A stretch of 64,000 nucleotides of DNA from positions 3,906,001-3,970,000 of the forward strand of contig NZ_OZ156465.1 of the NCBI RefSeq assembly GCF_964212655.1, read 5' to 3'. The stretch is from Candidatus Thiodiazotropha sp. LNASS1. GTDB lineage: Bacteria > Pseudomonadota > Gammaproteobacteria > Chromatiales > Chromatiaceae. This document shows, one piece after another, positions 1-64,000 of this stretch (positions are counted from its first letter, which is position 1; every line of letters starts with the position of its first letter). Under the pieces are notes generated by a model. That model made no database searches. It was given only the letters and a program-made list of their open reading frames with translations, and was not told the origin of the DNA. The position numbers and the translations under genes were made by a program.

Positions 1-370
1 AGGCCTCTTCCCAGGAAACGGCTTCGAATTTGCCGTTCTTGTCATACTTGCCGTTGGTCTTGCGCAACAGCGGTTTGGTCAGCCGATCCTCACCATAGAG
101 GATCTTCGGCAGAAAGTAGCCCTTGATACAGTTGAGGCCCTTGTTGACCGGTGCGTCAGGATCGCCCTGACTGGCCACGACTTTACCGTCTTTTACACCC
201 ATCAGTACGCTGCAGCCGGTACCGCAGTAACGGCAGGCAGCCTTGTCCCAACGAATGCCGTCGTCTGCATCGGCAGCAACGGTTTGGCTGACCGGTAGGG
301 TAACACCAGCCACGGAGGCTGCTGCGGCCACTGCATTACTCTTAATAAAATCTCTTCTAGTTAATTTCAC
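1..370 (-). CDS. napA: Periplasmic nitrate reductase catalytic subunit NapA (N-terminal part; runs off the window)
   Basis: NapA reduces nitrate to nitrite in the periplasm with a Mo-bisMGD cofactor and one 4Fe-4S cluster. About 123 N-terminal codons lie in the window. A twin-arginine signal is visible (RRDFIKSNA, Arg5-Arg6), followed by a hydrophobic Ala-rich stretch and the cluster ligands Cys46, Cys49, Cys53 and Cys81. I chose the GTG at 370 because GGAGG lies just upstream and because the upstream ATG runs straight into a stop. The start overlaps the end of napD by 14 bp, so the two are translationally coupled. The Tat signal and Cys pattern are seen directly; the Mo-binding part is outside the window. 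Confidence 0.95.
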
Positions 371-626
371 GGTTCATTTCCTCCATCGACTCTTCACCGC
401 CAAAGTGATAAATCAAAACAGTGTTCACGACGCCTTTCACGTCACGAAGGGCATTCATGGTGTCTGACACGGGTGACATCGACTCACCCTCGTCCTCAAT
501 AGTGACAATCAATTTGTCTTCCTCGGTTCCTCCATGGACCTCGACTCCCTGGAACCCTTGCAGGCGTTGGCACACCTCGGCTCCCTGGGTCGGTTTGGTA
601 TGGACGATCAAGCTGCATATATTCAT
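357..626 (-). CDS. napD: NapD, chaperone for NapA maturation
   Basis: Small cytoplasmic protein of 89 residues. NapD family members bind the Tat signal peptide of NapA and hold back export until the cofactor is inserted. The N-terminus ([12 protein letters not shown]) and the central [16 protein letters not shown] region look like the family, and the length is normal. It sits between napF (4 bp overlap at ATGA) and napA (14 bp overlap), so napF-napD-napA form one translationally coupled minus-strand unit. Confidence 0.93.
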
Positions 627-1174
627 GGATTGAGCATCTCCTCACGGACTTTTGTTGATACCGCGTGGTCATTTGAAATGGGGGTAATTGTTATTGATTT
701 ACTCGGACAAACTGCGACGCAGGCCCCGCAGCCGGTACAGATTGAGAGATCGGGTTGCGGCTGTGAGCGGCCACCCGTCTGAAGCTGAAACCGAATTGCA
801 CGTTCCTCGCAGATGTCGCCGCAGCTTCTGCAGACAACGCCATTGAGGGAGAGGCACGACTGTTCGATTTCGATCTCAAGCAACCAGGGTGGAGTGGATA
901 AATCGTCGGGGAATTCCAAAGCCTTGGGTTGGCACACCTTTACGCAGTCGCCGCAAAATGTGCAATGACCCCGTGTGAAGTCAATCACAGGGAAGCCGCC
1001 TGACCCGTTGATGATAATTGCGGGTTGGCATGCCTTGATGCACTCATCGCAACGGTTGCAGAGTTCCAGGAAGCTGGAATCCCCAATCGACCAGGGTGGA
1101 TGTATGCCTCTGTGGCGACTGTTGACGTCGCCACGGAGGAACTGAACTCTGTCTATGGATATATCCACAATCAT
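623..1174 (-). CDS. napF: NapF, ferredoxin-type protein of the nap operon
   Basis: Iron-sulfur protein of 183 residues with several Cys clusters: CNRCDECIKACQP, CTFCGDCVKVCQP, a C-x2-C-type segment near CRSCGDIC, and a C-terminal CTGCGACVAVCP. This is the multi-4Fe-4S pattern of NapF, a cytoplasmic protein thought to help load the iron-sulfur cluster of NapA. It is the first gene of the nap unit and overlaps napD by 4 bp. The 280-bp upstream gap carries an FNR box and two NarL-type palindromes, so it is the likely target of oxygen and nitrate control. Confidence 0.93.
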   Translation of the reverse strand: MIVDISIDRVQFLRGDVNSRHRGIHPPWSIGDSSFLELCNRCDECIKACQPAIIINGSGGFPVIDFTRGHCTFCGDCVKVCQPKALEFPDDLSTPPWLLEIEIEQSCLSLNGVVCRSCGDICEERAIRFQLQTGGRSQPQPDLSICTGCGACVAVCPSKSITITPISNDHAVSTKVREEMLNP

Positions 1175-1270
1175 GCCTCAATCGAGGTAGTCGAATCGGC
1201 GAAAGCTCACCGGATTAAGTGACAATTTCTCAATGAGCCTAAAGTGTTTCACCAGAGGGGTGCGACCGCT

Positions 1271-1284
1271 TTGACACGGATCAA
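1271..1284. promoter_or_regulatory. FNR/Anr box upstream of napF
   Basis: TTGACACGGATCAA matches the FNR consensus TTGATNNNNATCAA at 9 of 10 fixed positions. Its centre is 103 bp upstream of the napF start. The window encodes an FNR with the canonical recognition helix (22802-23560), so this is a plausible activating site. I did not find a convincing -10 hexamer at canonical spacing. Confidence 0.7.
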
Positions 1285-1330
1285 GGATTGAATGGAAAAG
1301 ATTAAGAATTTATTAATAGAATCAAGAAGT

Positions 1331-1346
1331 TACCAATATTTTGGTA
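1331..1346. promoter_or_regulatory. NarL/NarP-type 7-2-7 palindrome, site 1
   Basis: TACCAAT-AT-TTTGGTA is an inverted pair of NarL-like heptamers with the 2-bp spacing used by NarL/NarP dimers. The heptamers deviate somewhat from TACYYMT. It lies between narL and napF, 61 bp (centre to centre) upstream of the FNR box. Confidence 0.6.
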
Positions 1347-1354
1347 GTCCCTGT

Positions 1355-1370
1355 TACTACTATTTGGGTA
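1355..1370. promoter_or_regulatory. NarL/NarP-type 7-2-7 palindrome, site 2
   Basis: TACTACT-AT-TTGGGTA is a second 7-2-7 arrangement, 24 bp centre to centre from site 1. The right half reads TACCCAA on the minus strand, close to the preferred NarL heptamer. Confidence 0.55.
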
Positions 1371-1454
1371 GATTGTATATCGTATGAGGTAGAGAATCGG
1401 GTTGATGGAGGAAAATAATGACTTGAACGGATCGGTTGGAGGCAGTTGAAATGA

Positions 1455-2117
1455 TTAACGGCCAGCGGTGATTCCCTCTTTCAATGCCCACACGGCCGCT
1501 TCGGTTCGGGAGTGCAGGTTGAGCTTCTTGAGTAGATGCTTGACATGTACCTTGACCGTTCCTTCAGAGATATTCAGGACATTCGCAATTTGTTTGTTGC
1601 TCTGGCCCTGGGCTATGCATTGCAAAATCTCCTTCTCCCTGGCAGTCAGCGAGGTGATGGGATCCTTCACTTTGAGTTTGTCATCCTCCCTCAGTGCTTT
1701 CGCCAGTAATTGAGTCAGGTGGTCGCTGATCACCAGGGAGCCTTTCACCGCCTTACGGATCGATTTCAGGATATCCTCGGGTTCCATATCCTTCAGCAGA
1801 TAGCCGTCCGCACCCAGGCGTAAGGCGGTCAGAACATCCTCTTCATTATCGGACACGGTGAGCATAAGCACCCTGGAATCGATCTCCTGTTCTCTGATCG
1901 CCTTCAGGGTTTCGAGTCCGTTCATGCCCTTCATATTGATATCCAGCAGGATCAGGTCCGGATTGAACTGTTTCGCCACTACCAGTCCGTCCGGTCCGTT
2001 GGCGGCCTCACCCACCAACTCCAGGGTATCATCCATATCGATCAGATCGGATACACCCTTCCTGAACAGAGGATGATCATCGATAGTGAGTACGGTGTAG
2101 GATTGCTGTTCAGCCAT
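1455..2117 (-). CDS. narL: NarL-type nitrate/nitrite response regulator
   Basis: Two-component response regulator of 220 residues. The N-terminal receiver domain has the acidic pocket (TIDDHPLF) and the phosphoacceptor Asp in DLILLDINMKGMNG. The C-terminal LuxR/NarL HTH reads LTAREKEILQCIAQGQSN, followed by NKQIANVLNISEGTVKVH. It overlaps narX by 8 bp, so sensor and regulator are coupled. It lies directly upstream of napF in the same direction, and the gap contains palindromes matching NarL binding architecture. It most likely controls nap in response to nitrate. NarL versus NarP cannot be separated by sequence alone. Confidence 0.88.
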   Translation of the reverse strand: MAEQQSYTVLTIDDHPLFRKGVSDLIDMDDTLELVGEAANGPDGLVVAKQFNPDLILLDINMKGMNGLETLKAIREQEIDSRVLMLTVSDNEEDVLTALRLGADGYLLKDMEPEDILKSIRKAVKGSLVISDHLTQLLAKALREDDKLKVKDPITSLTAREKEILQCIAQGQSNKQIANVLNISEGTVKVHVKHLLKKLNLHSRTEAAVWALKEGITAGR

Positions 2118-4044
2118 GTTTTAACTGCTCGATTAACATCTTTTTGGATTCACTGTTGGAGGCGTCCGTAATATTGAAATTGAGATCTATGCGGGTGCCG
2201 CCACCTGCCGGTTCGTTGATGGTCAGTGTTCCGCCCAGCCACTCAGCACGCTCTTTCATGATAGGCAGTCCATAATGCTGCATCATATCACTTTCGTCAT
2301 TGATTCCGATGCCGTCATCCTCGATGCTGACATTGACCCGTCCCGTCTGATTGCACTCCAGCACCACCCTGGCCCGTCTTGCATTGGCATGGCGAATGAC
2401 GTTCGAGAGCGCCTCGCGGATGATCTGTATGATGTGAATCTCCGCATTGGGCGTGAATTGACAATTTCCGATATGGTTGGTGTATTCAATAACAATTCCT
2501 GATCTGTTTTCAAACTCCTCAACAGTCTCCCTGATCAGTTTGCCCAGGTCGGCGTCGGTCACCCGGAGTCTGAAGGTGGTCAACAGTTCCCGCAGTTGTC
2601 GATAGGCGCCGTTGAGCGCAGAACGCAAGGCCGCGCTAACCAATAAAATATCTTTTTTATCACGCTCATCGTTTATCGACTTTTCCAACTTGGCTACCTG
2701 GATCTTCAGGTAGGAGAGGGATTGGGCAATGGAGTCATGCAGCTCTCTTGCAATGACACTGCGTTCCTCCATTAATGAGAGCTTTCGACTCTGGGTCACT
2801 TGCTGTGCGACGTTGATTGCCAGGGCAATATGGCTGGCAACGGTCTCCAACAGGCGCTCCTGCCACTCCTCCAGCTGCGTGGTTACGGGAAATTCCACCA
2901 GCAATACGCCGTATTGCTGGGTCTTGTCCCTGATTGGTGTGGAAAACACATTGACAGGCGCATGGGTATCTGACTTGGCGATTTTGAAGGTATGTGATCT
3001 GCCCTCGCCGAGGCAGACCGCACACTGATTGTCCGGTTTTTCCTTTGAAAGGATATCGGTGTCTCGCGTGGAGGCATATCGATAGGCATGTTGATCACCG
3101 GGCTGACCGAGACAGATTGTGCCGTTATTCACGCCCAATAACGCCTCGATATCGTGTATCACCGCGATCAGTACATCTTCGCTCAACGTGGAGTCGCTCA
3201 ACCGCTTGGTCGCGGAATAGAGCAGTTCCAGTGTGCGATTGCTCTGTTCCAGATCATGGGTCTTTTTTCGTACCCGGTTTTCAAGATCCGCATAGATCAC
3301 GGAAAGATCCTCGGCCATTACATTAAACGCCTGACCCAGTTGACCCAGTTCGTCATCACTGAGATAGCGGCTACGTATGGAAAAGTCGCCGTGTCGTGCC
3401 GCATTGGCGCAGGCCAGCAGATCACGCAGCGGATTGAGTACCCGTGTCTTGGTCAGATAGAGGCTGATCAGCGCAACCAGAAACGTCAGGGTCAACAGTA
3501 TGATCTGGATGATTCTGAGTTGTTGATTTATCTCTTCGGCATCGAATTCGAGGGCCTCGACAAATCTGTGGATATCGTCGACGAAGTTGTCCACCAATGA
3601 CAGATAGTTACGCTGACTGATGTCGAGTTGGCGCCTTTCATTGTTCGATAGGGAAGTGGATGCGCTCAATTTCAGGTAATCTTCCAAATTGGGCAGCATC
3701 AGCTCCCGCCATTGGGATTCGACTTTTTCATAGCTTTCGGTGACTTTTTTATGGGGTCCCTTTGTCAGTACATCGTGGATTCGGTGACTGAACAGGCGCT
3801 GGTTATATTCAGTGACCAGCTCCCTGGTCCGGGTGGTGGCCAATTCGTCATGGAACTTCGTTCTATGCACCAGGCTGCTGGCGATACGATAGGATTGCAT
3901 GCGCAATGTACCGGCCTGATTGATGGCTGCGGCATAACCTTCGGCGGTTTCAGCAATGATCATCGAACTCACCATTCCCGATACCGCCAGGATGAAGAGG
4001 ATGGTGATAACCGTTCCGAATCGGAGTAGAAGAGAGTTTTTCAC
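2110..4044 (-). CDS. narX: NarX-type nitrate/nitrite sensor histidine kinase
   Basis: Membrane sensor kinase of 644 residues. It has an N-terminal TM segment (about 8-31), then a periplasmic domain that opens with the P-box-like segment AAAINQAGTLRMQSYRI (about 38-54), the nitrate-binding motif of NarX/NarQ. A second TM segment (about 180-197), a HAMP linker and a GAF-like region follow. The HisKA_3 dimerisation box ARELHDSIAQSLSYLK has the phospho-His near residue 436, and the HATPase domain shows REALSNVIRHANA and DDGIGI. The P-box makes nitrate the likely signal. Its partner is the overlapping narL. Confidence 0.9.
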   Translation of the reverse strand: MKNSLLLRFGTVITILFILAVSGMVSSMIIAETAEGYAAAINQAGTLRMQSYRIASSLVHRTKFHDELATTRTRELVTEYNQRLFSHRIHDVLTKGPHKKVTESYEKVESQWRELMLPNLEDYLKLSASTSLSNNERRQLDISQRNYLSLVDNFVDDIHRFVEALEFDAEEINQQLRIIQIILLTLTFLVALISLYLTKTRVLNPLRDLLACANAARHGDFSIRSRYLSDDELGQLGQAFNVMAEDLSVIYADLENRVRKKTHDLEQSNRTLELLYSATKRLSDSTLSEDVLIAVIHDIEALLGVNNGTICLGQPGDQHAYRYASTRDTDILSKEKPDNQCAVCLGEGRSHTFKIAKSDTHAPVNVFSTPIRDKTQQYGVLLVEFPVTTQLEEWQERLLETVASHIALAINVAQQVTQSRKLSLMEERSVIARELHDSIAQSLSYLKIQVAKLEKSINDERDKKDILLVSAALRSALNGAYRQLRELLTTFRLRVTDADLGKLIRETVEEFENRSGIVIEYTNHIGNCQFTPNAEIHIIQIIREALSNVIRHANARRARVVLECNQTGRVNVSIEDDGIGINDESDMMQHYGLPIMKERAEWLGGTLTINEPAGGGTRIDLNFNITDASNSESKKMLIEQLKHG

Positions 4045-4266
4045 AGTGGGATACTCTACTGATTAGTGTCTCAAGGTGACCGATGTTATCAGTGTGGGAT
4101 ACAGTCGTCAGCCACCATGCCATAATGGGAGCGGTCTTGGCCAAGGGTATGTCGGTCCACTCTGGTCCGGGAGTGGATAAGGGTCAGGGATAACGACTAT
4201 ATTTACCATTGATTGGTGTCACTCGTACGCCGCATCCCTAATGTTTCCGTCAATCAGGGGTTGAAT

Positions 4267-4638
4267 ATGTCGTCGGAGCAGTCAAATGAGAAACTGGACC
4301 GGATCGTCGCTCAGGCCCGTCGTGACAGGGAACAGCGGGAGAAGGGTTATCGGGAACAGGCGCTGAAGCTCTATCCATGGGTTTGCGGCCGTTGTGCGAG
4401 GGAGTTTACCCGGGAAAATCTCAGAGAGCTGACGGTACATCATCGCGATCATAACCACGATAACAATCCTCCGGACGGCAGCAATTGGGAATTGCTGTGT
4501 ATCTATTGTCATGATAATGAACATTCGCGCCACCTCGATGCGGATGCCGGGTACTCCTCTGCCGAAACAGCTGCGAATCGTGCCAGTACCTATCAGCCTT
4601 TCGGTGACTTGGCCGATCTGCTGAAAAAGAAAAAGTAA
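4267..4638 (+). CDS. yajD: HNH nuclease of the YajD family
   Basis: Small cytoplasmic protein of 123 residues. It contains the zinc-coordinating HNH core: CGRCAREF, then LTVHHRDHNHDNNPPDGS, then NWELLCIYCHDNEH. This is the YajD pattern, a widely conserved putative HNH endonuclease of unknown role. I chose the ATG at 4267 because AGGGG lies about 7 bases upstream and the family begins with this kind of charged helix. An in-frame TTG at 4213 would add 18 residues without a ribosome-binding site. It is a single gene between divergent narX and the repeat at 4684-4811. Confidence 0.85.
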   Translation: MSSEQSNEKLDRIVAQARRDREQREKGYREQALKLYPWVCGRCAREFTRENLRELTVHHRDHNHDNNPPDGSNWELLCIYCHDNEHSRHLDADAGYSSAETAANRASTYQPFGDLADLLKKKK

Positions 4639-4683
4639 TCTATTTGGTCGCCGGGTTAATAGGCACTGTCTGGGAAGAATAGC

Positions 4684-4811
4684 GCTTACTTAAACCAAGA
4701 ATCACCGTCATCCCGGCGTAGGCCGGGATCCAGAATGCTTGATGGTGACGGTTTTCCTGGATTCCGGCCTGCGCCGGAATGACGAAATCCTGCAATTCGT
4801 CTTAAGTAAGC
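4684..4811. repeat. Small nested inverted-repeat element (MITE/REP-like)
   Basis: The 128-bp segment is bounded by a perfect 10-bp inverted repeat, GCTTACTTAA and TTAAGTAAGC. Inside are two arms of about 26 bp built on the motif GGCGTAGGCCGGGATCCAG and its imperfect reverse complement, the common proteobacterial intergenic palindrome type. It has no coding capacity. It lies between two convergent genes. Confidence 0.75.
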
Positions 4812-4848
4812 CCCGTTCCGGTCTGGGAATGTTTTCGAGTGAGGTTAA

Positions 4849-6774
4849 TCAGAGCTGACGCGATACAGAGCGATCGCTCATTAAGGGGAGCGGTATATGT
4901 AGGGCTGAGCCGATCGCCCTCAGTAGTTCCAGCTCTTCAGTGGTGACCTGGGTGTCGGTAAGGATTGTTTCCATCAATGCGGTAATGAGCCGCTCCTTCT
5001 CCTTGTTCTTGAGGTCGTCGAGTTGATCCAGCGCCATATCCAGTGTTTTTACCCAATCGGTCGGCCGCTGCATGGGTAGATCTTCCAGCCCAATACTGTT
5101 GATGCCGTTTTCATAGCTGCGATGAATCAGCTCACTCTCTTTATGGCCATGATCGGCAAGGATAGCGATCACATCCCGAACCGCCTGAGCCTGGTCCGCC
5201 AGGGTTCGGTTACCGCCGGTGTGGCTTTGGGCGGGGTTGAGCGCATCCGTCAGGTGGAGACTGATCACCTTCGCAAGCAGAAACTCAAATACCTCTATCT
5301 TGCCATCGAGATGTACGATCTCGGTAACGGTGTCGAGCAGACGATGAATGAACTCGACCGGTCGACGTTTCAGGGCGGGGAAGGCGATCTCCAGCAGGGG
5401 AAGGCGCTGCTCAGGTTGGATCGGCATGGCGGATGTCATCAGGTATCGCACTTGTGTTTCACTCTCCGCTCCCAGTCTGCGGGCGATGGCAAAGAGCTGT
5501 TGGTCGCGTATTGACTCCTCCTTGTCGAGCAGAATGCAGAGTAAGAGCTCCGGTGCCCACTCGGTTGAACGGGCCGCCGAGACCAGACTCTCGGGCAGGG
5601 TGGCAGCAAGGGCCGCCGCAGCCATAATCTGCTCCCAGCCGGGTCGACCTATTCCCTCGATGATCGTACGCGGATCGAAGGGGGCGCGTTTCGCGCTGGC
5701 CGCCTGGGTTGCGGCAGCCTCCCGTTCCGCTTCTCTTCGTGAGCGTCGCAGCATGCGTTTGGCAATTTCACCCAGCTCCTGTTCCCGAAACCCAGGTTCG
5801 ATACGTTGAATGCGTCCTATGATGGGAGGATGGGTGGCAAATAGCGTGGCCCGCATTCCCTGTCCGAACAACATATGGGCAATCTCCTCACTGTCCCTGG
5901 TTAAAGAGGCGCCCTGGCTGTGCGCGGCAATCTTTTTCAGCGCGCCGGCGATACCTTGTGGGTTGCGGGTAAACTGCACTGCGGAGGCATCGGCCAGGTA
6001 CTCCCGCTGACGGGAGACGGCAGCCTTGATCCAGCGGGCGAAGAAGAGACCGATATAGCCGATGGCGGTGAGTGCTGCGGCAAACAGGATTATCGCACCA
6101 GCGTTATTGTTTTTTGAACTTGAGGAGAAGCGAGCGCCGGAGAGGATGCGCCGCCCGGCAATCGCCAGGATCATGATGCCGAACAGGGCGCCGATAAGCC
6201 GTATGTTAAGGCGCATGTCACCATTGAAGATATGACTGAATTCGTGGGCGATGACGCCCTGCAGCTCCTCGCGGTTCAAATTTTCGAGGGTGCCCCGGGT
6301 TACCGCCACCGCCGCGTCACTGGGTGAATAACCGGCGGCAAAGGCATTGATGCCGGATTCCTGCTCCATGATGTAGATCTCGGGCACCGGCACGCCGGAG
6401 GCGATGGCGATCTCTTCCACCACGTTGCGCAGACGCTGACGTAGCGGGTCTTTTGGATCGGCTTCTACCGGCACCCCTCCCATTTGGCGTGCCACAGCAC
6501 CGCCGCCATCCTTCAGGCTGGCGCTACGGAAGAGACTGGCCAGCCCGATCGCGGCGCCGGTTCCTCCGCTACCGAACAGCAAAATGGCGCTGTTGTCAGT
6601 AAGAAAGCCACTCAGGGTTTGGCTTGTTCCCGCCGTGTCACTGAGCACGTTGCCAAACAGCAGTAGCAACACCGCATCGATGGTGATGACAATGATTACG
6701 ACAGCAAGCAAAAACAGCAACACCAGGCGTCGTGTGTTGCGCTTGGCTTGGTCCTGATGTTCGAAGAAATTCAC
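4849..6774 (-). CDS. M48 family zinc metalloprotease, HtpX-like, with a long C-terminal extension
   Basis: Membrane protease of 641 residues. Two N-terminal TM segments lie at about 17-40 and 62-83. The zinc site HEFSH falls at residues 177-181 in AHEFSHIFNGDMRLN, with TM segments following (about 193-245). The distal Glu is probably in SRQREYLADASAVQ. HtpX itself is under 300 residues; here an extra roughly 300-residue helical domain follows, of unknown function. It sits just downstream of lemA in the same direction, a common M48-LemA pairing. The role is probably envelope or membrane protein quality control, inferred from the family. Confidence 0.88.
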   Translation of the reverse strand: MNFFEHQDQAKRNTRRLVLLFLLAVVIIVITIDAVLLLLFGNVLSDTAGTSQTLSGFLTDNSAILLFGSGGTGAAIGLASLFRSASLKDGGGAVARQMGGVPVEADPKDPLRQRLRNVVEEIAIASGVPVPEIYIMEQESGINAFAAGYSPSDAAVAVTRGTLENLNREELQGVIAHEFSHIFNGDMRLNIRLIGALFGIMILAIAGRRILSGARFSSSSKNNNAGAIILFAAALTAIGYIGLFFARWIKAAVSRQREYLADASAVQFTRNPQGIAGALKKIAAHSQGASLTRDSEEIAHMLFGQGMRATLFATHPPIIGRIQRIEPGFREQELGEIAKRMLRRSRREAEREAAATQAASAKRAPFDPRTIIEGIGRPGWEQIMAAAALAATLPESLVSAARSTEWAPELLLCILLDKEESIRDQQLFAIARRLGAESETQVRYLMTSAMPIQPEQRLPLLEIAFPALKRRPVEFIHRLLDTVTEIVHLDGKIEVFEFLLAKVISLHLTDALNPAQSHTGGNRTLADQAQAVRDVIAILADHGHKESELIHRSYENGINSIGLEDLPMQRPTDWVKTLDMALDQLDDLKNKEKERLITALMETILTDTQVTTEELELLRAIGSALHIPLPLMSDRSVSRQL

Positions 6775-6789
6775 GTTCCGTGATCCTAT

Positions 6790-6800
6790 CTAGGGCCTAG
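6790..6800. repeat. Short CTAGGGCCTAG footprint
   Basis: CTAGGGCCTAG followed by TAACAG resembles the left end (CTAGGGCCTGTTGACAC type) of the CTAG-bounded elements at 21674-21944 and 22650-22805. It lies between lemA and the M48 gene. The same 11-mer occurs in inverse orientation at 53220-53230. It may be a remnant of a lost element. Confidence 0.4.
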
Positions 6801-6830
6801 TAACAGATCGCCTCAATGAAAGACGAAATA

Positions 6831-7421
6831 TTAATTAAATGAGACCTTCGGTACCTCACGTTTGGCTTCATCCTCTATTTCCAATAGGGTTGCGGCCTGG
6901 AATCGGAACCAACCTGAGATCAGGTTGCTGGGAAAGGACTCCCGGTCGATGTTGTATTGCATCACAGCGTCATTGTAAGCCTGGCGGGCAAATGCGACCT
7001 TGTTTTCTGTGCTCACCAGTTCTTCAGAGAGTTGCATCATGTTTTCATTGGCCTTTAAATCGGGATAGGCCTCCGCCAAAGCGAAGAGCCGTCCCAGGGC
7101 GCCGCTCAGTCCCCTTTCCGCCTCTGCAAGTTGTTTCATTGCATCGGGATCGGAGGGGTCCTTGGCCGCTTGCTGCAAACCGCTCACCGCCCGGTTACGC
7201 GCCTCGATCACCGCCTCCAGGGTCTCTTTCTCGTGCTTCATATAACCCTTCGCCGTCTCCACCAGGTTTGGAATCAGGTCATGGCGTCTTGTCAGCTGCA
7301 CATCGATCTGAGCGAAGGCGTTTTGATAGCGGTTACGTCCGGTGATTAGCTTATTGTAGAGGCCAACACCGAATCCGATGAGGCCCAGAATGATTACCAG
7401 TAGCACGATCAGTGTTGTCAT
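6831..7421 (-). CDS. lemA: LemA family membrane protein
   Basis: Protein of 196 residues with one N-terminal TM segment (about 3-22, LIVLLVIILGLIGFGVGLY). The conserved LemA region follows: YNKLITGRNRYQNAFAQIDV, then QLTRRHDLIPNLVETAKGYM, and near the end ESFPSNLISGWFRF. LemA proteins form helical bundles at the membrane with an unknown biochemical role and are often paired with M48 proteases, as here (gap 56 bp). The length is typical for the family. Confidence 0.92.
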   Translation of the reverse strand: MTTLIVLLVIILGLIGFGVGLYNKLITGRNRYQNAFAQIDVQLTRRHDLIPNLVETAKGYMKHEKETLEAVIEARNRAVSGLQQAAKDPSDPDAMKQLAEAERGLSGALGRLFALAEAYPDLKANENMMQLSEELVSTENKVAFARQAYNDAVMQYNIDRESFPSNLISGWFRFQAATLLEIEDEAKREVPKVSFN

Positions 7422-7649
7422 TGTTTGTGGCCCTCCGGCAGAATTTGGCGATGGTGATGAGGTGGCTTAGATTCTATGCCCCAATGATTAGAATTTCAGC
7501 CGTCAACCGATTTACAAGAACAAAATGTCACCAGTTTTTACATATTAATACGGTATCAATATCTGGGAACCTCTTATTGTTTTGTGCTTTCATGGACTTG
7601 TGAGAATACCGCCTAAGTTAGCGGTGATCTATTAATTCTTACTCAGTCT

Positions 7650-9068
7650 CTATTGCTGCCATCGGTTGAGAAGCGATTTAAATCTACGCCTGATTTTAGA
7701 GAGAGTATTGAGTGACGGGTTCTTAAGCTCAGGTATAGTGGCAGTTATTGTATCAGTGATCTCGCGCAGTTGTACGGAGGTCTGGCTTGAATTGCGTGAC
7801 CTGGCTGGCATGGATTGGATTTGCCGTTGAGCCTGCTTAAGGAAGTAGTGGTTGAGAAACTGACTTTTGAAATCGACTTGTAGGCTTTTGGCAGCAACTA
7901 GCGCAGCCAGTTCGTAGTAGTGCCCCGTTGATGCATCAATGCCTCGAAGATACTCGGCTCGATGATAGAGATAGATTGCCAGTGAATAGGGGACTGTCAT
8001 ACCAAAATCAAATAGGGATGTTTGTTGGTTTACCCGCTCTGCCAGTTCCAGGGGGGCTTCAAAAGAGAGGTTGAATAGGCGGTAAAATATTTTGTCGATC
8101 TTCCGAGAAACGCCATGCTCATCAAATGGAGTATTGGATTTGACGGCAGATATGTAGTAGTTAATCAGCTGGCCGAGATAGACTCGGTCGTCAAGTTTTG
8201 CTTCAGTTGTGATTTTCGCATCGTAATATGCAGTCATCCGCATCTCAGTTGAGGATGTGGATTCGAGTGTAATGGGCCGGTCGGATAGGTATGCGATAAT
8301 AGTGTTACCGTTCAACTCGATGGCAGAATGTAGAAAACCAGCTTGTTTGGAAAGTTGCCGAAGCTGTTTCTGTGAGAGTACGAAGTAGTGGGCACCAGGC
8401 GACAATATTGCATACAACTCACCTGGGGTAGTTAGTTTGTGAATTGATGATGAGCAGGGGGTTGTAATGAGCAGGACTCCGTCAGGCTCAAGGTATGAAC
8501 GTATCTCCTTTAAGAATGCAAGTGGATCGCTAACGTGTTCGAGGACTTCGGTGGCATAGATGAAACTGAATCTTCTGTTGCGCAACTCCTCAGCTTCATG
8601 GGTATACGCATTGATGATAGGAATATCCAACAATTCTGCCCCTTTGATGCCGTAGGCTGAAGGCTCGAGTCCGAGGGCATCTATCTGCCATACTGTACGG
8701 CAATAATCGAGGGCGACACCGACATTGCAACCGATCTCCAACATGGACTTGTAGCGATGGTAGGGAAGGCGTTCAAGAAGTGGGATTTTCCATCCCAAAC
8801 CTGCGTTTAACTCCAGGTAGAGATAGATCAGATAGATAAAATTTGGATCTTGAAGATCCATCTCGGCCGATGGATATGGGGTGATCAACTTCCTTGCGTT
8901 TATTGTGAAAGCGCTTCCACAACCACCACACCGTGCAACTTCGAGCTGGCCATGTTCGGGATGCCAATGCAGCGCGTTGAGGATAATCTTATTGCCTTGT
9001 TTGTTGCCGCAGACAATACACGGGTGGTCGGTGGAGCTAGGTGTAGTTAACCAACTGACCAAGGACAT
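7650..9068 (-). CDS. SAM-dependent methyltransferase with N-terminal zinc ribbon
   Basis: Protein of about 472 residues. The N-terminus has a C-x2-C / C-x2-C pair (CIVCGNKQ and CGGCGSAF), likely a zinc ribbon. The class I methyltransferase core follows: MLEIGCNVGVALDYC (SAM motif I), LGLEPS (motif II), then FIYATEVLEHVSDPLAFLKE and PDGVLLITTP. The C-terminal 200 residues are unassigned. This layout is seen in methyltransferases of surface polysaccharide or sugar loci, but no such genes are adjacent, so the substrate is unknown. I chose the ATG at 9068 because AAGGGAAA precedes it; the frame stays open to an ATG at 9257 with an unusual hydrophobic leader. GC content is visibly lower than in neighbouring genes, which may indicate transfer. 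Confidence 0.75.
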   Translation of the reverse strand: MSLVSWLTTPSSTDHPCIVCGNKQGNKIILNALHWHPEHGQLEVARCGGCGSAFTINARKLITPYPSAEMDLQDPNFIYLIYLYLELNAGLGWKIPLLERLPYHRYKSMLEIGCNVGVALDYCRTVWQIDALGLEPSAYGIKGAELLDIPIINAYTHEAEELRNRRFSFIYATEVLEHVSDPLAFLKEIRSYLEPDGVLLITTPCSSSIHKLTTPGELYAILSPGAHYFVLSQKQLRQLSKQAGFLHSAIELNGNTIIAYLSDRPITLESTSSTEMRMTAYYDAKITTEAKLDDRVYLGQLINYYISAVKSNTPFDEHGVSRKIDKIFYRLFNLSFEAPLELAERVNQQTSLFDFGMTVPYSLAIYLYHRAEYLRGIDASTGHYYELAALVAAKSLQVDFKSQFLNHYFLKQAQRQIQSMPARSRNSSQTSVQLREITDTITATIPELKNPSLNTLSKIRRRFKSLLNRWQQ

Positions 9069-9314
9069 AAATCGCTTTCCCTTGCTGGAGAACCTGCGGG
9101 CAGCATACATGCCCATTGTTACATAGGTCAACTTGGCAATTGGCACGCTCCAAATCAAAACTACAATAGTATCAATGGTTACCGGCACGATGGCAATCAA
9201 GCGCGGAGAATTTGCCAAGCTTAAATTAGAAAAATTACTTGATATTATTTTGTACATTGGTGAAATGTTTCGCTGTCAATCAATCTATTTTGAGCCCGAA
9301 AAGGAGTGAGATCG

Positions 9315-10103
9315 ATGCGTTGTCATGAAGTGGACTATGAGATCCTCGGATCCGAAATGCAGCTGGTGGAAGTGGAACTGGATCCCGGCGAGACGGTGAT
9401 CGCCGAAGCGGGTGCCATGACCTATATGGAGGAGGGGATCGATTTCGAGACCAAGATGGGTGACGGTTCCAATGCGGATGAGGGTTTGATGGGTAAGCTC
9501 TTTTCCGCGGGCAAGCGGGTCTTTACCGGCGAGTCGATCTTTACCACTCATTTCACGAATCGGGGTAACGGTAAAAAAAGGGTCTCATTTGCCGCCCCCT
9601 ATCCAGGCAATATCGTGCCCCTGAATATGCAGCAGCTGGGTGAAAAGGTGACCTGTCAGAAAGACGCCTTTCTCTGTGCGGCCCTCGGCACCAAGGTCGA
9701 TATCGCATTCAATCGCCGCCTTGGCGTAGGGCTGTTCGGTGGTGAGGGCTTTATCCTGCAGGCCCTGGAGGGGGATGGCATGGCCTTCATCCAGGCCGGT
9801 GGTACGGTCATTGAAAAACGCCTTTCCGGGGAGACTTTGCGGGTGGATACCGGTTGTCTGGTCGGATTCACCGGAGGCATCGATTATGACATCCAGCGCG
9901 CGGGCAACCTCAAGTCCATGGTGTTCGGTGGCGAGGGTATGTTCCTGGCGACCCTGAAAGGGCAGGGTACCGTCTGGTTGCAGAGTCTCCCATTCTCGCG
10001 CATGGCCGACCGGATCCTGGCGAACGCGCCTTCATCGGGCGGCGGTGATCAGGGAGAGGGTTCCGTACTCGGCGGTATCGGTAGGTTGCTGGACGGTAAA
10101 TAG
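9315..10103 (+). CDS. AIM24/TIGR00266 family protein
   Basis: Cytoplasmic protein of 262 residues with the AIM24 hallmarks: an opening like [20 protein letters not shown], the [12 protein letters not shown] segment, and many Gly-rich beta turns ([19 protein letters not shown], then [20 protein letters not shown]). The family folds as a trimeric beta structure of unknown function. I chose the ATG at 9315 because AGGAG lies 8 bases upstream; the GTG at 9306 overlaps that ribosome-binding site. It is a single gene, divergent from the methyltransferase. Confidence 0.88.
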
Positions 10104-10139
10104 TACCGGCGGAATCTATAGGATTGGTGATGACGGGTG

Positions 10140-10676
10140 CTAGAACTCAATCCCCTGTTCAGCATGAATGCCCTGCTCAAAGGCGTGTTTGACCAATCTC
10201 ATCTCTGTTACCGTATCTGCGATGTCTATGACCTCTTTGGATGCGCCTCGTCCGGTCAGGATCAGGTGCATCCAGGGCGGCTTCTCCTGTTGGATGAAGG
10301 CTGCAATCTCCTGCCCGCTGATCCAGCCGTATTGGCAGACGTAGTTGATCTCATCCAGCACCACCAGATCGTAGTGCCGGGTGCGGATCTTCTCCTGGCA
10401 GAGTTGCCAGATCTCCCGGCTGGTGCGGCGGTCCTGCTCGGGATTTTTGGTATCCCAGGTGAATCCGTCTCCCAGGGCATGCCACTCGATATTCTCGAAA
10501 CGGCCGGCCGCCTTCTGCTCCCCTGTCTTCCACTTTCCCTTGATGAACTGGATTACCAACACCTGCATATCCCAGCCGGCCGCCCTGAAGACGGTGCCGA
10601 AGGCGCTGGATGACTTGCCCTTGCCCTCGCCGGTGAGCACCAGGGTTATGCCGTTTCGTTTCTCTCGCTCTTTCAT
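10140..10676 (-). CDS. cobO: Cob(I)yrinic acid a,c-diamide adenosyltransferase (CobO/BtuR type)
   Basis: Protein of 178 residues that transfers adenosyl from ATP to the cobalt of corrinoids, giving adenosylcobalamin precursors. The P-loop is GEGKGKSS near the N-terminus. Family segments VLVIQFIKGKWKTGE, DLVVLDEINYV and LILTGRGA are present. Length is close to E. coli BtuR. No other corrin genes are adjacent, so it probably acts in salvage or serves a pathway encoded elsewhere. It is convergent with the AIM24 gene. Confidence 0.92.
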   Translation of the reverse strand: MKEREKRNGITLVLTGEGKGKSSSAFGTVFRAAGWDMQVLVIQFIKGKWKTGEQKAAGRFENIEWHALGDGFTWDTKNPEQDRRTSREIWQLCQEKIRTRHYDLVVLDEINYVCQYGWISGQEIAAFIQQEKPPWMHLILTGRGASKEVIDIADTVTEMRLVKHAFEQGIHAEQGIEF

Positions 10677-10774
10677 TCATTAACCTTCTATCTGATCAGA
10701 TGGAGTGGCAGATCATGGTCCGACTCTGGCAGTGTCGGTGCCCGCTGCCCTTCCAATAGACTGTTGCGAATCTA

Positions 10775-10793
10775 AATAAGAATCGTTATCATT
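10775..10793. promoter_or_regulatory. Putative Fur box upstream of the ferric iron transporter
   Basis: AATAAGAATCGTTATCATT matches the 19-bp Fur consensus at roughly 12 of 19 positions and contains TTATCATT on the right. It lies about 50 bp upstream of the iron-binding protein gene, where a Fur operator would be expected. Confidence 0.55.
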
Positions 10794-10843
10794 CTTTTAA
10801 TCCTGCACTATTATGTTATATGAGTATCTTATTGGAGGTAATT

Positions 10844-11869
10844 GTGTTACATGTTTCAAAACCCATTATGCTGGGTCTGCTGCTAACTTTCATAGCGCCG
10901 TCCCTGACCCTGGCGGAGGAGGTGGTCAATCTCTACTCGGCCAGAAAAGAGAAACTGATCAAACCGCTGCTCGATCGATTCAACGAAGAGACCGGTATCA
11001 AGGTCAATCTGGTCACCGGGAAGGCCGATGCCCTGCTGCAGAGGCTGCAGAGTGAGGGACGCAACACACCGGCCGACATGCTGATCACTACCGATGCAGG
11101 TCGACTGCATCGGGCTAAAGCGGCGGGGGTCACCCAGGCGGTGGAATCCGAGGTCCTTCGGGCCTTGGTGCCGGAGAGTTTTCGCGATCCGGATAGCCAC
11201 TGGTACGGCCTCTCATTGCGGGCTCGGCCCATCCTGTATGTCAAAGGAAAGGTGGATCCGTCGAGATTATCGACTTATGAAGCACTGATAGATCCTGACT
11301 GGGATAACAGAATCTGTATCCGCTCGTCCGGCAATATCTACAATCAATCCCTGGTGGCTTCGATGATCGCCGCCAATGGTGCGGAAGCGACGGAGACCTG
11401 GGCCAAAGCCTTCGTCAAACAGTTCGCGCGTCCACCCAAGGGAGGGGACCGGGATCAAATCAAGGCTGCTGCGGCCGGCTTGTGTGATATCGCCATTGCG
11501 AATACCTACTACCTTGCCGGCATGCTGACCTCCAAAGACAAGGCGCAACGCGATGCCGCGGCGAAACTGGCAGTCTTCTGGCCGAATCAGCAGGGTCGGG
11601 GTGCGCATGTGAATGTGAGTGGAGCGGCCCTGACCAAAGCGGCAAAAAACAGGAAAAATGCAATCAGGCTGTTGGAATTCCTTGTCAATCGTGACTCTCA
11701 GGCCTGGTATGCTGAGGCGAATGGGGAATATCCGGTTCGAACAGATGTGGAACCGAGCGAACTCCTCAAAGAATGGGGCGATTTCAAGATGGACCGGCTC
11801 AACCTGGCTCAGCTGGGTCTACTCAATCCGGATGCACTGCGAATGATGGATCGGGCGGGATGGAAGTGA
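10844..11869 (+). CDS. fbpA: Fe(3+) ABC transporter, periplasmic iron-binding protein (FbpA/FutA type)
   Basis: Binds ferric iron in the periplasm and delivers it to the permease encoded next. A signal peptide (IMLGLLLTFIAPSLTLA) precedes the mature start EEVVNLYSARKE, typical of the FbpA/FutA family. The C-terminal half has the paired tyrosines of the iron site in IANTYYLAGM. I chose the GTG at 10844 because GGAGG lies 5 bases upstream; the ATG at 10820 is in frame but has no ribosome-binding site. The gene heads a three-gene operon under a Fur-like box. Confidence 0.9.
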   Translation: MLHVSKPIMLGLLLTFIAPSLTLAEEVVNLYSARKEKLIKPLLDRFNEETGIKVNLVTGKADALLQRLQSEGRNTPADMLITTDAGRLHRAKAAGVTQAVESEVLRALVPESFRDPDSHWYGLSLRARPILYVKGKVDPSRLSTYEALIDPDWDNRICIRSSGNIYNQSLVASMIAANGAEATETWAKAFVKQFARPPKGGDRDQIKAAAAGLCDIAIANTYYLAGMLTSKDKAQRDAAAKLAVFWPNQQGRGAHVNVSGAALTKAAKNRKNAIRLLEFLVNRDSQAWYAEANGEYPVRTDVEPSELLKEWGDFKMDRLNLAQLGLLNPDALRMMDRAGWK

Positions 11870-11875
11870 TCTGAG

Positions 11876-13552
11876 GTGCGATCCACGGCCAACCGATTTT
11901 CCTGGCCCCACCTCTCCATCAGGCTGAATGGGTGGAGTGTGGCGGTACTCTCGTTAGCACTTTTGCTGGCGGTGCCTGTGATCGTTGTACTCAGCTATCT
12001 TTTTGAACCTGCCGGTGAGGTCTGGCGCCATCTGGCTGATACGGTTTTACAGGACTATGTCATCAACTCCCTGCTGTTGATGGTTGGTGTGGCTATCGGT
12101 GTGTTGTTGTTGGGTGTCAGTACGGCCTGGCTCACCAGTATGTGCCAGTTTCCAGGGAGATCGGTGTTCGAATGGGCATTGCTGCTGCCGATGGCGATAC
12201 CCGCCTACATCATTGCCTATACCTATACCGGTCTGTTCGATTTTGCCGGACCTGTGCAGACTATGATCCGGGAGTGGACCGGCTGGGGTTACGGCGACTA
12301 CTGGTTTCCTGAGATCCGTTCCATCGAAGGTGCGGCATTGATGCTCGCACTGGTGCTCTATCCTTATGTCTATCTGTTATCGAGAGCCGCCTTTCTGGGG
12401 CAATCGATCTGTGTGCTGGATGTCAGCCGTACCCTGGGCAATGGTCCCTGGCGGACTTTCTTTACGGTCGCTCTACCCTTGGCCAGACCCGCAATCGTGG
12501 CGGGTCTCTCACTGGCCCTGATGGAGACCCTGGCCGACTACGGTACGGTGCAGTATTTTGGCGTCTCGACCTTCACCACTGGAATATTCCGTACCTGGTA
12601 TGGCTTAAACAATGCGGCCGCAGCGGCACAACTCTCAGCCATGTTGTTGCTGGTGGTTTTCGCTTTGATCATTCTGGAAAAAATTTCCCGCAAACAGGCG
12701 CGCTATCACCATACCAGTCAACGCCATCAGGCATTGACCCGCTTCGAGTTGAATGCCAGGCAATCGGTGATGGCCTTCCTGATCTGTTCAGGGGCGTTGT
12801 TGTTCGGGTTCATCCTGCCCGCAGGCCAGCTATTGTGGTGGGCATTGACCACCGCAGAGGAGAATCTCGATAGCCGTTTTTTGAATCTGATCACCCATAC
12901 AATCGTGTTGGCGGGTACCGCTTCGCTGCTGGCACTGATGTTGGCGCTGTTGCTGGGTTACGGGAAACGGCAACAGAAGAGCTGGTCGACCCTGTTTGCG
13001 GTGAGGCTGGCGGGGATGGGCTATGCCATTCCGGGTACGGTTATCGCCATCGGTGTCATGATACCATTTGCCGCCTTTGACAATGTGCTCGATAGCTGGG
13101 CTAGAGAACAGTTCGGCTGGTCAACCGGGCTGCTGCTGAGCGGTACCTTGATCGCCTTGGTGTTCGCTTACCTGGTACGCTTTCTGGCGGTATCCCTGCA
13201 AACGGTTGAAGCGGGATTGGGCAAGATCCGGCCGACCATGGACGAAGTGGCTCGTTCGCTGGGTACCGGTTCCGGGGAGATTGTGCGCAGGGTGCATATA
13301 CCGATGTTGAAAGGGAGTCTGCTGACAGCCCTGTTGCTGGTGTTTGTGGATGTTTTGAAAGAGCTGCCCGCTACTCTGATATTGCGCCCCTTCAATTATA
13401 ATACCCTGGCTGTCAGGGCCTATGAATTGGCCTCTGACGAACGCTTGGCGGATGCCTCATATGCAGCGTTGACGATTGTTGTCGTGGGTATTCTCCCGGT
13501 GATACTGTTGAGTCGTACCATAACCCGGTCTCGCCATGCCAAATCAGCTTGA
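11876..13552 (+). CDS. fbpB: Fe(3+) ABC transporter permease (FbpB type)
   Basis: Inner-membrane permease of 558 residues with about 12 TM segments in two homologous halves, as in FbpB. Each half has an EAA-type loop, e.g. DVSRTLGNGPWRTFFTVALP and DEVARSLGTGSGEIVRRVHI. The start is the GTG at 11876, 6 bp after the stop of the binding protein gene. Its end overlaps the ATPase gene by 17 bp. It forms the channel for iron taken from FbpA. Confidence 0.92.
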   Translation: MRSTANRFSWPHLSIRLNGWSVAVLSLALLLAVPVIVVLSYLFEPAGEVWRHLADTVLQDYVINSLLLMVGVAIGVLLLGVSTAWLTSMCQFPGRSVFEWALLLPMAIPAYIIAYTYTGLFDFAGPVQTMIREWTGWGYGDYWFPEIRSIEGAALMLALVLYPYVYLLSRAAFLGQSICVLDVSRTLGNGPWRTFFTVALPLARPAIVAGLSLALMETLADYGTVQYFGVSTFTTGIFRTWYGLNNAAAAAQLSAMLLLVVFALIILEKISRKQARYHHTSQRHQALTRFELNARQSVMAFLICSGALLFGFILPAGQLLWWALTTAEENLDSRFLNLITHTIVLAGTASLLALMLALLLGYGKRQQKSWSTLFAVRLAGMGYAIPGTVIAIGVMIPFAAFDNVLDSWAREQFGWSTGLLLSGTLIALVFAYLVRFLAVSLQTVEAGLGKIRPTMDEVARSLGTGSGEIVRRVHIPMLKGSLLTALLLVFVDVLKELPATLILRPFNYNTLAVRAYELASDERLADASYAALTIVVVGILPVILLSRTITRSRHAKSA

Positions 13553-14591
13553 AGTCAGACACGCCAGTGTACAATATGGCCGCCAGGTCGTGGTGGACGA
13601 TGTCAGCTTTGAACTGGAGAGCGGTGTTATAGGTTGTCTGCTGGGGCCGAGCGGCTGTGGCAAAACCAGCCTGCTGCGTGCCATTGCGGGATTCGAACCC
13701 TTGGTCCAGGGAGAGATTCTGCTGCATGGGCGTCAGGTCTCACGTCCGGGGCACACACTTGCCCCCGAGAAGCGCCGGGTTGGTATGGTGTTTCAGGACT
13801 TCGCCCTCTATCCCCACCTTACCGTTGGGGAGAATGTCGCCTTTGGACTGCGTGGGATCAGTGGTAAGTCACAACGACAACGACAACGACAACGAGTTGG
13901 CGAGTTGTTGGTGTTGGTCGGTCTCAGCGGCCTGGAGGATAAATATCCCCATCAGCTTTCCGGTGGGCAACAACAGCGGATTGCATTGATCCGGGCCATG
14001 GCGCCAAGACCGGAGATACTGCTGCTCGACGAACCCTTTTCCGGTCTCGATGTGGAGCTGAGGGAACAGTTAGCGGGAGAGGTTCGGGCGATATTGAAAA
14101 GAGAGGGTGTGACAGCGATCCTCGTGACCCACGATCAATTGGAAGCATTCGCGTTGGCTGACATCATCGGTGTATTGGGTAGCGGGCGTTTACGTCAATG
14201 GGACAGCGGCTACCACATCTACCACAAGCCGGCGGATCGATTCGTGGCGGAGTTTGTCGGACAGGGCGCTATGATCCCGGGTCGGGTATTGGCGGGTGGT
14301 CGTATCGAATCGGCACTCGGCACCATGTCCGCCGATTTCAAGCGGCAACACCAGGCAGGGGATTCAGTTGAGCTGTTGCTGCGTCCCGACGATATCATTC
14401 ATGATGACGAGAGTGACTTTAAGCTGAAGATCGTTGGTAAGGTTTTTCAAGGCGCCGAGTATCTCTATACGCTCTCCCTGGATGACGGCACCGAGTTGCT
14501 CTGTCTGGTGCAGAGTCATCACGATCATGCGGTCGGTGAAAGGATAGGCGTGCGTCTTGCCGTGGATCATGTAGTGGCATTTCCCGGCTGA
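13536..14591 (+). CDS. fbpC: Fe(3+) ABC transporter ATP-binding protein (FbpC type)
   Basis: ATPase of 351 residues. Walker A is GPSGCGKTS, the signature is LSGGQQQRIALIRAM, Walker B is EILLLDEPFSGLD, and the switch His is in ILVTHDQLEA. The C-terminal third is a TOBE-like beta domain (LLLRPDDIIHDDESDFKLKI). It powers FbpB. The gene contains a 4-fold ACAACG hexamer repeat at 13871-13894, encoding alternating Gln-Arg between the Q-loop and the signature. It overlaps the permease by 17 bp. Confidence 0.93.
   Translation: MPNQLEVRHASVQYGRQVVVDDVSFELESGVIGCLLGPSGCGKTSLLRAIAGFEPLVQGEILLHGRQVSRPGHTLAPEKRRVGMVFQDFALYPHLTVGENVAFGLRGISGKSQRQRQRQRVGELLVLVGLSGLEDKYPHQLSGGQQQRIALIRAMAPRPEILLLDEPFSGLDVELREQLAGEVRAILKREGVTAILVTHDQLEAFALADIIGVLGSGRLRQWDSGYHIYHKPADRFVAEFVGQGAMIPGRVLAGGRIESALGTMSADFKRQHQAGDSVELLLRPDDIIHDDESDFKLKIVGKVFQGAEYLYTLSLDDGTELLCLVQSHHDHAVGERIGVRLAVDHVVAFPG
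13871..13894 (+). repeat. Intragenic hexamer repeat, ACAACG x4
   Basis: Four perfect copies of ACAACG lie inside fbpC and give a Gln-Arg dipeptide run. Changes in copy number would stay in frame and only alter the loop length. Confidence 0.85.
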
Positions 14592-14758
14592 CTGTTCACG
14601 CAGGCCCTGGGAAATGAAAAATTAAACCGGCGTGAGCAAAACGAACCCAACCACCAACACCTCAACAGTCGAAACTTTTCAGCCGCTTTTGTGATTTACC
14701 TGCCCCCATTCCATGGCTCTGCATGATGTGTAATCGACGGGTGTGTGGTCCCGCCTCA

Positions 14759-15601
14759 TCAGCTTCTTTGGTACTGATTGTTAAGTACTTCAACCCTGGT
14801 TTTGATCCTGTGATGTGAATTGACACACTGGTCTAGATGTTTGGCGCGGTTGAGCAGCGTTTGAAAATAGAGATCCGGGCCAGGGGGCGGTGGCGCAATC
14901 TCGCTCTGTCTGCAAGTCTTGAAGGAGCGGTTGGATACTTTCTGCAGGCCTTCATTTGAGCTGCCGGCTTGCTTTATATCGCGAATGAAGCGGTTAATGA
15001 AATAGGGATCAAATGTATCCGCGATCTTCGAGGATACAGCTCCAATGGGCGCCAACTGTTTAGAAATGTCTTGCTCTACTTTTTTAATCCTTTTCAGCAG
15101 TGCGATTTCATTATCCAGGTAACGCTCTGTATTGTCTGGATCGATCCGCACCAGTAACGGCGTGATCTGTTTGACTGCCATAATGGCGATACGTGGATCA
15201 CTCCAGAAATGGAGATCGCGGGAGATTTGTCGCTGGTCGCCGATCTCCTCATAGTCCCTTTTCAACAGTAGGGGGAGTGTATTCGAGAGCGTCATAAAGT
15301 GATCGGCTATTGGCGGAAATTTATCCAGGGCATGCCCGACGGATTTTTCCAGGCCTGATCCCACCCAAATTACCAGGTCGGCGCTCAGCAGCCCGCTCGT
15401 TTGAAAGGGATCCAAATCTCCCGCCATATCTGACTCGCTTTGAAACAGCAATATTGGTTCAGCTGCTCCCTGCATTAAAGCGGCCACAAGGGAATGTAAT
15501 TCAGGCAGTGAGACAACCACTCTTGGTGCTGCGTTGAGTGGATTGATTAGAATTAAGGTAACAACCAGGACTGTAAGCTTCAGCCGCACTATTTTTAGCA
15601 T
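14759..15601 (-). CDS. Zinc-type (ZnuA/TroA superfamily) metal-binding ABC transporter protein, orphan
   Basis: Periplasmic protein of 280 residues with a signal peptide (LTVLVVTLILINPLNAA). Recognisable features are the N-terminal VVSLPELHSLVAALMQG (a ligand His is usual here), DLVIWVGSGLEKSV, and DLHFWSDPRIA, the counterpart of the HxWLDP ligand motif. The His-rich acidic loop of ZnuA is absent, replaced by FQSESDMAGD. The C-terminal part departs from the family. No permease or ATPase is adjacent. The ATG at 15601 was chosen over 15670 because it gives a proper signal peptide and has a GAAGAG ribosome-binding site. Confidence 0.75.
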   Translation of the reverse strand: MLKIVRLKLTVLVVTLILINPLNAAPRVVVSLPELHSLVAALMQGAAEPILLFQSESDMAGDLDPFQTSGLLSADLVIWVGSGLEKSVGHALDKFPPIADHFMTLSNTLPLLLKRDYEEIGDQRQISRDLHFWSDPRIAIMAVKQITPLLVRIDPDNTERYLDNEIALLKRIKKVEQDISKQLAPIGAVSSKIADTFDPYFINRFIRDIKQAGSSNEGLQKVSNRSFKTCRQSEIAPPPPGPDLYFQTLLNRAKHLDQCVNSHHRIKTRVEVLNNQYQRS

Positions 15602-16142
15602 CTCTTCATCCTCAGGGTATTTTTGGTCAATACTCACAATCAAGAAGTGTGCCGTAAAAATAAATTTCATAAAAACAATGATGTATGTTTTTTTACTTAC
15701 TTTTTTAGTGTGTCAGAAGACGCGTAATTGAGTGAAATGCCATAGACATATAGTTGGAGGTCAATCCGACATTCGGTAATGGATCCATGAAACTGAGATT
15801 GCTGAAATAAGCTGGGGACACCGAGCAGGTAAATTGAAATACAACATTATATGAGGCAAACAACTAACCCTGTATTTATCTCGAATTTGTTCTATAAGAA
15901 TCCTAACCACTGATTAAACTTGGCAAGGCTGAGGAAGTCATAGAATAGTAACCACACCGCAACGAGGATCGCTGAGTGATCTTTCGTGGCAGAACCGCAT
16001 TCTCTCGTGACGCAAATAGCCATCGACTGGAATTCCGGCCGAAACGATCATGGGTATCGAGCAGGATGGGTGCAACCATACCGGCGATGTGTTTCGCCTA
16101 TTGAATGGGGAGCAACACATCAGGTGGCCCCGGAGAGATGAG
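15602..16142. other. Intergenic region, about 540 bp
   Basis: AT-rich immediately upstream of the ZnuA-like gene, which should hold its promoter. I see no convincing ORF, operator or RNA gene. Confidence 0.5.
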
Positions 16143-16289
16143 ATGATAACCGATCAAATAACGCGGACGATTCGTAAACGATTTGCAACACTCCCGAATT
16201 GGCTGCAACATTTGACCGCTGCCAGCTTTCTGTTCTTCCTTGCCAAAGGCTTGCTCTGGATTGGCTTGGCAGCCTGGGTGATTTTGTGA
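16143..16289 (+). CDS. Small single-pass membrane protein, 48 residues (candidate)
   Basis: The ORF starts at ATG 16143 with GGAGAG 5 bases upstream. It has a basic, amphipathic N-terminal half (ITRTIRKRFATLPNWLQHL) and a C-terminal TM segment (SFLFFLAKGLLWIGLAAWVI). The charge layout predicts N-in topology. I do not recognise a named family. The frame is open further upstream, but only this start has a ribosome-binding site. It stands alone between the ZnuA-like gene and an inverted-repeat element. Confidence 0.45.
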   Translation: MITDQITRTIRKRFATLPNWLQHLTAASFLFFLAKGLLWIGLAAWVIL

Positions 16290-16385
16290 CCACCCATCGT
16301 TTCATCTTTCGATCAAGGGTGATGGAGGGAGCCTTCACGTCAGGCTGAATTGTATTTGGGAGCAGCTGGTCATGCCGATGGCCCT

Positions 16386-16619
16386 AGCAAGCCGCAAATA
16401 GACGCATCTTATGAAAAGTCCGCAAATATTCGCAAATAAGCACCTTTTTCAGCAGTTTAAACCAAGAGTGACGGTGAGACACTCCTCACTCGTGCCGAGT
16501 CACACAAGCTGAAGGATAGGTTCTATACAATCCATCCCAGTGGAGAGTTTTAAAGTAGATTTACTTATTCGCTTTCATTTGCGGACTTAGAACTGTTTTG
16601 CGAGTATTTGCGGCTTGCT
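16386..16619. repeat. Inverted-repeat element with perfect 15-bp ends (MITE candidate)
   Basis: A 234-bp segment begins with AGCAAGCCGCAAATA and ends with its exact reverse complement. Further complementary CGCAAATA / TTTGCGGACTT patches occur inside. It has no coding capacity. It shares the CGCAAAT theme with the element at 29306-29481. It occupies most of the gap between the small membrane ORF and the LysR gene; I see nothing else in that gap. Confidence 0.7.
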
Positions 16620-16767
16620 TACACAGACACCTCAGTAAGGGTGAGGTAGGTTAAAGCACATAGCTGAGAATGGTGGGTAATCAGAAAACTAAAAACCTTT
16701 CTGAAGTGTTCATGGTTAACAGGCCTACGCTTTTCCATGGCTGAGCATGAAAGGTAACAAGGATTGC

Positions 16768-17613
16768 CTAAACCACTATATCCTCAGTCTTCAAATATTC
16801 ACGGATAATGATATCGAGTGCATTGAGCGCATCACTGCTGCGGAACGAATTTCGGTAGAGGGCCAGCTCCACCGGTTTGAGTGCCGGCAGTGGTGATTTC
16901 TCAGAACCCTTTGCGGCAAGTCTTGCCGTGACTCCCAGGCCTGCCTCGACTGCGGCGAGAATACCAGGCAGGCTGGGGCTGGTATAGGCAACCCGCCAGG
17001 GGATACCGGCCTGATCCAGTGCGCCGATCACCCTGGAGCGGAACAGACAGGGGGGCGCAAACATTACCAGGGGCAGGACTTGAGAGGGCTGCCATAGGAA
17101 AGGTTTTGGTACGATCCACTGAATTGGAATGAGTCCCAGACATTCGCCCTCATCGCCGGGACTTTGAAATGCAACAGCCATATCGAGTTGCTCAGCATGG
17201 ATCGCCGACACCAGACGTGAACTGGTATCTATCTGAACATCGAGGCGTACCGCCGGATGGCTGCGGGTGAATTGCGCCAGGATGGCCGCCAGGCCTCGGT
17301 CGGCGAAATCCTGTGCGACTCCCAAGCGCAGGTGCCCTTGCAACGGGTCTGGCCGCAGTACGGACGCAGCCTCATCATTTAAATCCAGGATACGTCGTGC
17401 ATAGTTAAGCAGCAGTTCGCCCGACTCGGTCAGAATACGTCGGCGGCCGGACTTCAGAAACAATGCAGTGCCACTCGATTCTTCAAGGCGTTTCATCTGC
17501 AGACTGATTGCTGACTGTGTGCGATGTAAACGCTTCGCAGCTTGAGAAAAGCCGCCATGATCAGCAATGGCAACCAGGCTTCGCAACAGGTCGATATCAA
17601 GATTCTGCGCCAT
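16768..17613 (-). CDS. LysR family transcriptional regulator
   Basis: Regulator of 281 residues. The N-terminal winged HTH reads DLLRSLVAIADHGGFSQAAK followed by RLHRTQSAISLQMKRLE, the classic LysR pattern. The effector-binding domain (about 90-270) follows. It is divergent from the tautomerase gene at 17719, with a 105-bp gap, so it very likely controls that gene and itself. The inducer is unknown. Confidence 0.9.
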   Translation of the reverse strand: MAQNLDIDLLRSLVAIADHGGFSQAAKRLHRTQSAISLQMKRLEESSGTALFLKSGRRRILTESGELLLNYARRILDLNDEAASVLRPDPLQGHLRLGVAQDFADRGLAAILAQFTRSHPAVRLDVQIDTSSRLVSAIHAEQLDMAVAFQSPGDEGECLGLIPIQWIVPKPFLWQPSQVLPLVMFAPPCLFRSRVIGALDQAGIPWRVAYTSPSLPGILAAVEAGLGVTARLAAKGSEKSPLPALKPVELALYRNSFRSSDALNALDIIIREYLKTEDIVV

Positions 17614-17718
17614 AATTCATAAGTATTGCAAATGTATTAGTTAAATAATAGTCATTATATTAATGTTTTCACTGTTGCTAGTCTGATCATGTCGCCACTA
17701 CAGATTTCGGAGTAACCA

Positions 17719-18120
17719 ATGCCAGTTATCGTAATCGCACTTTCAGGTAGGCAGCTGCCCCTGTTGCAACAACAGGATTTGCAGCGAATGACGACTCGTC
17801 TGATTGAGGAGATCATGGGTAAGCGCCGATCTGTAACCGCGGTTATGGTGCAGTCGCTGCCATCCGCAAATTGGGCGATTGGAGGGGAAGCGCTCAACGA
17901 CCATCTGCGCGCCGCCCAGGTGGATATCACCATTACCGCCGGTACAAATACGGCTGAAGAGAAGGCCGGCATGATCGATGCGGTCCATCAAATGCTGAAT
18001 GACCGAGTGGGTCCACTCGCCGAGGCGAGCTATGTGGTCATTCATGAAGTGGCCGCGGATGCTTGGGGGTATGCGGGACTTACCCAGCAGTCGCGTCAAC
18101 AGATGAGGCAGTTGATATGA
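17719..18120 (+). CDS. 4-oxalocrotonate tautomerase family protein
   Basis: Protein of 133 residues. After removal of Met it begins with Pro (MPVIVIALSGRQL), the catalytic base of the tautomerase superfamily. Two beta-alpha-beta units are visible, the second starting at AQVDITITAG, as in long or fused tautomerases. The substrate is unknown. The gene is divergent from a LysR regulator and its stop overlaps the next start (ATGA at 18117). Confidence 0.8.
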   Translation: MPVIVIALSGRQLPLLQQQDLQRMTTRLIEEIMGKRRSVTAVMVQSLPSANWAIGGEALNDHLRAAQVDITITAGTNTAEEKAGMIDAVHQMLNDRVGPLAEASYVVIHEVAADAWGYAGLTQQSRQQMRQLI

Positions 18121-18344
18121 ATCGGGAGTTTAAGGCGGAACCAAAGCGACGCGAAGATGGGAGTCTCGATATCGAACACTACTTGCAGCTGGGCCGCTTT
18201 ATGCGTGCAACGGCCTTGATCAGGGGGTGGATGAAAACGGTTAAAAGGTTGAGGCCGAATCAGCAGGTAAACAGGCGATCAATAGCATCCAGCCCTTCCT
18301 GCACGATCTCATCCAGCTCTTCCGGATCGTCATCATGTTCATAG
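18117..18344 (+). CDS. Small ORF coupled to the tautomerase gene (uncertain)
   Basis: The ATG overlaps the tautomerase stop by 4 bp, a sign of translational coupling. The first 45 residues (MNREFKAEPKRREDGSLDIE and onwards) look like a normal soluble basic protein. The last third is Ser-rich and lies antisense to the acidic ORF at 18260-18457, which suggests the reading frame there is not native. A lost stop or a frameshift near 18250 is possible. No family recognised. Confidence 0.4.
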   Translation: MNREFKAEPKRREDGSLDIEHYLQLGRFMRATALIRGWMKTVKRLRPNQQVNRRSIASSPSCTISSSSSGSSSCS

Positions 18345-18457
18345 GCAAGCATGGAATAGGTTGCCAGTGATTTCAGCCCAAGTGCGATCTTTTCCACATC
18401 GACAAGGTTTAACTCGACCCCATCTCTTAAATGGCACTCTTCACTCATAGGAAACAT
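18260..18457 (-). CDS. Small acidic protein behind an FNR box
   Basis: ORF of 65 residues (62 from the second ATG at 18448), strongly acidic at the C-terminal half (EHDDDPEELDEIVQEGLDAI). It is helical in character, with no TM segment and two or fewer Cys. I do not recognise a family. A consensus FNR site, TTGATGCAGATCAA, is centred about 79 bp upstream of the first ATG, which supports a real, oxygen-regulated gene. It is tail to tail with the ORF at 18117-18344, overlapping by 85 bp. Confidence 0.55.
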   Translation of the reverse strand: MFPMSEECHLRDGVELNLVDVEKIALGLKSLATYSMLAYEHDDDPEELDEIVQEGLDAIDRLFTC

Positions 18458-18529
18458 CTCGTAAATACTGCTTAGCTTACCGATACTCTGACAGGCGCTG
18501 GTCTGCTGTCAAAAAATTAGGCGCTTTTA

Positions 18530-18543
18530 TTGATGCAGATCAA
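18530..18543. promoter_or_regulatory. Consensus FNR box upstream of the small acidic protein
   Basis: TTGATGCAGATCAA matches TTGATNNNNATCAA at all ten fixed positions. The only start codon facing away from it at promoter distance is that of the ORF at 18260-18457. The gene on the other side (mltD) ends here. Confidence 0.7.
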
Positions 18544-18592
18544 GTGTGAAACATATCTGGCGCTTTCGTTCCGGCTGCACAACCCTGTTGCC

Positions 18593-20278
18593 TCAGAGGG
18601 TCTGTTCAGTGACATCCACATAGAGTTTAAGTCGTTGACCAGGTTGAAGATATTTGCTTCCAAGCGTGTTCCATCGCTTGAGATCGGCTACGGAAACCTT
18701 GAAGCGCTGAGCGATACGGGAGAGTGAGTCACCGCGTCTGACTCTATAGTGCAGCCTGCTCTGTGTGCCTGATGGCTGTAGGTTGAGAAGAGAGAGTTCT
18801 GAAGCGGGGGCCTTTTTTACCCAGATGACCAGTGTTTGCCCCGGCTTGAGGGGATCACCCGGGGCCATTCCGTTCCAGGCTGCGAGTTTACGATGACTTA
18901 CGGAATGGAGCTTGGCTATCTTCCACAGGCTATCGCCCGGTTTGACTGTATAGTGTTGTTTGTGGCCATTGCGGGATCTGTTTTGGATTGCCGCCTTGCG
19001 TTGCTCGGCGCTGAAGGTGTATTGGTTGAGTCCCTTGCTGGAGACAGGGATCAACAGGTGCTTTCCAGCACGGATTTTGCTGCCTTTGAGTTTGTTTATC
19101 TGCCTCAACACCTTAGTGGTCGTACCATGTTTACTGGCGATGACACTCAGTGCATCCCCCTGCTTGATTTTGTAGCGTTTCCATGTCAATCGCTCTTCGG
19201 CGGGGAGCGTCTCGAGTTTTCGCAGAAAAGTCTCAACCTTGTCCAGTGGCAGGCTGAGTCTGTGGGGGCCGTCTGGGTCGGTAGCCCATCGGTTCAGGCC
19301 TGGGTTGAGGAGATAGAGATCCTGAATGGAGAGATCCGCCATCTCCGCCGCCAGGGCGAGATCGAGCTGAGACTGGATGTCGACAGTGGTGAAATAGGGT
19401 TCATCAGCAATGGGTAGCAGTGTAGCTTTGTAGCGCTGTGGATTCCTGAATATCTCAGCCAATGCCAGCAGGCGGGGTACATAGGCGCTGGTCTCATCAG
19501 GTAATTTCAGTGACCAGTAATCGGTTGGCTTGCCACGTTTTTGATTGTGTCGAATCGCACTACGTACCGTCCCGGCCCCCGAGTTATAGGCGGCAAGCGC
19601 CAATTCCCAGTCATTATTGAACTGACGGCTGAGCGACTGCAGATAGTCCAGTGCCGCATGGGTTGAAGCCACGATATCCCGCCGACCGTCATACCACCAG
19701 TTCTGTTTCAACCCGTAATAACGACCGGTGGATGGGATAAACTGCCACATACCGGCAGCGCGCCCCGGTGAATAGGCAAACGGCCGATAGGCGCTCTCGA
19801 CGGCGGGAAGCAAGGCGATTTCACTGGGGATGTCCCTTTTCTCGATCTCCTGCAATATGAAATGAAGATAGGGTTGTGAACGCTCCTGAATGCGTTGAAT
19901 ATAACCTGGATGCTTTTTGTACCAGTTCAATTCACGGTCAATGCGGTGATTATGGGGAAAGGTCAATCGATAACCATCCAACATCCGGCTCCATAGATCG
20001 GCAGGTTTTTCTGCGAGCGTCAATTCCGTGACGGCGGCCTGCAGCTCCTCGGCGATTTCCGGCAGCTCATCGGCAGTCATGGTGCTCTCGTCAGCACTTG
20101 GGTGGGTTTGCAATACTTGCGTAGCGGCCGGGGAGAGGGGGACCTGCTGCAATGCGGTCGTCGCCTCCCCATTGGGCAGGCTTTGACAGGCAGCGAGTAG
20201 GCAGGTGGCGAATAGATTCATGATACGCAGAGGCGACTTGAAAAACGGCATCGATCTTTTAAGGCTTGTTGTGGACAT
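18593..20278 (-). CDS. mltD: MltD-type lytic transglycosylase with three LysM domains (lipoprotein)
   Basis: Murein hydrolase of 561 residues. The lipobox LLAAC gives a lipidated Cys31, so it is anchored in the outer membrane facing the periplasm. The SLT domain has the catalytic Glu in LLPAVESAYRPFAYS, then AAGMWQFIPSTGRYYGL and LAAYNSGAGTVRSA. Three LysM repeats follow, starting at YKIKQGDALSVIA, YTVKPGDSLWKIA and YRVRRGDSLSRIA. Length and order match MltD. It is divergent from a methyltransferase-rnhA-dnaQ group, as in E. coli. Later starts at 20251 or 20221 are possible. Confidence 0.93.
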   Translation of the reverse strand: MSTTSLKRSMPFFKSPLRIMNLFATCLLAACQSLPNGEATTALQQVPLSPAATQVLQTHPSADESTMTADELPEIAEELQAAVTELTLAEKPADLWSRMLDGYRLTFPHNHRIDRELNWYKKHPGYIQRIQERSQPYLHFILQEIEKRDIPSEIALLPAVESAYRPFAYSPGRAAGMWQFIPSTGRYYGLKQNWWYDGRRDIVASTHAALDYLQSLSRQFNNDWELALAAYNSGAGTVRSAIRHNQKRGKPTDYWSLKLPDETSAYVPRLLALAEIFRNPQRYKATLLPIADEPYFTTVDIQSQLDLALAAEMADLSIQDLYLLNPGLNRWATDPDGPHRLSLPLDKVETFLRKLETLPAEERLTWKRYKIKQGDALSVIASKHGTTTKVLRQINKLKGSKIRAGKHLLIPVSSKGLNQYTFSAEQRKAAIQNRSRNGHKQHYTVKPGDSLWKIAKLHSVSHRKLAAWNGMAPGDPLKPGQTLVIWVKKAPASELSLLNLQPSGTQSRLHYRVRRGDSLSRIAQRFKVSVADLKRWNTLGSKYLQPGQRLKLYVDVTEQTL

Positions 20279-20466
20279 ACTCTATATCGGAGGAAAATAG
20301 TATCAGAGCCGCGTATCATTTCCATGGCCGGTACTCCAAATTGTGTGGTATCCCGTGGTTCTGTCCTCGGGTATACCGCCTGATAACCTGAGACCTCGTA
20401 AGAGGCGTACTGAACTACACAGATTACCTGACAGTTATGTCGGTGGTAAAGTCGATACCTTGATAT

Positions 20467-21228
20467 ATGAGAGAAAATAAGCTGTTGAATTTGGGATCTT
20501 GTAGGCAGAAACAGCTACAAACATGGTTCGAGAGTGACTTGGGCAAGCTGTTGGCCGAGCAGGAGGCGGAATGCCTGGATCCCAGGATTGCCACGCTGTT
20601 CGGCTATCATGTGGTTCAGCTCGGGCTTCCCTGCAGGAATCAGGATTTTCTGAGGATGAGCCCTGCGCGGAACCGGGTGGTCATGGGCAGCGGAGATGAT
20701 TGTACAGGCATCGATCTGCAAGCCGACAGCCATCACCTGCCTCTAGCCAGTGACAGTGTAGATGGGATGGTATTGCCCCATACCCTCGATTTTACGGCCG
20801 ATCCCCATCAGGTGTTGCGTGAGGTTGAACGGGTATTGATCCCCGAGGGCAAGGTATTGCTCTGTGGTTTCAATCCCTGGAGTCAGTGGGGATTGTGGCG
20901 TCTGCTGCGTCTCAGGTCTGCCACGATCCCCTGGTGTGGTCACTTCTTCAGCGGAAAGCGGATCCAGGATTGGTTCTCATTGCTCGGCTTTGAATTGGAA
21001 GAGGTGGTTTATCTTCACTTCCGTCCCCCGGTCTCCAACTCACCCATCATGCAGAGACTGGCCTTTATGGAACGATTGGGTAAAAGGATCTATCCACTGT
21101 TTGGTGGTGTCTATGTCATACTCGCGGTCAAGCGGGAGATCACGATGACTCCGCTACGGTCGAAATGGCGGGTGAAAAAGCGGGTCTTGCCGACTGCCGC
21201 AGAACCGACGATGAGAAAAATTGAATGA
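20467..21228 (+). CDS. SAM-dependent methyltransferase (YafS-like position)
   Basis: Protein of 253 residues with a Methyltransf_11-like core: [40 protein letters not shown], and [21 protein letters not shown] motif I is less clear than usual. Its place between mltD and rnhA matches yafS in enterobacteria. The substrate is unknown. It overlaps rnhA by 4 bp. Confidence 0.82.
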
Positions 21229-21677
21229 CTCAAGTTGTAGAACTATATAGCGATGGCGCCTGTCGTGGGAATCCCGGTCCCGGTGGTTGGGGGGTGGTCT
21301 TACGCTACGGTCGACATGAAAAACAGCTTTTCGGTGGCGAACATGAGACCACCAACAACCGTATGGAACTGATGGCGGTTATCCGTGGCCTGCAGAGCCT
21401 GACGAAAAGGAGTCGGGTGAAAGTGACCACGGATTCCCAATACGTGAAAAACGGAATCACCCAGTGGATTTACAATTGGAAACGGAATGGCTGGAGAACG
21501 GCAGCGAAAAGACCGGTCAAGAATGCCGACCTGTGGCAAATGTTGGATACAGAGGTCAACAATCATCAGGTGGAGTGGGCCTGGGTCAAAGGTCACTCCG
21601 GCCATACCGAGAATGAACTGGCGGATGAATTGGCTAACCGCGGTATCGAGGAGTTAGGGCTGGTCGACAGGTCCTAG
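21225..21677 (+). CDS. rnhA: Ribonuclease HI
   Basis: Cuts the RNA strand of RNA-DNA hybrids. 150 residues. Catalytic acidic residues are visible in [17 protein letters not shown] (Asp), [14 protein letters not shown] (Glu), [12 protein letters not shown] (Asp) and [10 protein letters not shown] (Asp). It is coupled to the upstream methyltransferase (4 bp overlap). Its TAG stop is formed by the CTAG at the left end of the repeat element at 21674-21944. Confidence 0.97.
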
Positions 21678-21944
21678 GGCCTGTCGACACTAATCCGGTC
21701 GGCTCTGTTGCGTCTGAAAAAGCGCCAATCAAGGCGCGAGGAGAGAAGTTTGGTGTTTCCAAATGAACAACGAGCAACGCCGAGTGGCGCTTTTTCAGGC
21801 GTAACCCGCAGGGCTGGGGCTATTTTTCCGCCCAGCGGCGTTATCATTCGCTCATGTAGAATAACTACACATCACTCATTCTGCCTTGCTGGGCAAAAAA
21901 ATAGTCCCAGCAGAGCCGATCGGATTAGTGTCAACAGGCCCTAG
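21674..21944. repeat. CTAG-bounded inverted-repeat element, copy 1 (271 bp)
   Basis: The ends form 34-bp inverted repeats with two mismatches: CTAGGGCCTGTCGACACTAA at the left and the complementary TTAGTGTCAACAGGCCCTAG at the right. The core includes GCGGCGTTATCATTCGCTCA, shared with copy 2. It has no transposase and looks like a MITE. It starts within the rnhA stop codon and ends 7 bp before the dnaQ start. Confidence 0.8.
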
Positions 21945-21951
21945 TGAACTG

Positions 21952-22653
21952 ATGCGACAGATCGTACTGGATACGGAAACCACAGGATTGGAACCGGAGC
22001 ATGGACACAGAATCATCGAAATCGGCTGTGTGGAGATGGTTGATCGTCGATTGACCGGTAATAATTTCCACCAATATCTGCAACCTGAACGGGAGATCGA
22101 TGCCGCTGCCGTAGAGGTGCATGGCATCACCAACGAATTTCTTGAAGACAAACCGAAATTCGGGGATGTTGCTCAGGATTTCATCGACTACGTGAGAGGA
22201 GCGGAGCTGATCATTCATAACGCTCCATTCGATGTCGGTTTTCTCGACCATGAATTTCACCTCATGGAGAGTGCTGCGCGAATCGATAGTTTGTGCGCGG
22301 TTACTGACACCCTGGTGATGGCGAAAAAGATGCACCCGGGTCAAAGAAACAGCCTCGATGCGCTCTGTAAGCGATACGATATCGATAATTCACACAGGGA
22401 ATTGCATGGAGCGCTTCTGGATGCCGAGATTCTGGCTGATGTCTACCTGATGATGACCGGGGGGCAGGCTTCGCTGATTTTGGACGGAGTAGCCAACGAT
22501 GAGTTTGGTGATAATTCTGTCGATAGCATTCAACGTCTGCCTTCGAACAGGCCAAAACTGAAGGTGGTTCACGCTGACCAGCAGGAACTCGCGGCCCATG
22601 AGCAGCAACTGAAAGCCATGGGTGAGGCCTGTATCTGGTTAAAGAAACACTAG
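21952..22653 (+). CDS. dnaQ: DNA polymerase III epsilon subunit (3'-5' proofreading exonuclease)
   Basis: Proofreading exonuclease of 233 residues. Exo I is VLDTETTGLEP, Exo II is LIIHNAPFDVGFLDHE, and Exo III is HGALLDAEILADVYL. The DEDDh pattern is complete. The C-terminal tail binds the polymerase subunit in the family. I chose the ATG at 21952 because the protein then begins MRQIVLDTETTG; upstream sequence belongs to repeat element copy 1. Its TAG stop lies in the left end of element copy 2. Confidence 0.96.
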   Translation: MRQIVLDTETTGLEPEHGHRIIEIGCVEMVDRRLTGNNFHQYLQPEREIDAAAVEVHGITNEFLEDKPKFGDVAQDFIDYVRGAELIIHNAPFDVGFLDHEFHLMESAARIDSLCAVTDTLVMAKKMHPGQRNSLDALCKRYDIDNSHRELHGALLDAEILADVYLMMTGGQASLILDGVANDEFGDNSVDSIQRLPSNRPKLKVVHADQQELAAHEQQLKAMGEACIWLKKH

Positions 22654-22805
22654 GGCCTGCAAACACTCATCCAATGGGCGCATCAGGCGCAATCCGAAGG
22701 GCTCGCTCGAGCTTTTACTCCGCCCTGCGGCGTTATCATTCGCCCATTTTCCTTGCCGGATGAAAATAAAGTCCTGGCAGGGCCTATTGTGCTTACAGGC
22801 CCTAG
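22650..22805. repeat. CTAG-bounded inverted-repeat element, copy 2 (156 bp)
   Basis: The left end CTAGGGCCTGCAAACAC pairs with the right end GTGCTTACAGGCCCTAG with two mismatches. The core has GCGGCGTTATCATTCGCCCA, nearly identical to copy 1. The left CTAG supplies the dnaQ stop and the right CTAG supplies the stop of fnr on the other strand. Confidence 0.78.
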
Positions 22806-23560
22806 ACTCGCGACTGACTCGATTTTGTCCTGTCCGTACCCTGAACGATTTCGTAAAGCCGGGGAATATCCAGCAATTGAACGTGCTTTCTCTCGACATG
22901 CAGCAGCTGCTCGTCCTGGAAGCGGGTGAACAAGCGGCTGACAGTCTCTACCGCGAGCCCCAGGTAGTTACCGATTTCGTGACGCGACATGCTGAGAAAG
23001 AAATCACTGGCTGAGAATCCGCGCTGTTTGAAACGTTCGGAAAAGCTGAGTAGAAAGGTGGCGAGCCGTTCCTCGGCGCTCTTTTTGCCCAGTAGAGTGA
23101 GCATCTCCGTCTCCTGGCCGATCTCGCGACTGAGCAGGCGATACATCTGGTGTTGCAGGCTGGGCATGATGGAACTTAAAGATTCCAGTTGAGAGAAGGG
23201 GATCTCACAGACCGCAGTGGTTTCGAGCGCGATTGCGGAGCAGTTATGATTGTTGTCCTGGATGGCATCCAATCCTATCAGTTCCCCGGGGAGGTGGAAT
23301 CCCAAGACCTGTTCACCACCATCTTCATTGGGTGAATAGGTTTTGACTGAGCCACTGGTGATGACCCGGAGGCTGTGGAACTTGTCGCCACCACGGTAGA
23401 GATGATCGCCTCGGTGATAGGGACGTCCACGCTTGATAATGGAGTCGAGACGTTCAATGTCTTCTGGGGTCAGTCCCATTGGTAGGCATAGGGTCGAAAG
23501 ACTGCAGTTTTTGCAGGCGACCTTGATATTTTCAAATGAGACAACTTTTCTGCTAGTCAA
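22802..23560 (-). CDS. fnr: FNR/Anr oxygen-sensing transcriptional regulator
   Basis: Regulator of 252 residues. Cluster ligands are present: CKNCSLSTLC gives Cys16, Cys19 and Cys25, with the fourth Cys in TTAVCEIPF. A cyclic-nucleotide-like beta barrel and a long dimer helix follow. The HTH SRHEIGNYLGLAVETVSRLF has the E-x2-SR residues that read TTGAT. It should therefore be an active 4Fe-4S oxygen sensor. Its own promoter has a perfect FNR box (23629-23642). The TAG stop is provided by repeat element copy 2. It is convergent with dnaQ. Confidence 0.94.
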   Translation of the reverse strand: MTSRKVVSFENIKVACKNCSLSTLCLPMGLTPEDIERLDSIIKRGRPYHRGDHLYRGGDKFHSLRVITSGSVKTYSPNEDGGEQVLGFHLPGELIGLDAIQDNNHNCSAIALETTAVCEIPFSQLESLSSIMPSLQHQMYRLLSREIGQETEMLTLLGKKSAEERLATFLLSFSERFKQRGFSASDFFLSMSRHEIGNYLGLAVETVSRLFTRFQDEQLLHVERKHVQLLDIPRLYEIVQGTDRTKSSQSRV

Positions 23561-23628
23561 GGAACCGCTCCAGCTAAGGGTGCATTCTTGTCAGATGCTT
23601 CTTCTCACTTCTATTTTTCCAGAAGTTC

Positions 23629-23642
23629 TTGATCCGGATCAA
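23629..23642. promoter_or_regulatory. Consensus FNR box upstream of fnr (autoregulation)
   Basis: TTGATCCGGATCAA is a perfect match to the FNR consensus and a perfect palindrome. It is centred 75 bp upstream of the fnr start codon. Confidence 0.75.
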
Positions 23643-23682
23643 GTAATTTTAAACATTTAATTATCTTAGATCATATTGCATA

Positions 23683-23713
23683 AAAAAAGCCGGCCATTAG
23701 GCCGACTTTTTTA
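23683..23713 (-). terminator. Rho-independent terminator of the sulfur-globule protein gene
   Basis: On the minus strand the hairpin AGTCGGCC-TAAT-GGCCGGCT is flanked by A and T runs, ending in TTTTTTT. It lies 20 bp past the stop of the gene at 23733-24098 and isolates it from fnr. Confidence 0.8.
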
Positions 23714-23732
23714 TGCGCTATAAGCTGGCCGC

Positions 23733-24098
23733 TTACTTAGCGGGTGCAGCAGGTGCCGCAGGCGCAGCAGGCGCAGCAGGCGGATAGCCGTATGGTGCGC
23801 CGTAAGGTGCGCCATAGCCGCCGTAAGGTGCACCGTAGCCGTAAGGTGCGCCGTAGCCGTATGGGCCGTAGCCATAGTAATCACGGTAGTAGTTGTTGCC
23901 GCGACCATAACCGGAACCACGGCCGCTGCCACTCATGCCAAAGCTGAAATCGCCGGAGCCATCGCCCCAGCCGTCGCCCCAGCCATCGTTATTCCAGCCA
24001 CGGTTACCCCAGCCTGGACCACCACCCCACCATGCAGATGCGGTTGTGGAGACAGCTACGAGAGCAGCGACGCTCATGACCTTAGCAAATTTCATCAT
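23733..24098 (-). CDS. sgp: Sulfur globule protein (Gly/Tyr/Pro-rich, secreted)
   Basis: Protein of 121 residues with a Sec signal peptide ([16 protein letters not shown]). The mature part is nearly all Gly, Tyr, Trp, Asn and Pro: a Trp-Gly-rich start, then [19 protein letters not shown] and several GAPYG units, ending in a [11 protein letters not shown] tail. This composition is typical of envelope proteins of intracellular or periplasmic sulfur globules (Sgp/CV type). It fits the dsr operon in this window, which oxidises such stored sulfur. It is monocistronic with its own terminator and a GGAAG ribosome-binding site. Confidence 0.8.
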
Positions 24099-26900
<2,802 letters not shown>

Positions 26901-26965
26901 CGCTGTTACAGACACCTTGCCGTAACACGATCCGATTAACTGATATCACCCAATTTAATTACTGA

Positions 26966-28273
<1,308 letters not shown>

Positions 28274-28296
28274 TCAGTATTGACAAGGCCCAGCCC

Positions 28297-28590
28297 ATGC
28301 GAGTCGTGGTTGCCATACTGGTCGGACTACTGCTTTTTCTGCAATACCGCCTGTGGGTGGGCGAGGGGAGCCTGGCTGAAGTCAATAACCTGAAACAGGA
28401 GATCAGCCAGCTGCAGAAGGAGCTGGTCGGGTTACGTGAACGAAACCGTGCCCTGCAGGCGGAAGTGGAGGATCTGCGCAGTGGACAGACCGCCATTGAA
28501 GAACGCGCCCGCAGTGAACTGGGCATGATCAAAGAGGGAGAGACCTTCTACCAGGTGATAACTCCCAACGAAGAGAAAGGGGATGAGTAG
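28297..28590 (+). CDS. ftsB: Cell division protein FtsB
   Basis: Divisome protein of 97 residues with one N-terminal TM (VVVAILVGLLLFLQYRLWVG). A periplasmic coiled coil follows (EVNNLKQEISQLQKELVGL, then RERNRALQAEVEDL). It partners with FtsL and FtsQ. It sits between eno and ispD, its usual place, and overlaps ispD by 8 bp. Confidence 0.95.
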   Translation: MRVVVAILVGLLLFLQYRLWVGEGSLAEVNNLKQEISQLQKELVGLRERNRALQAEVEDLRSGQTAIEERARSELGMIKEGETFYQVITPNEEKGDE

Positions 28591-29284
28591 CAAGGTCCGC
28601 TGTTGGGTGGTAGTGCCGGCGGCGGGCGTAGGGCAACGCATGGGGGCTCAAATACCGAAGCAGTACCTGAGCATAGCTGGGCGGCGGGTCATTGACCATA
28701 CCCTGGAGAGGTTCTTGCGCCACCCCCAAATAGCAGGGATATACCTGGCGCTTTCTGCCCATGACGGGCTATGGGAGGAATGCGAGTTTGCCGATGATGC
28801 GAGAATTTGCAGGGTCGAAGGTGGAGAGCAGCGCTGCCACTCAGTACTGAATGCCTTACGGGCGTTGAAGTATCAGGCTGCTGTTGAGGATTGGGTATTG
28901 GTGCATGATGCGGCTCGTCCCTGCCTCTCTCGCAAAGATCTCGATCATTTAATCGACACCTTGATCAACCATCCTGTTGGCGGTCTGCTCGGGGTGCCGG
29001 TCCATGATACCCTGAAATCGGTCAATGCCGAGGGCAATGTTGAGGGAACAGTATCCCGGGAAGGGCTTTGGCATGCCCTGACACCACAGATGTTTCGAAT
29101 CGGTATCCTCTACCAAGCGCTGGAAAGCGCCGTCCATAAAGGCGCATTGGTGACCGATGACGCTAGCGCTGTCGAACTGGCGGGTTTTCAGCCTAAGATG
29201 GTTGAGGGCGATGCGGGCAATATCAAGATCACTCGCCCGGAAGACCTGCAGCTGGCCGCCGATTATCTTTCCCGTTCTGACTGA
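28583..29284 (+). CDS. ispD: 2-C-methyl-D-erythritol 4-phosphate cytidylyltransferase
   Basis: Third step of the MEP isoprenoid pathway. 233 residues. The CTP loop is VVPAAGVGQRMGAQIPKQYL; VHDAARPCLS and VTDDASAVEL are typical. The partner ispF lies 1.6 kb downstream, separated here by an HDOD gene on the other strand. Usually ispD and ispF are adjacent. Confidence 0.96.
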   Translation: MSSKVRCWVVVPAAGVGQRMGAQIPKQYLSIAGRRVIDHTLERFLRHPQIAGIYLALSAHDGLWEECEFADDARICRVEGGEQRCHSVLNALRALKYQAAVEDWVLVHDAARPCLSRKDLDHLIDTLINHPVGGLLGVPVHDTLKSVNAEGNVEGTVSREGLWHALTPQMFRIGILYQALESAVHKGALVTDDASAVELAGFQPKMVEGDAGNIKITRPEDLQLAADYLSRSD

Positions 29285-29305
29285 TTTGATGACAAAGATG
29301 ATTTA

Positions 29306-29481
29306 GCCGCGAATGAACGCCAATCACCGCAAATGATCGCGAAAAGGGTGATTAGGCTTGATTAGTGTTAACAGACCCTAGGACGAATTATGCCGAATGA
29401 ATAATCAGTGCCATGGTATTAGTGTCACTGCCTTACTTTTTTATTTGCGTTTATTTGCGGTGATTGGCGTTTATTCGCGGC
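29306..29481. repeat. Inverted-repeat element with 29-bp arms, carrying a CTAG-family end inside
   Basis: The arms run 29306-29334 and 29453-29481 and are complementary over 29 bp with one mismatch (CACCGCAAAT and ATTTGCGGTG at their inner ends). Between them, at 29360-29381, lies ATTAGTGTTAACAGACCCTA, the terminal motif of the CTAG-bounded family. It has no coding capacity. Confidence 0.75.
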
Positions 29482-29495
29482 CTGCTTCTTCTCTA

Positions 29496-30749
29496 TCAGA
29501 TCGCCAGCAGTTCCCGCAGCTCCCTTATCTGGTCTTTCGCATTGTCTATGATGCCGATAGAGTGCCTCGGGGTTAGCTTGCCGAGTGCCAGCTTATGAAA
29601 TGCGGGTACCAGGTCCAGGCGGGGAAGGGTGTGTATCCTGGAAGTGCCGACATAGGCATGCAACTGGGCAACAACGACCAAATCAACGTAGTCGGGTTCA
29701 TGACTGATATCCTCCATCCAATCCTCCGCATGCAGGGCAGCCTGTACGAAGTAGTCTGGAAACTCCCATTTGCGTAGCACCATTGCTCCTACTTCAGCCT
29801 TCAGGTGATCGATGATCATATCGAGCTGTTTGGGGTTTTCCTCTAATTCGGGTCTTCGAGTGGCTGCACCGAGGATGGCGAGTGCGCCGATATCGTGCAA
29901 CAGGCCGCATAACAGGGCCTGATCATTTTCCAGACCGGGAGTGACTTGAGCCAGTTCGTGGCAGATGGGCGCCACGTAGCTGAGGTGTTTCCAGAGATCT
30001 ACCATGCGCTTTTTCAAGGGTTTTGAGCGGCTGCTGAAAAGCTTACCCAGGGCGAAGCTGATCACCAGATTGTGTGTGACGGAGCGTCCCAGGCGGGTTA
30101 CGGCATCGGGAAGATTGTCGATCGGTTGCTTGCCTCGGTATGCGGCGCTGTTAACCACATTGATAATCCGTGCGGCAACCGTGGGATCGGCCTGTACCAC
30201 GCGGGCGATCTCTTCACTGTCGGTATTGGAGTCATTGATAACTTTGGCGATACGCATAGTGATATCGGGCATGCTGGGCAGCTCAAGCGTACCGTTCTTG
30301 ATTGCTTCATAGAACTCCCAGTAGAGGGTATCTTCCGGGCCTTGCGCATCTTTCAATTCTATGGTCTGGTTGGTACGGGCATTGGCCACCGGCGGAAGAC
30401 GCTTGATTGCGTCATGCAGCTCCCTGGGTATACACAGCATGTCCACTGCGCTAACGCAGGTAATGTGATCCTTATTGGGTGACTTTTCCGCCAGTGGTGA
30501 GAGGCTGCATGGCTGATCGGCCTGGCAGGTCAGCCGTTTTCCATCCTCTGAAACCACCTCGACCTGACCCTCCAACAGGTAATAGATCTGCTCTGTCCGT
30601 TCTCCCACGGTTGCAATTCCGACCCCGGCGTTTTGGTGCTCTACATGGGTTTCGCTCAAAACATAATCCAGAACCCGCTTGGGCAGATTTCTGAGGAGAG
30701 GCACTCTCTTGATACGGTTGCTTGTGACTGAGGTTACTCTTTGAATCAT
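29496..30749 (-). CDS. HDOD domain protein with N-terminal cyclic-nucleotide-binding-like domain
   Basis: Protein of 417 residues. The N-terminal part (about 20-110) resembles a cNMP-binding beta barrel (YYLLEGQVEVVSEDGKRL). The HDOD domain (about 150-360) begins LPSMPDITMRIAKVINDSNT, with LCGLLHDIGALAIL in the middle. HDOD proteins act in signalling without a proven catalytic role. I chose the ATG at 30749 (MIQRVTSV) because the open frame further upstream, to 31127, is antisense to ispF and does not look like protein. Confidence 0.85.
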   Translation of the reverse strand: MIQRVTSVTSNRIKRVPLLRNLPKRVLDYVLSETHVEHQNAGVGIATVGERTEQIYYLLEGQVEVVSEDGKRLTCQADQPCSLSPLAEKSPNKDHITCVSAVDMLCIPRELHDAIKRLPPVANARTNQTIELKDAQGPEDTLYWEFYEAIKNGTLELPSMPDITMRIAKVINDSNTDSEEIARVVQADPTVAARIINVVNSAAYRGKQPIDNLPDAVTRLGRSVTHNLVISFALGKLFSSRSKPLKKRMVDLWKHLSYVAPICHELAQVTPGLENDQALLCGLLHDIGALAILGAATRRPELEENPKQLDMIIDHLKAEVGAMVLRKWEFPDYFVQAALHAEDWMEDISHEPDYVDLVVVAQLHAYVGTSRIHTLPRLDLVPAFHKLALGKLTPRHSIGIIDNAKDQIRELRELLAI

Positions 30750-30872
30750 GTACTTGTCGCTCTGTGGAGGGTTCCTTTGATTGTACGGGCGGTATTTAAT
30801 CTGAGCTTTACGTACAATGTCAGAACATATTATCGACACTACACTATGACACTTTAAGGTGGGGTGACACGC

Positions 30873-31358
30873 ATGCGTATAGGACAGGGTTATGATGCCC
30901 ATCGATTTGAACCCGGTTCGCGCCTTGTGCTCGGGGGTATTGAAGTGCCCCATGATCATGGCTTGAAGGCCCACTCGGACGGGGATGTTCTGATTCATGC
31001 CCTGTGTGATGCCCTGCTGGGCGCGGCCGGTCTTGGCGATATCGGCAGACACTTTCCCGATGACGATCCGTCCTATGCCGGGATCGATAGCCGGATACTG
31101 TTGCGACGGGTGATGGAACAACTCCACAGCAAGGGTTTACAGGTCTCCAATGCGGATATGACTATTGTCGCTCAACAGCCAAAACTGGCTCCCTATTTGG
31201 GTGCCATGCGCGACTGCTTGGCCGGGGATCTGCAGCTTGAGGGGCAACGCATCAATATCAAGGCGACCACCACCGAAGGCATGGGCTTTACCGGGCGTGG
31301 TGAAGGCATTGCCGCCCTGGCTACTGTGTTGTTGGAGGAGCGTAGGCTTGTCGACTGA
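30873..31358 (+). CDS. ispF: 2-C-methyl-D-erythritol 2,4-cyclodiphosphate synthase
   Basis: Fifth step of the MEP pathway; a trimeric zinc enzyme. 161 residues. Motifs: MRIGQGYDAHRFEPG (metal-binding Asp and His), HSDGDVLIHALCDALLGAAG and TTTEGMGFTGRGEGIAA. I chose the ATG at 30873 with AGGTGG about 8 bases upstream; the GTG at 30864 is an alternative. It overlaps the truD start by 11 bp. Confidence 0.96.
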   Translation: MRIGQGYDAHRFEPGSRLVLGGIEVPHDHGLKAHSDGDVLIHALCDALLGAAGLGDIGRHFPDDDPSYAGIDSRILLRRVMEQLHSKGLQVSNADMTIVAQQPKLAPYLGAMRDCLAGDLQLEGQRINIKATTTEGMGFTGRGEGIAALATVLLEERRLVD

Positions 31359-32391
31359 TCCTCCTTGGCAACCCCTTGAAAAGATGCCGTGCGCAAGCGG
31401 CCCTACCCTTGGAAGTGGGGTGATACGCGCTACCCCTGACGATTTTCAGGTAGACGAGATACTGGGCTTCGAACCCGACGGTGAGGGTGAGCATCTGCTG
31501 TTGCATATCAAAAAGCGGCAGACCAATACTCACTGGCTGGCCGGGCAATTGGCCAGGCTGGCTGGCATCCCCGGTAATGACGTCAGTTATGCGGGCATGA
31601 AAGACCGGCATGCGGTGACGACCCAGTGGTTCTCCCTGCGCATGGCGGGTCGCCCCGAGCCGGATTGGGGACAGCTGGAGAGTGATCTAGTAGAGATTCT
31701 GCAGGTGCATCGGCATCGCCGCAAGCTGCGCCGGGGAGCCCTGCGGGGAAATCGTTTTCAAATCCGCATTCGGGATCTCAGCGTCGACAGGGAGGAACTG
31801 GTACGGCGTCTGACCCTGCTGCGGGAGCTAGGCATGCCTAACTACTTCGGTGAACAACGTTTTGGCCATGATTACCAGAATCTTGCCCTGGCTGAGCAAC
31901 TCTTTTCTCGAACAAAGCCGCACATGAAGAGGCAGATGCGAGGATTGGTGATCTCAGCGGTGCGATCTCAACTCTTCAATCAGGTTCTGGCTGAACGTAT
32001 TGAGCAAGGGAGCTGGAACATGCCGCTGCGGGGTGATTACTTCAAGCTTGATGGTAGTCGAGCAGGGTTTGCCGATGAGCCGGAACAGAGCGCCGATCTT
32101 TCACGACGTTGTCAATTGCAGGATATTCATCCAAGCGGGCCTATGTGGGGACGTGGCCGTCCTTTGGTCAGCAGTCTGGCCGCTGAACTTGAATCAAAGG
32201 TACTATTGGACTTCGAGGCATGGCGTCATGGTCTCGAATATGTAGGCCTGGAACAGGAACGAAGACCATTGCGGATACGTTTGCATGATCTCGCATGGTA
32301 TTTCAGCGGAGATGGGTGCCTGGAATTGAGTTTTTTTCTGCCTGCAGGCAGCTTCGCTACCGTATTGTTGCGTGAACTGGTCGACTACTGA
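31348..32391 (+). CDS. truD: tRNA pseudouridine(13) synthase TruD
   Basis: Makes pseudouridine-13 in tRNA. 347 residues. The catalytic Asp is in VSYAGMKDRHAVTTQWFSL. Other family segments are ATPDDFQVDEILGFEPDGEG, GMPNYFGEQRFGHDYQN and GPMWGRG. I favour the TTG at 31348 because GGAGGAG lies 8 bases upstream and it gives the usual short leader before the first beta strand. The ATG at 31384 is the alternative. The ispF-truD order is common in gammaproteobacteria. Confidence 0.93.
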   Translation: MSTDPPWQPLEKMPCASGPTLGSGVIRATPDDFQVDEILGFEPDGEGEHLLLHIKKRQTNTHWLAGQLARLAGIPGNDVSYAGMKDRHAVTTQWFSLRMAGRPEPDWGQLESDLVEILQVHRHRRKLRRGALRGNRFQIRIRDLSVDREELVRRLTLLRELGMPNYFGEQRFGHDYQNLALAEQLFSRTKPHMKRQMRGLVISAVRSQLFNQVLAERIEQGSWNMPLRGDYFKLDGSRAGFADEPEQSADLSRRCQLQDIHPSGPMWGRGRPLVSSLAAELESKVLLDFEAWRHGLEYVGLEQERRPLRIRLHDLAWYFSGDGCLELSFFLPAGSFATVLLRELVDY

Positions 32392-32643
32392 TCGGATTGG
32401 TTGCTGACCGTTTTGGGTGAATCGAAACGACTTGTTTTTCTTCGCATTTTATCCACTCATTGAATACCCTGAAGAATAGGGGTGGTAAAAGGCCTCTGTC
32501 GGGATAGGATTGCTATTGAGAGTCAGAATCTTCAGAATCAGTGACAGCCATATACCCGACTCTGTTGCACATGGGTGAGGATGCAGGAATATGAGATTCA
32601 CCAATAGTGTTCGCCCTCAATATCTTTACCACAAGGCGCACCA

Positions 32644-33687
32644 ATGAAGGGCTCGTTACGCCAATTCTGTTGCGCCGTTCAACGGAATTGTCATATCTCG
32701 GATGCGCGTCATGGCGCCGACTATGGTCTCTGTACCTACCTGCTGAAAATGCGCGAATACTACCGCTGGGAGAATGGACTCGACTACGGAGCATCGTTGA
32801 CCAACGAATCGGTAGGCGAGTGGCTGACACGGCGGGAGCAGCTTTGGGATTCCCTCAGTGATGACGATTTCACCCCCCTGCCGTTTGCAGGCCGGTTATT
32901 CGATCCCTTTGATGTGGATCGGATCAATGAACTGCTCGATCCCTTTGGCCTGGTCTATAGCGCGGGCTACGGTTCCAGCAACAAACCCCTCTTTTTCCTT
33001 GGCCATCTGGAACGCAGGGAAGAGCCCGGTGGTGCCTCTGTATGGGTTGCCGGGCGTGAACTGGCACGTGATCTGATGGCCCCTGCTGCAATGTGTCAAG
33101 GCGATCGAATCTTCATCCGTCAAGAGTCGTTCCGGCGCCTGCTATGGGAGAAGCTGGAAAACTGGCGTTGGCACCGTCCGGATAATGCCATGGGCCGGGC
33201 ATTTGCCTATTACGATTTTGAGGATGATCTTGAGCATGCCCTCGATCAGATGGTGGAACAGGAGTTGGATGTGGTTCTACTGCATGAGCAGGGTGAGTAT
33301 CATGCGGGGAAACTGCTGGGCGAGGAATGGAATCAGCTACTGACGGCGCTTGGGCATTCACCGGCTGAATTGATGGTGCGTGCGGTACGCGATCATTGGG
33401 CAGACTGTCAGGTTACACTGCCTCGCCTCATCGAGCGGGAAGATCGCGCCTCGGTCCATTTTTTTGTCGGTGGGCTTAGCGGTATGCGTAAAACCCTCTT
33501 TCCCAGCCTCATCACCGCCTACGAGAGATGGCATGCAGAGGGTGATTGGCGGCCCCTGAAAGTGTCCATCCAGGAGGGCAGGGAACACTGGTCGGCATTG
33601 GCTGGGGAAGTGCTGAAGATCCACCGAGAGCAGCCAAATCAGGCCCGGGTCGATATCAAGTCTTTGCTGGAGGGTAACAAGCTGTAA
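32644..33687 (+). CDS. Conserved protein, probably Sfum_1244 family
   Basis: Soluble protein of 347 residues. The N-terminal segment QRNCHISDARHGADYGLCTY, running on into LLKMREYYRWENG, is what I associate with the Sfum_1244 family, which has no assigned function; this recognition is from memory and not certain. No TM segments, no obvious nucleotide or metal motif beyond Cys and His in the first 30 residues. It is monocistronic. The 250-bp gap upstream shows nothing distinctive. Confidence 0.7.
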   Translation: MKGSLRQFCCAVQRNCHISDARHGADYGLCTYLLKMREYYRWENGLDYGASLTNESVGEWLTRREQLWDSLSDDDFTPLPFAGRLFDPFDVDRINELLDPFGLVYSAGYGSSNKPLFFLGHLERREEPGGASVWVAGRELARDLMAPAAMCQGDRIFIRQESFRRLLWEKLENWRWHRPDNAMGRAFAYYDFEDDLEHALDQMVEQELDVVLLHEQGEYHAGKLLGEEWNQLLTALGHSPAELMVRAVRDHWADCQVTLPRLIEREDRASVHFFVGGLSGMRKTLFPSLITAYERWHAEGDWRPLKVSIQEGREHWSALAGEVLKIHREQPNQARVDIKSLLEGNKL

Positions 33688-33703
33688 TTGACCAGCAGCC
33701 TGT

Positions 33704-34033
33704 TTATGGCGTCTGGCTGTTGAAGCTTGTCTCTTCCGGAACACCGGTGTTGTCGATGACCACCTGTTTGACATTTGGCATTCGGGACAGGATATAGCCG
33801 CCCATCATCAAGGCGAGTTGTTCATTATCGTTTTCCAGGGCGGTTAGCAATTTGCCGGCGACCAGTTGGCAGCGTTGAGTTGGATTAGGGTTTTTTACCC
33901 ATCTTTGGCCAATTTGCCAACCCCTGTCCATGTCTTTATCCATGTTGTCGAAGGACGTGCGCATGGTTTCAAGATAACCATCGGGGATCTTCAGGTCCAT
34001 TGACCAGTCATCAATAATTAGATTAAGTTGCAT
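33704..34033 (-). CDS. Conserved hypothetical protein, 109 residues
   Basis: Small acidic protein: MQLNLIIDDWSMDLKIPDGY at the start, then MDRGWQIGQRWVKNPN and KLLTALENDNEQLALMMGGY, ending in a predicted strand (VKQVVIDNTGVPEE). It looks like a folded single domain. I do not recognise a named family. It is convergent with the Sfum_1244-like gene. Confidence 0.65.
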   Translation of the reverse strand: MQLNLIIDDWSMDLKIPDGYLETMRTSFDNMDKDMDRGWQIGQRWVKNPNPTQRCQLVAGKLLTALENDNEQLALMMGGYILSRMPNVKQVVIDNTGVPEETSFNSQTP

Positions 34034-34138
34034 GACCCTGTAAAAATAAAAACTACTTGGTGATTCCGTTGAGAAGCTTCTGCCTCGATCAGGGCTTCAG
34101 CAGCTATGATCAGGCTCCAGAGAGGTAAAATCAAGCAT

Positions 34139-34525
34139 ATGGATGATCGGGAATTACTCGCATTGGTCGAGCTTGGAGGATATCCCAACTTGGTGCCTCT
34201 CTATCAACGCTATGGCTATCGAGTGGAGATGGTCAATTCGGTTCGCAAGGCGCAGGCATGGCTGAAGCGGCACAGACCCAGCGTTGTTGTGGCGGAGTTT
34301 TATGCCGATCCTCAATTTCGCGATCGACTCAGTAATCTTGAATCTCTGCTCGCCACGCTTCAGCGTTATCAGGCGAATGCGAATGCGAATGCGAAGGTGA
34401 TTGTGTTGTTAGATAAAAAACACCTGGATAATTTAGAGAAAGTGAAACAACGCTATCCTGTGCATGCTGTTTTAACCTTCCCCCTCAACGAGCCAGGCAT
34501 GCAGGCCGTGTTGGAGAATCTGTAA
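34139..34525 (+). CDS. Hypothetical protein upstream of the Fe(II) dioxygenase
   Basis: Protein of 128 residues with alternating strands and helices (PSVVVAEFYAD, AKVIVLLDKKHL, HAVLTFPLNEP), similar in rhythm to a receiver-like alpha/beta fold but without its Asp motif. It contains an Ala-Asn run encoded by a GCGAAT repeat (34373-34395). It is 10 bp upstream of the dioxygenase gene and likely co-transcribed. The start could instead be the ATG at 34106. Confidence 0.6.
   Translation: MDDRELLALVELGGYPNLVPLYQRYGYRVEMVNSVRKAQAWLKRHRPSVVVAEFYADPQFRDRLSNLESLLATLQRYQANANANAKVIVLLDKKHLDNLEKVKQRYPVHAVLTFPLNEPGMQAVLENL
34373..34395 (+). repeat. Intragenic hexamer repeat, GCGAAT x3 plus a partial unit
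   Basis: Perfect GCGAAT units encode alternating Ala-Asn inside the ORF at 34139-34525. The reading frame survives any change in copy number. Confidence 0.8.
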
Positions 34526-34535
34526 GGAGAAGCGG

Positions 34536-35210
34536 ATGCTGGTGCAAATCGATGATCTTTTACAGCAGGCGCAGTTGGACAAGATCGATCAAATATTGTC
34601 GCAGGCGGAATTCGTCGATGGCAAGTTGACTGCAGGCAAAGCGGCACAGCGGGTGAAAAACAACCAGGAGTTGAAGGGTGAGCCAAGGCAGATGGAGCTG
34701 CTGATACGAATACTCACCAGTGCCATGGCGAATAATGTGACCTTTCGTTCTGCGGTCCTGCCATACCGCATGGCAGATCCTATTTTCGCCCGCTACCAAC
34801 CGGGCATGACCTATGGCGACCATGTGGATGACCCGTTGATGGGGCTCAGCGGACAACGCTTTCGCAGCGACGTCTCAATGACAATCTTCCTGCGTGAACC
34901 CGAGACCTATGAGGGTGGGGAGTTGGTGGTGCGCACCACATTTGGAGACAAACGGGTAAAGTTACCTGCGGGCAGTGCGGTGATCTATCCCTCATCGAGT
35001 CTGCACCATGTCGCTGAGGTGACCAAGGGAGAACGCCTGGTGGCACTGGCTTGGATTCAAAGTTACGTGCGGGATCCGGCGAAACGTGAGCTGTTGTATG
35101 AACTGGATCAAGCCAGGGAGCATCTGTTGGCAACGGTGCCGGACACAGAGAGCACCGGTTTAGTGGACAAGTCCTACACAAATCTGTTGCGGATGTGGGG
35201 GGATGTATAG
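34536..35210 (+). CDS. Fe(2+)-dependent 2-oxoglutarate dioxygenase, PiuC/YbiX family
   Basis: PKHD-type hydroxylase of 224 residues. The Fe(II) ligands are His and Asp in YGDHVDDPLM and the distal His in SSLHHVAEVTKGERLVALAW; the Arg of the 2-oxoglutarate site is in the same segment. Length and the C-terminal helical tail match PiuC/YbiX proteins, which are often linked to iron uptake. The true substrate is unknown. It is downstream of a hypothetical gene (gap 10 bp) and convergent with the sigma factor gene. Confidence 0.9.
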   Translation: MLVQIDDLLQQAQLDKIDQILSQAEFVDGKLTAGKAAQRVKNNQELKGEPRQMELLIRILTSAMANNVTFRSAVLPYRMADPIFARYQPGMTYGDHVDDPLMGLSGQRFRSDVSMTIFLREPETYEGGELVVRTTFGDKRVKLPAGSAVIYPSSSLHHVAEVTKGERLVALAWIQSYVRDPAKRELLYELDQAREHLLATVPDTESTGLVDKSYTNLLRMWGDV

Positions 35211-35242
35211 TTGCTGCCAGACTGTGGTGTTCACTCTCGAAG

Positions 35243-35827
35243 TCATGTTTCCAAACACCCCCTCAGTTGCTCCAGGCCTCTGCGAATCTGTGTCTTGACA
35301 GTACCTATCGGCGTATTGGTCCGGCTGGCAAGTTCACTGTGTGTGAGGCCTCTGAAATAGGCCAGACTGATCATCTGTCGCTGGTTTTCATTCAGTTGAT
35401 CCAAACAGGCCATAAGTTGGGTTTTCTCTTTGCTATGTGAACAAAATTGCAACGGCAGAGGCTGTGTGTCTATCTGTTCTATGAAGCTATAGCCATCAGA
35501 CTCCATCACCTCCCGCTGACGTCGCCGTAGATGATCAAGCGCCTGGTTACGAGCAATAGTCGTCATCCATGTCATCGGTGCCGCCAGATGGGTCCGATAG
35601 CTTTCCGCTTTATTCCAGATCTTGATATAAGCATCCTGCAGGCACTCTTGGGCAGTCGCCTCTCTGTTCAGTATATGCAGCACAACACCGTACAGTTTTG
35701 CCGACGTGAGTTGATATAGACGGGCGAACGCACTCCGGTCATTCAATGCACAAGCAGCCAGGAGTTCTTTTAGTTCTTGATTTCTCTGGTTATTATATTT
35801 TGGTTGTTCTTCGTTTACGCTTGACAT
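35243..35827 (-). CDS. ECF-type RNA polymerase sigma factor (sigma-70 family), no adjacent anti-sigma
   Basis: Sigma factor of 194 residues with only regions 2 and 4. Region 2 includes ECLQDAYIKIWNKAESYR and PMTWMTTIARNQALDHLRRR. Region 4 includes LAYFRGLTHSELASRTNTPI then GTVKTQIRRGLEQLR, a HTH. It resembles SigK-like ECF factors, which normally precede an anti-sigma gene; here the downstream neighbour is a convergent dioxygenase 32 bp away, so none is in place. Confidence 0.88.
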   Translation of the reverse strand: MSSVNEEQPKYNNQRNQELKELLAACALNDRSAFARLYQLTSAKLYGVVLHILNREATAQECLQDAYIKIWNKAESYRTHLAAPMTWMTTIARNQALDHLRRRQREVMESDGYSFIEQIDTQPLPLQFCSHSKEKTQLMACLDQLNENQRQMISLAYFRGLTHSELASRTNTPIGTVKTQIRRGLEQLRGCLET

Positions 35828-36371
35828 GACCCACTCCTAGGGAATGTTCTGAATGGTTGTATTGAGCGTAAAGCGTAGATGTCTAGCTATCGTCACAGAT
35901 ATATAACAATTTATGAATGCACAGTCAGAACGGAGAGGGTGGCGGTTGCCTGTAATCCCAACCGAAAGATCTGTCTCAATAATAGATACTGATCACCCTT
36001 GAGATACGATCTGTCCCCGCACCATATCGAGTGATACAGATAACTCTGTATTGTTTAGAAGGCCTGTCTTCATGGAAATCGAGTGGAGGTGACGATCTCG
36101 AACTGTGGGTTTATCCAAACATCGAAGTGCATGGAATGATAATCGTTAACCGGGTGCATCTGCAGTGAGTTTGGTTGTTATATGCGGGTGGGCAGGTAAA
36201 GCTCAGATTCATGCTGCATCGTATGGTTGAGGATGAGCAACTATAAGCGGACCCAATGGCGGATATGGGGAGGTCTATCGGAATGACACGACCGTACCCT
36301 GCAGAATCAACTCAGGGTACGGCTGCCTTGTTTGGAAAGTAACGACGTCAGTCGTTTCGCATCATATTCAA
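35828..36371. other. Intergenic region, about 540 bp
   Basis: Contains the sigma factor promoter region and, at 36292-36322, a perfect 10-bp inverted repeat (CCGTACCCTG / CAGGGTACGG) 50 bp past the DsrC-like gene. The hairpin lacks a T run on either strand, so it is either a weak terminator or an operator. I see no ORF I would support. Confidence 0.5.
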
Positions 36372-36716
36372 TCAGTAACCACCCTTGCGCTTGGTCTCGG
36401 GCAGACCGGCGATTTTGCTTGCCTGTTTCGCCGGTCCCTTGGGGAAGTGAATGTAGAGGGATTTTGCATCCACTTTGCCCTCGTCGGTCCACACACCCTT
36501 GAAGTGTTTGACCATATTGCGCTCGTTGGGCTGGTTGCCATTGTTATTGAAATATTCGTCGCGCAGAAAGTTGATGATTTCCCAAGCCTTTTCGCTCAGA
36601 TTGATGCCTTCGCTGTCAGCGATGGCCTTGGCCACATCCTCGCTCCATTCAGTGTGATCGACCAGGTAGCCGTTGGCGTCGGCCTCAATAGTTTTACCGT
36701 TTACTTCATAAGACAT
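36372..36716 (-). CDS. DsrC/TusE family protein lacking both conserved cysteines
   Basis: Protein of 114 residues aligned along its full length with DsrC: an N-terminal NGKTIEADANGYLVDHTEWS, a central LSEKAWEIINFLRDEYF and a C-terminal arm FPKGPAKQASKIAGLPETKR. In true DsrC the arm reads KQAC and ends in a penultimate Cys; here the first is Ser and the tail is KRKGGY, so neither sulfur-carrying Cys exists. Such Cys-free homologues have been proposed to be regulatory (RspA-type). It is the last gene of a minus-strand group starting near 38423 and beside the dsr operon. Confidence 0.88.
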   Translation of the reverse strand: MSYEVNGKTIEADANGYLVDHTEWSEDVAKAIADSEGINLSEKAWEIINFLRDEYFNNNGNQPNERNMVKHFKGVWTDEGKVDAKSLYIHFPKGPAKQASKIAGLPETKRKGGY

Positions 36717-36798
36717 TGATCTCTCCTTACAAACAGATACAACGGCGGGGTCATTTCCCCGTCTATTTTGGAATTTATTCGGTTATAGGCGCGGTATC

Positions 36799-37467
36799 TT
36801 ATACAGTCTTGTGTGGTACAAACAAGCCAAAGCCGCGAATTCGATGAGGGCCGATACCGTACTCCTGTAATGTGACCGCATCGTCCAGGGATAATCCGGC
36901 GACCATCAGGCTACGGGTAAGGAGTGGTGCCTGCGGGGTGGTGAACAGGGTGCCTTTACCGCACAGTACCTTTTTAAAACGCAGGTTGAGAGACTGCAAT
37001 GACTCGACCGCAGACTGAACAAACTCATCCTCGCTCTGACCGGTCTCACAGGCCAGGTAACGGCAGTAGAGCGTTGTGGTCATTGCGAGAAACCGGGTGT
37101 GCGACTTGCCGATCTCCATTGCAAATCCATCGATGTCCAGGGTTTTACCGCTGAGTTCGGCGGCATCGTCGAGCCTCTCTTTTGGCAGTCTCAGGATCAG
37201 AGGTGTGCGACGAGAGAGATAGAGGGTTTCGCCACCGTCGCTGGGCCTTTCCCAGCCATTGCCTGAGTCGGCGCCGTAAATCAGGTGGAGACCGGCTTGC
37301 GGCTCCAGGGGAAACCAGGGCAGTTCTCTATGTATCGCATCGGAGAGGGACCAGGCATGGTCGACGGGCAGAGAGGGGCATTTGATCCTGAATATCAGAT
37401 CGACCACATTATCCGGTACCACAAACTGCTCTTCATCCTGTTCTTCCTGCCAGAAGGTCGCGTTCAT
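36799..37467 (-). CDS. Cas6/Cmx6-like RNA-binding protein, orphan
   Basis: Protein of 222 residues. It resembles the Cas6 family called Cmx6 in type I-MYXAN systems: VVDLIFRIKCPSLPVDHAWS at the N-terminus with a candidate catalytic His, GADSGNGWERP, LYLSRRTPLILRLPKERLDD, LLTRSLMVAGLSLDDAV, and a C-terminal glycine-rich loop GIGPHRIRGFGLFVPHK, the Cas6 RNA-binding signature. There is no CRISPR array and no other cas gene in the 64 kb. It lies 4 bp from the unknown gene upstream and 82 bp from the DsrC-like gene downstream. Its RNA target, if any, is unknown. Confidence 0.75.
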   Translation of the reverse strand: MNATFWQEEQDEEQFVVPDNVVDLIFRIKCPSLPVDHAWSLSDAIHRELPWFPLEPQAGLHLIYGADSGNGWERPSDGGETLYLSRRTPLILRLPKERLDDAAELSGKTLDIDGFAMEIGKSHTRFLAMTTTLYCRYLACETGQSEDEFVQSAVESLQSLNLRFKKVLCGKGTLFTTPQAPLLTRSLMVAGLSLDDAVTLQEYGIGPHRIRGFGLFVPHKTV

Positions 37468-37471
37468 TTAA

Positions 37472-38242
37472 TCAAACCTCGTCGGCTGGGATTTTCGCCC
37501 GCAGAGCATCCCTGTCGAACCACCAGTCTCCATCGATGATGACTTCGAGTACCTTGGCCAACCTGGGTAGAAACTTGCCCGGATCGTTCAATTCCATGCG
37601 CTCGACCCAGAAATCGAAGATCTCCTGCTCTTCCACTTGACTGTGGCGTCTGGCGACCTGGCCAAGCAACTGGTTGGTAAAGAACTTGAGATCCTCACGC
37701 TCCTGCCCCTGGGCACGGATATCGACCACGTAACAGGCGGTCACCGCAGCCACTGCCGCACCGTCTGATTTGTCGGGGGTCTCATCGATGAGATGTTGCA
37801 GCATGGCCACGCTTAGCTCGGGGTCAATGGGGAATGTCACACCTAGCCAGATTCCGTGGGCCAGCGCCTTGATCGAATTCGTCTGCTCCGATTGGTAAAG
37901 GATGTCGCAGGCTTCAACGGCCCTCAGCCACAACTCCTCGTCGAGTGCCTGATCCAGTACAATTTTACCGATCTGCCCGGCCTCCTGCCGCCTGTCCAGG
38001 TCGAGAAGGATATAGGCGGATTCGAGCTGTAGTTCAAGACGCTTGTCATTGGGGACATCATCAGACAGGGCAGACAGCTCTTCACGCTTCTCGTCGAGTT
38101 TGAGCTGCAGCAGCTTGCTTGATTTTATCGCATCTTCCGAACTCTCGTTGTCACCGATAAAGGCTTCAGATTCCAGGTACTTCACAATAATCTTCTCAGT
38201 TGTTGCCGGGGCCTGTTGACTGACCCTGAATGTCTCTGTCAC
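37472..38242 (-). CDS. Unknown helical protein upstream of the Cas6-like gene
   Basis: Soluble, acidic, mostly helical protein of about 256 residues, with TPR-like spacing in RLELQLESAYILLDLDRRQE and similar segments. No TM, Cys pair or nucleotide motif. It ends in IIDGDWWFDRDALRAKIPAD. No family recognised. The frame is open to an ATG at 38314 (280 residues), but those first 24 residues overlap the 58-residue ORF in another frame and look less protein-like, so I favour the GTG at 38242, 5 bp after that ORF ends. Neither start has a good ribosome-binding site. Confidence 0.6.
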   Translation of the reverse strand: MTETFRVSQQAPATTEKIIVKYLESEAFIGDNESSEDAIKSSKLLQLKLDEKREELSALSDDVPNDKRLELQLESAYILLDLDRRQEAGQIGKIVLDQALDEELWLRAVEACDILYQSEQTNSIKALAHGIWLGVTFPIDPELSVAMLQHLIDETPDKSDGAAVAAVTACYVVDIRAQGQEREDLKFFTNQLLGQVARRHSQVEEQEIFDFWVERMELNDPGKFLPRLAKVLEVIIDGDWWFDRDALRAKIPADEV

Positions 38243-38246
38243 GACC

Positions 38247-38423
38247 TCAGGTGAAAGTCGCTTCCAGGCGGTCTTCCCAATTGTCGGGGGTGTCGGAAAA
38301 AGGGGGTTTGACATCGATACGAAAAAACATCTCAGTCTTCGACCTTTCCTTCACCACCTCCAGCAGTCTATCGAAGCTATCGACCTCTGGGTGTTGCATC
38401 ATTAATTCACTCAAATACAGCAT
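38247..38423 (-). CDS. 58-residue ORF at the head of the Cas6-like block
   Basis: ATG at 38423, TGA at 38247. The protein begins MLYLSELMMQHPEVDSFDRL and continues with a charged, mixed sequence (KTEMFFRIDVKPPF, DNWEDRLEATFT) that looks like a real small domain. It is the first gene after the divergent dsr promoter region and is followed directly by the 37472 gene. The ribosome-binding site is weak; the second or third Met (38402/38399) has a GAG 7 bases upstream. No family recognised. Confidence 0.5.
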   Translation of the reverse strand: MLYLSELMMQHPEVDSFDRLLEVVKERSKTEMFFRIDVKPPFSDTPDNWEDRLEATFT

Positions 38424-38633
38424 TTTTGACTTTGTCCCTGCGGTCTGGCGATTGCCGTAGCAAAACGCAGTAAAATACTCAGGTATTGATATTGAACATC
38501 ATGTGGGATGCTCGATCAAGGCTCTTCTGACCAAGTTTATCGGTAAAACCTACCCTTATGAAAGTAAGGGAGTGTTTTGAATATTAGAAATGAATTAAAG
38601 ACTTTAACATATTGTTATTACTGTGTATTTTGT

Positions 38634-38645
38634 GTCAAATTTGAC
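38634..38645. promoter_or_regulatory. Palindrome GTCAAATTTGAC, candidate operator
   Basis: A perfect 12-bp palindrome, 263 bp upstream of dsrA. Its regulator is unknown. Confidence 0.45.
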
Positions 38646-38674
38646 CCCATTTTACCCCAAAATTCATGAAAATA

Positions 38675-38690
38675 TATCCCAAATGGGATA
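38675..38690. promoter_or_regulatory. Inverted repeat TATCCC-AAAT-GGGATA, candidate operator
   Basis: A perfect 6-4-6 inverted repeat, about 220 bp upstream of dsrA, in an AT-rich stretch. Its regulator is unknown. Confidence 0.45.
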
Positions 38691-38907
38691 GTCATAAATA
38701 TCTCTTTCCCTCCCATCGGAAGGATATTGGTCTGCATTAGACATCCCTAAAATTTCGCACCAGTAGAAACAGGCCTGTTGCCTGTAGCGCGGTTTTGGAT
38801 TGCAGGTTTGTAGCCGTTTTTCTATGCCAAGGTGTTTGGCGCAGCTTGAACATCAGGCGAAGATTCAGCAAAAAGACCTGAACAAACGACCATTGGGAGA
38901 AAGAGTG

Positions 38908-40149
38908 ATGGCAAAACAGATGCATGATACCCCCATGCTTGACCAGCTGGAGAGCGGCCCCTGGCCCTCGTTTGTCACCGGCCTCAAGCGTCTCGCCAAC
39001 GATAACGACATGATGGTTGACCTGCTGGGTCAGCTCGAGACCTCATACGAGACACGCAAAGGTTACTGGAAAGGCGGTACCGTTGGCGTGATCGGTTATG
39101 GTGGCGGTATCATCCCCCGCTTTACCGAACTCAAGGGTGAGGACGGAAAAGCATTGTTCCCCGCAGCAGCCGAGTTCCACACTCTTCGCGTCATGCCGCC
39201 TCCGGGCATGCACTATGACAGCAACACCATCCGCAAATTCTGTGACATCTGGGAGAAGTACGGATCCGGTCTGATCGCATTCCATGGCCAGTCCGGTGAT
39301 ATCATGTTCCAGGGTTGCACCACCGACAACGTTCAGCCCGCATTTGACGAGATTAACGAGATGGGCTTCGATCTTGGTGGTGCCGGTCCGGCTGTACGTA
39401 CCGGTATGTCCTGTGTCGGTGCCGCTCGCTGTGAGAATTCATGTTTCGATGAAGGCCGTACCATGCGTATGCTGGTCAACAACGCCCTCGATGACATGCA
39501 TCGTCCCGCGCTGCCCTACAAATTTAAATACAAGGTTTCAGGTTGTCCCAACGACTGCATGAACTCCGTGCAGCGCGCCGACCTGGCTACCATCGGTACC
39601 TGGCGCGACGATATGAAGGTCGACCAGGACGAGGTCAAGAACTTCGTCGCTGATAAAGGCCGCAAGTATGTCATCGACAATGTCATCACCCGTTGCCCGA
39701 CCAAGGCCCTGTCCCTGAATGACGACGATACCCTGGCGGTCGACAATCCTTCCTGTGTCCGTTGCATGCACTGCATCAACGTGATGAACAAGGCACTCTC
39801 TCCCGGTGACGATAAGGGTATTACCCTGCTCTGTGGCGGTAAGCGAACCCTTAAGATCGGCGATCTGATGGGTACCGTGATCGTGCCTTTCCACAAGCTG
39901 GAGACCGATGAGGATTTCGAGTGGTTGGAAGAGTTGGCGACAGAGATCCTCGACTTCTTCGCCGAAAACGCCCTCGAGCACGAGCGTACCGGTGAGATGA
40001 TCGAGCGTATCGGCCTGGTCAACTTTCTGGAAGGTGTCGGCCTCGAGATCGACCCCAACATGATCGAGCGTCCGCGTATGAATCCTTACTTCCGTAGCGA
40101 CGACTGGGATGAGGAAGCGGCCAAGTGGGCTGAGAGAAAGGCCCAGTAA
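38908..40149 (+). CDS. dsrA: Reverse-type dissimilatory sulfite reductase, alpha subunit
   Basis: With DsrB it forms the cytoplasmic A2B2 sirohaem enzyme that oxidises DsrC-bound sulfur to sulfite. 413 residues. Sirohaem-4Fe-4S ligands sit in CVGAARCENSC and SGCPNDCMNS; a ferredoxin-like insert has CPTKAL and CVRCMHCINVM. The ATG at 38908 has a GGGAGA ribosome-binding site; the open frame extends upstream but lacks protein character. The operon context (dsrEFH, dsrL) identifies the oxidative type. Confidence 0.98.
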   Translation: MAKQMHDTPMLDQLESGPWPSFVTGLKRLANDNDMMVDLLGQLETSYETRKGYWKGGTVGVIGYGGGIIPRFTELKGEDGKALFPAAAEFHTLRVMPPPGMHYDSNTIRKFCDIWEKYGSGLIAFHGQSGDIMFQGCTTDNVQPAFDEINEMGFDLGGAGPAVRTGMSCVGAARCENSCFDEGRTMRMLVNNALDDMHRPALPYKFKYKVSGCPNDCMNSVQRADLATIGTWRDDMKVDQDEVKNFVADKGRKYVIDNVITRCPTKALSLNDDDTLAVDNPSCVRCMHCINVMNKALSPGDDKGITLLCGGKRTLKIGDLMGTVIVPFHKLETDEDFEWLEELATEILDFFAENALEHERTGEMIERIGLVNFLEGVGLEIDPNMIERPRMNPYFRSDDWDEEAAKWAERKAQ

Positions 40150-40165
40150 CACCGATCTAGATATT

Positions 40166-40196
40166 AGGGGGCAACGGGTTCGCTCGATTGCCCCTT
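40166..40196 (+). other. Hairpin between dsrA and dsrB
   Basis: GGGGCAA and TTGCCCC form a 7-bp stem with a 13-base loop, followed by TTAAAA rather than a T run. It is more likely an mRNA processing or stability element than a full terminator. Confidence 0.45.
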
Positions 40197-40233
40197 AAAA
40201 CGAATCAATTACCCTATTTTTTTGGAGGTAGGT

Positions 40234-41304
40234 ATGTCGGAAGTTCGTATGCCGATTGAGAGTGGCGTCCCGGAGATGGAGCCCTACTTACACCCCGTGC
40301 TGAAGAATAATTACGGCCAGTGGGCTTATCATGAGCGTCCACGCCCCGGTGTGTTGCATCACGTCGCCAAAAGCGGTGACAGCATCTGGACCGTACGTGC
40401 CGGCACCCAGCGTCAGATGGATGTCTACACCATCCGCAAGCTGATGGACATCGCCGACGAGTTTGCCGAAGGTTATGTCCGCTTCACCATTCGCTCCAAC
40501 ATCGAGTACATGGTGAGTGAGGAGTCCAAGGTTCAGCCTCTGATCGACAAGCTGGAGTCCGAAGGTTTCCCGATCGGTGGTACCGGCAACTCTGTCTCAA
40601 TGATCTCTCATACCCAGGGTTGGTTGCACTGCGACATTCCCGGTACCGACGCATCCGGTGCTGTGAAGGCTTTGATGGATGACCTCTACGATGATTTCGT
40701 GAAGGAAGAGATGCCGAACCGTGTGCGAATCACCACCTCCTGCTGCCAGATCAACTGTGGTGGTCAGGGTGATATCGCCATCAACATTCAGCATACCAAG
40801 CCGCCGAAAATTGACCATACCCAGGTCGCCAACGTTTGTGAGCGTCCTTCGGTCGTGGCCCGCTGCCCGGTAGCTGCTATCCGTCCCGCCATGGTCAACG
40901 GTAAGCCCTCCCTTGAAGTGGACGAGAAGAAGTGCATCTGCTGCGGTGCCTGCTTCCCGCCCTGTCCTCCCATGCAGATAAACGATCCGGAGCATTCCAA
41001 GTTCGCGATCTGGGTGGGTGGCAAGAACTCCAATGCCCGATCCAAGCCGACCTTCCACAAGCTGGTGGCTGCCGGTGTGCCCAACAATCCGCCCCGCTGG
41101 CCCGAAGTTTCCACCGTGGTCAAGCAGATCCTCAGCGCCTACAAGGAAGACGCCAAGGATTGGGAGCGTATCGGTGAGTGGGCTGAGCGTATCGGTTGGC
41201 CGAAATTCTTCGAGAAGACCGGTCTGCCTTTTACCAAATATCACATCGATAACTGGCGTGGCAGCCGTAACAACCTGAATGCCTCTGCGCATATCCGCTT
41301 CTAA
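40234..41304 (+). CDS. dsrB: Reverse-type dissimilatory sulfite reductase, beta subunit
   Basis: Partner of DsrA; carries the catalytic sirohaem in the family. 356 residues. Motifs TTSCCQINCGGQGDIAI, RCPVAAIRP and the ferredoxin segment CICCGACFPPCPP are present. The ATG at 40234 has GGAGG about 5 bases upstream. It starts 84 bp after dsrA. Confidence 0.98.
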   Translation: MSEVRMPIESGVPEMEPYLHPVLKNNYGQWAYHERPRPGVLHHVAKSGDSIWTVRAGTQRQMDVYTIRKLMDIADEFAEGYVRFTIRSNIEYMVSEESKVQPLIDKLESEGFPIGGTGNSVSMISHTQGWLHCDIPGTDASGAVKALMDDLYDDFVKEEMPNRVRITTSCCQINCGGQGDIAINIQHTKPPKIDHTQVANVCERPSVVARCPVAAIRPAMVNGKPSLEVDEKKCICCGACFPPCPPMQINDPEHSKFAIWVGGKNSNARSKPTFHKLVAAGVPNNPPRWPEVSTVVKQILSAYKEDAKDWERIGEWAERIGWPKFFEKTGLPFTKYHIDNWRGSRNNLNASAHIRF

Positions 41305-41344
41305 TTCAGGAAAATCGTTTGGGCAATAACAGGAAGGTCTACTG

Positions 41345-41737
41345 ATGAAATTCGCGATTCAGGTAAATGAGGGTCCTTATCAGCACCAAGCCACGGACTC
41401 TGCATACCAGTTCACCAAAGCTGCACTGGAAGCCGGACATGAGATTATGCGTGTCTTCTTCTATCACGACGGTGTCAACAACGGCACCAATCTGACAACA
41501 CCTCCGCAAGATGATCGGAACATTGTCAAGCGTTGGTCCGAGTTGGGTAAACAGCACGATCTCGATCTGGTGGTTTGCGTGGCCGCCGCCCAGCGGCGGG
41601 GTATCGTCGACGAGGGTGAGATGCAGCGCAACGGTAAGGATGCGCAGAATCTTGCTGAAGGTTTTCGCATCTCCGGCCTCGGTCAGTTGGTCGAGGCGGG
41701 CATCCAGTCGGAACGACTGGTGGTATTCGGTGATTGA
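41345..41737 (+). CDS. dsrE: Sulfur relay protein DsrE
   Basis: Part of the DsrE2F2H2 complex that passes persulfide sulfur to DsrC. 130 residues. The active-site Cys78 is present in LDLVVCVAAAQRRG, as in A. vinosum DsrE. This Cys marks the oxidative pathway. Ribosome-binding site AGGAAG. Confidence 0.97.
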   Translation: MKFAIQVNEGPYQHQATDSAYQFTKAALEAGHEIMRVFFYHDGVNNGTNLTTPPQDDRNIVKRWSELGKQHDLDLVVCVAAAQRRGIVDEGEMQRNGKDAQNLAEGFRISGLGQLVEAGIQSERLVVFGD

Positions 41738-41752
41738 GTATAGGGGTTGACG

Positions 41753-42163
41753 ATGTCTGAAGATGTTAAAAAGTTCATGTACCTCAACCGTCGGGCCCCC
41801 TACGGCACCATCTATGCCTGGGAGTCACTGGAGGTTGTATTGATCGGCGCTGCGTTTGATCAGGATGTCAGCCTGGCTTTTCTGGATGACGGGGTCTATC
41901 AGCTGGTCAAAGGACAGGATACGGCTGGAGTGGATATGAAGAACTTCTCACCCACCTACCAGGCGCTTGGTGATTACGACGTCACCAAACTGTATGTAGA
42001 GAAGGAGTCATTGGAGGAGCGAGGATTGACCTTGGATGACCTGATGCCTCTAACCTACGAGGATGAAGATGATGATTGGGCGGAAAAGGACTCTATCCGT
42101 GTGGTCAGTCGCGCTGAAATGACGGACATCATGGAAGAACAAGATGTCATGTTCAGCTTCTAA
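41753..42163 (+). CDS. dsrF: Sulfur relay protein DsrF
   Basis: Structural partner of DsrE and DsrH. 136 residues, no catalytic Cys, as is normal for DsrF. FMYLNRRAPYGTIYAWESLE and FDQDVSLAFLDDGVYQL are typical. I chose the ATG at 41753 with AGGGG 8 bases upstream; the TTG at 41747 overlaps it. Confidence 0.95.
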   Translation: MSEDVKKFMYLNRRAPYGTIYAWESLEVVLIGAAFDQDVSLAFLDDGVYQLVKGQDTAGVDMKNFSPTYQALGDYDVTKLYVEKESLEERGLTLDDLMPLTYEDEDDDWAEKDSIRVVSRAEMTDIMEEQDVMFSF

Positions 42164-42178
42164 GTCGGAGACGAGTGA

Positions 42179-42484
42179 ATGAGTACCCTACATACTGTTA
42201 ACAAATCACCTTTTGAAAAGTCTTCGATGGATAGCTGTCTGGCCTACGCCAAAGCAGGCAGTTCTGTCCTTATGTACGAAGACGGCATTTATGGCGCGAT
42301 CGAAGGTACTGACTGCACACAGAAGATTGCTGCCAAAGATGGTGTGAATTTCTATGTACTGGGCCCGGACCTTAAGGCTCGCGGTGTAAGCGAAGACAAG
42401 GTCGCTGACGGCATCGAAATTGTGGACTACGCCAGGTTTGTCAGTCTCGCCGCAGAGAATGACAAGGTACAGGCCTGGGTCTGA
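42179..42484 (+). CDS. dsrH: Sulfur relay protein DsrH
   Basis: Third subunit of DsrEFH. 101 residues. The conserved Cys20 is in KSSMDSCLAYAKAG. It follows dsrF by 15 bp. Confidence 0.95.
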   Translation: MSTLHTVNKSPFEKSSMDSCLAYAKAGSSVLMYEDGIYGAIEGTDCTQKIAAKDGVNFYVLGPDLKARGVSEDKVADGIEIVDYARFVSLAAENDKVQAWV

Positions 42485-42528
42485 TTGTATTAACTGAATA
42501 ACTTTCAACTCTATCTGGGAGAGAAAAT

Positions 42529-42861
42529 ATGGCTATCGAAGCTAACGGCAAAACCTTCGAAACTGATGAAGAGGGTTACCTGACCAATCTGGCCGATTGG
42601 GAGCCCGCTGTTGCCGAGGCAATGGCTGCGGAAGATGACCTGCCACTGACCGACGAGCATTGGGAGATCATCAACTTCCTGCGTGAGTACTATGAAGAAT
42701 ATCAGATTGCTCCTGCGGTTCGTGTACTGACCAAGGCTGTAGGTAAGAAGCTGGGTAAGGATAAAGGTAACTCAAAATATCTTTATGCCCTGTTTCCATA
42801 TGGCCCAGGCAAGCAGGCTTGCCGTTTTGCCGGTCTGCCTAAACCGACTGGCTGTATCTAA
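42529..42861 (+). CDS. dsrC: DsrC, sulfur carrier protein
   Basis: Carries sulfur as a persulfide or trisulfide between DsrEFH, DsrAB and DsrMKJOP. 110 residues. The flexible C-terminal arm FPYGPGKQACRFAGLPKPTG has Cys98, and the penultimate residue is Cys109; both are needed for full DsrC function. The second family member in this window (36372-36716) lacks both. A perfect 12-bp hairpin lies just after the stop (42872-42906). Confidence 0.98.
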   Translation: MAIEANGKTFETDEEGYLTNLADWEPAVAEAMAAEDDLPLTDEHWEIINFLREYYEEYQIAPAVRVLTKAVGKKLGKDKGNSKYLYALFPYGPGKQACRFAGLPKPTGCI

Positions 42862-42871
42862 AGGCACGTGC

Positions 42872-42906
42872 TTGCGATGGAGGTGCTTATTGTCCCTCCA
42901 TCGCAA
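42872..42906 (+). other. Strong hairpin between dsrC and dsrM
   Basis: TTGCGATGGAGG and CCTCCATCGCAA form a perfect 12-bp stem with an 11-base loop. No T run follows directly. It could stop part of the transcripts or protect the dsrABEFHC segment from 3' decay, so raising DsrC output relative to the membrane complex. Confidence 0.7.
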
Positions 42907-42939
42907 ATCACTTGATCATTTTTTGAGGAACGCAGGATT

Positions 42940-43662
42940 ATGTCATTTGCCTACGCGTTGCTGTTTATCGTAGCGACCTTAGTTCTTGTCCTTGGACTGG
43001 CCAGGAAAATTGTCCAGTACGCCAGAACGCCTGCTCCATTAAAGATTCCGACCACACCGGCGCCTGTCAATCAGACTGGTGTGGTTCTACGGATGTTTCG
43101 TGAAGTCGTTTTTTTTGAGAGTTTGTTCAAGAGCACCAAGTGGACCTGGGTCTTCTCATGGATGTTTCACATGGGGCTGTTTCTGGTTCTCGCGCGGCAT
43201 GTCCGTTATTTTATCGACCCTGTGTGGCTGCCGATACAATTGATTCAACCCTTTGGTAAATATGCGGCCTTTGCCATGATTGCAGGGCTTGCCGGACTGC
43301 TGATCCGGAGAATATTCGTCGATCGCGTCCGCTACATCTCCTCTCCATCCGATTATCTTTGGCTGCTGCTGCTGATTTTTATCGGCCTGAGCGGTGCGAC
43401 AATGACATTCCTGATCCATACTGATGTGGTTGCCGTTAAGCAGTTCTTTACCGGTTTCTGGACATTCAGCGGCGGCGATCTTCCCATGGACCCGGTTCTG
43501 CTTGTTCATCTGTCCCTGGTGGCGGTACTGATGCTGCTTCTGCCGTTCAGTAAATTGCTGCACATACCGGGTGTCTTTTTCAGCCCAACCCGTAATCAGG
43601 TGGACAATCCGCGTGAAAAACGCCATCTGGTTGATTGGGCAAGAAAGCTCGAAGAATCCTAA
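42940..43662 (+). CDS. dsrM: DsrM, haem b membrane subunit of DsrMKJOP
   Basis: NarI-like cytochrome b subunit of 240 residues with about 5-6 TM segments (FAYALLFIVATLVLVLGLA near the start, FAMIAGLAGLLI and LWLLLLIFIGLSGATMTFLI later). His residues in FHMGLFLVLARHVRYF and LVHLSLVAV are candidate haem ligands. It exchanges electrons between DsrK and quinones. Confidence 0.95.
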   Translation: MSFAYALLFIVATLVLVLGLARKIVQYARTPAPLKIPTTPAPVNQTGVVLRMFREVVFFESLFKSTKWTWVFSWMFHMGLFLVLARHVRYFIDPVWLPIQLIQPFGKYAAFAMIAGLAGLLIRRIFVDRVRYISSPSDYLWLLLLIFIGLSGATMTFLIHTDVVAVKQFFTGFWTFSGGDLPMDPVLLVHLSLVAVLMLLLPFSKLLHIPGVFFSPTRNQVDNPREKRHLVDWARKLEES

Positions 43663-43680
43663 GGCCTATGAGGTTTACAA

Positions 43681-45222
43681 ATGGCTGGAGCTGAGTTTGA
43701 AACACCGGAACTGACAGAATTCATTGAGGTTCCGAAACTGGTTGACGGTACCATGGAGCATATCACCTGCTTCGTGGCCAAGCCCGAACATCAGGAGGCT
43801 TTGGGCTTTCCTGGTGAAAAGGTGGAGAATTGGAAGGAGGTCGCCATCGACAAGATGGGCGATCTGTTAAGCCGCTATCGTTCATTCCAGGTGTTCATGG
43901 ATGCCTGTGTGAAGTGCGGTTCCTGTACCGACAAATGCCACTACTATCTCGGTACGCAAGATCCGAAAAATATGCCGGTGGGCAGGCAGGATCTGTTGCG
44001 TAAGGTCTATCGCCGCTATTTCACCTTCGCCGGCAAGTACTTTCCCAAACTGGTCGGTGCGGTGGATCTCACCGAAGTGGTGATCGACGACTGGTACAGC
44101 TATTTCCATCAGTGCTCCCAGTGCCGTCGCTGTTCGGTCTTCTGTCCCTATGGCATCGATACAGCGGAGATCTCGATGGCGGCCAGGGAGATACTCGACT
44201 CCATCGGCATCGGACAAAAATACTGCAACGAGATTATCGGCAAGGTCCACAAGATTGGTAACAACCTGGGACTGCCAGGGCCTGCCATTGAAGACACCCT
44301 TGAGGGTCTGGAAGAGGACGTCTGGGAGGAGACCGATGTAGCGGTCAAATATCCGCTGGACGTAAAAGGCGCTGAAATCCTACTCGTGACACCTTCTGCT
44401 GACTTTTTCGCTGAGCCCCATGTGGACGGTTTGATCGGTTACGGCAAGGTTTTTCACGAAGCGGGCGTCAGCTGGACGCTCAGCACCAAGGCCTCCGAGG
44501 CAGGCAACTTCGGCATGTTTATCGGCAGCTACGAGAATATGCGTCGCGTCTCCCTGCGTATACGCGAGGCGGCGTTGGAGTTGGGAGTGAAGCGCATTGT
44601 CTTCGGAGAATGCGGGCACGCCTGGCGCATCGCCTACAGCTTTTTGAATACATTGGCAGGACCATTCGATTTTCTCAACCCCGACTACCCGGTGCCGCAG
44701 CACATATGCGAGTTCACCCTGAATGAGATAGAGCAGGGCACCCTGGAGTTCGACAAGTCTGAGAACGACGATATGTCGATCACCTTCCACGACTCCTGCA
44801 ACGTGGCCCGCGCATCGCGCATGGGCGACAAGCCGGGCGGTCAGTTCGAGATACCCCGCAAGGTGATCAAGGCGGTTGTCAACAACTATCACGACATGGA
44901 GTGGGACACCATCCATGAGCGTACCTTCTGCTGCGGCGGTGGCGGCGGTCTGCTTACCGACGACCTGATGGAGGTCCGGGTGAAGGGCGCCAAGCCGCGA
45001 ATGACGGCATTCAAGAATGTCATGGACGAAAAGGGCGTTACTCACCTTGCGGCAATCTGCGCCATATGCAAGAGCCAGTTCAGCAAGGTGTTCCCCTATT
45101 ACGGCATGGATATGTTTCAGATCGTCAGTGTTCATCAGCTGGTGAGTAATGCAATTGTGATGAACAGAAAGACGCCGCCCGAGGAGGCTCCCGGTTACGG
45201 CGAAGACGAAGATGATGAATAG
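43681..45222 (+). CDS. dsrK: DsrK, iron-sulfur subunit of DsrMKJOP (HdrD-like)
   Basis: Cytoplasmic catalytic subunit of 513 residues thought to act on DsrC disulfide or trisulfide. Two 4Fe-4S motifs, CVKCGSCTDKCHYYLG and CSQCRRCSVFCPYGID. A noncubane-type CCG domain follows: FGECGHAW, FHDSCNVARASR and RTFCCGGGGGLL, then CAICKSQF. It is 18 bp after dsrM. Confidence 0.96.
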   Translation: MAGAEFETPELTEFIEVPKLVDGTMEHITCFVAKPEHQEALGFPGEKVENWKEVAIDKMGDLLSRYRSFQVFMDACVKCGSCTDKCHYYLGTQDPKNMPVGRQDLLRKVYRRYFTFAGKYFPKLVGAVDLTEVVIDDWYSYFHQCSQCRRCSVFCPYGIDTAEISMAAREILDSIGIGQKYCNEIIGKVHKIGNNLGLPGPAIEDTLEGLEEDVWEETDVAVKYPLDVKGAEILLVTPSADFFAEPHVDGLIGYGKVFHEAGVSWTLSTKASEAGNFGMFIGSYENMRRVSLRIREAALELGVKRIVFGECGHAWRIAYSFLNTLAGPFDFLNPDYPVPQHICEFTLNEIEQGTLEFDKSENDDMSITFHDSCNVARASRMGDKPGGQFEIPRKVIKAVVNNYHDMEWDTIHERTFCCGGGGGLLTDDLMEVRVKGAKPRMTAFKNVMDEKGVTHLAAICAICKSQFSKVFPYYGMDMFQIVSVHQLVSNAIVMNRKTPPEEAPGYGEDEDDE

Positions 45223-45301
45223 AACACGATAACTAGCGCAAACTACGATTCCTACCCTGGGGTAGGGCACGACCAAGACAAGTTCCAAGAGGAGACTGAA
45301 A

Positions 45302-47248
45302 ATGGCAACTCCTAGTGAAGAGATGAAAAAACAGATTACTTGGCGCCGTTTTGAAGACGGTGAAAACCAGTGGGATGACTGGGGTGATAAAATCTTCCTT
45401 GAAGACACCTCCTATAAGTGCCCTACCTATATCAATCGTACACCACCTTGCCAGGGCGGTTGCCCCTCCGGCCACGATATCCGCGGTTGGCTGGCAATCG
45501 TGCGTGAACAGGAAAAGCCTTCAGAAGGTCTGGAGTGGGAGCAGTATGCATTCGAGCGTGCTGTAGAGGCCAATCCCTTTCCTTCCATGATGGGCAGAGT
45601 ATGTCCGGCGCCTTGTCAGGATGGGTGTAACCGTAACGACGTTGAGGACTTCGTAGGTATCAACGCTGTTGAACAATACATCGGTGATACCGCTATCGAG
45701 AAGGGCTTCAAATTCACTCCGGGCGCTGATACCGGTAAGAAGGTGGCTGTAATCGGTGGTGGTCCCGCCGGTATGGCGGCTGCTTTTCAACTGCGTAAGA
45801 TGGGTCATGCTGTGACTGTCTTCGAGAAGGATCCCGAGCTTGGCGGTATGATGCGCTATGGTATTCCAAACTATCGTATCCCACGTGACAAACTGCAGGC
45901 GGAGATCCAACGTATCGTCGATATGGGCGTTGAGATCCGGGCCGGTGTCAAGGTCGGCTCCGATGTTCCTGTAGCCGATATTGAAAAAGAGCACGATGCA
46001 GTTCTCTGGGCTCTTGGGTGCCAGAATGGCCGCGACCTGCCGGTGGATGGTTGGGTCGGTACCCCCAATTGCGTATCCGGTGTGGCTTTCCTCAAGGCCT
46101 TCAATGAAGGCCGCATGAAAGTAACCGCTGAAAAAGTGGTCTGTATCGGTGGTGGTGACACCTCTATCGACGTGATCTCTGTGGCCAGACGCCTGGGTAC
46201 GAACAGTGCAGCCGGTAATCCTGAAGACGTCGTGCTCGATACCAGCATGAACCAGGACGATGCACTGGCCGAAGGGGCAGCGCCTGCCGACGCGACACTG
46301 ACATCCCTGTTCACCAAAGACAAGATGTTTGCTGCCCAGCACGAGATACACGATGCGCTGCACGAGGGTTGTGAGATCCTGGACGGTGTGATGCCGTTGG
46401 AAGTGATTGTCGGTGATGCTGGCCGCGCCACAGGACTCAAAGTGTGTGACTGTACCATGGATGGTATGACTCCGATTCCTACCGAGGGTACGGAGCGCAT
46501 ATTGGAGGCCGATCTCATCGTTTCAGCGATTGGTCAGAGTGCCGATATGGAAGGTCTAGAAGAGATGGCCAACGACAAAAACCTGATGGACGCTGACAAG
46601 TTTTATCAGGTTCCAGGTAGGGAAGGCCACTTCGTGGCCGGCGATATCATTCGTCCTCACCTGTTGACCACTGCCATCGGTCAGGCCTCTATCGCCTGCG
46701 ACAGTATCGATGCCTATTTGACCAAGAAAGAACTTGCCAAGCGTCCGAAGGTTGATGTGCACCATTTCGACCTCCTGGACAAGCTGAAAGAGGCCCACCT
46801 GGAACCTGAGGCCTTTGATAGCAGTGAAGGCGACATGCGCGGTACCAGCGATGCCAAGTATGCAGTGCATAATTATGAAGACCGTTCTCACCAGGAAGTG
46901 ATTCCGGCAGATGATCTGTTCCTCGGGCACTTCTCTTTCACACCGCGCCTACTGCGTTCCGAAGATGTGCCCACAGCAGATGAAGTACTGCATCATTTCA
47001 AGGAGCGCATGAACGGTCTGAATCAGGAGCAGGTACAGGAAGAAGCCAAACGTTGCATGAGCTGCGGCATGTGCTTCGAGTGCGACAACTGCATCGTGTT
47101 CTGCCCGCAAGACGCGGTCTTCCGGGTCAAGAAAGCGGAATCGACCACGGGTCGATATGTTGATACCGATTACAACAAGTGTATCGGTTGCCATGTTTGC
47201 ACCGACGTTTGTCCCACAGGATATATCCAGATGGGGTTAGGTGAATAG
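45302..47248 (+). CDS. dsrL: DsrL, NAD(P)H:acceptor oxidoreductase
   Basis: Iron-sulfur flavoprotein of 648 residues that interacts with DsrAB and takes electrons from sulfur oxidation to NAD(P)+. N-terminal Cys cluster CQGGCPSGHDIRGWL and CPAPCQDGCNR; FAD loop VAVIGGGPAGMAAAFQLRK; NAD(P) loop VVCIGGGDTSIDV; C-terminal ferredoxin domain CMSCGMCFECDNCIVFCP and CIGCHVCTDVCPTG. The C-terminal ferredoxin is the DsrL-1 type found in sulfur oxidisers. Confidence 0.96.
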   Translation: MATPSEEMKKQITWRRFEDGENQWDDWGDKIFLEDTSYKCPTYINRTPPCQGGCPSGHDIRGWLAIVREQEKPSEGLEWEQYAFERAVEANPFPSMMGRVCPAPCQDGCNRNDVEDFVGINAVEQYIGDTAIEKGFKFTPGADTGKKVAVIGGGPAGMAAAFQLRKMGHAVTVFEKDPELGGMMRYGIPNYRIPRDKLQAEIQRIVDMGVEIRAGVKVGSDVPVADIEKEHDAVLWALGCQNGRDLPVDGWVGTPNCVSGVAFLKAFNEGRMKVTAEKVVCIGGGDTSIDVISVARRLGTNSAAGNPEDVVLDTSMNQDDALAEGAAPADATLTSLFTKDKMFAAQHEIHDALHEGCEILDGVMPLEVIVGDAGRATGLKVCDCTMDGMTPIPTEGTERILEADLIVSAIGQSADMEGLEEMANDKNLMDADKFYQVPGREGHFVAGDIIRPHLLTTAIGQASIACDSIDAYLTKKELAKRPKVDVHHFDLLDKLKEAHLEPEAFDSSEGDMRGTSDAKYAVHNYEDRSHQEVIPADDLFLGHFSFTPRLLRSEDVPTADEVLHHFKERMNGLNQEQVQEEAKRCMSCGMCFECDNCIVFCPQDAVFRVKKAESTTGRYVDTDYNKCIGCHVCTDVCPTGYIQMGLGE

Positions 47249-47256
47249 GAGCTGAG

Positions 47257-47727
47257 ATGCGTAGTTCTCTCATCAGCAAAAGACTCCTCATCATACTGCT
47301 GGCTGGTCTGCTGTTACCCGCCATGCAGGCCATCGGTGAGAGTCGATATGTAACCAAAAATTCCAAGGCAGCCTCGTTGGATAGCTGTGTGGCGCCGACC
47401 GACGAGATACGTCGCAACCATATGGATTTTCTCCAACATAGCAGGGACGATACGGTTAGGGATGGAATGCGTGGTTTGAAATACAGTCTTTCCGAGTGCA
47501 TCGATTGCCACGCCTCAAGGGATTCCAGCGGCCAGGCTGTATCGGTCACCAGTGAAGGCGAATTTTGCCAGGCTTGTCACGGTTACGTTGCGGTGAGCCC
47601 CGCTTGTTTTCAGTGTCATCGTACGAAACCGATGGAGAGTGGAGGGGGAGATTCGCTTGGTTACCATTCGGATGAGCATACCCCTGTCTGGGATGTGCAA
47701 CAGCCTGCTGGCAGACAGAGAGACTGA
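47257..47727 (+). CDS. dsrJ: DsrJ, periplasmic trihaem cytochrome c
   Basis: 156 residues with a signal sequence or anchor (RLLIILLAGLLLPAMQA). Three CxxCH haem sites: CIDCH, CQACH and CFQCH. A conserved Cys before them, in SLDSCVAPTDEIRRNHM, matches the unusual axial ligand described for DsrJ. It is the periplasmic electron or sulfur end of DsrMKJOP. Starts 8 bp after dsrL. Confidence 0.95.
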   Translation: MRSSLISKRLLIILLAGLLLPAMQAIGESRYVTKNSKAASLDSCVAPTDEIRRNHMDFLQHSRDDTVRDGMRGLKYSLSECIDCHASRDSSGQAVSVTSEGEFCQACHGYVAVSPACFQCHRTKPMESGGGDSLGYHSDEHTPVWDVQQPAGRQRD

Positions 47728-47729
47728 TC

Positions 47730-48482
47730 ATGAGCAATAAGAGTGACCAGCCGAGTGTAGACCGCCGCCAGTTTATCGGCGGAACCGTAGCAGCTGCCGG
47801 GGCGTTGACCCTGGCGCCTGGCGTCATTTTGCACGCTGCAGGTGAAACAGATGATGCACCTTCGGGGGCGTCCGGCAAACACCGCTGGGGCATGCTGATC
47901 GATGCCAATAAGTGTGCCGAGGGTTGCAGTGCCTGTGTTGAGGCCTGTAACAACGAACATGGCCTGACCGGGTATGACAGGCCAGCGACTGACGCGGTCT
48001 GGATCCGTCCGGTCAAACTGAAGGACAAGCAAACCGGCCATGTTAATCGCATGGTTATGATGTGCCAACATTGTGAACACCCTCCATGTGTCGATGTCTG
48101 TCCCACCAATGCATCATTCAAACGAATTGATGGTGTCGTGCTTGTCGATCGCCACCGTTGTATCGGTTGTCGCTACTGTATGATGGCGTGTCCCTATAAG
48201 GCACGCTCCTTCGTGCATGAGGCACTGACTGATCAATCGGTGAATGCGCCCCGTGGCAAGGGGTGTGTCGAGTCCTGCACCCTTTGTGTACACAGGATTG
48301 ATGCCGGTGTTATGCAGACGGCCTGTCAGGAGGCATGCGACAAGGAGGGTCATTCAGCGATTTTATTTGGTGATTTGAAGGATCCCAACAGCGAAATCAG
48401 TCGGGTTCTCAAATCTCGCAACTCAGTACAGATCCGGGCCGACCTCGAGTTGAATACCGGTGTTCGTTACCTCAACCTGTGA
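47730..48482 (+). CDS. dsrO: DsrO, periplasmic ferredoxin subunit of DsrMKJOP
   Basis: 250 residues with a Tat signal (DRRQFIGGTVAAAGALTLAP). Four 4Fe-4S cluster motifs: CAEGCSACVEACNN, CQHCEHPPCVDVCP, CIGCRYCMMACPYKA, and CTLCVHRI with the distal CQEAC. It passes electrons between DsrJ and DsrP. It is 2 bp after dsrJ. Confidence 0.96.
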   Translation: MSNKSDQPSVDRRQFIGGTVAAAGALTLAPGVILHAAGETDDAPSGASGKHRWGMLIDANKCAEGCSACVEACNNEHGLTGYDRPATDAVWIRPVKLKDKQTGHVNRMVMMCQHCEHPPCVDVCPTNASFKRIDGVVLVDRHRCIGCRYCMMACPYKARSFVHEALTDQSVNAPRGKGCVESCTLCVHRIDAGVMQTACQEACDKEGHSAILFGDLKDPNSEISRVLKSRNSVQIRADLELNTGVRYLNL

Positions 48483-48504
48483 TCTGTAGGGAGCTTGGAA
48501 TCAT

Positions 48505-49692
48505 ATGAGTAAGATGTACTACCGCGAGCTCTACTGCGGCTCACCTATCCGCTTCTGGATGGGCTTGGCACTGCTCGGTGCATTTATCGCCGTGGGTCTG
48601 GGCGCTGCCTATTTCATGGAGCATCAGGGCCACTGGGTCACCGGCATGTCCAATCAGATCGTGTGGGGCCTGCCACACGTCTTCGCCATCTTTCTGATCG
48701 TGGCCGCATCGGGTGCATTGAACGTCGCCTCCATCGGCTCTGTTTTCGGCGGTCCACTGTACAAACCGTTGGGTCGTTTTTCCGGCCTTTTGGCGATCGG
48801 GCTGCTGGTAGGTGGCTTGATGGTGCTGGTTCTCGATCTTGGCAGGCCCGACCGCTTGATCGTTGCCATGACGGAGTATAATTTCAAGTCGATATTTGCG
48901 TGGAACGTTATCCTCTATAGCGGATTCATTGCCATAGTCGCTGTCTACCTCTGGGCAATGATTGATCGCGGCATGGAGAGATTTAAGCGTCCGTTGGGCT
49001 TTGCAGCCTTCTTCTGGCGCATTGCGCTCACCACAGGTACCGGGTCCATTTTCGGCTTTCTGGTGGCTCGCGAGGCATACGATGCGGCTATCATGGCGCC
49101 AATGTTCGTCATCATGTCGTTCAGTTACGGCTTGGCTTTCTTCATTATTACCCTTATCGCCGCCTATATGTGGGGCGACAGAGAACTTGGCGATCTGCGC
49201 CTGACCCGGCTTAAGAACCTGCTCGGTGTATTTGTCGGCGCAGTGCTCTATTTCGTGTTGGCCTATAATCTGACGAATCTCTATGCAACCCAGCATCATG
49301 GTATCGAGCGCTTCATCCTGTTGGATGGAGGTATCTATACAGTGATGTTTTGGATTGGCCAGATACTCATAGGCAGCATTATTCCGCTTTTTCTGATCTA
49401 TTCGCCTGCCTTTGAAAAGTCCCGCTGGGCAATCGCGGCGGCCTCGGTTGCCGTGCTCATCGGAGGATTCTTTCAGATCTATATCATCGTCATAGGGGGA
49501 CAGGCTTACCCAATGAACATGTTTCCAGGCAAAGAGGTAATCGAATCCGGCTTCTTCGATGGTCAGGTAGCAAACTATGTCCCCACATTTCCCGAGGCCG
49601 CTCTGGGTGTCGCAGGTATTGCCGTAGCACTGGCTTTAGTGGCGATTGGCGCGCGGATTATCAAGGTATTCCCAGAAACCCTCGAAGACTGA
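48505..49692 (+). CDS. dsrP: DsrP, NrfD-type membrane subunit of DsrMKJOP
   Basis: Integral membrane quinone-reactive subunit of 395 residues with about 10 TM segments, e.g. WMGLALLGAFIAVGLGAAYF and LLAIGLLVGGLMVLVLDLG. The LGRPDR segment after TM3 is typical of the NrfD/PsrC family. It is the last gene before a strong terminator-like hairpin. Confidence 0.95.
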   Translation: MSKMYYRELYCGSPIRFWMGLALLGAFIAVGLGAAYFMEHQGHWVTGMSNQIVWGLPHVFAIFLIVAASGALNVASIGSVFGGPLYKPLGRFSGLLAIGLLVGGLMVLVLDLGRPDRLIVAMTEYNFKSIFAWNVILYSGFIAIVAVYLWAMIDRGMERFKRPLGFAAFFWRIALTTGTGSIFGFLVAREAYDAAIMAPMFVIMSFSYGLAFFIITLIAAYMWGDRELGDLRLTRLKNLLGVFVGAVLYFVLAYNLTNLYATQHHGIERFILLDGGIYTVMFWIGQILIGSIIPLFLIYSPAFEKSRWAIAAASVAVLIGGFFQIYIIVIGGQAYPMNMFPGKEVIESGFFDGQVANYVPTFPEAALGVAGIAVALALVAIGARIIKVFPETLED

Positions 49693-49716
49693 CCCTTCAG
49701 ACCGGATTACTGCTGA

Positions 49717-49750
49717 AAATCCATCACCGCTTGCCGGTGGTGGATTTTTT
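49717..49750 (+). terminator. Rho-independent terminator between dsrP and dsrN
   Basis: AATCCATCACCG and CGGTGGTGGATT form a stem of about 12 bp (one G-T pair), with a 4-base loop, followed by TTTTTAT. It should end most dsrA-P transcripts. Confidence 0.8.
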
Positions 49751-49834
49751 ATCTACGAGGTAGGATGGGCTCCTGTAAAGGGTATACCAACCCGCCCCTG
49801 TTGAGTGTGATTGATCCTCTATCGATGGTTTCCC

Positions 49835-51226
49835 GTGTCAGCGATATACCTATCAGCCGCCCATAAATCCTCCGGCAAGACAACTCTGGCCATCGGTATT
49901 GTCAGAGTTTTGATCAAACGAGGAATCGTACTACAACCATTCAAGAAAGGACCTGACTATATCGATCCTTTGTGGCTCTCCGCCGCCGCAGGCAGGGATT
50001 GCTATAATCTTGATTTTTACACACAGACCAGAGACGAGATTCTACATAACTACGCCAACTATATGAGTGGCAGAGAGATGGCCCTTATCGAAGGTAATAA
50101 GGGGCTTTTTGATGGTGTAGATATCGAAGGCTCCAACAGCAACGCAGCGATGGCAGCCTTTTTAAACACGCCGGTGATACTGGTCATCAACTGCCGTGGC
50201 ATGACTCGAGGCATCGCCCCGTTATTATTGGGTTATCAGGCATTTGACCGGAACATAGAATTGGCAGGTGTGATTCTTAATCAGGTTGGGGGGAGCAGGC
50301 ATCAATCAAAGCTGATACAGGTCGTCGAACACTACACGGATATTCCGGTGTTGGGCGCTATACAGGCAGACAGCCGGCTGCAGATCGATGAGCGACACCT
50401 GGGATTGATTCCAAGCAATGAGAGTGAGACATCAGAGCAGATTATCCAACTGCTGGCAGAAACCGTTGAGCAGCATGTCGATATTGAAAAAGTGATTGAA
50501 ATTGCGGCGAAATCCTCGATGCCCCCCATCAATACCACACGAACTTCGTCCTATTCACTGCCAAGAAATCCACTTAGAATCGCTATTGCACGTGACAAGG
50601 CGTTTGGTTTCTATTATCCGGATGATCTGGACAAGTTTCGTGCACTGGGTGTGGAGTTGATAGAAATCGACACCTTGAATGATAAGGAACTACCTGAAAT
50701 CGATGGACTTTTCTTAGGTGGAGGCTTTCCGGAAATGGCCATGGAAGCACTCGAGGCGAACCGCCCGATGCGGGATGCGATTACGGAGTATGTGGAGCAG
50801 GGTGGACCGGTGTATGCGGAGTGCGGTGGTTTGATCTATCTGACCCGAAGCCTTACCTGGGGCGCCAAAAAATGTAGAATGGTTGGCGTGATACCGGCTG
50901 ATACCCGGATGTACGAAAAACCACAGGGTAGGGGTTACGTGCGTTTGCTCGATACCGGCAGGGGTCCTTGGCCCCAGCTGGCGGAGGATGAATCGAATCG
51001 GCAGATCCACGCGCACGAGTTCCACTATTCATCGCTGGAGTCATTTGAATGTGATGAAAATGATTTTATGTATCGGGTGGAGCGTGGCGCTGGAATCAAC
51101 GGTGAGTCTGACGGTTATATCTACAAAAACCTGCTGGCGAGCTATACGCATATGAGGAATGTGGGCGGAAACAATTGGGTTCAGCGATTTGTGGCGCATG
51201 TGGATGCGTTTAAAAACAAGGGATAA
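49835..51226 (+). CDS. dsrN: DsrN, cobyrinate a,c-diamide synthase-like (sirohaem amidase)
   Basis: 463 residues. DsrN amidates sirohaem for DsrAB in sulfur oxidisers. The ATP loop is LSAAHKSSGKTTLAIG near the N-terminus; FKKGPDYIDPLWLS and YNLDFYTQ are CobB/CbiA family motifs. The C-terminal class I-like amidotransferase has the nucleophile Cys in YAECGGLIYL. I chose the GTG at 49835 (SAIYLSAAHKSSGKTT); a TTG at 49811 is in frame upstream. Confidence 0.93.
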   Translation: MSAIYLSAAHKSSGKTTLAIGIVRVLIKRGIVLQPFKKGPDYIDPLWLSAAAGRDCYNLDFYTQTRDEILHNYANYMSGREMALIEGNKGLFDGVDIEGSNSNAAMAAFLNTPVILVINCRGMTRGIAPLLLGYQAFDRNIELAGVILNQVGGSRHQSKLIQVVEHYTDIPVLGAIQADSRLQIDERHLGLIPSNESETSEQIIQLLAETVEQHVDIEKVIEIAAKSSMPPINTTRTSSYSLPRNPLRIAIARDKAFGFYYPDDLDKFRALGVELIEIDTLNDKELPEIDGLFLGGGFPEMAMEALEANRPMRDAITEYVEQGGPVYAECGGLIYLTRSLTWGAKKCRMVGVIPADTRMYEKPQGRGYVRLLDTGRGPWPQLAEDESNRQIHAHEFHYSSLESFECDENDFMYRVERGAGINGESDGYIYKNLLASYTHMRNVGGNNWVQRFVAHVDAFKNKG

Positions 51227-51260
51227 ACTACTGTAACTGCAAAATTCAAACAGGTGACAG

Positions 51261-51581
51261 ATGTTTAAGATAACACCTCGGGCAGCGCAACAGATACAAC
51301 AGGCGGCAAAGATGGGCGGCACCGAAGGTATGGCCCTGCGTTTCGCCGCACAGAAGAAAGAGGATGGCTCATTTGACTATCTGATGGGATTCGACGATGC
51401 CAAGGATGACGATATTCAGTTCGATTCCGAAGGGGTCAGTGTGATTATGGAACCTGAGTATTTCTCCCTGCTCGATGAGACAACCATGGATTTCGCTGAA
51501 TTGGACGATGGAGAGAGCCAATTCATTTTCATCAATCCTAAAGACAGCAACTACACGCCTCCGAAAGAACCTGTTCAATAG
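51261..51581 (+). CDS. dsrR: DsrR, A-type (IscA-like) protein without cluster cysteines
   Basis: 106 residues: MFKITPRAAQQIQQAAK is the IscA-like opening. The three Cys that hold the iron-sulfur cluster in IscA are absent, as known for DsrR, which was linked to post-transcriptional control of dsr in A. vinosum. It follows dsrN by 34 bp. Confidence 0.93.
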   Translation: MFKITPRAAQQIQQAAKMGGTEGMALRFAAQKKEDGSFDYLMGFDDAKDDDIQFDSEGVSVIMEPEYFSLLDETTMDFAELDDGESQFIFINPKDSNYTPPKEPVQ

Positions 51582-51658
51582 AACAGACTGCCTAAACATG
51601 ATTATGCGTGGAATGAAATTCCCGTTGGCTTCGAAAGAAACAGGAATTGTTGTCTGAA

Positions 51659-52765
51659 ATGGAGCTGACGAGTGAGGATTCACTACGCCTGAATGTGTTG
51701 CTGGCAAACAAGCCGCAAGCGATACGCATTGACGAATCCTCCATGACCCTGTTTGGATTGTCTGAAAGAGGTGAATCCAGAATAATCCTCAATCCCAATT
51801 GCCGTGACGACCTCTATCTACGCAAGGTGCGTGAGCTGCTATCCGGCCATGTGCAGGGCTCTCCCGGCGGTTACCCCGTCTATCTCAAGCGCTGGAGCCG
51901 CATGGGTCAGACCCGTGACGATAATCTCGAGCAATTGCTGCTGCTAGGAGAGCCTGAAGCAGTGGTGGCCTTTACCTGCGCCAAGGGCATAACCGACGAG
52001 TTGGCCAGACGCGCCTGGTGGATCAGCCAGGATCCTGACAATGCGCGTCGAATGCTGGATAACCCACAGATCGTGGACGGCAGTATGGGACCGGAATTGG
52101 CCCGGTTTCTGCTCGACTATCTCCCCTTTGAAACTGAATCGATGGTGATCATTGAGAGCTTACGATTGATATTGCAGCCCGGTTTGATCAGTGAACAGGA
52201 GAAGGTCAGTCTGTGGAAGCGCTGTCAACGCAAACCGACTTACTATCTTGGTTTTCTCGCGGCATTGCCGGACGATCTGCCGGTGGAGTCGGTGCCAGGG
52301 TCTATGACTGATCATGAGAAGGCCGCGCTGCTTCCATTGTCGGAACAGGGCAATCCCTTTGCCGCACAGCTGTTACGGATCCACACATCACCCGGCCAGG
52401 GTTTTATTTCCACCGTGCTGAAAGTCATCGAGAAACCGGCCAATCAGGATGTTGTGGCGACACTGCTCGATGTTGTTCGTGAATATCTGCAATCGCTTCG
52501 GCCAACAGGTGATCCCGATCTGACCCTGGAAGAGCTTGAAGCTGAAGCGGATGGATTGTGTAGTGATGCATTTGTTGCCTGCCGCGACGCTGTCAGCCGG
52601 CGGGAGACAGAAATACGCAGCCTCTATCTATTGTCCGGTCTTGGCTATGGGATCGTCAGACCGGTATTGTCTAATACCGATGCGATTGGCTCACTGATGC
52701 GGAAAAAATTGGCACCAGTATCTGAACGGTTGAAGCAACTTTTGCAGCGATTTCAGGGTGGTTAA
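51659..52765 (+). CDS. dsrS: DsrS, conserved cytoplasmic protein of the dsr operon
   Basis: Soluble protein of 368 residues, last in the operon, function unknown but linked to control of dsr expression. No TM or cofactor motif visible; WWISQDPDNARRMLDNPQIV and the helical repeats that follow are distinctive. The start is uncertain: ATG at 51659, or TTG codons at 51647/51650 closer to the AGGA ribosome-binding site. Its TAA stop overlaps that of the convergent gene. Confidence 0.88.
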   Translation: MELTSEDSLRLNVLLANKPQAIRIDESSMTLFGLSERGESRIILNPNCRDDLYLRKVRELLSGHVQGSPGGYPVYLKRWSRMGQTRDDNLEQLLLLGEPEAVVAFTCAKGITDELARRAWWISQDPDNARRMLDNPQIVDGSMGPELARFLLDYLPFETESMVIIESLRLILQPGLISEQEKVSLWKRCQRKPTYYLGFLAALPDDLPVESVPGSMTDHEKAALLPLSEQGNPFAAQLLRIHTSPGQGFISTVLKVIEKPANQDVVATLLDVVREYLQSLRPTGDPDLTLEELEAEADGLCSDAFVACRDAVSRRETEIRSLYLLSGLGYGIVRPVLSNTDAIGSLMRKKLAPVSERLKQLLQRFQGG

Positions 52766-53217
52766 CGGCGATTACCACGCTGCCTGCCTTTATAGGCGGA
52801 TACCTGCTGAATGAGGGTTTGGTACGGCAGATTCTCCAACCGCCCATAGAGTGTCGTAGCTTTGTTGATCAATTCAAAGATATCGTCGATAAGTTCAGGT
52901 ATTGGGTGTTCCGGATGTATTGCGGTGAAGAGACCCCGCAATCCTCCCACCTGAAGCCGCATCGCCTTGCCATGCGAAAGAACTGCCTTGTCATCGTTTG
53001 ATTTCAGGGCAAACCTGGCCTGATGACGGAGTGTTTCCAGTAGTTCCTGGCACTGTTGCAATGCTTCATCTGAAACGCAATGAACACCCTCACGTTCAGC
53101 GATACAGAGTTTTTTAGATTGTGAACAGGAGCAATGGCGAGACAGGATACTTTTTTCATAAGCACAGATGCGCTCATTCATCTCTCGATATGTTCGACGG
53201 AAAGCATCCTGGTCCAT
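52762..53217 (-). CDS. Conserved hypothetical protein with Cys-rich N-terminus
   Basis: 151 residues. The N-terminal region HCSCSQSKKLCIAEREGVHC has four Cys and two His in 20 residues, a likely metal or cluster site. The rest is helical (LLETLRHQARFAL, PELIDDIFELINKA). No named family recognised. Its stop overlaps the dsrS stop on the other strand (TTAA), with no terminator between. The start is 3 bp from a CTAGGCCCTAG footprint. Confidence 0.7.
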   Translation of the reverse strand: MDQDAFRRTYREMNERICAYEKSILSRHCSCSQSKKLCIAEREGVHCVSDEALQQCQELLETLRHQARFALKSNDDKAVLSHGKAMRLQVGGLRGLFTAIHPEHPIPELIDDIFELINKATTLYGRLENLPYQTLIQQVSAYKGRQRGNRR

Positions 53218-53219
53218 TG

Positions 53220-53230
53220 CTAGGCCCTAG
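53220..53230. repeat. Short CTAGGCCCTAG footprint
   Basis: Inverse of the 11-mer at 6790-6800. It sits in a 13-bp gap between two minus-strand genes and may be a remnant of a CTAG-bounded element. Confidence 0.4.
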
Positions 53231-53641
53231 TTAATTGGATTTTCCGGTGAATCGGTGAATCATACGCCGCTGCTTCTTGTTGGGTTTGCCATAATCCGTT
53301 CTGGGCGACATTGAACGTTCGAGCCGCTGTACCTCTGTTATCTTTTCCCTGCGCTCGATACTTTCCGCCGTTTCATCATAGAAACAGCGCGCCTCTGCTG
53401 CCGGTCTTCTTTTTGTCGCTAACACCCGCACCGTTATATCCCACTCCAAGGCGCCTTTGTGGATTCGAAGATGCGAACCCGCTTTGATCTCCTTACCGGG
53501 TTTGGTCCGCTGGCCATTGAGATGCACTTTACCGCCGATAATCGCTTCACAGGCGATCTGGCGGGTCTTGAAAAAGCGTGCAGCCCATAACCACTTATCC
53601 AGGCGGACTTTTTGGGGTGCTTGATCAAGGAATTGATTCAT
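53231..53641 (-). CDS. hslR: Hsp15, heat-shock ribosome-associated S4 RNA-binding protein
   Basis: 136 residues. The S4 domain is KVRLDKWLWAARFFKTRQIA then CEAIIGGKVHLNGQRTKPGK. The basic C-terminal tail (KPNKKQRRMIHRFTGKSN) is typical. Hsp15 rescues stalled 50S subunits carrying nascent chains. It overlaps grxC by 4 bp. Confidence 0.92.
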   Translation of the reverse strand: MNQFLDQAPQKVRLDKWLWAARFFKTRQIACEAIIGGKVHLNGQRTKPGKEIKAGSHLRIHKGALEWDITVRVLATKRRPAAEARCFYDETAESIERREKITEVQRLERSMSPRTDYGKPNKKQRRMIHRFTGKSN

Positions 53642-53901
53642 TCCTCTGATCTACCCAGTAAGAGATCGAGTTGACCCGATATTTCCAGCGAGGCGAGGTC
53701 ATCGTAGCCACCAACATGATAGTCATCAATGAAAATCTGCGGAACAGTGTGCCTGTTGCTGCGGCGCAACATTTCCTGCATCACATCATGATTGTGTTCG
53801 ATGCGAATTTCCTCATATGCGACACCTTTATTTTCCAACAGATGCTTGGCCCGAACACAATAGGGGCAGATGGCGGTTGAATACATGACGACATTTGGCA
53901 T
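53638..53901 (-). CDS. grxC: Glutaredoxin 3
   Basis: Thiol-disulfide oxidoreductase of 87 residues with active site CPYC (AICPYCVRAKHLL) and the TVPQIFIDDYHVGGYDDL glutathione-binding segment. It is coupled to hslR by a 4-bp overlap. Confidence 0.95.
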   Translation of the reverse strand: MPNVVMYSTAICPYCVRAKHLLENKGVAYEEIRIEHNHDVMQEMLRRSNRHTVPQIFIDDYHVGGYDDLASLEISGQLDLLLGRSEE

Positions 53902-54341
53902 AAAACCCTATTCCTCGGCACCAGATTGCAAGTATATTATACCTAACTATTTGTAAAAAAAGGAAAATAAAAAAATATTATCCATCCTGTCTATCCTATC
54001 AGCAGAAGAAAACAAGTTCTACGACAGGGACAAACGAATGGTGTTTATATTACTTTAATCATATAGATTAGCAGATCAGTATAGTGGTAATAGCGGGTAT
54101 CTCCATCCATTATTTGATCTGTTTGGCTGTCGCATTCGCGAGTGGCAATGAGTTTGATTATCCATACATAATGGTTTGTGGCGCCGGAATCACTGGGACT
54201 CACTCAGCCGCTGAATATCAGCCAATAACTCAGCGTTTATCGTCCCGGACTATTATAGGAAAATGAATGGATTCAGACCTGAGTTACTGAACCGACTCTC
54301 TGTTCCCGGCCTGCAGATCTCAGAATAGGTGATACCAACCG
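53902..54341. other. Divergent intergenic region between grxC and pepN
   Basis: About 440 bp, AT-rich near grxC. I see no supported ORF, operator or RNA gene. Confidence 0.5.
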
Positions 54342-57005
54342 ATGCGAACAAAAAATGCCAAAACCATTAATTTAAAGGATTACCGTCCACCGGAATACCT
54401 CATTGATGAAGTAGAGCTGGTTATTAATCTGCAGGATGAGTCAACGCATGTTACAAGTCGATTGCATATTCGAAAAAATCCGGCCAGTGAAGCCATCAAA
54501 CCTGAGTTGAAGCTGGATGGTGAAGCGTTGCAGCTGCAAAGAATTGAGTTGGATGACCAGCCACTCGGTAAGGAGGCCTATCAGGTTGATGAGAGATCAT
54601 TGATCGTTCCCAATGTGCCGGAGCGTTTTACCCTGACCACGCAGGTTGCTATCTATCCACAACAAAACACCAACCTCGAAGGTCTCTATCGGTCAGGCGG
54701 GCTCTATTGCACTCAGTGTGAGGCCGAGGGTTTCAGGCGTATCACCTACTATCTCGATCGGCCGGATGTGATGGCACGCTTCAGTACCACCATCATCGCC
54801 AGCCAAACTGATTACCCTGTAATGCTTGCGAATGGGAATTGTGTCGATGAGCGGGAACTGGAGGATGGCCGCCACCAGGTAAGTTGGAATGACCCCTTTC
54901 CCAAACCCTGCTATCTGTTTGCCATGGTCGCCGGCAAATTACAATTTCAGCAGGATTGCTATACCACCAGTTCCGGCAGGGAGGTCGACCTGCGAATCTA
55001 CGTGGAGCCCGAGAACATCGATAAATGCGGTCATGCCATGGGCTCATTGAAAAAGGCCATGGCCTGGGATGAAGCACAATATGGACGTGAGTATGACCTG
55101 GATATCTATATGATCGTGGCGGTGAACGATTTCAACATGGGTGCCATGGAGAACAAGGGCCTCAATATATTCAATTCAAAATATGTGCTGGCCCGCGCCG
55201 ATACCGCCACGGATAACGACTACCAGGGTATCGAAGGGGTCATCGCCCATGAATATTTCCATAACTGGACGGGTAACCGGATCACCTGCCGCGACTGGTT
55301 TCAGCTCAGCCTGAAAGAGGGGCTGACCGTTTACCGTGACCAGGAGTTCTCCGCTGATATGGGATCACGCGGGGTCAAACGAATAGAGGATGTGCGCCTG
55401 TTGCGCAACCATCAGTTCGCCGAAGATGCAGGTCCGATGGCCCATCCGGTGCGTCCGGACAGCTATATTGAGATCAACAATTTCTACACTGTGACAGTTT
55501 ATGAGAAAGGGGCTGAGGTGGTGCGCATGCAAGCGAATCTTCTCGGGCCTGGCCTCTATAGAAAAGCAACGGATCTCTATTTTCAGCGCCATGACGGTGA
55601 GGCCGTCACCACCGATGACTTTGTTCGGTGCATGGAGGATGCCAGTGGCCGGGATCTGAGCCAGTTTCGTCTCTGGTACAGCCAGTCGGGTACGCCGGTG
55701 GTCGAGGTGGAAGCCGAGTATAAAGTACAGCAGGGCAGCTATCGACTCCGATTCCGCCAACACTGCCCGGATACACCGGGACAGCAGAATAAAAAGCCCT
55801 TCCATATACCGCTTGAAATTGCCCTGCTGAACAACGAGGGAAGAGAGCTGCAGTTGCAGTTGCAGAATGAGGCGGAACCACAAGGTACCCGGCGACTGCT
55901 TGAACTGTCTGAAGCAGATCAGCAGTTTACCTTTGTCGGCCTAGATGAAAAGCCTGTACCCTCCCTGTTGAGGGGATTCTCGGCGCCGGTGAAGCTGCGA
56001 TACCCTGCGACAGATGAGGAGTTGATGTTTCTGATGGCCAGGGACACGGATCCTTTCAATCGATGGGATGCTTCCCAGGCACTGGCACAGAGAACCCTGT
56101 TGAATCTGGTGGCTGACTATCGAGCAGGTAAGACCCTGGAGCTGGCTGAAGGTCTGGTGAAGGCCTTTGAGGCCGCGCTAAGCAATGAGACCGCGGATAA
56201 GGCGCTGTTGAGTGAAGTATTGCAGCTTCCCGGTGAATCCACATTGGGTGACCAGATGGAGGTTGTCGATGTAGAAGCGATCCATCATGTCAGAGAATGG
56301 CTCAGGCATGCATTGGCCAGCCGCTTACGCCGGCGCTTGTTGGCGGTCTACCAGCAGAATGGGTCTCAATCTCCATACGATATTGATCCGGTATCCATAG
56401 CCCGGCGAAGATTAAGAAATCTGGCCCTGGACTATCTTATGCAATTGCATGAATCGGAGATCCACAAGCTCTGCTTTGAACAATTCGAGAAGGCAGACAA
56501 CATGACCGACGTGATGGCGGCGCTCAGCAGTCTGGCGAATACCGATTGCCCCGAGAGGGATCTCGCTCTAGCCACCTTTGAGAAGCGATGGATTGATGAG
56601 CCGCTGGTCATGGATAAGTGGTTTGCGGTACAGGCGAATTCCCGCCTGCCCGGGACATTGCAACGGGTCCGGGCGTTGATGAACCACGCAGCCTTTTCCC
56701 TGCGGAATCCGAACAAGGTTCGCAGTCTCATCGGTGTCTTCTGCAGTATGAATATCAGTGCGTTTCACAGGATTGACGGATCAGGTTACGAATTTCTGGC
56801 CGATCAGGTCATCACGCTTGATAGATTGAATCCGCAAATAGCAGCCAGGATGATGCGGATCATGAGTCGCTGGCGTCGTTATGACGATCAGCGTCAGGCA
56901 TTGATGCACACGCAATTCGAGCGTGTCCTGTCTCATTCCGAGATTTCGAAAGATGTCTATGAGATAGTCAGCAAATGCCTGGCAGAAGCCGTTGATGATC
57001 AGTAA
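54342..57005 (+). CDS. pepN: Aminopeptidase N (M1 family)
   Basis: Cytoplasmic zinc aminopeptidase of 887 residues, normal for bacterial PepN. Substrate motif GAMENKGLNIFN, zinc site HEYFHNW with the distal Glu in SLKEGLTVYRDQEFS, and the catalytic Tyr in the YTVTVYEKGAEVVRM region. It removes N-terminal residues from peptides. Confidence 0.97.
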   Translation: MRTKNAKTINLKDYRPPEYLIDEVELVINLQDESTHVTSRLHIRKNPASEAIKPELKLDGEALQLQRIELDDQPLGKEAYQVDERSLIVPNVPERFTLTTQVAIYPQQNTNLEGLYRSGGLYCTQCEAEGFRRITYYLDRPDVMARFSTTIIASQTDYPVMLANGNCVDERELEDGRHQVSWNDPFPKPCYLFAMVAGKLQFQQDCYTTSSGREVDLRIYVEPENIDKCGHAMGSLKKAMAWDEAQYGREYDLDIYMIVAVNDFNMGAMENKGLNIFNSKYVLARADTATDNDYQGIEGVIAHEYFHNWTGNRITCRDWFQLSLKEGLTVYRDQEFSADMGSRGVKRIEDVRLLRNHQFAEDAGPMAHPVRPDSYIEINNFYTVTVYEKGAEVVRMQANLLGPGLYRKATDLYFQRHDGEAVTTDDFVRCMEDASGRDLSQFRLWYSQSGTPVVEVEAEYKVQQGSYRLRFRQHCPDTPGQQNKKPFHIPLEIALLNNEGRELQLQLQNEAEPQGTRRLLELSEADQQFTFVGLDEKPVPSLLRGFSAPVKLRYPATDEELMFLMARDTDPFNRWDASQALAQRTLLNLVADYRAGKTLELAEGLVKAFEAALSNETADKALLSEVLQLPGESTLGDQMEVVDVEAIHHVREWLRHALASRLRRRLLAVYQQNGSQSPYDIDPVSIARRRLRNLALDYLMQLHESEIHKLCFEQFEKADNMTDVMAALSSLANTDCPERDLALATFEKRWIDEPLVMDKWFAVQANSRLPGTLQRVRALMNHAAFSLRNPNKVRSLIGVFCSMNISAFHRIDGSGYEFLADQVITLDRLNPQIAARMMRIMSRWRRYDDQRQALMHTQFERVLSHSEISKDVYEIVSKCLAEAVDDQ

Positions 57006-57100
57006 TAGATAAGGTGGATAGGGAACAGTTCTGACACTGGTAATTGTCACATCCAGCCGGGTCAGTTACTCTCTTGGTTTGTTAAATCTGAGGTTGTCCC

Positions 57101-58654
57101 ATGGCACAACATCCACTTACCTACATGCTACCTGACGAGCTCGATCTGGATGGGCTCCGTAAGGTTCTCTCTGAAACCTATCGTTTATCTGTAGATTCCC
57201 CGGTCAAGGTGAGACAGACCTATTTTGATAGTTTTGACTGGCGTGTCTGGCAAGCAGGCGGCGAGTTGCTCCAAGAACGGGGGGAAATGGACAGGCTGTG
57301 TTGGGTGAATCGAAAAAGTCATCAACAAATTGCCTGCCAATCCATCGAATCACCTCCCGGATTTGTACAGGATATTCCTCAGGGTCCTGTCCGGGAATGC
57401 CTGGTGCCGGTATTGGAGATGCGTGTATTGTTGCCGATGGTGAATATCAATCAACAACGATACACCTTACGCATTTTGGATGCTGAAGAGAAGACGGTTG
57501 TCAGGGTTATTTTACTGAAGAATCAGTTCAGTGCGGTCAAGGGTAAAAAGAAGGGTGATTTGGATGGCCGGATCGTGCTGCAGCCGTTGAAAGGCTATGA
57601 GACTGACTTTCTCAAGCTCAAGCAACAATTCGCATCACTCAAACTCCGGCCATCGGAACAGAGTCTGTATGAGGATGCGCTGCTGGGTGTCGGGCGAAAA
57701 GTGGGTGATTACAGCTCCAAGCTCAATTTCAGACTCGATCCCGATGCGCCCGCCTATGTGACGGCTCGACAGATCATGCTCAGCCTGCTGAATACCCTGG
57801 AAGCCAATATCGATGGCACCAGGGCAGATCTGGACAGTGAGTTTCTGCACGATTTGAGGGTTGCCACACGACGTACCCGTTCTGCCATGAGCCAGATAAA
57901 AGGGGTATTTGATCCGGAGCAGCTGGAGCCTTTCAAACAGGCCTTTGGCTGGATTGGACAAATTACCGGCGAGACGAGGGATCTGGATGTCTATCTGCTG
58001 CACTATCCGGACTATCGCGCCTCCCTGCCAAAGACGATTCAAAAGGATCTTGATCCTTTTCATGCTTTCCTGCAGCAGCATCATAAACTGGCGCAGGCCG
58101 GGCTGGTGAAGAAAATCAACTCGCCCCATTTCAGAAAAAACCTGAAAGCCTGGCGCAGTTGGCTGCAGTCCCCGGGAGGGGAGAGTGATCAGGCACCCAG
58201 TGCGATGCGTCCTACGGCAAAACTCGCGGACAAACGGATTGGAAAACTCTACAAACGGGTGCTCAAAGATGGTTTGAACATTGGGGATGATTCGCCCGCA
58301 GAGCTGCTTCACGAACTCCGTAAGGATTGTAAAAAGCTGCGTTACTTAATGGAGTTCTTTCAAAGTCTCTATCCCAAACCTGCAATCCGTGAGTTGATCA
58401 AGGCACTGAAGGTGATACTTGACAATCTGGGCGAGTTTCAGGATCTGGAGGTACAGGCCAACTCATTGGAGAAATTCGGAGAACAGATGTTGAATGAGGG
58501 TGTACCGGCGAGTGCGCTGATGGCGATGGGCATACTCGTTGGCAAGCTGTTGGAGAGACAGGAACGGGCGAGGGCCGAGTTTGTTGATCTCTTTACCGAT
58601 TTCAGCAGCGAATCGAATCAAAACGCCTTTCAACAGTTGTTTGGAGTGAGATGA
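57101..58654 (+). CDS. CYTH-like plus CHAD domain protein
   Basis: 517 residues. The N-terminal part (1-150) looks like a degenerate CYTH barrel (VRQTYFDSFDWRVWQAGGEL), without a clear ExExK motif. The CHAD domain (about 215-500) has its conserved His-Arg helices: FLHDLRVATRRTRSAMSQ and LLHELRKDCKKLRYLMEF. CHAD domains bind polyphosphate. Its stop overlaps the parA-like start, so the two are coupled. Confidence 0.88.
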   Translation: MAQHPLTYMLPDELDLDGLRKVLSETYRLSVDSPVKVRQTYFDSFDWRVWQAGGELLQERGEMDRLCWVNRKSHQQIACQSIESPPGFVQDIPQGPVRECLVPVLEMRVLLPMVNINQQRYTLRILDAEEKTVVRVILLKNQFSAVKGKKKGDLDGRIVLQPLKGYETDFLKLKQQFASLKLRPSEQSLYEDALLGVGRKVGDYSSKLNFRLDPDAPAYVTARQIMLSLLNTLEANIDGTRADLDSEFLHDLRVATRRTRSAMSQIKGVFDPEQLEPFKQAFGWIGQITGETRDLDVYLLHYPDYRASLPKTIQKDLDPFHAFLQQHHKLAQAGLVKKINSPHFRKNLKAWRSWLQSPGGESDQAPSAMRPTAKLADKRIGKLYKRVLKDGLNIGDDSPAELLHELRKDCKKLRYLMEFFQSLYPKPAIRELIKALKVILDNLGEFQDLEVQANSLEKFGEQMLNEGVPASALMAMGILVGKLLERQERARAEFVDLFTDFSSESNQNAFQQLFGVR

Positions 58655-59394
58655 TGCATATCATCGGGGTCTATAACATTAAGGGCGGGGTCGGAAAAAC
58701 AGCGACAGCCGTCAATCTCTCCTACCTTGCCGCAAGGCAGGGTTACCGAACACTGATTTGGGACTTGGATCCCCAGGCAGCCGCGACCTTCTATTTTCGT
58801 ATTCAACCGAAGGTTAAGGGCAGTAAAAGGCTTGTTAAGGGAAAGCTCGATCTGGACGACGTGGTCAAGGCGACAGATTTCGACAATCTCGATATGCTGC
58901 CTGCGGATTTCTCCTATCGCAATATGGATCTGCGAATGGAGGACGCGAAGAAACCCACCAAGCAGTTATTGAAACTGTTACGCCCGCTCTCGAAGACCTA
59001 TGACTACGTCTTTCTTGACTGTCCGCCGAGTATTTCTCTTGTTTCGGAGAATATTTTCCGCGCCGCAGAGGGACTGCTGTTACCGTTGATACCGACTACG
59101 CTCTCAATGCGCACTTACGATCAGCTCCTCGATTTTTTACAAGGTCACCGTATCACCGGATTGAAGTTAATGCCCTTCTTTTCCATGGTGGATCGACGTA
59201 AGCGGATGCATCTGGATATTATGGAGAACTTCCCGGACGCTCAAGGTGAACTGCTGAAGGCGCAGATCCCCTATGCCAGCGACGTGGAGAGGATGGGAAT
59301 TCATCGAATGCCGGTACAGGCGTTCTCCCCCAACTGCTTTGCGGCCAGTGCCTACCAGGCATTGTGGATGGATGTACAGACTCGTCTGGGCTAG
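58651..59394 (+). CDS. ParA/MinD-type ATPase (orphan)
   Basis: 247 residues. Deviant Walker A is IKGGVGKTATAVNLSY; Walker B is YVFLDCPPSISLV. It lacks a ParB partner and follows the CHAD protein by overlap. Such ParA proteins can position other cargo; given the neighbour, polyphosphate granules are a possible cargo (inference). The start may be either of two adjacent ATG codons. Confidence 0.87.
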   Translation: MMHIIGVYNIKGGVGKTATAVNLSYLAARQGYRTLIWDLDPQAAATFYFRIQPKVKGSKRLVKGKLDLDDVVKATDFDNLDMLPADFSYRNMDLRMEDAKKPTKQLLKLLRPLSKTYDYVFLDCPPSISLVSENIFRAAEGLLLPLIPTTLSMRTYDQLLDFLQGHRITGLKLMPFFSMVDRRKRMHLDIMENFPDAQGELLKAQIPYASDVERMGIHRMPVQAFSPNCFAASAYQALWMDVQTRLG

Positions 59395-59422
59395 TCTCTG
59401 ATATCGCCTGACAAAAAAGACT

Positions 59423-60349
59423 GTGTCTGCCCTTGTTATAAAAAAACTTCACAAGACCTACCGCAATGGGTTCGAGGCCCTCAAAGGAATCGATCTCAAG
59501 GTTGATGAGGGAGATTTTTTTGCTCTGTTGGGGCCGAACGGTGCCGGTAAGTCCACCGCTATCAGTATCATCGCCTCCCTGATAAACAAAAGTGCCGGTG
59601 AAGTCGTGATCTATGGCTATGATCTGGATAAGGAGAAGGATCAAGCCAAGTATCTGATCGGCCTGGTACCCCAGGAATTCAATTTCAATATGTGGGAGCC
59701 GGTGGTGGAGATCCTGGTTAACCAGGCGGGGTATTACGGGATTCCACGTAAGCTGGCATACCAAAGAGCCGAGGCGTCATTGGAAAGATTGGGTCTATGG
59801 GAAAAGCGTAACACCCAGTCTCGATGGCTTTCAGGCGGGATGAAACGCCGATTGATGATTGCCAGGGCCTTGGTACACAAGCCGAGACTGTTGATTTTGG
59901 ATGAACCGACAGCCGGTGTTGATATCGAAATTCGCCGTTCGATGTGGCGTTTTATGCGTGATATCAACCAGCAGGGGACAACCATTATTTTGACGACCCA
60001 CTACCTGGAGGAGGCAGAAAGCCTGTGCCGCAATATTGCTATTATTGATCACGGACGAATCGTCGAACAGACCAGTATGTCGAGATTACTGAGTCAATTG
60101 CATACCGAGATTTTTCTGCTCAATCTCGCATCACCCATAGACAGGCTGCCCGATCTGCCGGGCTATCGTGCAACTTTGATCGATCGTGAAACCCTGGAGG
60201 TGGAGGTGATACGCGAACAGAGCATGAACCAGTTGTTCGGGCAGCTTACGCAGCAGGGTATCGAGGTTGTCAGTATGCGCAACAAACAGAACCGTTTGGA
60301 ACAGATGTTTGTCGACCTGGTCGACCGCTCCAAACAACAGCAGGTGTGA
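59423..60349 (+). CDS. ABC transporter ATP-binding protein (YadG type)
   Basis: 308 residues. Walker A GPNGAGKSTAIS, signature WLSGGMKRRLMIARA, Walker B LLILDEPTAGVD, switch His in ILTTHYLEE. The C-terminal extension is as in YadG/drug-exporter ATPases. The start is GTG at 59423. It pairs with the permease 55 bp downstream. Substrate unknown. Confidence 0.92.
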   Translation: MSALVIKKLHKTYRNGFEALKGIDLKVDEGDFFALLGPNGAGKSTAISIIASLINKSAGEVVIYGYDLDKEKDQAKYLIGLVPQEFNFNMWEPVVEILVNQAGYYGIPRKLAYQRAEASLERLGLWEKRNTQSRWLSGGMKRRLMIARALVHKPRLLILDEPTAGVDIEIRRSMWRFMRDINQQGTTIILTTHYLEEAESLCRNIAIIDHGRIVEQTSMSRLLSQLHTEIFLLNLASPIDRLPDLPGYRATLIDRETLEVEVIREQSMNQLFGQLTQQGIEVVSMRNKQNRLEQMFVDLVDRSKQQQV

Positions 60350-60404
60350 CCAGTGGCAGTATCGGGCCTCTGAAAACACCAAACAATATGGGATAAGACA
60401 CCGT

Positions 60405-61181
60405 ATGAACCTCTGGCGAGTCTACCGAATCGCATTTCAGACGATAGTGACCAAGGAAGTGCTGCGCTTTATGCGAATATGGGTACAGACACTGCTGCCA
60501 CCTGCCATAACCACCACCCTATACTTTATCATTTTTGGAAAGCTGATCGGTGAACGGATTGGTGAGATGGATGGTTATCGCTATATCGATTTTATCGTCC
60601 CTGGCCTAATCCTGATGTCGGTGATACAGAACTCTTATGCTAATGTCGTCTCATCCTTTTTTGGTACAAAATTACAGCACTATATTGAAGAGTTGTTGAT
60701 TGCTCCCGTACCTCACTGGGTGGTGTTGGGCGGATACGTGGTTGGTGGTGTGGCGCGTGGCACTATGGTGGGTATCCTGGTTACGATCATATCGCTGTTG
60801 TTTACGGATCTGACAATCAACAGTTACGGTTTGACGTTATTGGTTTTTGTTCTTACTTCCATTCTGTTTGCCCTGGCTGGCTTTATCAATGCGGTTTATG
60901 CGAAGAGTTTTGACGATATATCTATCGTGCCGACCTTTGTGTTGACACCACTGACCTATCTCGGTGGTGTGTTCTACTCTATAGAGCTGCTTCCGGAAAT
61001 ATGGCAGCAGATATCACTGGCCAATCCAGTGCTCTACATGGTCAATACATTCAGATTCGGTATCCTTGGCGTTACGGATATCGATGTATCGGTGGCAATG
61101 ATTATTATTCTGGGATTCATCGTCCTATTGACGGGGTACAGTCTGCTATTGCTGTCCCGTGGCGTCGGTATTAAGGATTAG
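60405..61181 (+). CDS. ABC-2 type exporter permease (YadH type)
   Basis: 258 residues with about 6 TM segments; ABC-2 signature around FDDISIVPTFVLTPLTYLGG then VFYSIELLPEIWQ. I chose the ATG at 60405 (MNLWRVYRIAFQT); upstream frame overlaps the ATPase gene and is a shadow. Its TAG stop falls inside a GGATTAGTGTTAACAGTCCC motif, an end of the CTAG-bounded repeat family. Confidence 0.92.
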   Translation: MNLWRVYRIAFQTIVTKEVLRFMRIWVQTLLPPAITTTLYFIIFGKLIGERIGEMDGYRYIDFIVPGLILMSVIQNSYANVVSSFFGTKLQHYIEELLIAPVPHWVVLGGYVVGGVARGTMVGILVTIISLLFTDLTINSYGLTLLVFVLTSILFALAGFINAVYAKSFDDISIVPTFVLTPLTYLGGVFYSIELLPEIWQQISLANPVLYMVNTFRFGILGVTDIDVSVAMIIILGFIVLLTGYSLLLLSRGVGIKD

Positions 61182-61197
61182 TGTTAACAGTCCCTGG
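61175..61197. repeat. Solo end of the CTAG-bounded repeat family
   Basis: ATTAGTGTTAACAGTCCCT matches the right end of element copy 1 (21921-21944) and the motif at 29360-29381. No opposite end is visible nearby. It provides the stop codon of the permease gene. Confidence 0.55.
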
Positions 61198-61297
61198 TAC
61201 AGGGCACTACACTGGATGGCATATTAGCTGACTATGTGTATGAAACAATCTTTCACTGCTGAACAAAACACCCCGTAATCAAGCGGATGTAAAATAC

Positions 61298-61726
61298 TCA
61301 ACACTGTTCCCAGGGTAAGTCATGGTATCGCCAACCACCCAGAGTGCTGCGGTGATGATCGTCATCCAGATCACCTTCAAATCCCTCATCGATATGAAAC
61401 ACGCGCATAAATCCTCCTTCAAGCAGCACCTTGCCCGCTTCAAGGGAGCGTTTGCCGCTGCGGCAGATGAGGATCACGGGTGCACAACCCTCGTCAATGG
61501 TACAGATACTGCCGCCTAGCAGGAGTTTTCTAATATCGGTGACAAAGTGGGGATTTACCGTCCAGTCCGGTTCGTCAATCCAGGGTACGTGAACAGCCCC
61601 TTTAGGATGTCCCACAAAGAGAAACTCCATGCTGGACCTGATGTCCACTAGAACGGTACGCGGATCGTCTTGCATCATCTGCCATGCTTGTTGTGGTGTA
61701 AGGTTGTGGAGTCGAGAATCACTCAT
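61298..61726 (-). CDS. Rhodanese-like domain protein
   Basis: Single-domain sulfurtransferase of 142 residues. The catalytic Cys loop is ILICRSGKRSLEAG; VLVDIRSSMEFLFVGHPKGA is the typical first half. It may handle sulfane sulfur in the cytoplasm, which fits the lifestyle; the partner is unknown. It is convergent with the ABC permease. Confidence 0.92.
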   Translation of the reverse strand: MSDSRLHNLTPQQAWQMMQDDPRTVLVDIRSSMEFLFVGHPKGAVHVPWIDEPDWTVNPHFVTDIRKLLLGGSICTIDEGCAPVILICRSGKRSLEAGKVLLEGGFMRVFHIDEGFEGDLDDDHHRSTLGGWRYHDLPWEQC

Positions 61727-62152
61727 CAGTAAAATCCTATCGGTTCAGTCATTATTCATACCACTACATGGTAGATGGTTTGGCTATGAAAGCAATCCGC
61801 TTTAGCCATATGAATATCCGAATATTGATAGCACTTTCCCGAAACGGATGGGTAAAAAACTATGATTAAAGGCAGGCTGTACTTGCATGTCAATTTTTTA
61901 TAAAAAAATTATCACCATGATTGGAGAAGCACAAACCCTCCCGGTCAAGGGCGTTTTTATGGGTTTCTGTATAAATTTGGAATTGACTTGTTAAACGCTT
62001 ACTACAATATCATTGATTTAGCGTTTGTTTGCGGATAATCATATTTTTCCATGATTACTGATGGGATTCGCTCTGGTGAGTAGCCATAAGTTATCGATTA
62101 GTAAAATTTAGATATTCAGGCTGGTTAACACTTTTGTGTACAATCCTCCATC
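61727..62152. other. Intergenic region, about 425 bp
   Basis: AT-rich divergent region between the rhodanese and acyltransferase genes. I see no supported ORF or known RNA motif. Confidence 0.5.
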
Positions 62153-63040
62153 ATGTCAAAGCACCCTCTATATCCGATCTGGCGAGTTTCCGGTTATCTG
62201 CCGTTGAACTGGCTGCACCGAATCGGCCATCTCCTGGGTCGTTTTTATATCTGGTTGCCGAACCGGGAAAAACGATCAACGGAGGTCAATCTTCGTCTCT
62301 GTTTTCCCGAAAAGTCCGATAGGGATCTGGGTCAGCTGCGTGATCGCTCAATCAGACAAATGGGCGCCACACTGATGGAAATGGCTGCAATTTGGTTCAC
62401 GCCCACTGAACGTGTATTGGGTATGATCAAACAGGTCAGTGGTTCAGAGCAGCTTGTGAGAGAAGAAGGGCAGGGTTTGATAGTTCTTCTTCCACACCTG
62501 GGTAACTGGGAGATTATCGGACTGGAACTGCCGACTCATGAACAGGTGACTTCTCTCTATCGTCCCCCCAGAAACCGTGCCTACGAAACTATAGTCAAGC
62601 AGGCCAGGGAGCGCAGCGGGGCGAAACTGGTGCCGACAGATACCTCGGGTGTAAAACAGATTTATCAGACACTGCTGGAGGGTGGCGTTACTTGCATTCT
62701 GCCTGATCAACAGCCCAGGTCTGATAAAGGGGCTGTGTTCGCCCCTTTCTTTGGGGTGCCGGCATTGACCATGCTGCTGACCAATCGATTAGTCAGAAAG
62801 ACCGGCGCAAAAGTGATTTTTGCCTATGCCGAGCGGCTTTCTGCCGGTGCTGGCTACCACATTCATTATCTGCCGGCGGATGAGAGGATCAGGGAAGCTG
62901 ATCCGGTGGTGGCTGCGAGCGCATTGAATCATGGTATCGAATCGATCATCCGTGAATTGCCCTCCCAATACCAGTGGTCCTATAAACGCTTCCAAATACA
63001 ACCGGACGGCAAGCAGTCGCCCTACCGCAAAAGCCGTTGA
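62153..63040 (+). CDS. Lipid A biosynthesis acyltransferase family protein (LpxL/HtrB-like)
   Basis: 295 residues, inner-membrane associated. The catalytic H-x4-E is in LLPHLGNWEIIGLEL; CILPDQQPRSDKGAVFAPFF is the second family motif. It transfers a secondary acyl chain to lipid A or a related lipid. Which acyl position is unclear. Confidence 0.92.
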   Translation: MSKHPLYPIWRVSGYLPLNWLHRIGHLLGRFYIWLPNREKRSTEVNLRLCFPEKSDRDLGQLRDRSIRQMGATLMEMAAIWFTPTERVLGMIKQVSGSEQLVREEGQGLIVLLPHLGNWEIIGLELPTHEQVTSLYRPPRNRAYETIVKQARERSGAKLVPTDTSGVKQIYQTLLEGGVTCILPDQQPRSDKGAVFAPFFGVPALTMLLTNRLVRKTGAKVIFAYAERLSAGAGYHIHYLPADERIREADPVVAASALNHGIESIIRELPSQYQWSYKRFQIQPDGKQSPYRKSR

Positions 63041-63176
63041 GATTCTGCCTGTACCACCGGGTTGATCATTCTGAATGGGAATTAAAGAGCTACCCACTCC
63101 AGCCGATAAGCGAATAAGGGGATTTGACTATATATCTGAATATTGACTCTTGATACAGGGCTAGGATGACTTCGAA

Positions 63177-64000
63177 ATGAAAAAAGGAAAGGCCTGGGTT
63201 TTAATCGCGCTTCTGTGGATGCCGCTCTGGCATGGCCAACTGCAGGCAATGGAAGAGCAGGCGGATGTGCGTATTCTTATCGATGTCTCCGGCAGCATGA
63301 AACTGAATGACCCAAAGAACCTGAGACGTCCCGCGTTACGTCTTCTGGTCGGTCTTTTATCGTCCGAAACCCGGGCGGGTGTCTGGACCTTTGGTCAGTA
63401 TGTCAATATGCAAATCCCTCTGGGACAGGTCGACAAAGCATGGAAAAAACGGGCGCGCAAGAGCTCGGAGTCGATCGGCTCACCAGGTCAGTTCACCAAT
63501 ATCGAGGATGCACTGAAGCGCTCAACTGAAGATTGGAGTGGTGCGCCCGGTCCCTACCGCCGTAGTGTGATACTGCTTACCGACGGAATGGTGGATATCT
63601 CCAGGGACAGGACAAAAAATGCCGCTTCAAAAAGACGCATCCTGGAGCGTATCCTGCCTCGATTGGCCGATCTGAACGCCACGGTTCATACCATTGCACT
63701 GTCAAAGAACGCCGATCACGTGCTGATGAAGAATTTGGCTGCCGAGACGGGGGGCTGGTATGAGCAGGTCGAAACCGCCGAGCAGTTGCAAAAGGTGTTT
63801 CTCAGAATCTTCGAGAAGGTCGGAAAACCGGATGCCGTACCCTTGCAGGATAATAAATTTAAGGTGGATGAGTCGATTACCGAAGCAACCCTGTTGGTAT
63901 TTCACAAGCCTGGAGCACAGGAAACCGAGGTGGTGCCGCCCGACGGCAAGGCGTTCAGGGCCGATAATGCACCCGCGGCAGTCAGTTGGCATCGGGACCA
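63177..64000 (+). CDS. VWA domain protein (5' part; runs off the window)
   Basis: At least 274 residues in the window with no stop. A signal peptide (AWVLIALLWMPLWHGQLQA) precedes a von Willebrand A domain: MIDAS motif VRILIDVSGSMKLNDPKN, the Thr in GSPGQFTNIEDAL, and VILLTDGMVDI. The domain continues to about residue 220 and a further periplasmic region begins. The protein is exported; function unknown. Confidence 0.85.
   Translation, partial: MKKGKAWVLIALLWMPLWHGQLQAMEEQADVRILIDVSGSMKLNDPKNLRRPALRLLVGLLSSETRAGVWTFGQYVNMQIPLGQVDKAWKKRARKSSESIGSPGQFTNIEDALKRSTEDWSGAPGPYRRSVILLTDGMVDISRDRTKNAASKRRILERILPRLADLNATVHTIALSKNADHVLMKNLAAETGGWYEQVETAEQLQKVFLRIFEKVGKPDAVPLQDNKFKVDESITEATLLVFHKPGAQETEVVPPDGKAFRADNAPAAVSWHRD

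Follow-up and report, generated by a model that had tools for sequence, protein, structure and literature searches.

A branch of the Cas6 family apparently outside CRISPR, usually beside the dsr genes of Gammaproteobacteria

Almost all dsr-bearing Gammaproteobacteria examined carry a member of the Cas6 family that does not depend on a CRISPR system and is as a rule encoded directly beside dsr, a distribution suggesting that an RNA-binding enzyme has turned into a fixed element of a core energy pathway. Cas6 is the enzyme that matures crRNA; profile and structural model alike identify the protein described here as a complete Cas6, which accompanies dsrA with hardly an exception, in genomes with and without Cas1, and is most often partnered by a Cys-free member of the DsrC family, of the kind called RspA. 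Our full reading, in which a former CRISPR Cas6 now belongs permanently to the oxidative Dsr locus and takes part in an RspA-coupled post-transcriptional control of sulfur oxidation, has in our estimate an even chance of being right; RNA binding, cutting, partner contact and regulation are the parts of it that we infer, the RspA-Cas6 contact from linkage only.

The window (the whole stretch of 64,000 nucleotides that was analyzed; G000:C1:3906001-3970000) is part of the complete 4.75 Mb genome of Candidatus Thiodiazotropha sp. LNASS1. Four minus-strand genes follow one another outward from dsrA: those of a conserved 58-residue protein (38247..38423) and of an apparently all-helical, TPR-like protein (37472..38188), for which the labels O58 and H236 were coined here, then the dsr-linked Cas6, a candidate RNA-hairpin endoribonuclease (36799..37467), and an RspA-like DsrC homologue without Cys, with the C-terminus RKGGY (36372..36716). 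A divergent control region of 484 bp (38424..38907) reaches from the O58 start to the start of dsrA (38908..40149, plus strand), which leads the divergent dsr operon, and a gene for a PKHD-type 2OG-Fe(II) enzyme lies on the far side of the block (34536-35210). The initial annotation had described the four ORFs and the 484-bp region, a Cas6/Cmx6-like protein with a glycine-rich loop and an N-terminal His, a DsrC homologue without Cys and a window devoid of CRISPR arrays, all of which was borne out by the analyses given below; two of the checks that it had proposed, a structure prediction and a search for the gene order, returned a Cas6 fold in the predicted structure and a block kept across genera and families, in which Cas6 tracks dsrA and not CRISPR arrays. 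Because of this conservation, a chance origin of the block is excluded. Elsewhere in the genome there is a second dsrAB copy (G000:C1:4650917-4652119, locus L090), with a TIGR02064 score above that of the window copy and no Cas6 block within the 19 kb examined; a second strong dsrA (about 600 bits) is carried by 17 of 21 members of the genus.

The window Cas6 matched Pfam PF09559 with 173 bits (cut-off 26.7, E 8.7e-51) and the PADLOC Cas6 model with an E-value of 6.8e-49, and reached 94 bits against the NCBIfam profile TIGR02807 (I-MYXAN Cas6/Cmx6), just under the equivalog cut-off of 98.85. Its closest counterparts include those of 'Ca. Thiodiazotropha endolucinida' (98% identity) and of a MAG from a Ctena orbiculata symbiont (99%), which makes the host a symbiont of lucinid clams. 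The double ferredoxin-like (RAMP) fold is present in the predicted model, in which residues 67-73 (pLDDT <50) are poorly modelled, in the region of an additional loop with the motif SxNGWxRP (68-75). Residue conservation was assessed in 129 loci with 100 distinct proteins, leaving out matches that covered less than 150 profile positions: G204, G206, G212 and G214 of the glycine-rich loop (204-214) are kept in 99-100 of the 100 proteins, His37, positioned in the first helix, in 99, His61 in 97, and each residue of SxNGWxRP in 93-97. By analogy with Cas6, His37 is presumably the catalytic residue; one lineage (G453) has Tyr at this position, and cutting is therefore perhaps dispensable in some lineages. 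No Cas6 relative was found in phage records by tblastn. When the genes of the window were compared with those of 8 congeners (dsrL with 6, the PKHD gene with 3), among which pS was high (0.47-0.73), pN/pS amounted to 0.05 for dsrA and dsrC, 0.08 for dsrL, 0.09 (0.086) for O58, 0.11 for RspA, 0.12 for the PKHD gene, 0.17 for H236 and 0.25 for Cas6, which is thus under purifying selection, yet the least constrained of the compared genes (0.25 vs. 0.05-0.17).

Cas6 was present in 64 of 93 relatives (own genome counted) and went with dsrA in all 64: dsrA was strong in 61 of them, while G022, G030, and G044 show a dsrA start at a contig end. Among the 29 relatives lacking Cas6, no dsrA match was better than 2.9e-15. 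In a sample of 321 genomes of the class, with the Cas6 and dsrA counts taken as covering the same genomes, both genes were present in 97, Cas6 alone in 7, dsrA alone in 6, and neither gene in 211 (the p-value for this association ignores kinship and is a guide only); for annotators this means that a PF09559 match in the class usually marks dsr, not CRISPR (97 of 104 with dsrA). Nine of the 13 exceptions were examined, and in all nine a contig end was met within 2.4 kb on the side of the expected partner. For instance, the first 0.2 kb of dsrA are found at the contig edge in G756, G570 starts within H236, and the contig of G649 stops 120 bp past the dsrA start. Of the other four exceptions (G520, G528, G557, and G653), the first three have the upstream side of dsrA at most 0.7 kb from a contig start, as judged by coordinates. 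In a sample of 398 genomes of the phylum, PF09559 was detected in five, all five with dsrA, and was missing from 48 further dsrA-bearing genomes, all outside the class, so the dsr pathway is workable without Cas6; 4 of 16 loci examined from such Cas6-free genomes outside the class have the full dsr set.

On the level of the locus, Cas6 and dsrA share one contig in 73 of the 97 genomes (72 of the 73 within 5 kb, median gap 1.7 kb) and are on separate contigs in 24, while in the complete, dsr-bearing genome G556 (1.45 Mb) a lone Cas6 (L162:8779-9441) is found 41 kb from dsrA; linkage is therefore not universal. This lone Cas6 is divergent from genes that we read as RNase III-like and Era-like, with a gene read as thioredoxin-like downstream. 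Among 112 loci examined, from the genomes at hand and not from a random draw, all four genes were present in 68 and Cas6 with RspA in 94; the orientation was divergent in all 60 loci that include dsrA, the 52 loci without it being mostly short ones. Cas6 and RspA look like the core of the block, because four genomes that we labelled 'beta-like' as a guess (G308, G335, G359, and G453) have this pair without O58 or H236, four genomes of 1.0-1.1 Mb have O58-Cas6-RspA with H236 not nearby, and H236, found in 61 of the 93 relatives, is absent from three that carry Cas6 (G071, G076, and G089). In the 1.0-1.1 Mb genomes (L158-L161), a gene that we read as a TauD-like dioxygenase stands between dsrA and O58.

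The RspA of the window scored 115.1 bits against PF04358 (cut-off 24.9, E 2.6e-33) and 102.9 bits against TIGR03342 (cut-off 53.5), and it contains no Cys anywhere. All 60 distinct RspA homologues located at most 1 kb downstream of Cas6 end in GGY; 56 have no Cys and 4 a single one, and the homologue in L096 retains a Cys near the second position. What speaks for a role of RspA, which the initial annotation had considered a possible sensor or regulator part, is only its linkage, the KGGY end, and a probable high expression. According to the accessible text of PMC13137333, which covers metatranscriptomes of gills with 'Ca. T. endolucinida', dsrC (peg.3241) ranks with the most abundant transcripts, and a further gene of the DsrC/TusE family, peg.3252, has a median TPM of 4825-6626; given the gene numbering, peg.3252 is most likely the RspA of the present block. 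Cas6 is absent from the table of 36 shared top genes in the same text, a table from which hypothetical proteins were excluded. Judging by the available parts of two other reports, the DsrC homologue THSYN_22565 of Thiodictyon syntrophicum is encoded shortly past the dsr cluster THSYN_22490-22545 (PMC5944118), a position that would fit the gene order of the block, and the Allochromatium vinosum homologue Alvin_1508 was down together with dsrA on pyrite (PMC11267869).

Neither O58 nor H236 of the window matched a Pfam or NCBIfam family. The 58-residue ORF is nevertheless to be regarded as a real gene on the strength of its 13 homologues (60-97% identity) and its low pN/pS; a search against the PDB returned a single match with an E-value of 2.2 and no relative. 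O58 homologues occurred in 4 of 21 dsrA-bearing genomes tested outside the class and in none of the 4 beta-like ones within it. Those outside the class are divergent from dsrA in Cas6-free loci (L109-L112, from G280, G193, G333, and G321), and in L110-L112 they adjoin genes that we read as a TauD-like dioxygenase and a siroheme-synthase-like protein. For H236, the listed ORF extends to 38314, but its start is most likely the GTG at 38188, since the homologues begin with MKYL; sequence and fold searches of the PDB gave no specific relative.

In the mechanism that we propose, a Cas6 from a CRISPR system would have been installed in the oxidative Dsr (sulfur-oxidation) locus of Gammaproteobacteria, where it would bind an RNA hairpin via the glycine-rich loop and cut it with His37. 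RspA, without a sulfur-carrying Cys and with its constant GGY arm, would dock either on Cas6 or on DsrEFH and DsrAB of the sulfur relay, so that the binding or cleavage of RNA would follow the sulfur load and the state of the DsrC relay, with O58 and H236 as possible accessory adaptors; in this way, a transcript on which sulfur oxidation depends would be controlled post-transcriptionally. That a perhaps single domestication in dsr-bearing Gammaproteobacteria made Cas6 a near-obligate partner of reverse Dsr and, together with the Cys-free DsrC, a sulfur-responsive RNA-cutting switch is a proposition for which we see slightly less than an even chance. To our knowledge, such a regulatory module is known from no other metabolic pathway. 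If Cas6 cuts RNA, RNA processing joins the control of sulfur oxidation by reverse Dsr, and what DsrC homologues without Cys do can be put to the test.

Several other explanations were weighed. Cas6 could be an RNA binder or scaffold only, its fold serving as an RNA chaperone or as an adaptor of Dsr enzymes with no cutting task, an unlikely option that is in keeping with the lineage that has no His37 (G453) and with SxNGWxRP and His61, which hint at a surface that four cyanobacterial Cas6 proteins do not share, but that sits poorly with the near-complete conservation of His37 and of the loop glycines.

DsrEFH and DsrC are related to components of the relay for tRNA 2-thiolation, TusBCD and TusE, and a Cas6 standing beside a TusE-like protein might recognize or cleave tRNA depending on whether it carries the sulfur modification, or act on another cellular RNA in trans. 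The membership of RspA in the DsrC/TusE family and the scant intergenic room for hairpins in the dsr operon of the four reduced genomes argue for such a target, whereas the missing sulfur-carrying Cys of RspA argues against it, and on the whole we regard it as quite improbable.

A different RNA target had been put forward as a possibility in the initial annotation, namely dsr mRNA with its strong hairpins. Such hairpins are indeed present: with identical gaps and gaps outside 15-500 nt left out, the dsrC-dsrM gap (42862-42939 in the window, and homologues) has a strong, sequence-variable hairpin (mean z -2.78, 35 of 47 below -2), and another is found in the dsrA-dsrB gap (mean z -2.22, 25 of 48 below -2). 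Processing of dsr mRNA at one of these hairpins or in the leader, e.g., capping of the dsrABEFHC message, would also agree with dsrC transcripts that, in the accessible text of PMC13137333, far exceed those of the neighbouring tusB-annotated gene in the host. It nonetheless appears rather improbable, as the reverse complements score comparably (-2.45 for dsrC-dsrM and -1.78 for dsrA-dsrB) and the presence of the hairpins does not track Cas6: the dsrC-dsrM hairpin is found in 3 of 4 Cas6-free dsr loci (z -2.4, -2.9, and -2.6; the fourth -1.25), is absent in 2 of 4 Cas6-bearing beta-like loci (z 0.6; the others -5.7 and -2.8), and the gap is only 30-34 nt long in the four reduced genomes that retain Cas6. 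The leader of dsrA (61 distinct leaders after removal of identical 150-nt ends) is weakly structured, with a mean z of -0.90 vs. -0.31 for its reverse complement, and the stretch upstream of it gave -1.05 and -1.37 on its two strands. Both intergenic hairpins, strong as they are, and the leader were consequently rejected as Cas6 substrates. From the earlier proposal of a recruited Cas6 we therefore retain that a true Cas6 outside CRISPR belongs with dsr, and abandon the dsr mRNA hairpins as its target. For the dsrC-dsrM hairpin, a connection with the abundance of dsrC transcripts is more probable than one with Cas6.

A hairpin is also present in the gap between Cas6 and RspA (36717..36798, minus strand). 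Folding of this gap across loci (RspA matches below 70 bits and gaps above 1 kb left out) showed it to be variable among relatives and terminator-like in some congeners among the loci listed, and as a substrate it was discarded, since the four beta-like loci as well as L061 and L062 have a weak hairpin or none (0 to -5.6 kcal/mol). In L008, L014, and L016 it is followed by a T-rich run, and because of this run it is perhaps an attenuator that sets apart the levels of Cas6 and RspA. An Rfam scan of window positions 34000-52000 gave no match with E-values up to 1. No RNA target was found among the dsr gaps, the leader, the Cas6-RspA gap, and the Rfam scan; the substrate of Cas6 may be located in trans.

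Within the divergent control region, three conserved elements precede dsrA. The palindrome TATCCCAAATGGGATA (38675..38690; TATCCCA..TGGGATA), a candidate site of a dsr regulator, is conserved in the genus and has a weaker form in several other genera; the exact sequence TATCCCNNNNGGGATA occurs once in the genome, with 9 one-mismatch sites vs. 5 for the reversed control, so that no clear regulon emerges and the palindrome was set aside as a regulon mark. The promoter-like element CCCATCGGAAGGATAT..GCATTAG..CTAAA (38712..38753, plus strand), likewise conserved in the genus and weaker in other genera, is perhaps the dsr promoter, and the leader hairpin ACAGGC-N5-GCCTGT (38769..38785, plus strand) is retained across the genus, its stem and its loop both varying.

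A simple exact-repeat scan of the window revealed no array, Cas1 (the sole cas family sought genome-wide) is absent from all 4.75 Mb of the genome, and the neighbours of the block are dsr and other genes, with no cas3, cas5, cas7, or cas8 beside Cas6. Cas1 was detected in 36 of 64 Cas6-bearing vs. 7 of 29 Cas6-negative relatives, a comparison that does not control for kinship, and in 40 of 80 further Cas6-bearing genomes, which remained of a set of 97 once the less complete genomes, those with Cas6 but not dsrA, and two in which Cas6 is broken had been removed. In all, 68 of 144 Cas6-bearing genomes, the host included, are without Cas1, four genomes of only 1.0-1.1 Mb retain Cas6 without it, and CRISPR, as judged by Cas1, is optional for the dsr-linked Cas6. 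When 178 records (1.83 Mb) were scanned for repeats in a simple way, the surroundings of the block yielded no clear array; the repeats in L107 belong to a Cas6-free locus, and a three-copy 18-bp repeat with the spacing of a very short array lies 6.7 kb from Cas6 in L176 (16598-16724), in a genome with Cas1. A remnant or trans-acting CRISPR factor that just matures the crRNA of arrays elsewhere, as the sequence family and the Cas1 of about half of the Cas6-bearing genomes could suggest, is thus highly improbable and already largely refuted by the Cas1-free genomes, the near-perfect link with dsrA, and the records without arrays save L176 and L107.

In the accessible parts of the open literature, no link between Cas6 and the dsr locus was found, including PMC10952691, PMC5944118, PMC5728499, PMC7540712, PMC11267869, PMC4164917, PMC3368242, and PMC13137333, the CRISPR overviews PMC8730458 and PMC12669027, and the Dsr-evolution paper PMC11406059. 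With respect to these texts, the new element is a Cas6 outside CRISPR that is joined to dsr, while the protein family itself is known as Cas6; the function remains putative. Non-immune use of CRISPR components is in common with the exaptations covered by the available part of PMC8730458, but these are effector modules and repeats, and a Cas6 on its own in association with a metabolic operon is not among them. The type I-MYXAN Cas6/Cmx6 (TIGR02807, PF09559), encoded in cyanobacterial plasmid loci (L099-L101), shares PF09559, the His of the xDH motif, and the glycine-rich C-terminal loop with the dsr-linked Cas6, which is only 24-26% identical to it, stays below the TIGR02807 cut-off, has no adjoining cas3, cas5, cas7, or cas8, and possesses the extra SxNGWxRP loop. 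A Cas6/Cmx6 gene with no other cas gene annotated nearby is also found on a Gloeobacter plasmid (L102:5977-6768), with genes of the phosphoadenosine phosphosulfate reductase family and for a cupin downstream. In the Cas6 of the type I-B CAST Cascade (PDB 8fcj, 8fcu), the profile alignment places Asn where the dsr-linked proteins have His37, and the latter are surrounded by dsr genes, not by Cascade. Finally, the window RspA shares PF04358 and TIGR03342 above their cut-offs with the DsrC/TusE family, but differs from sulfur-carrying DsrC in that both C-terminal Cys are missing and the protein ends in KGGY.
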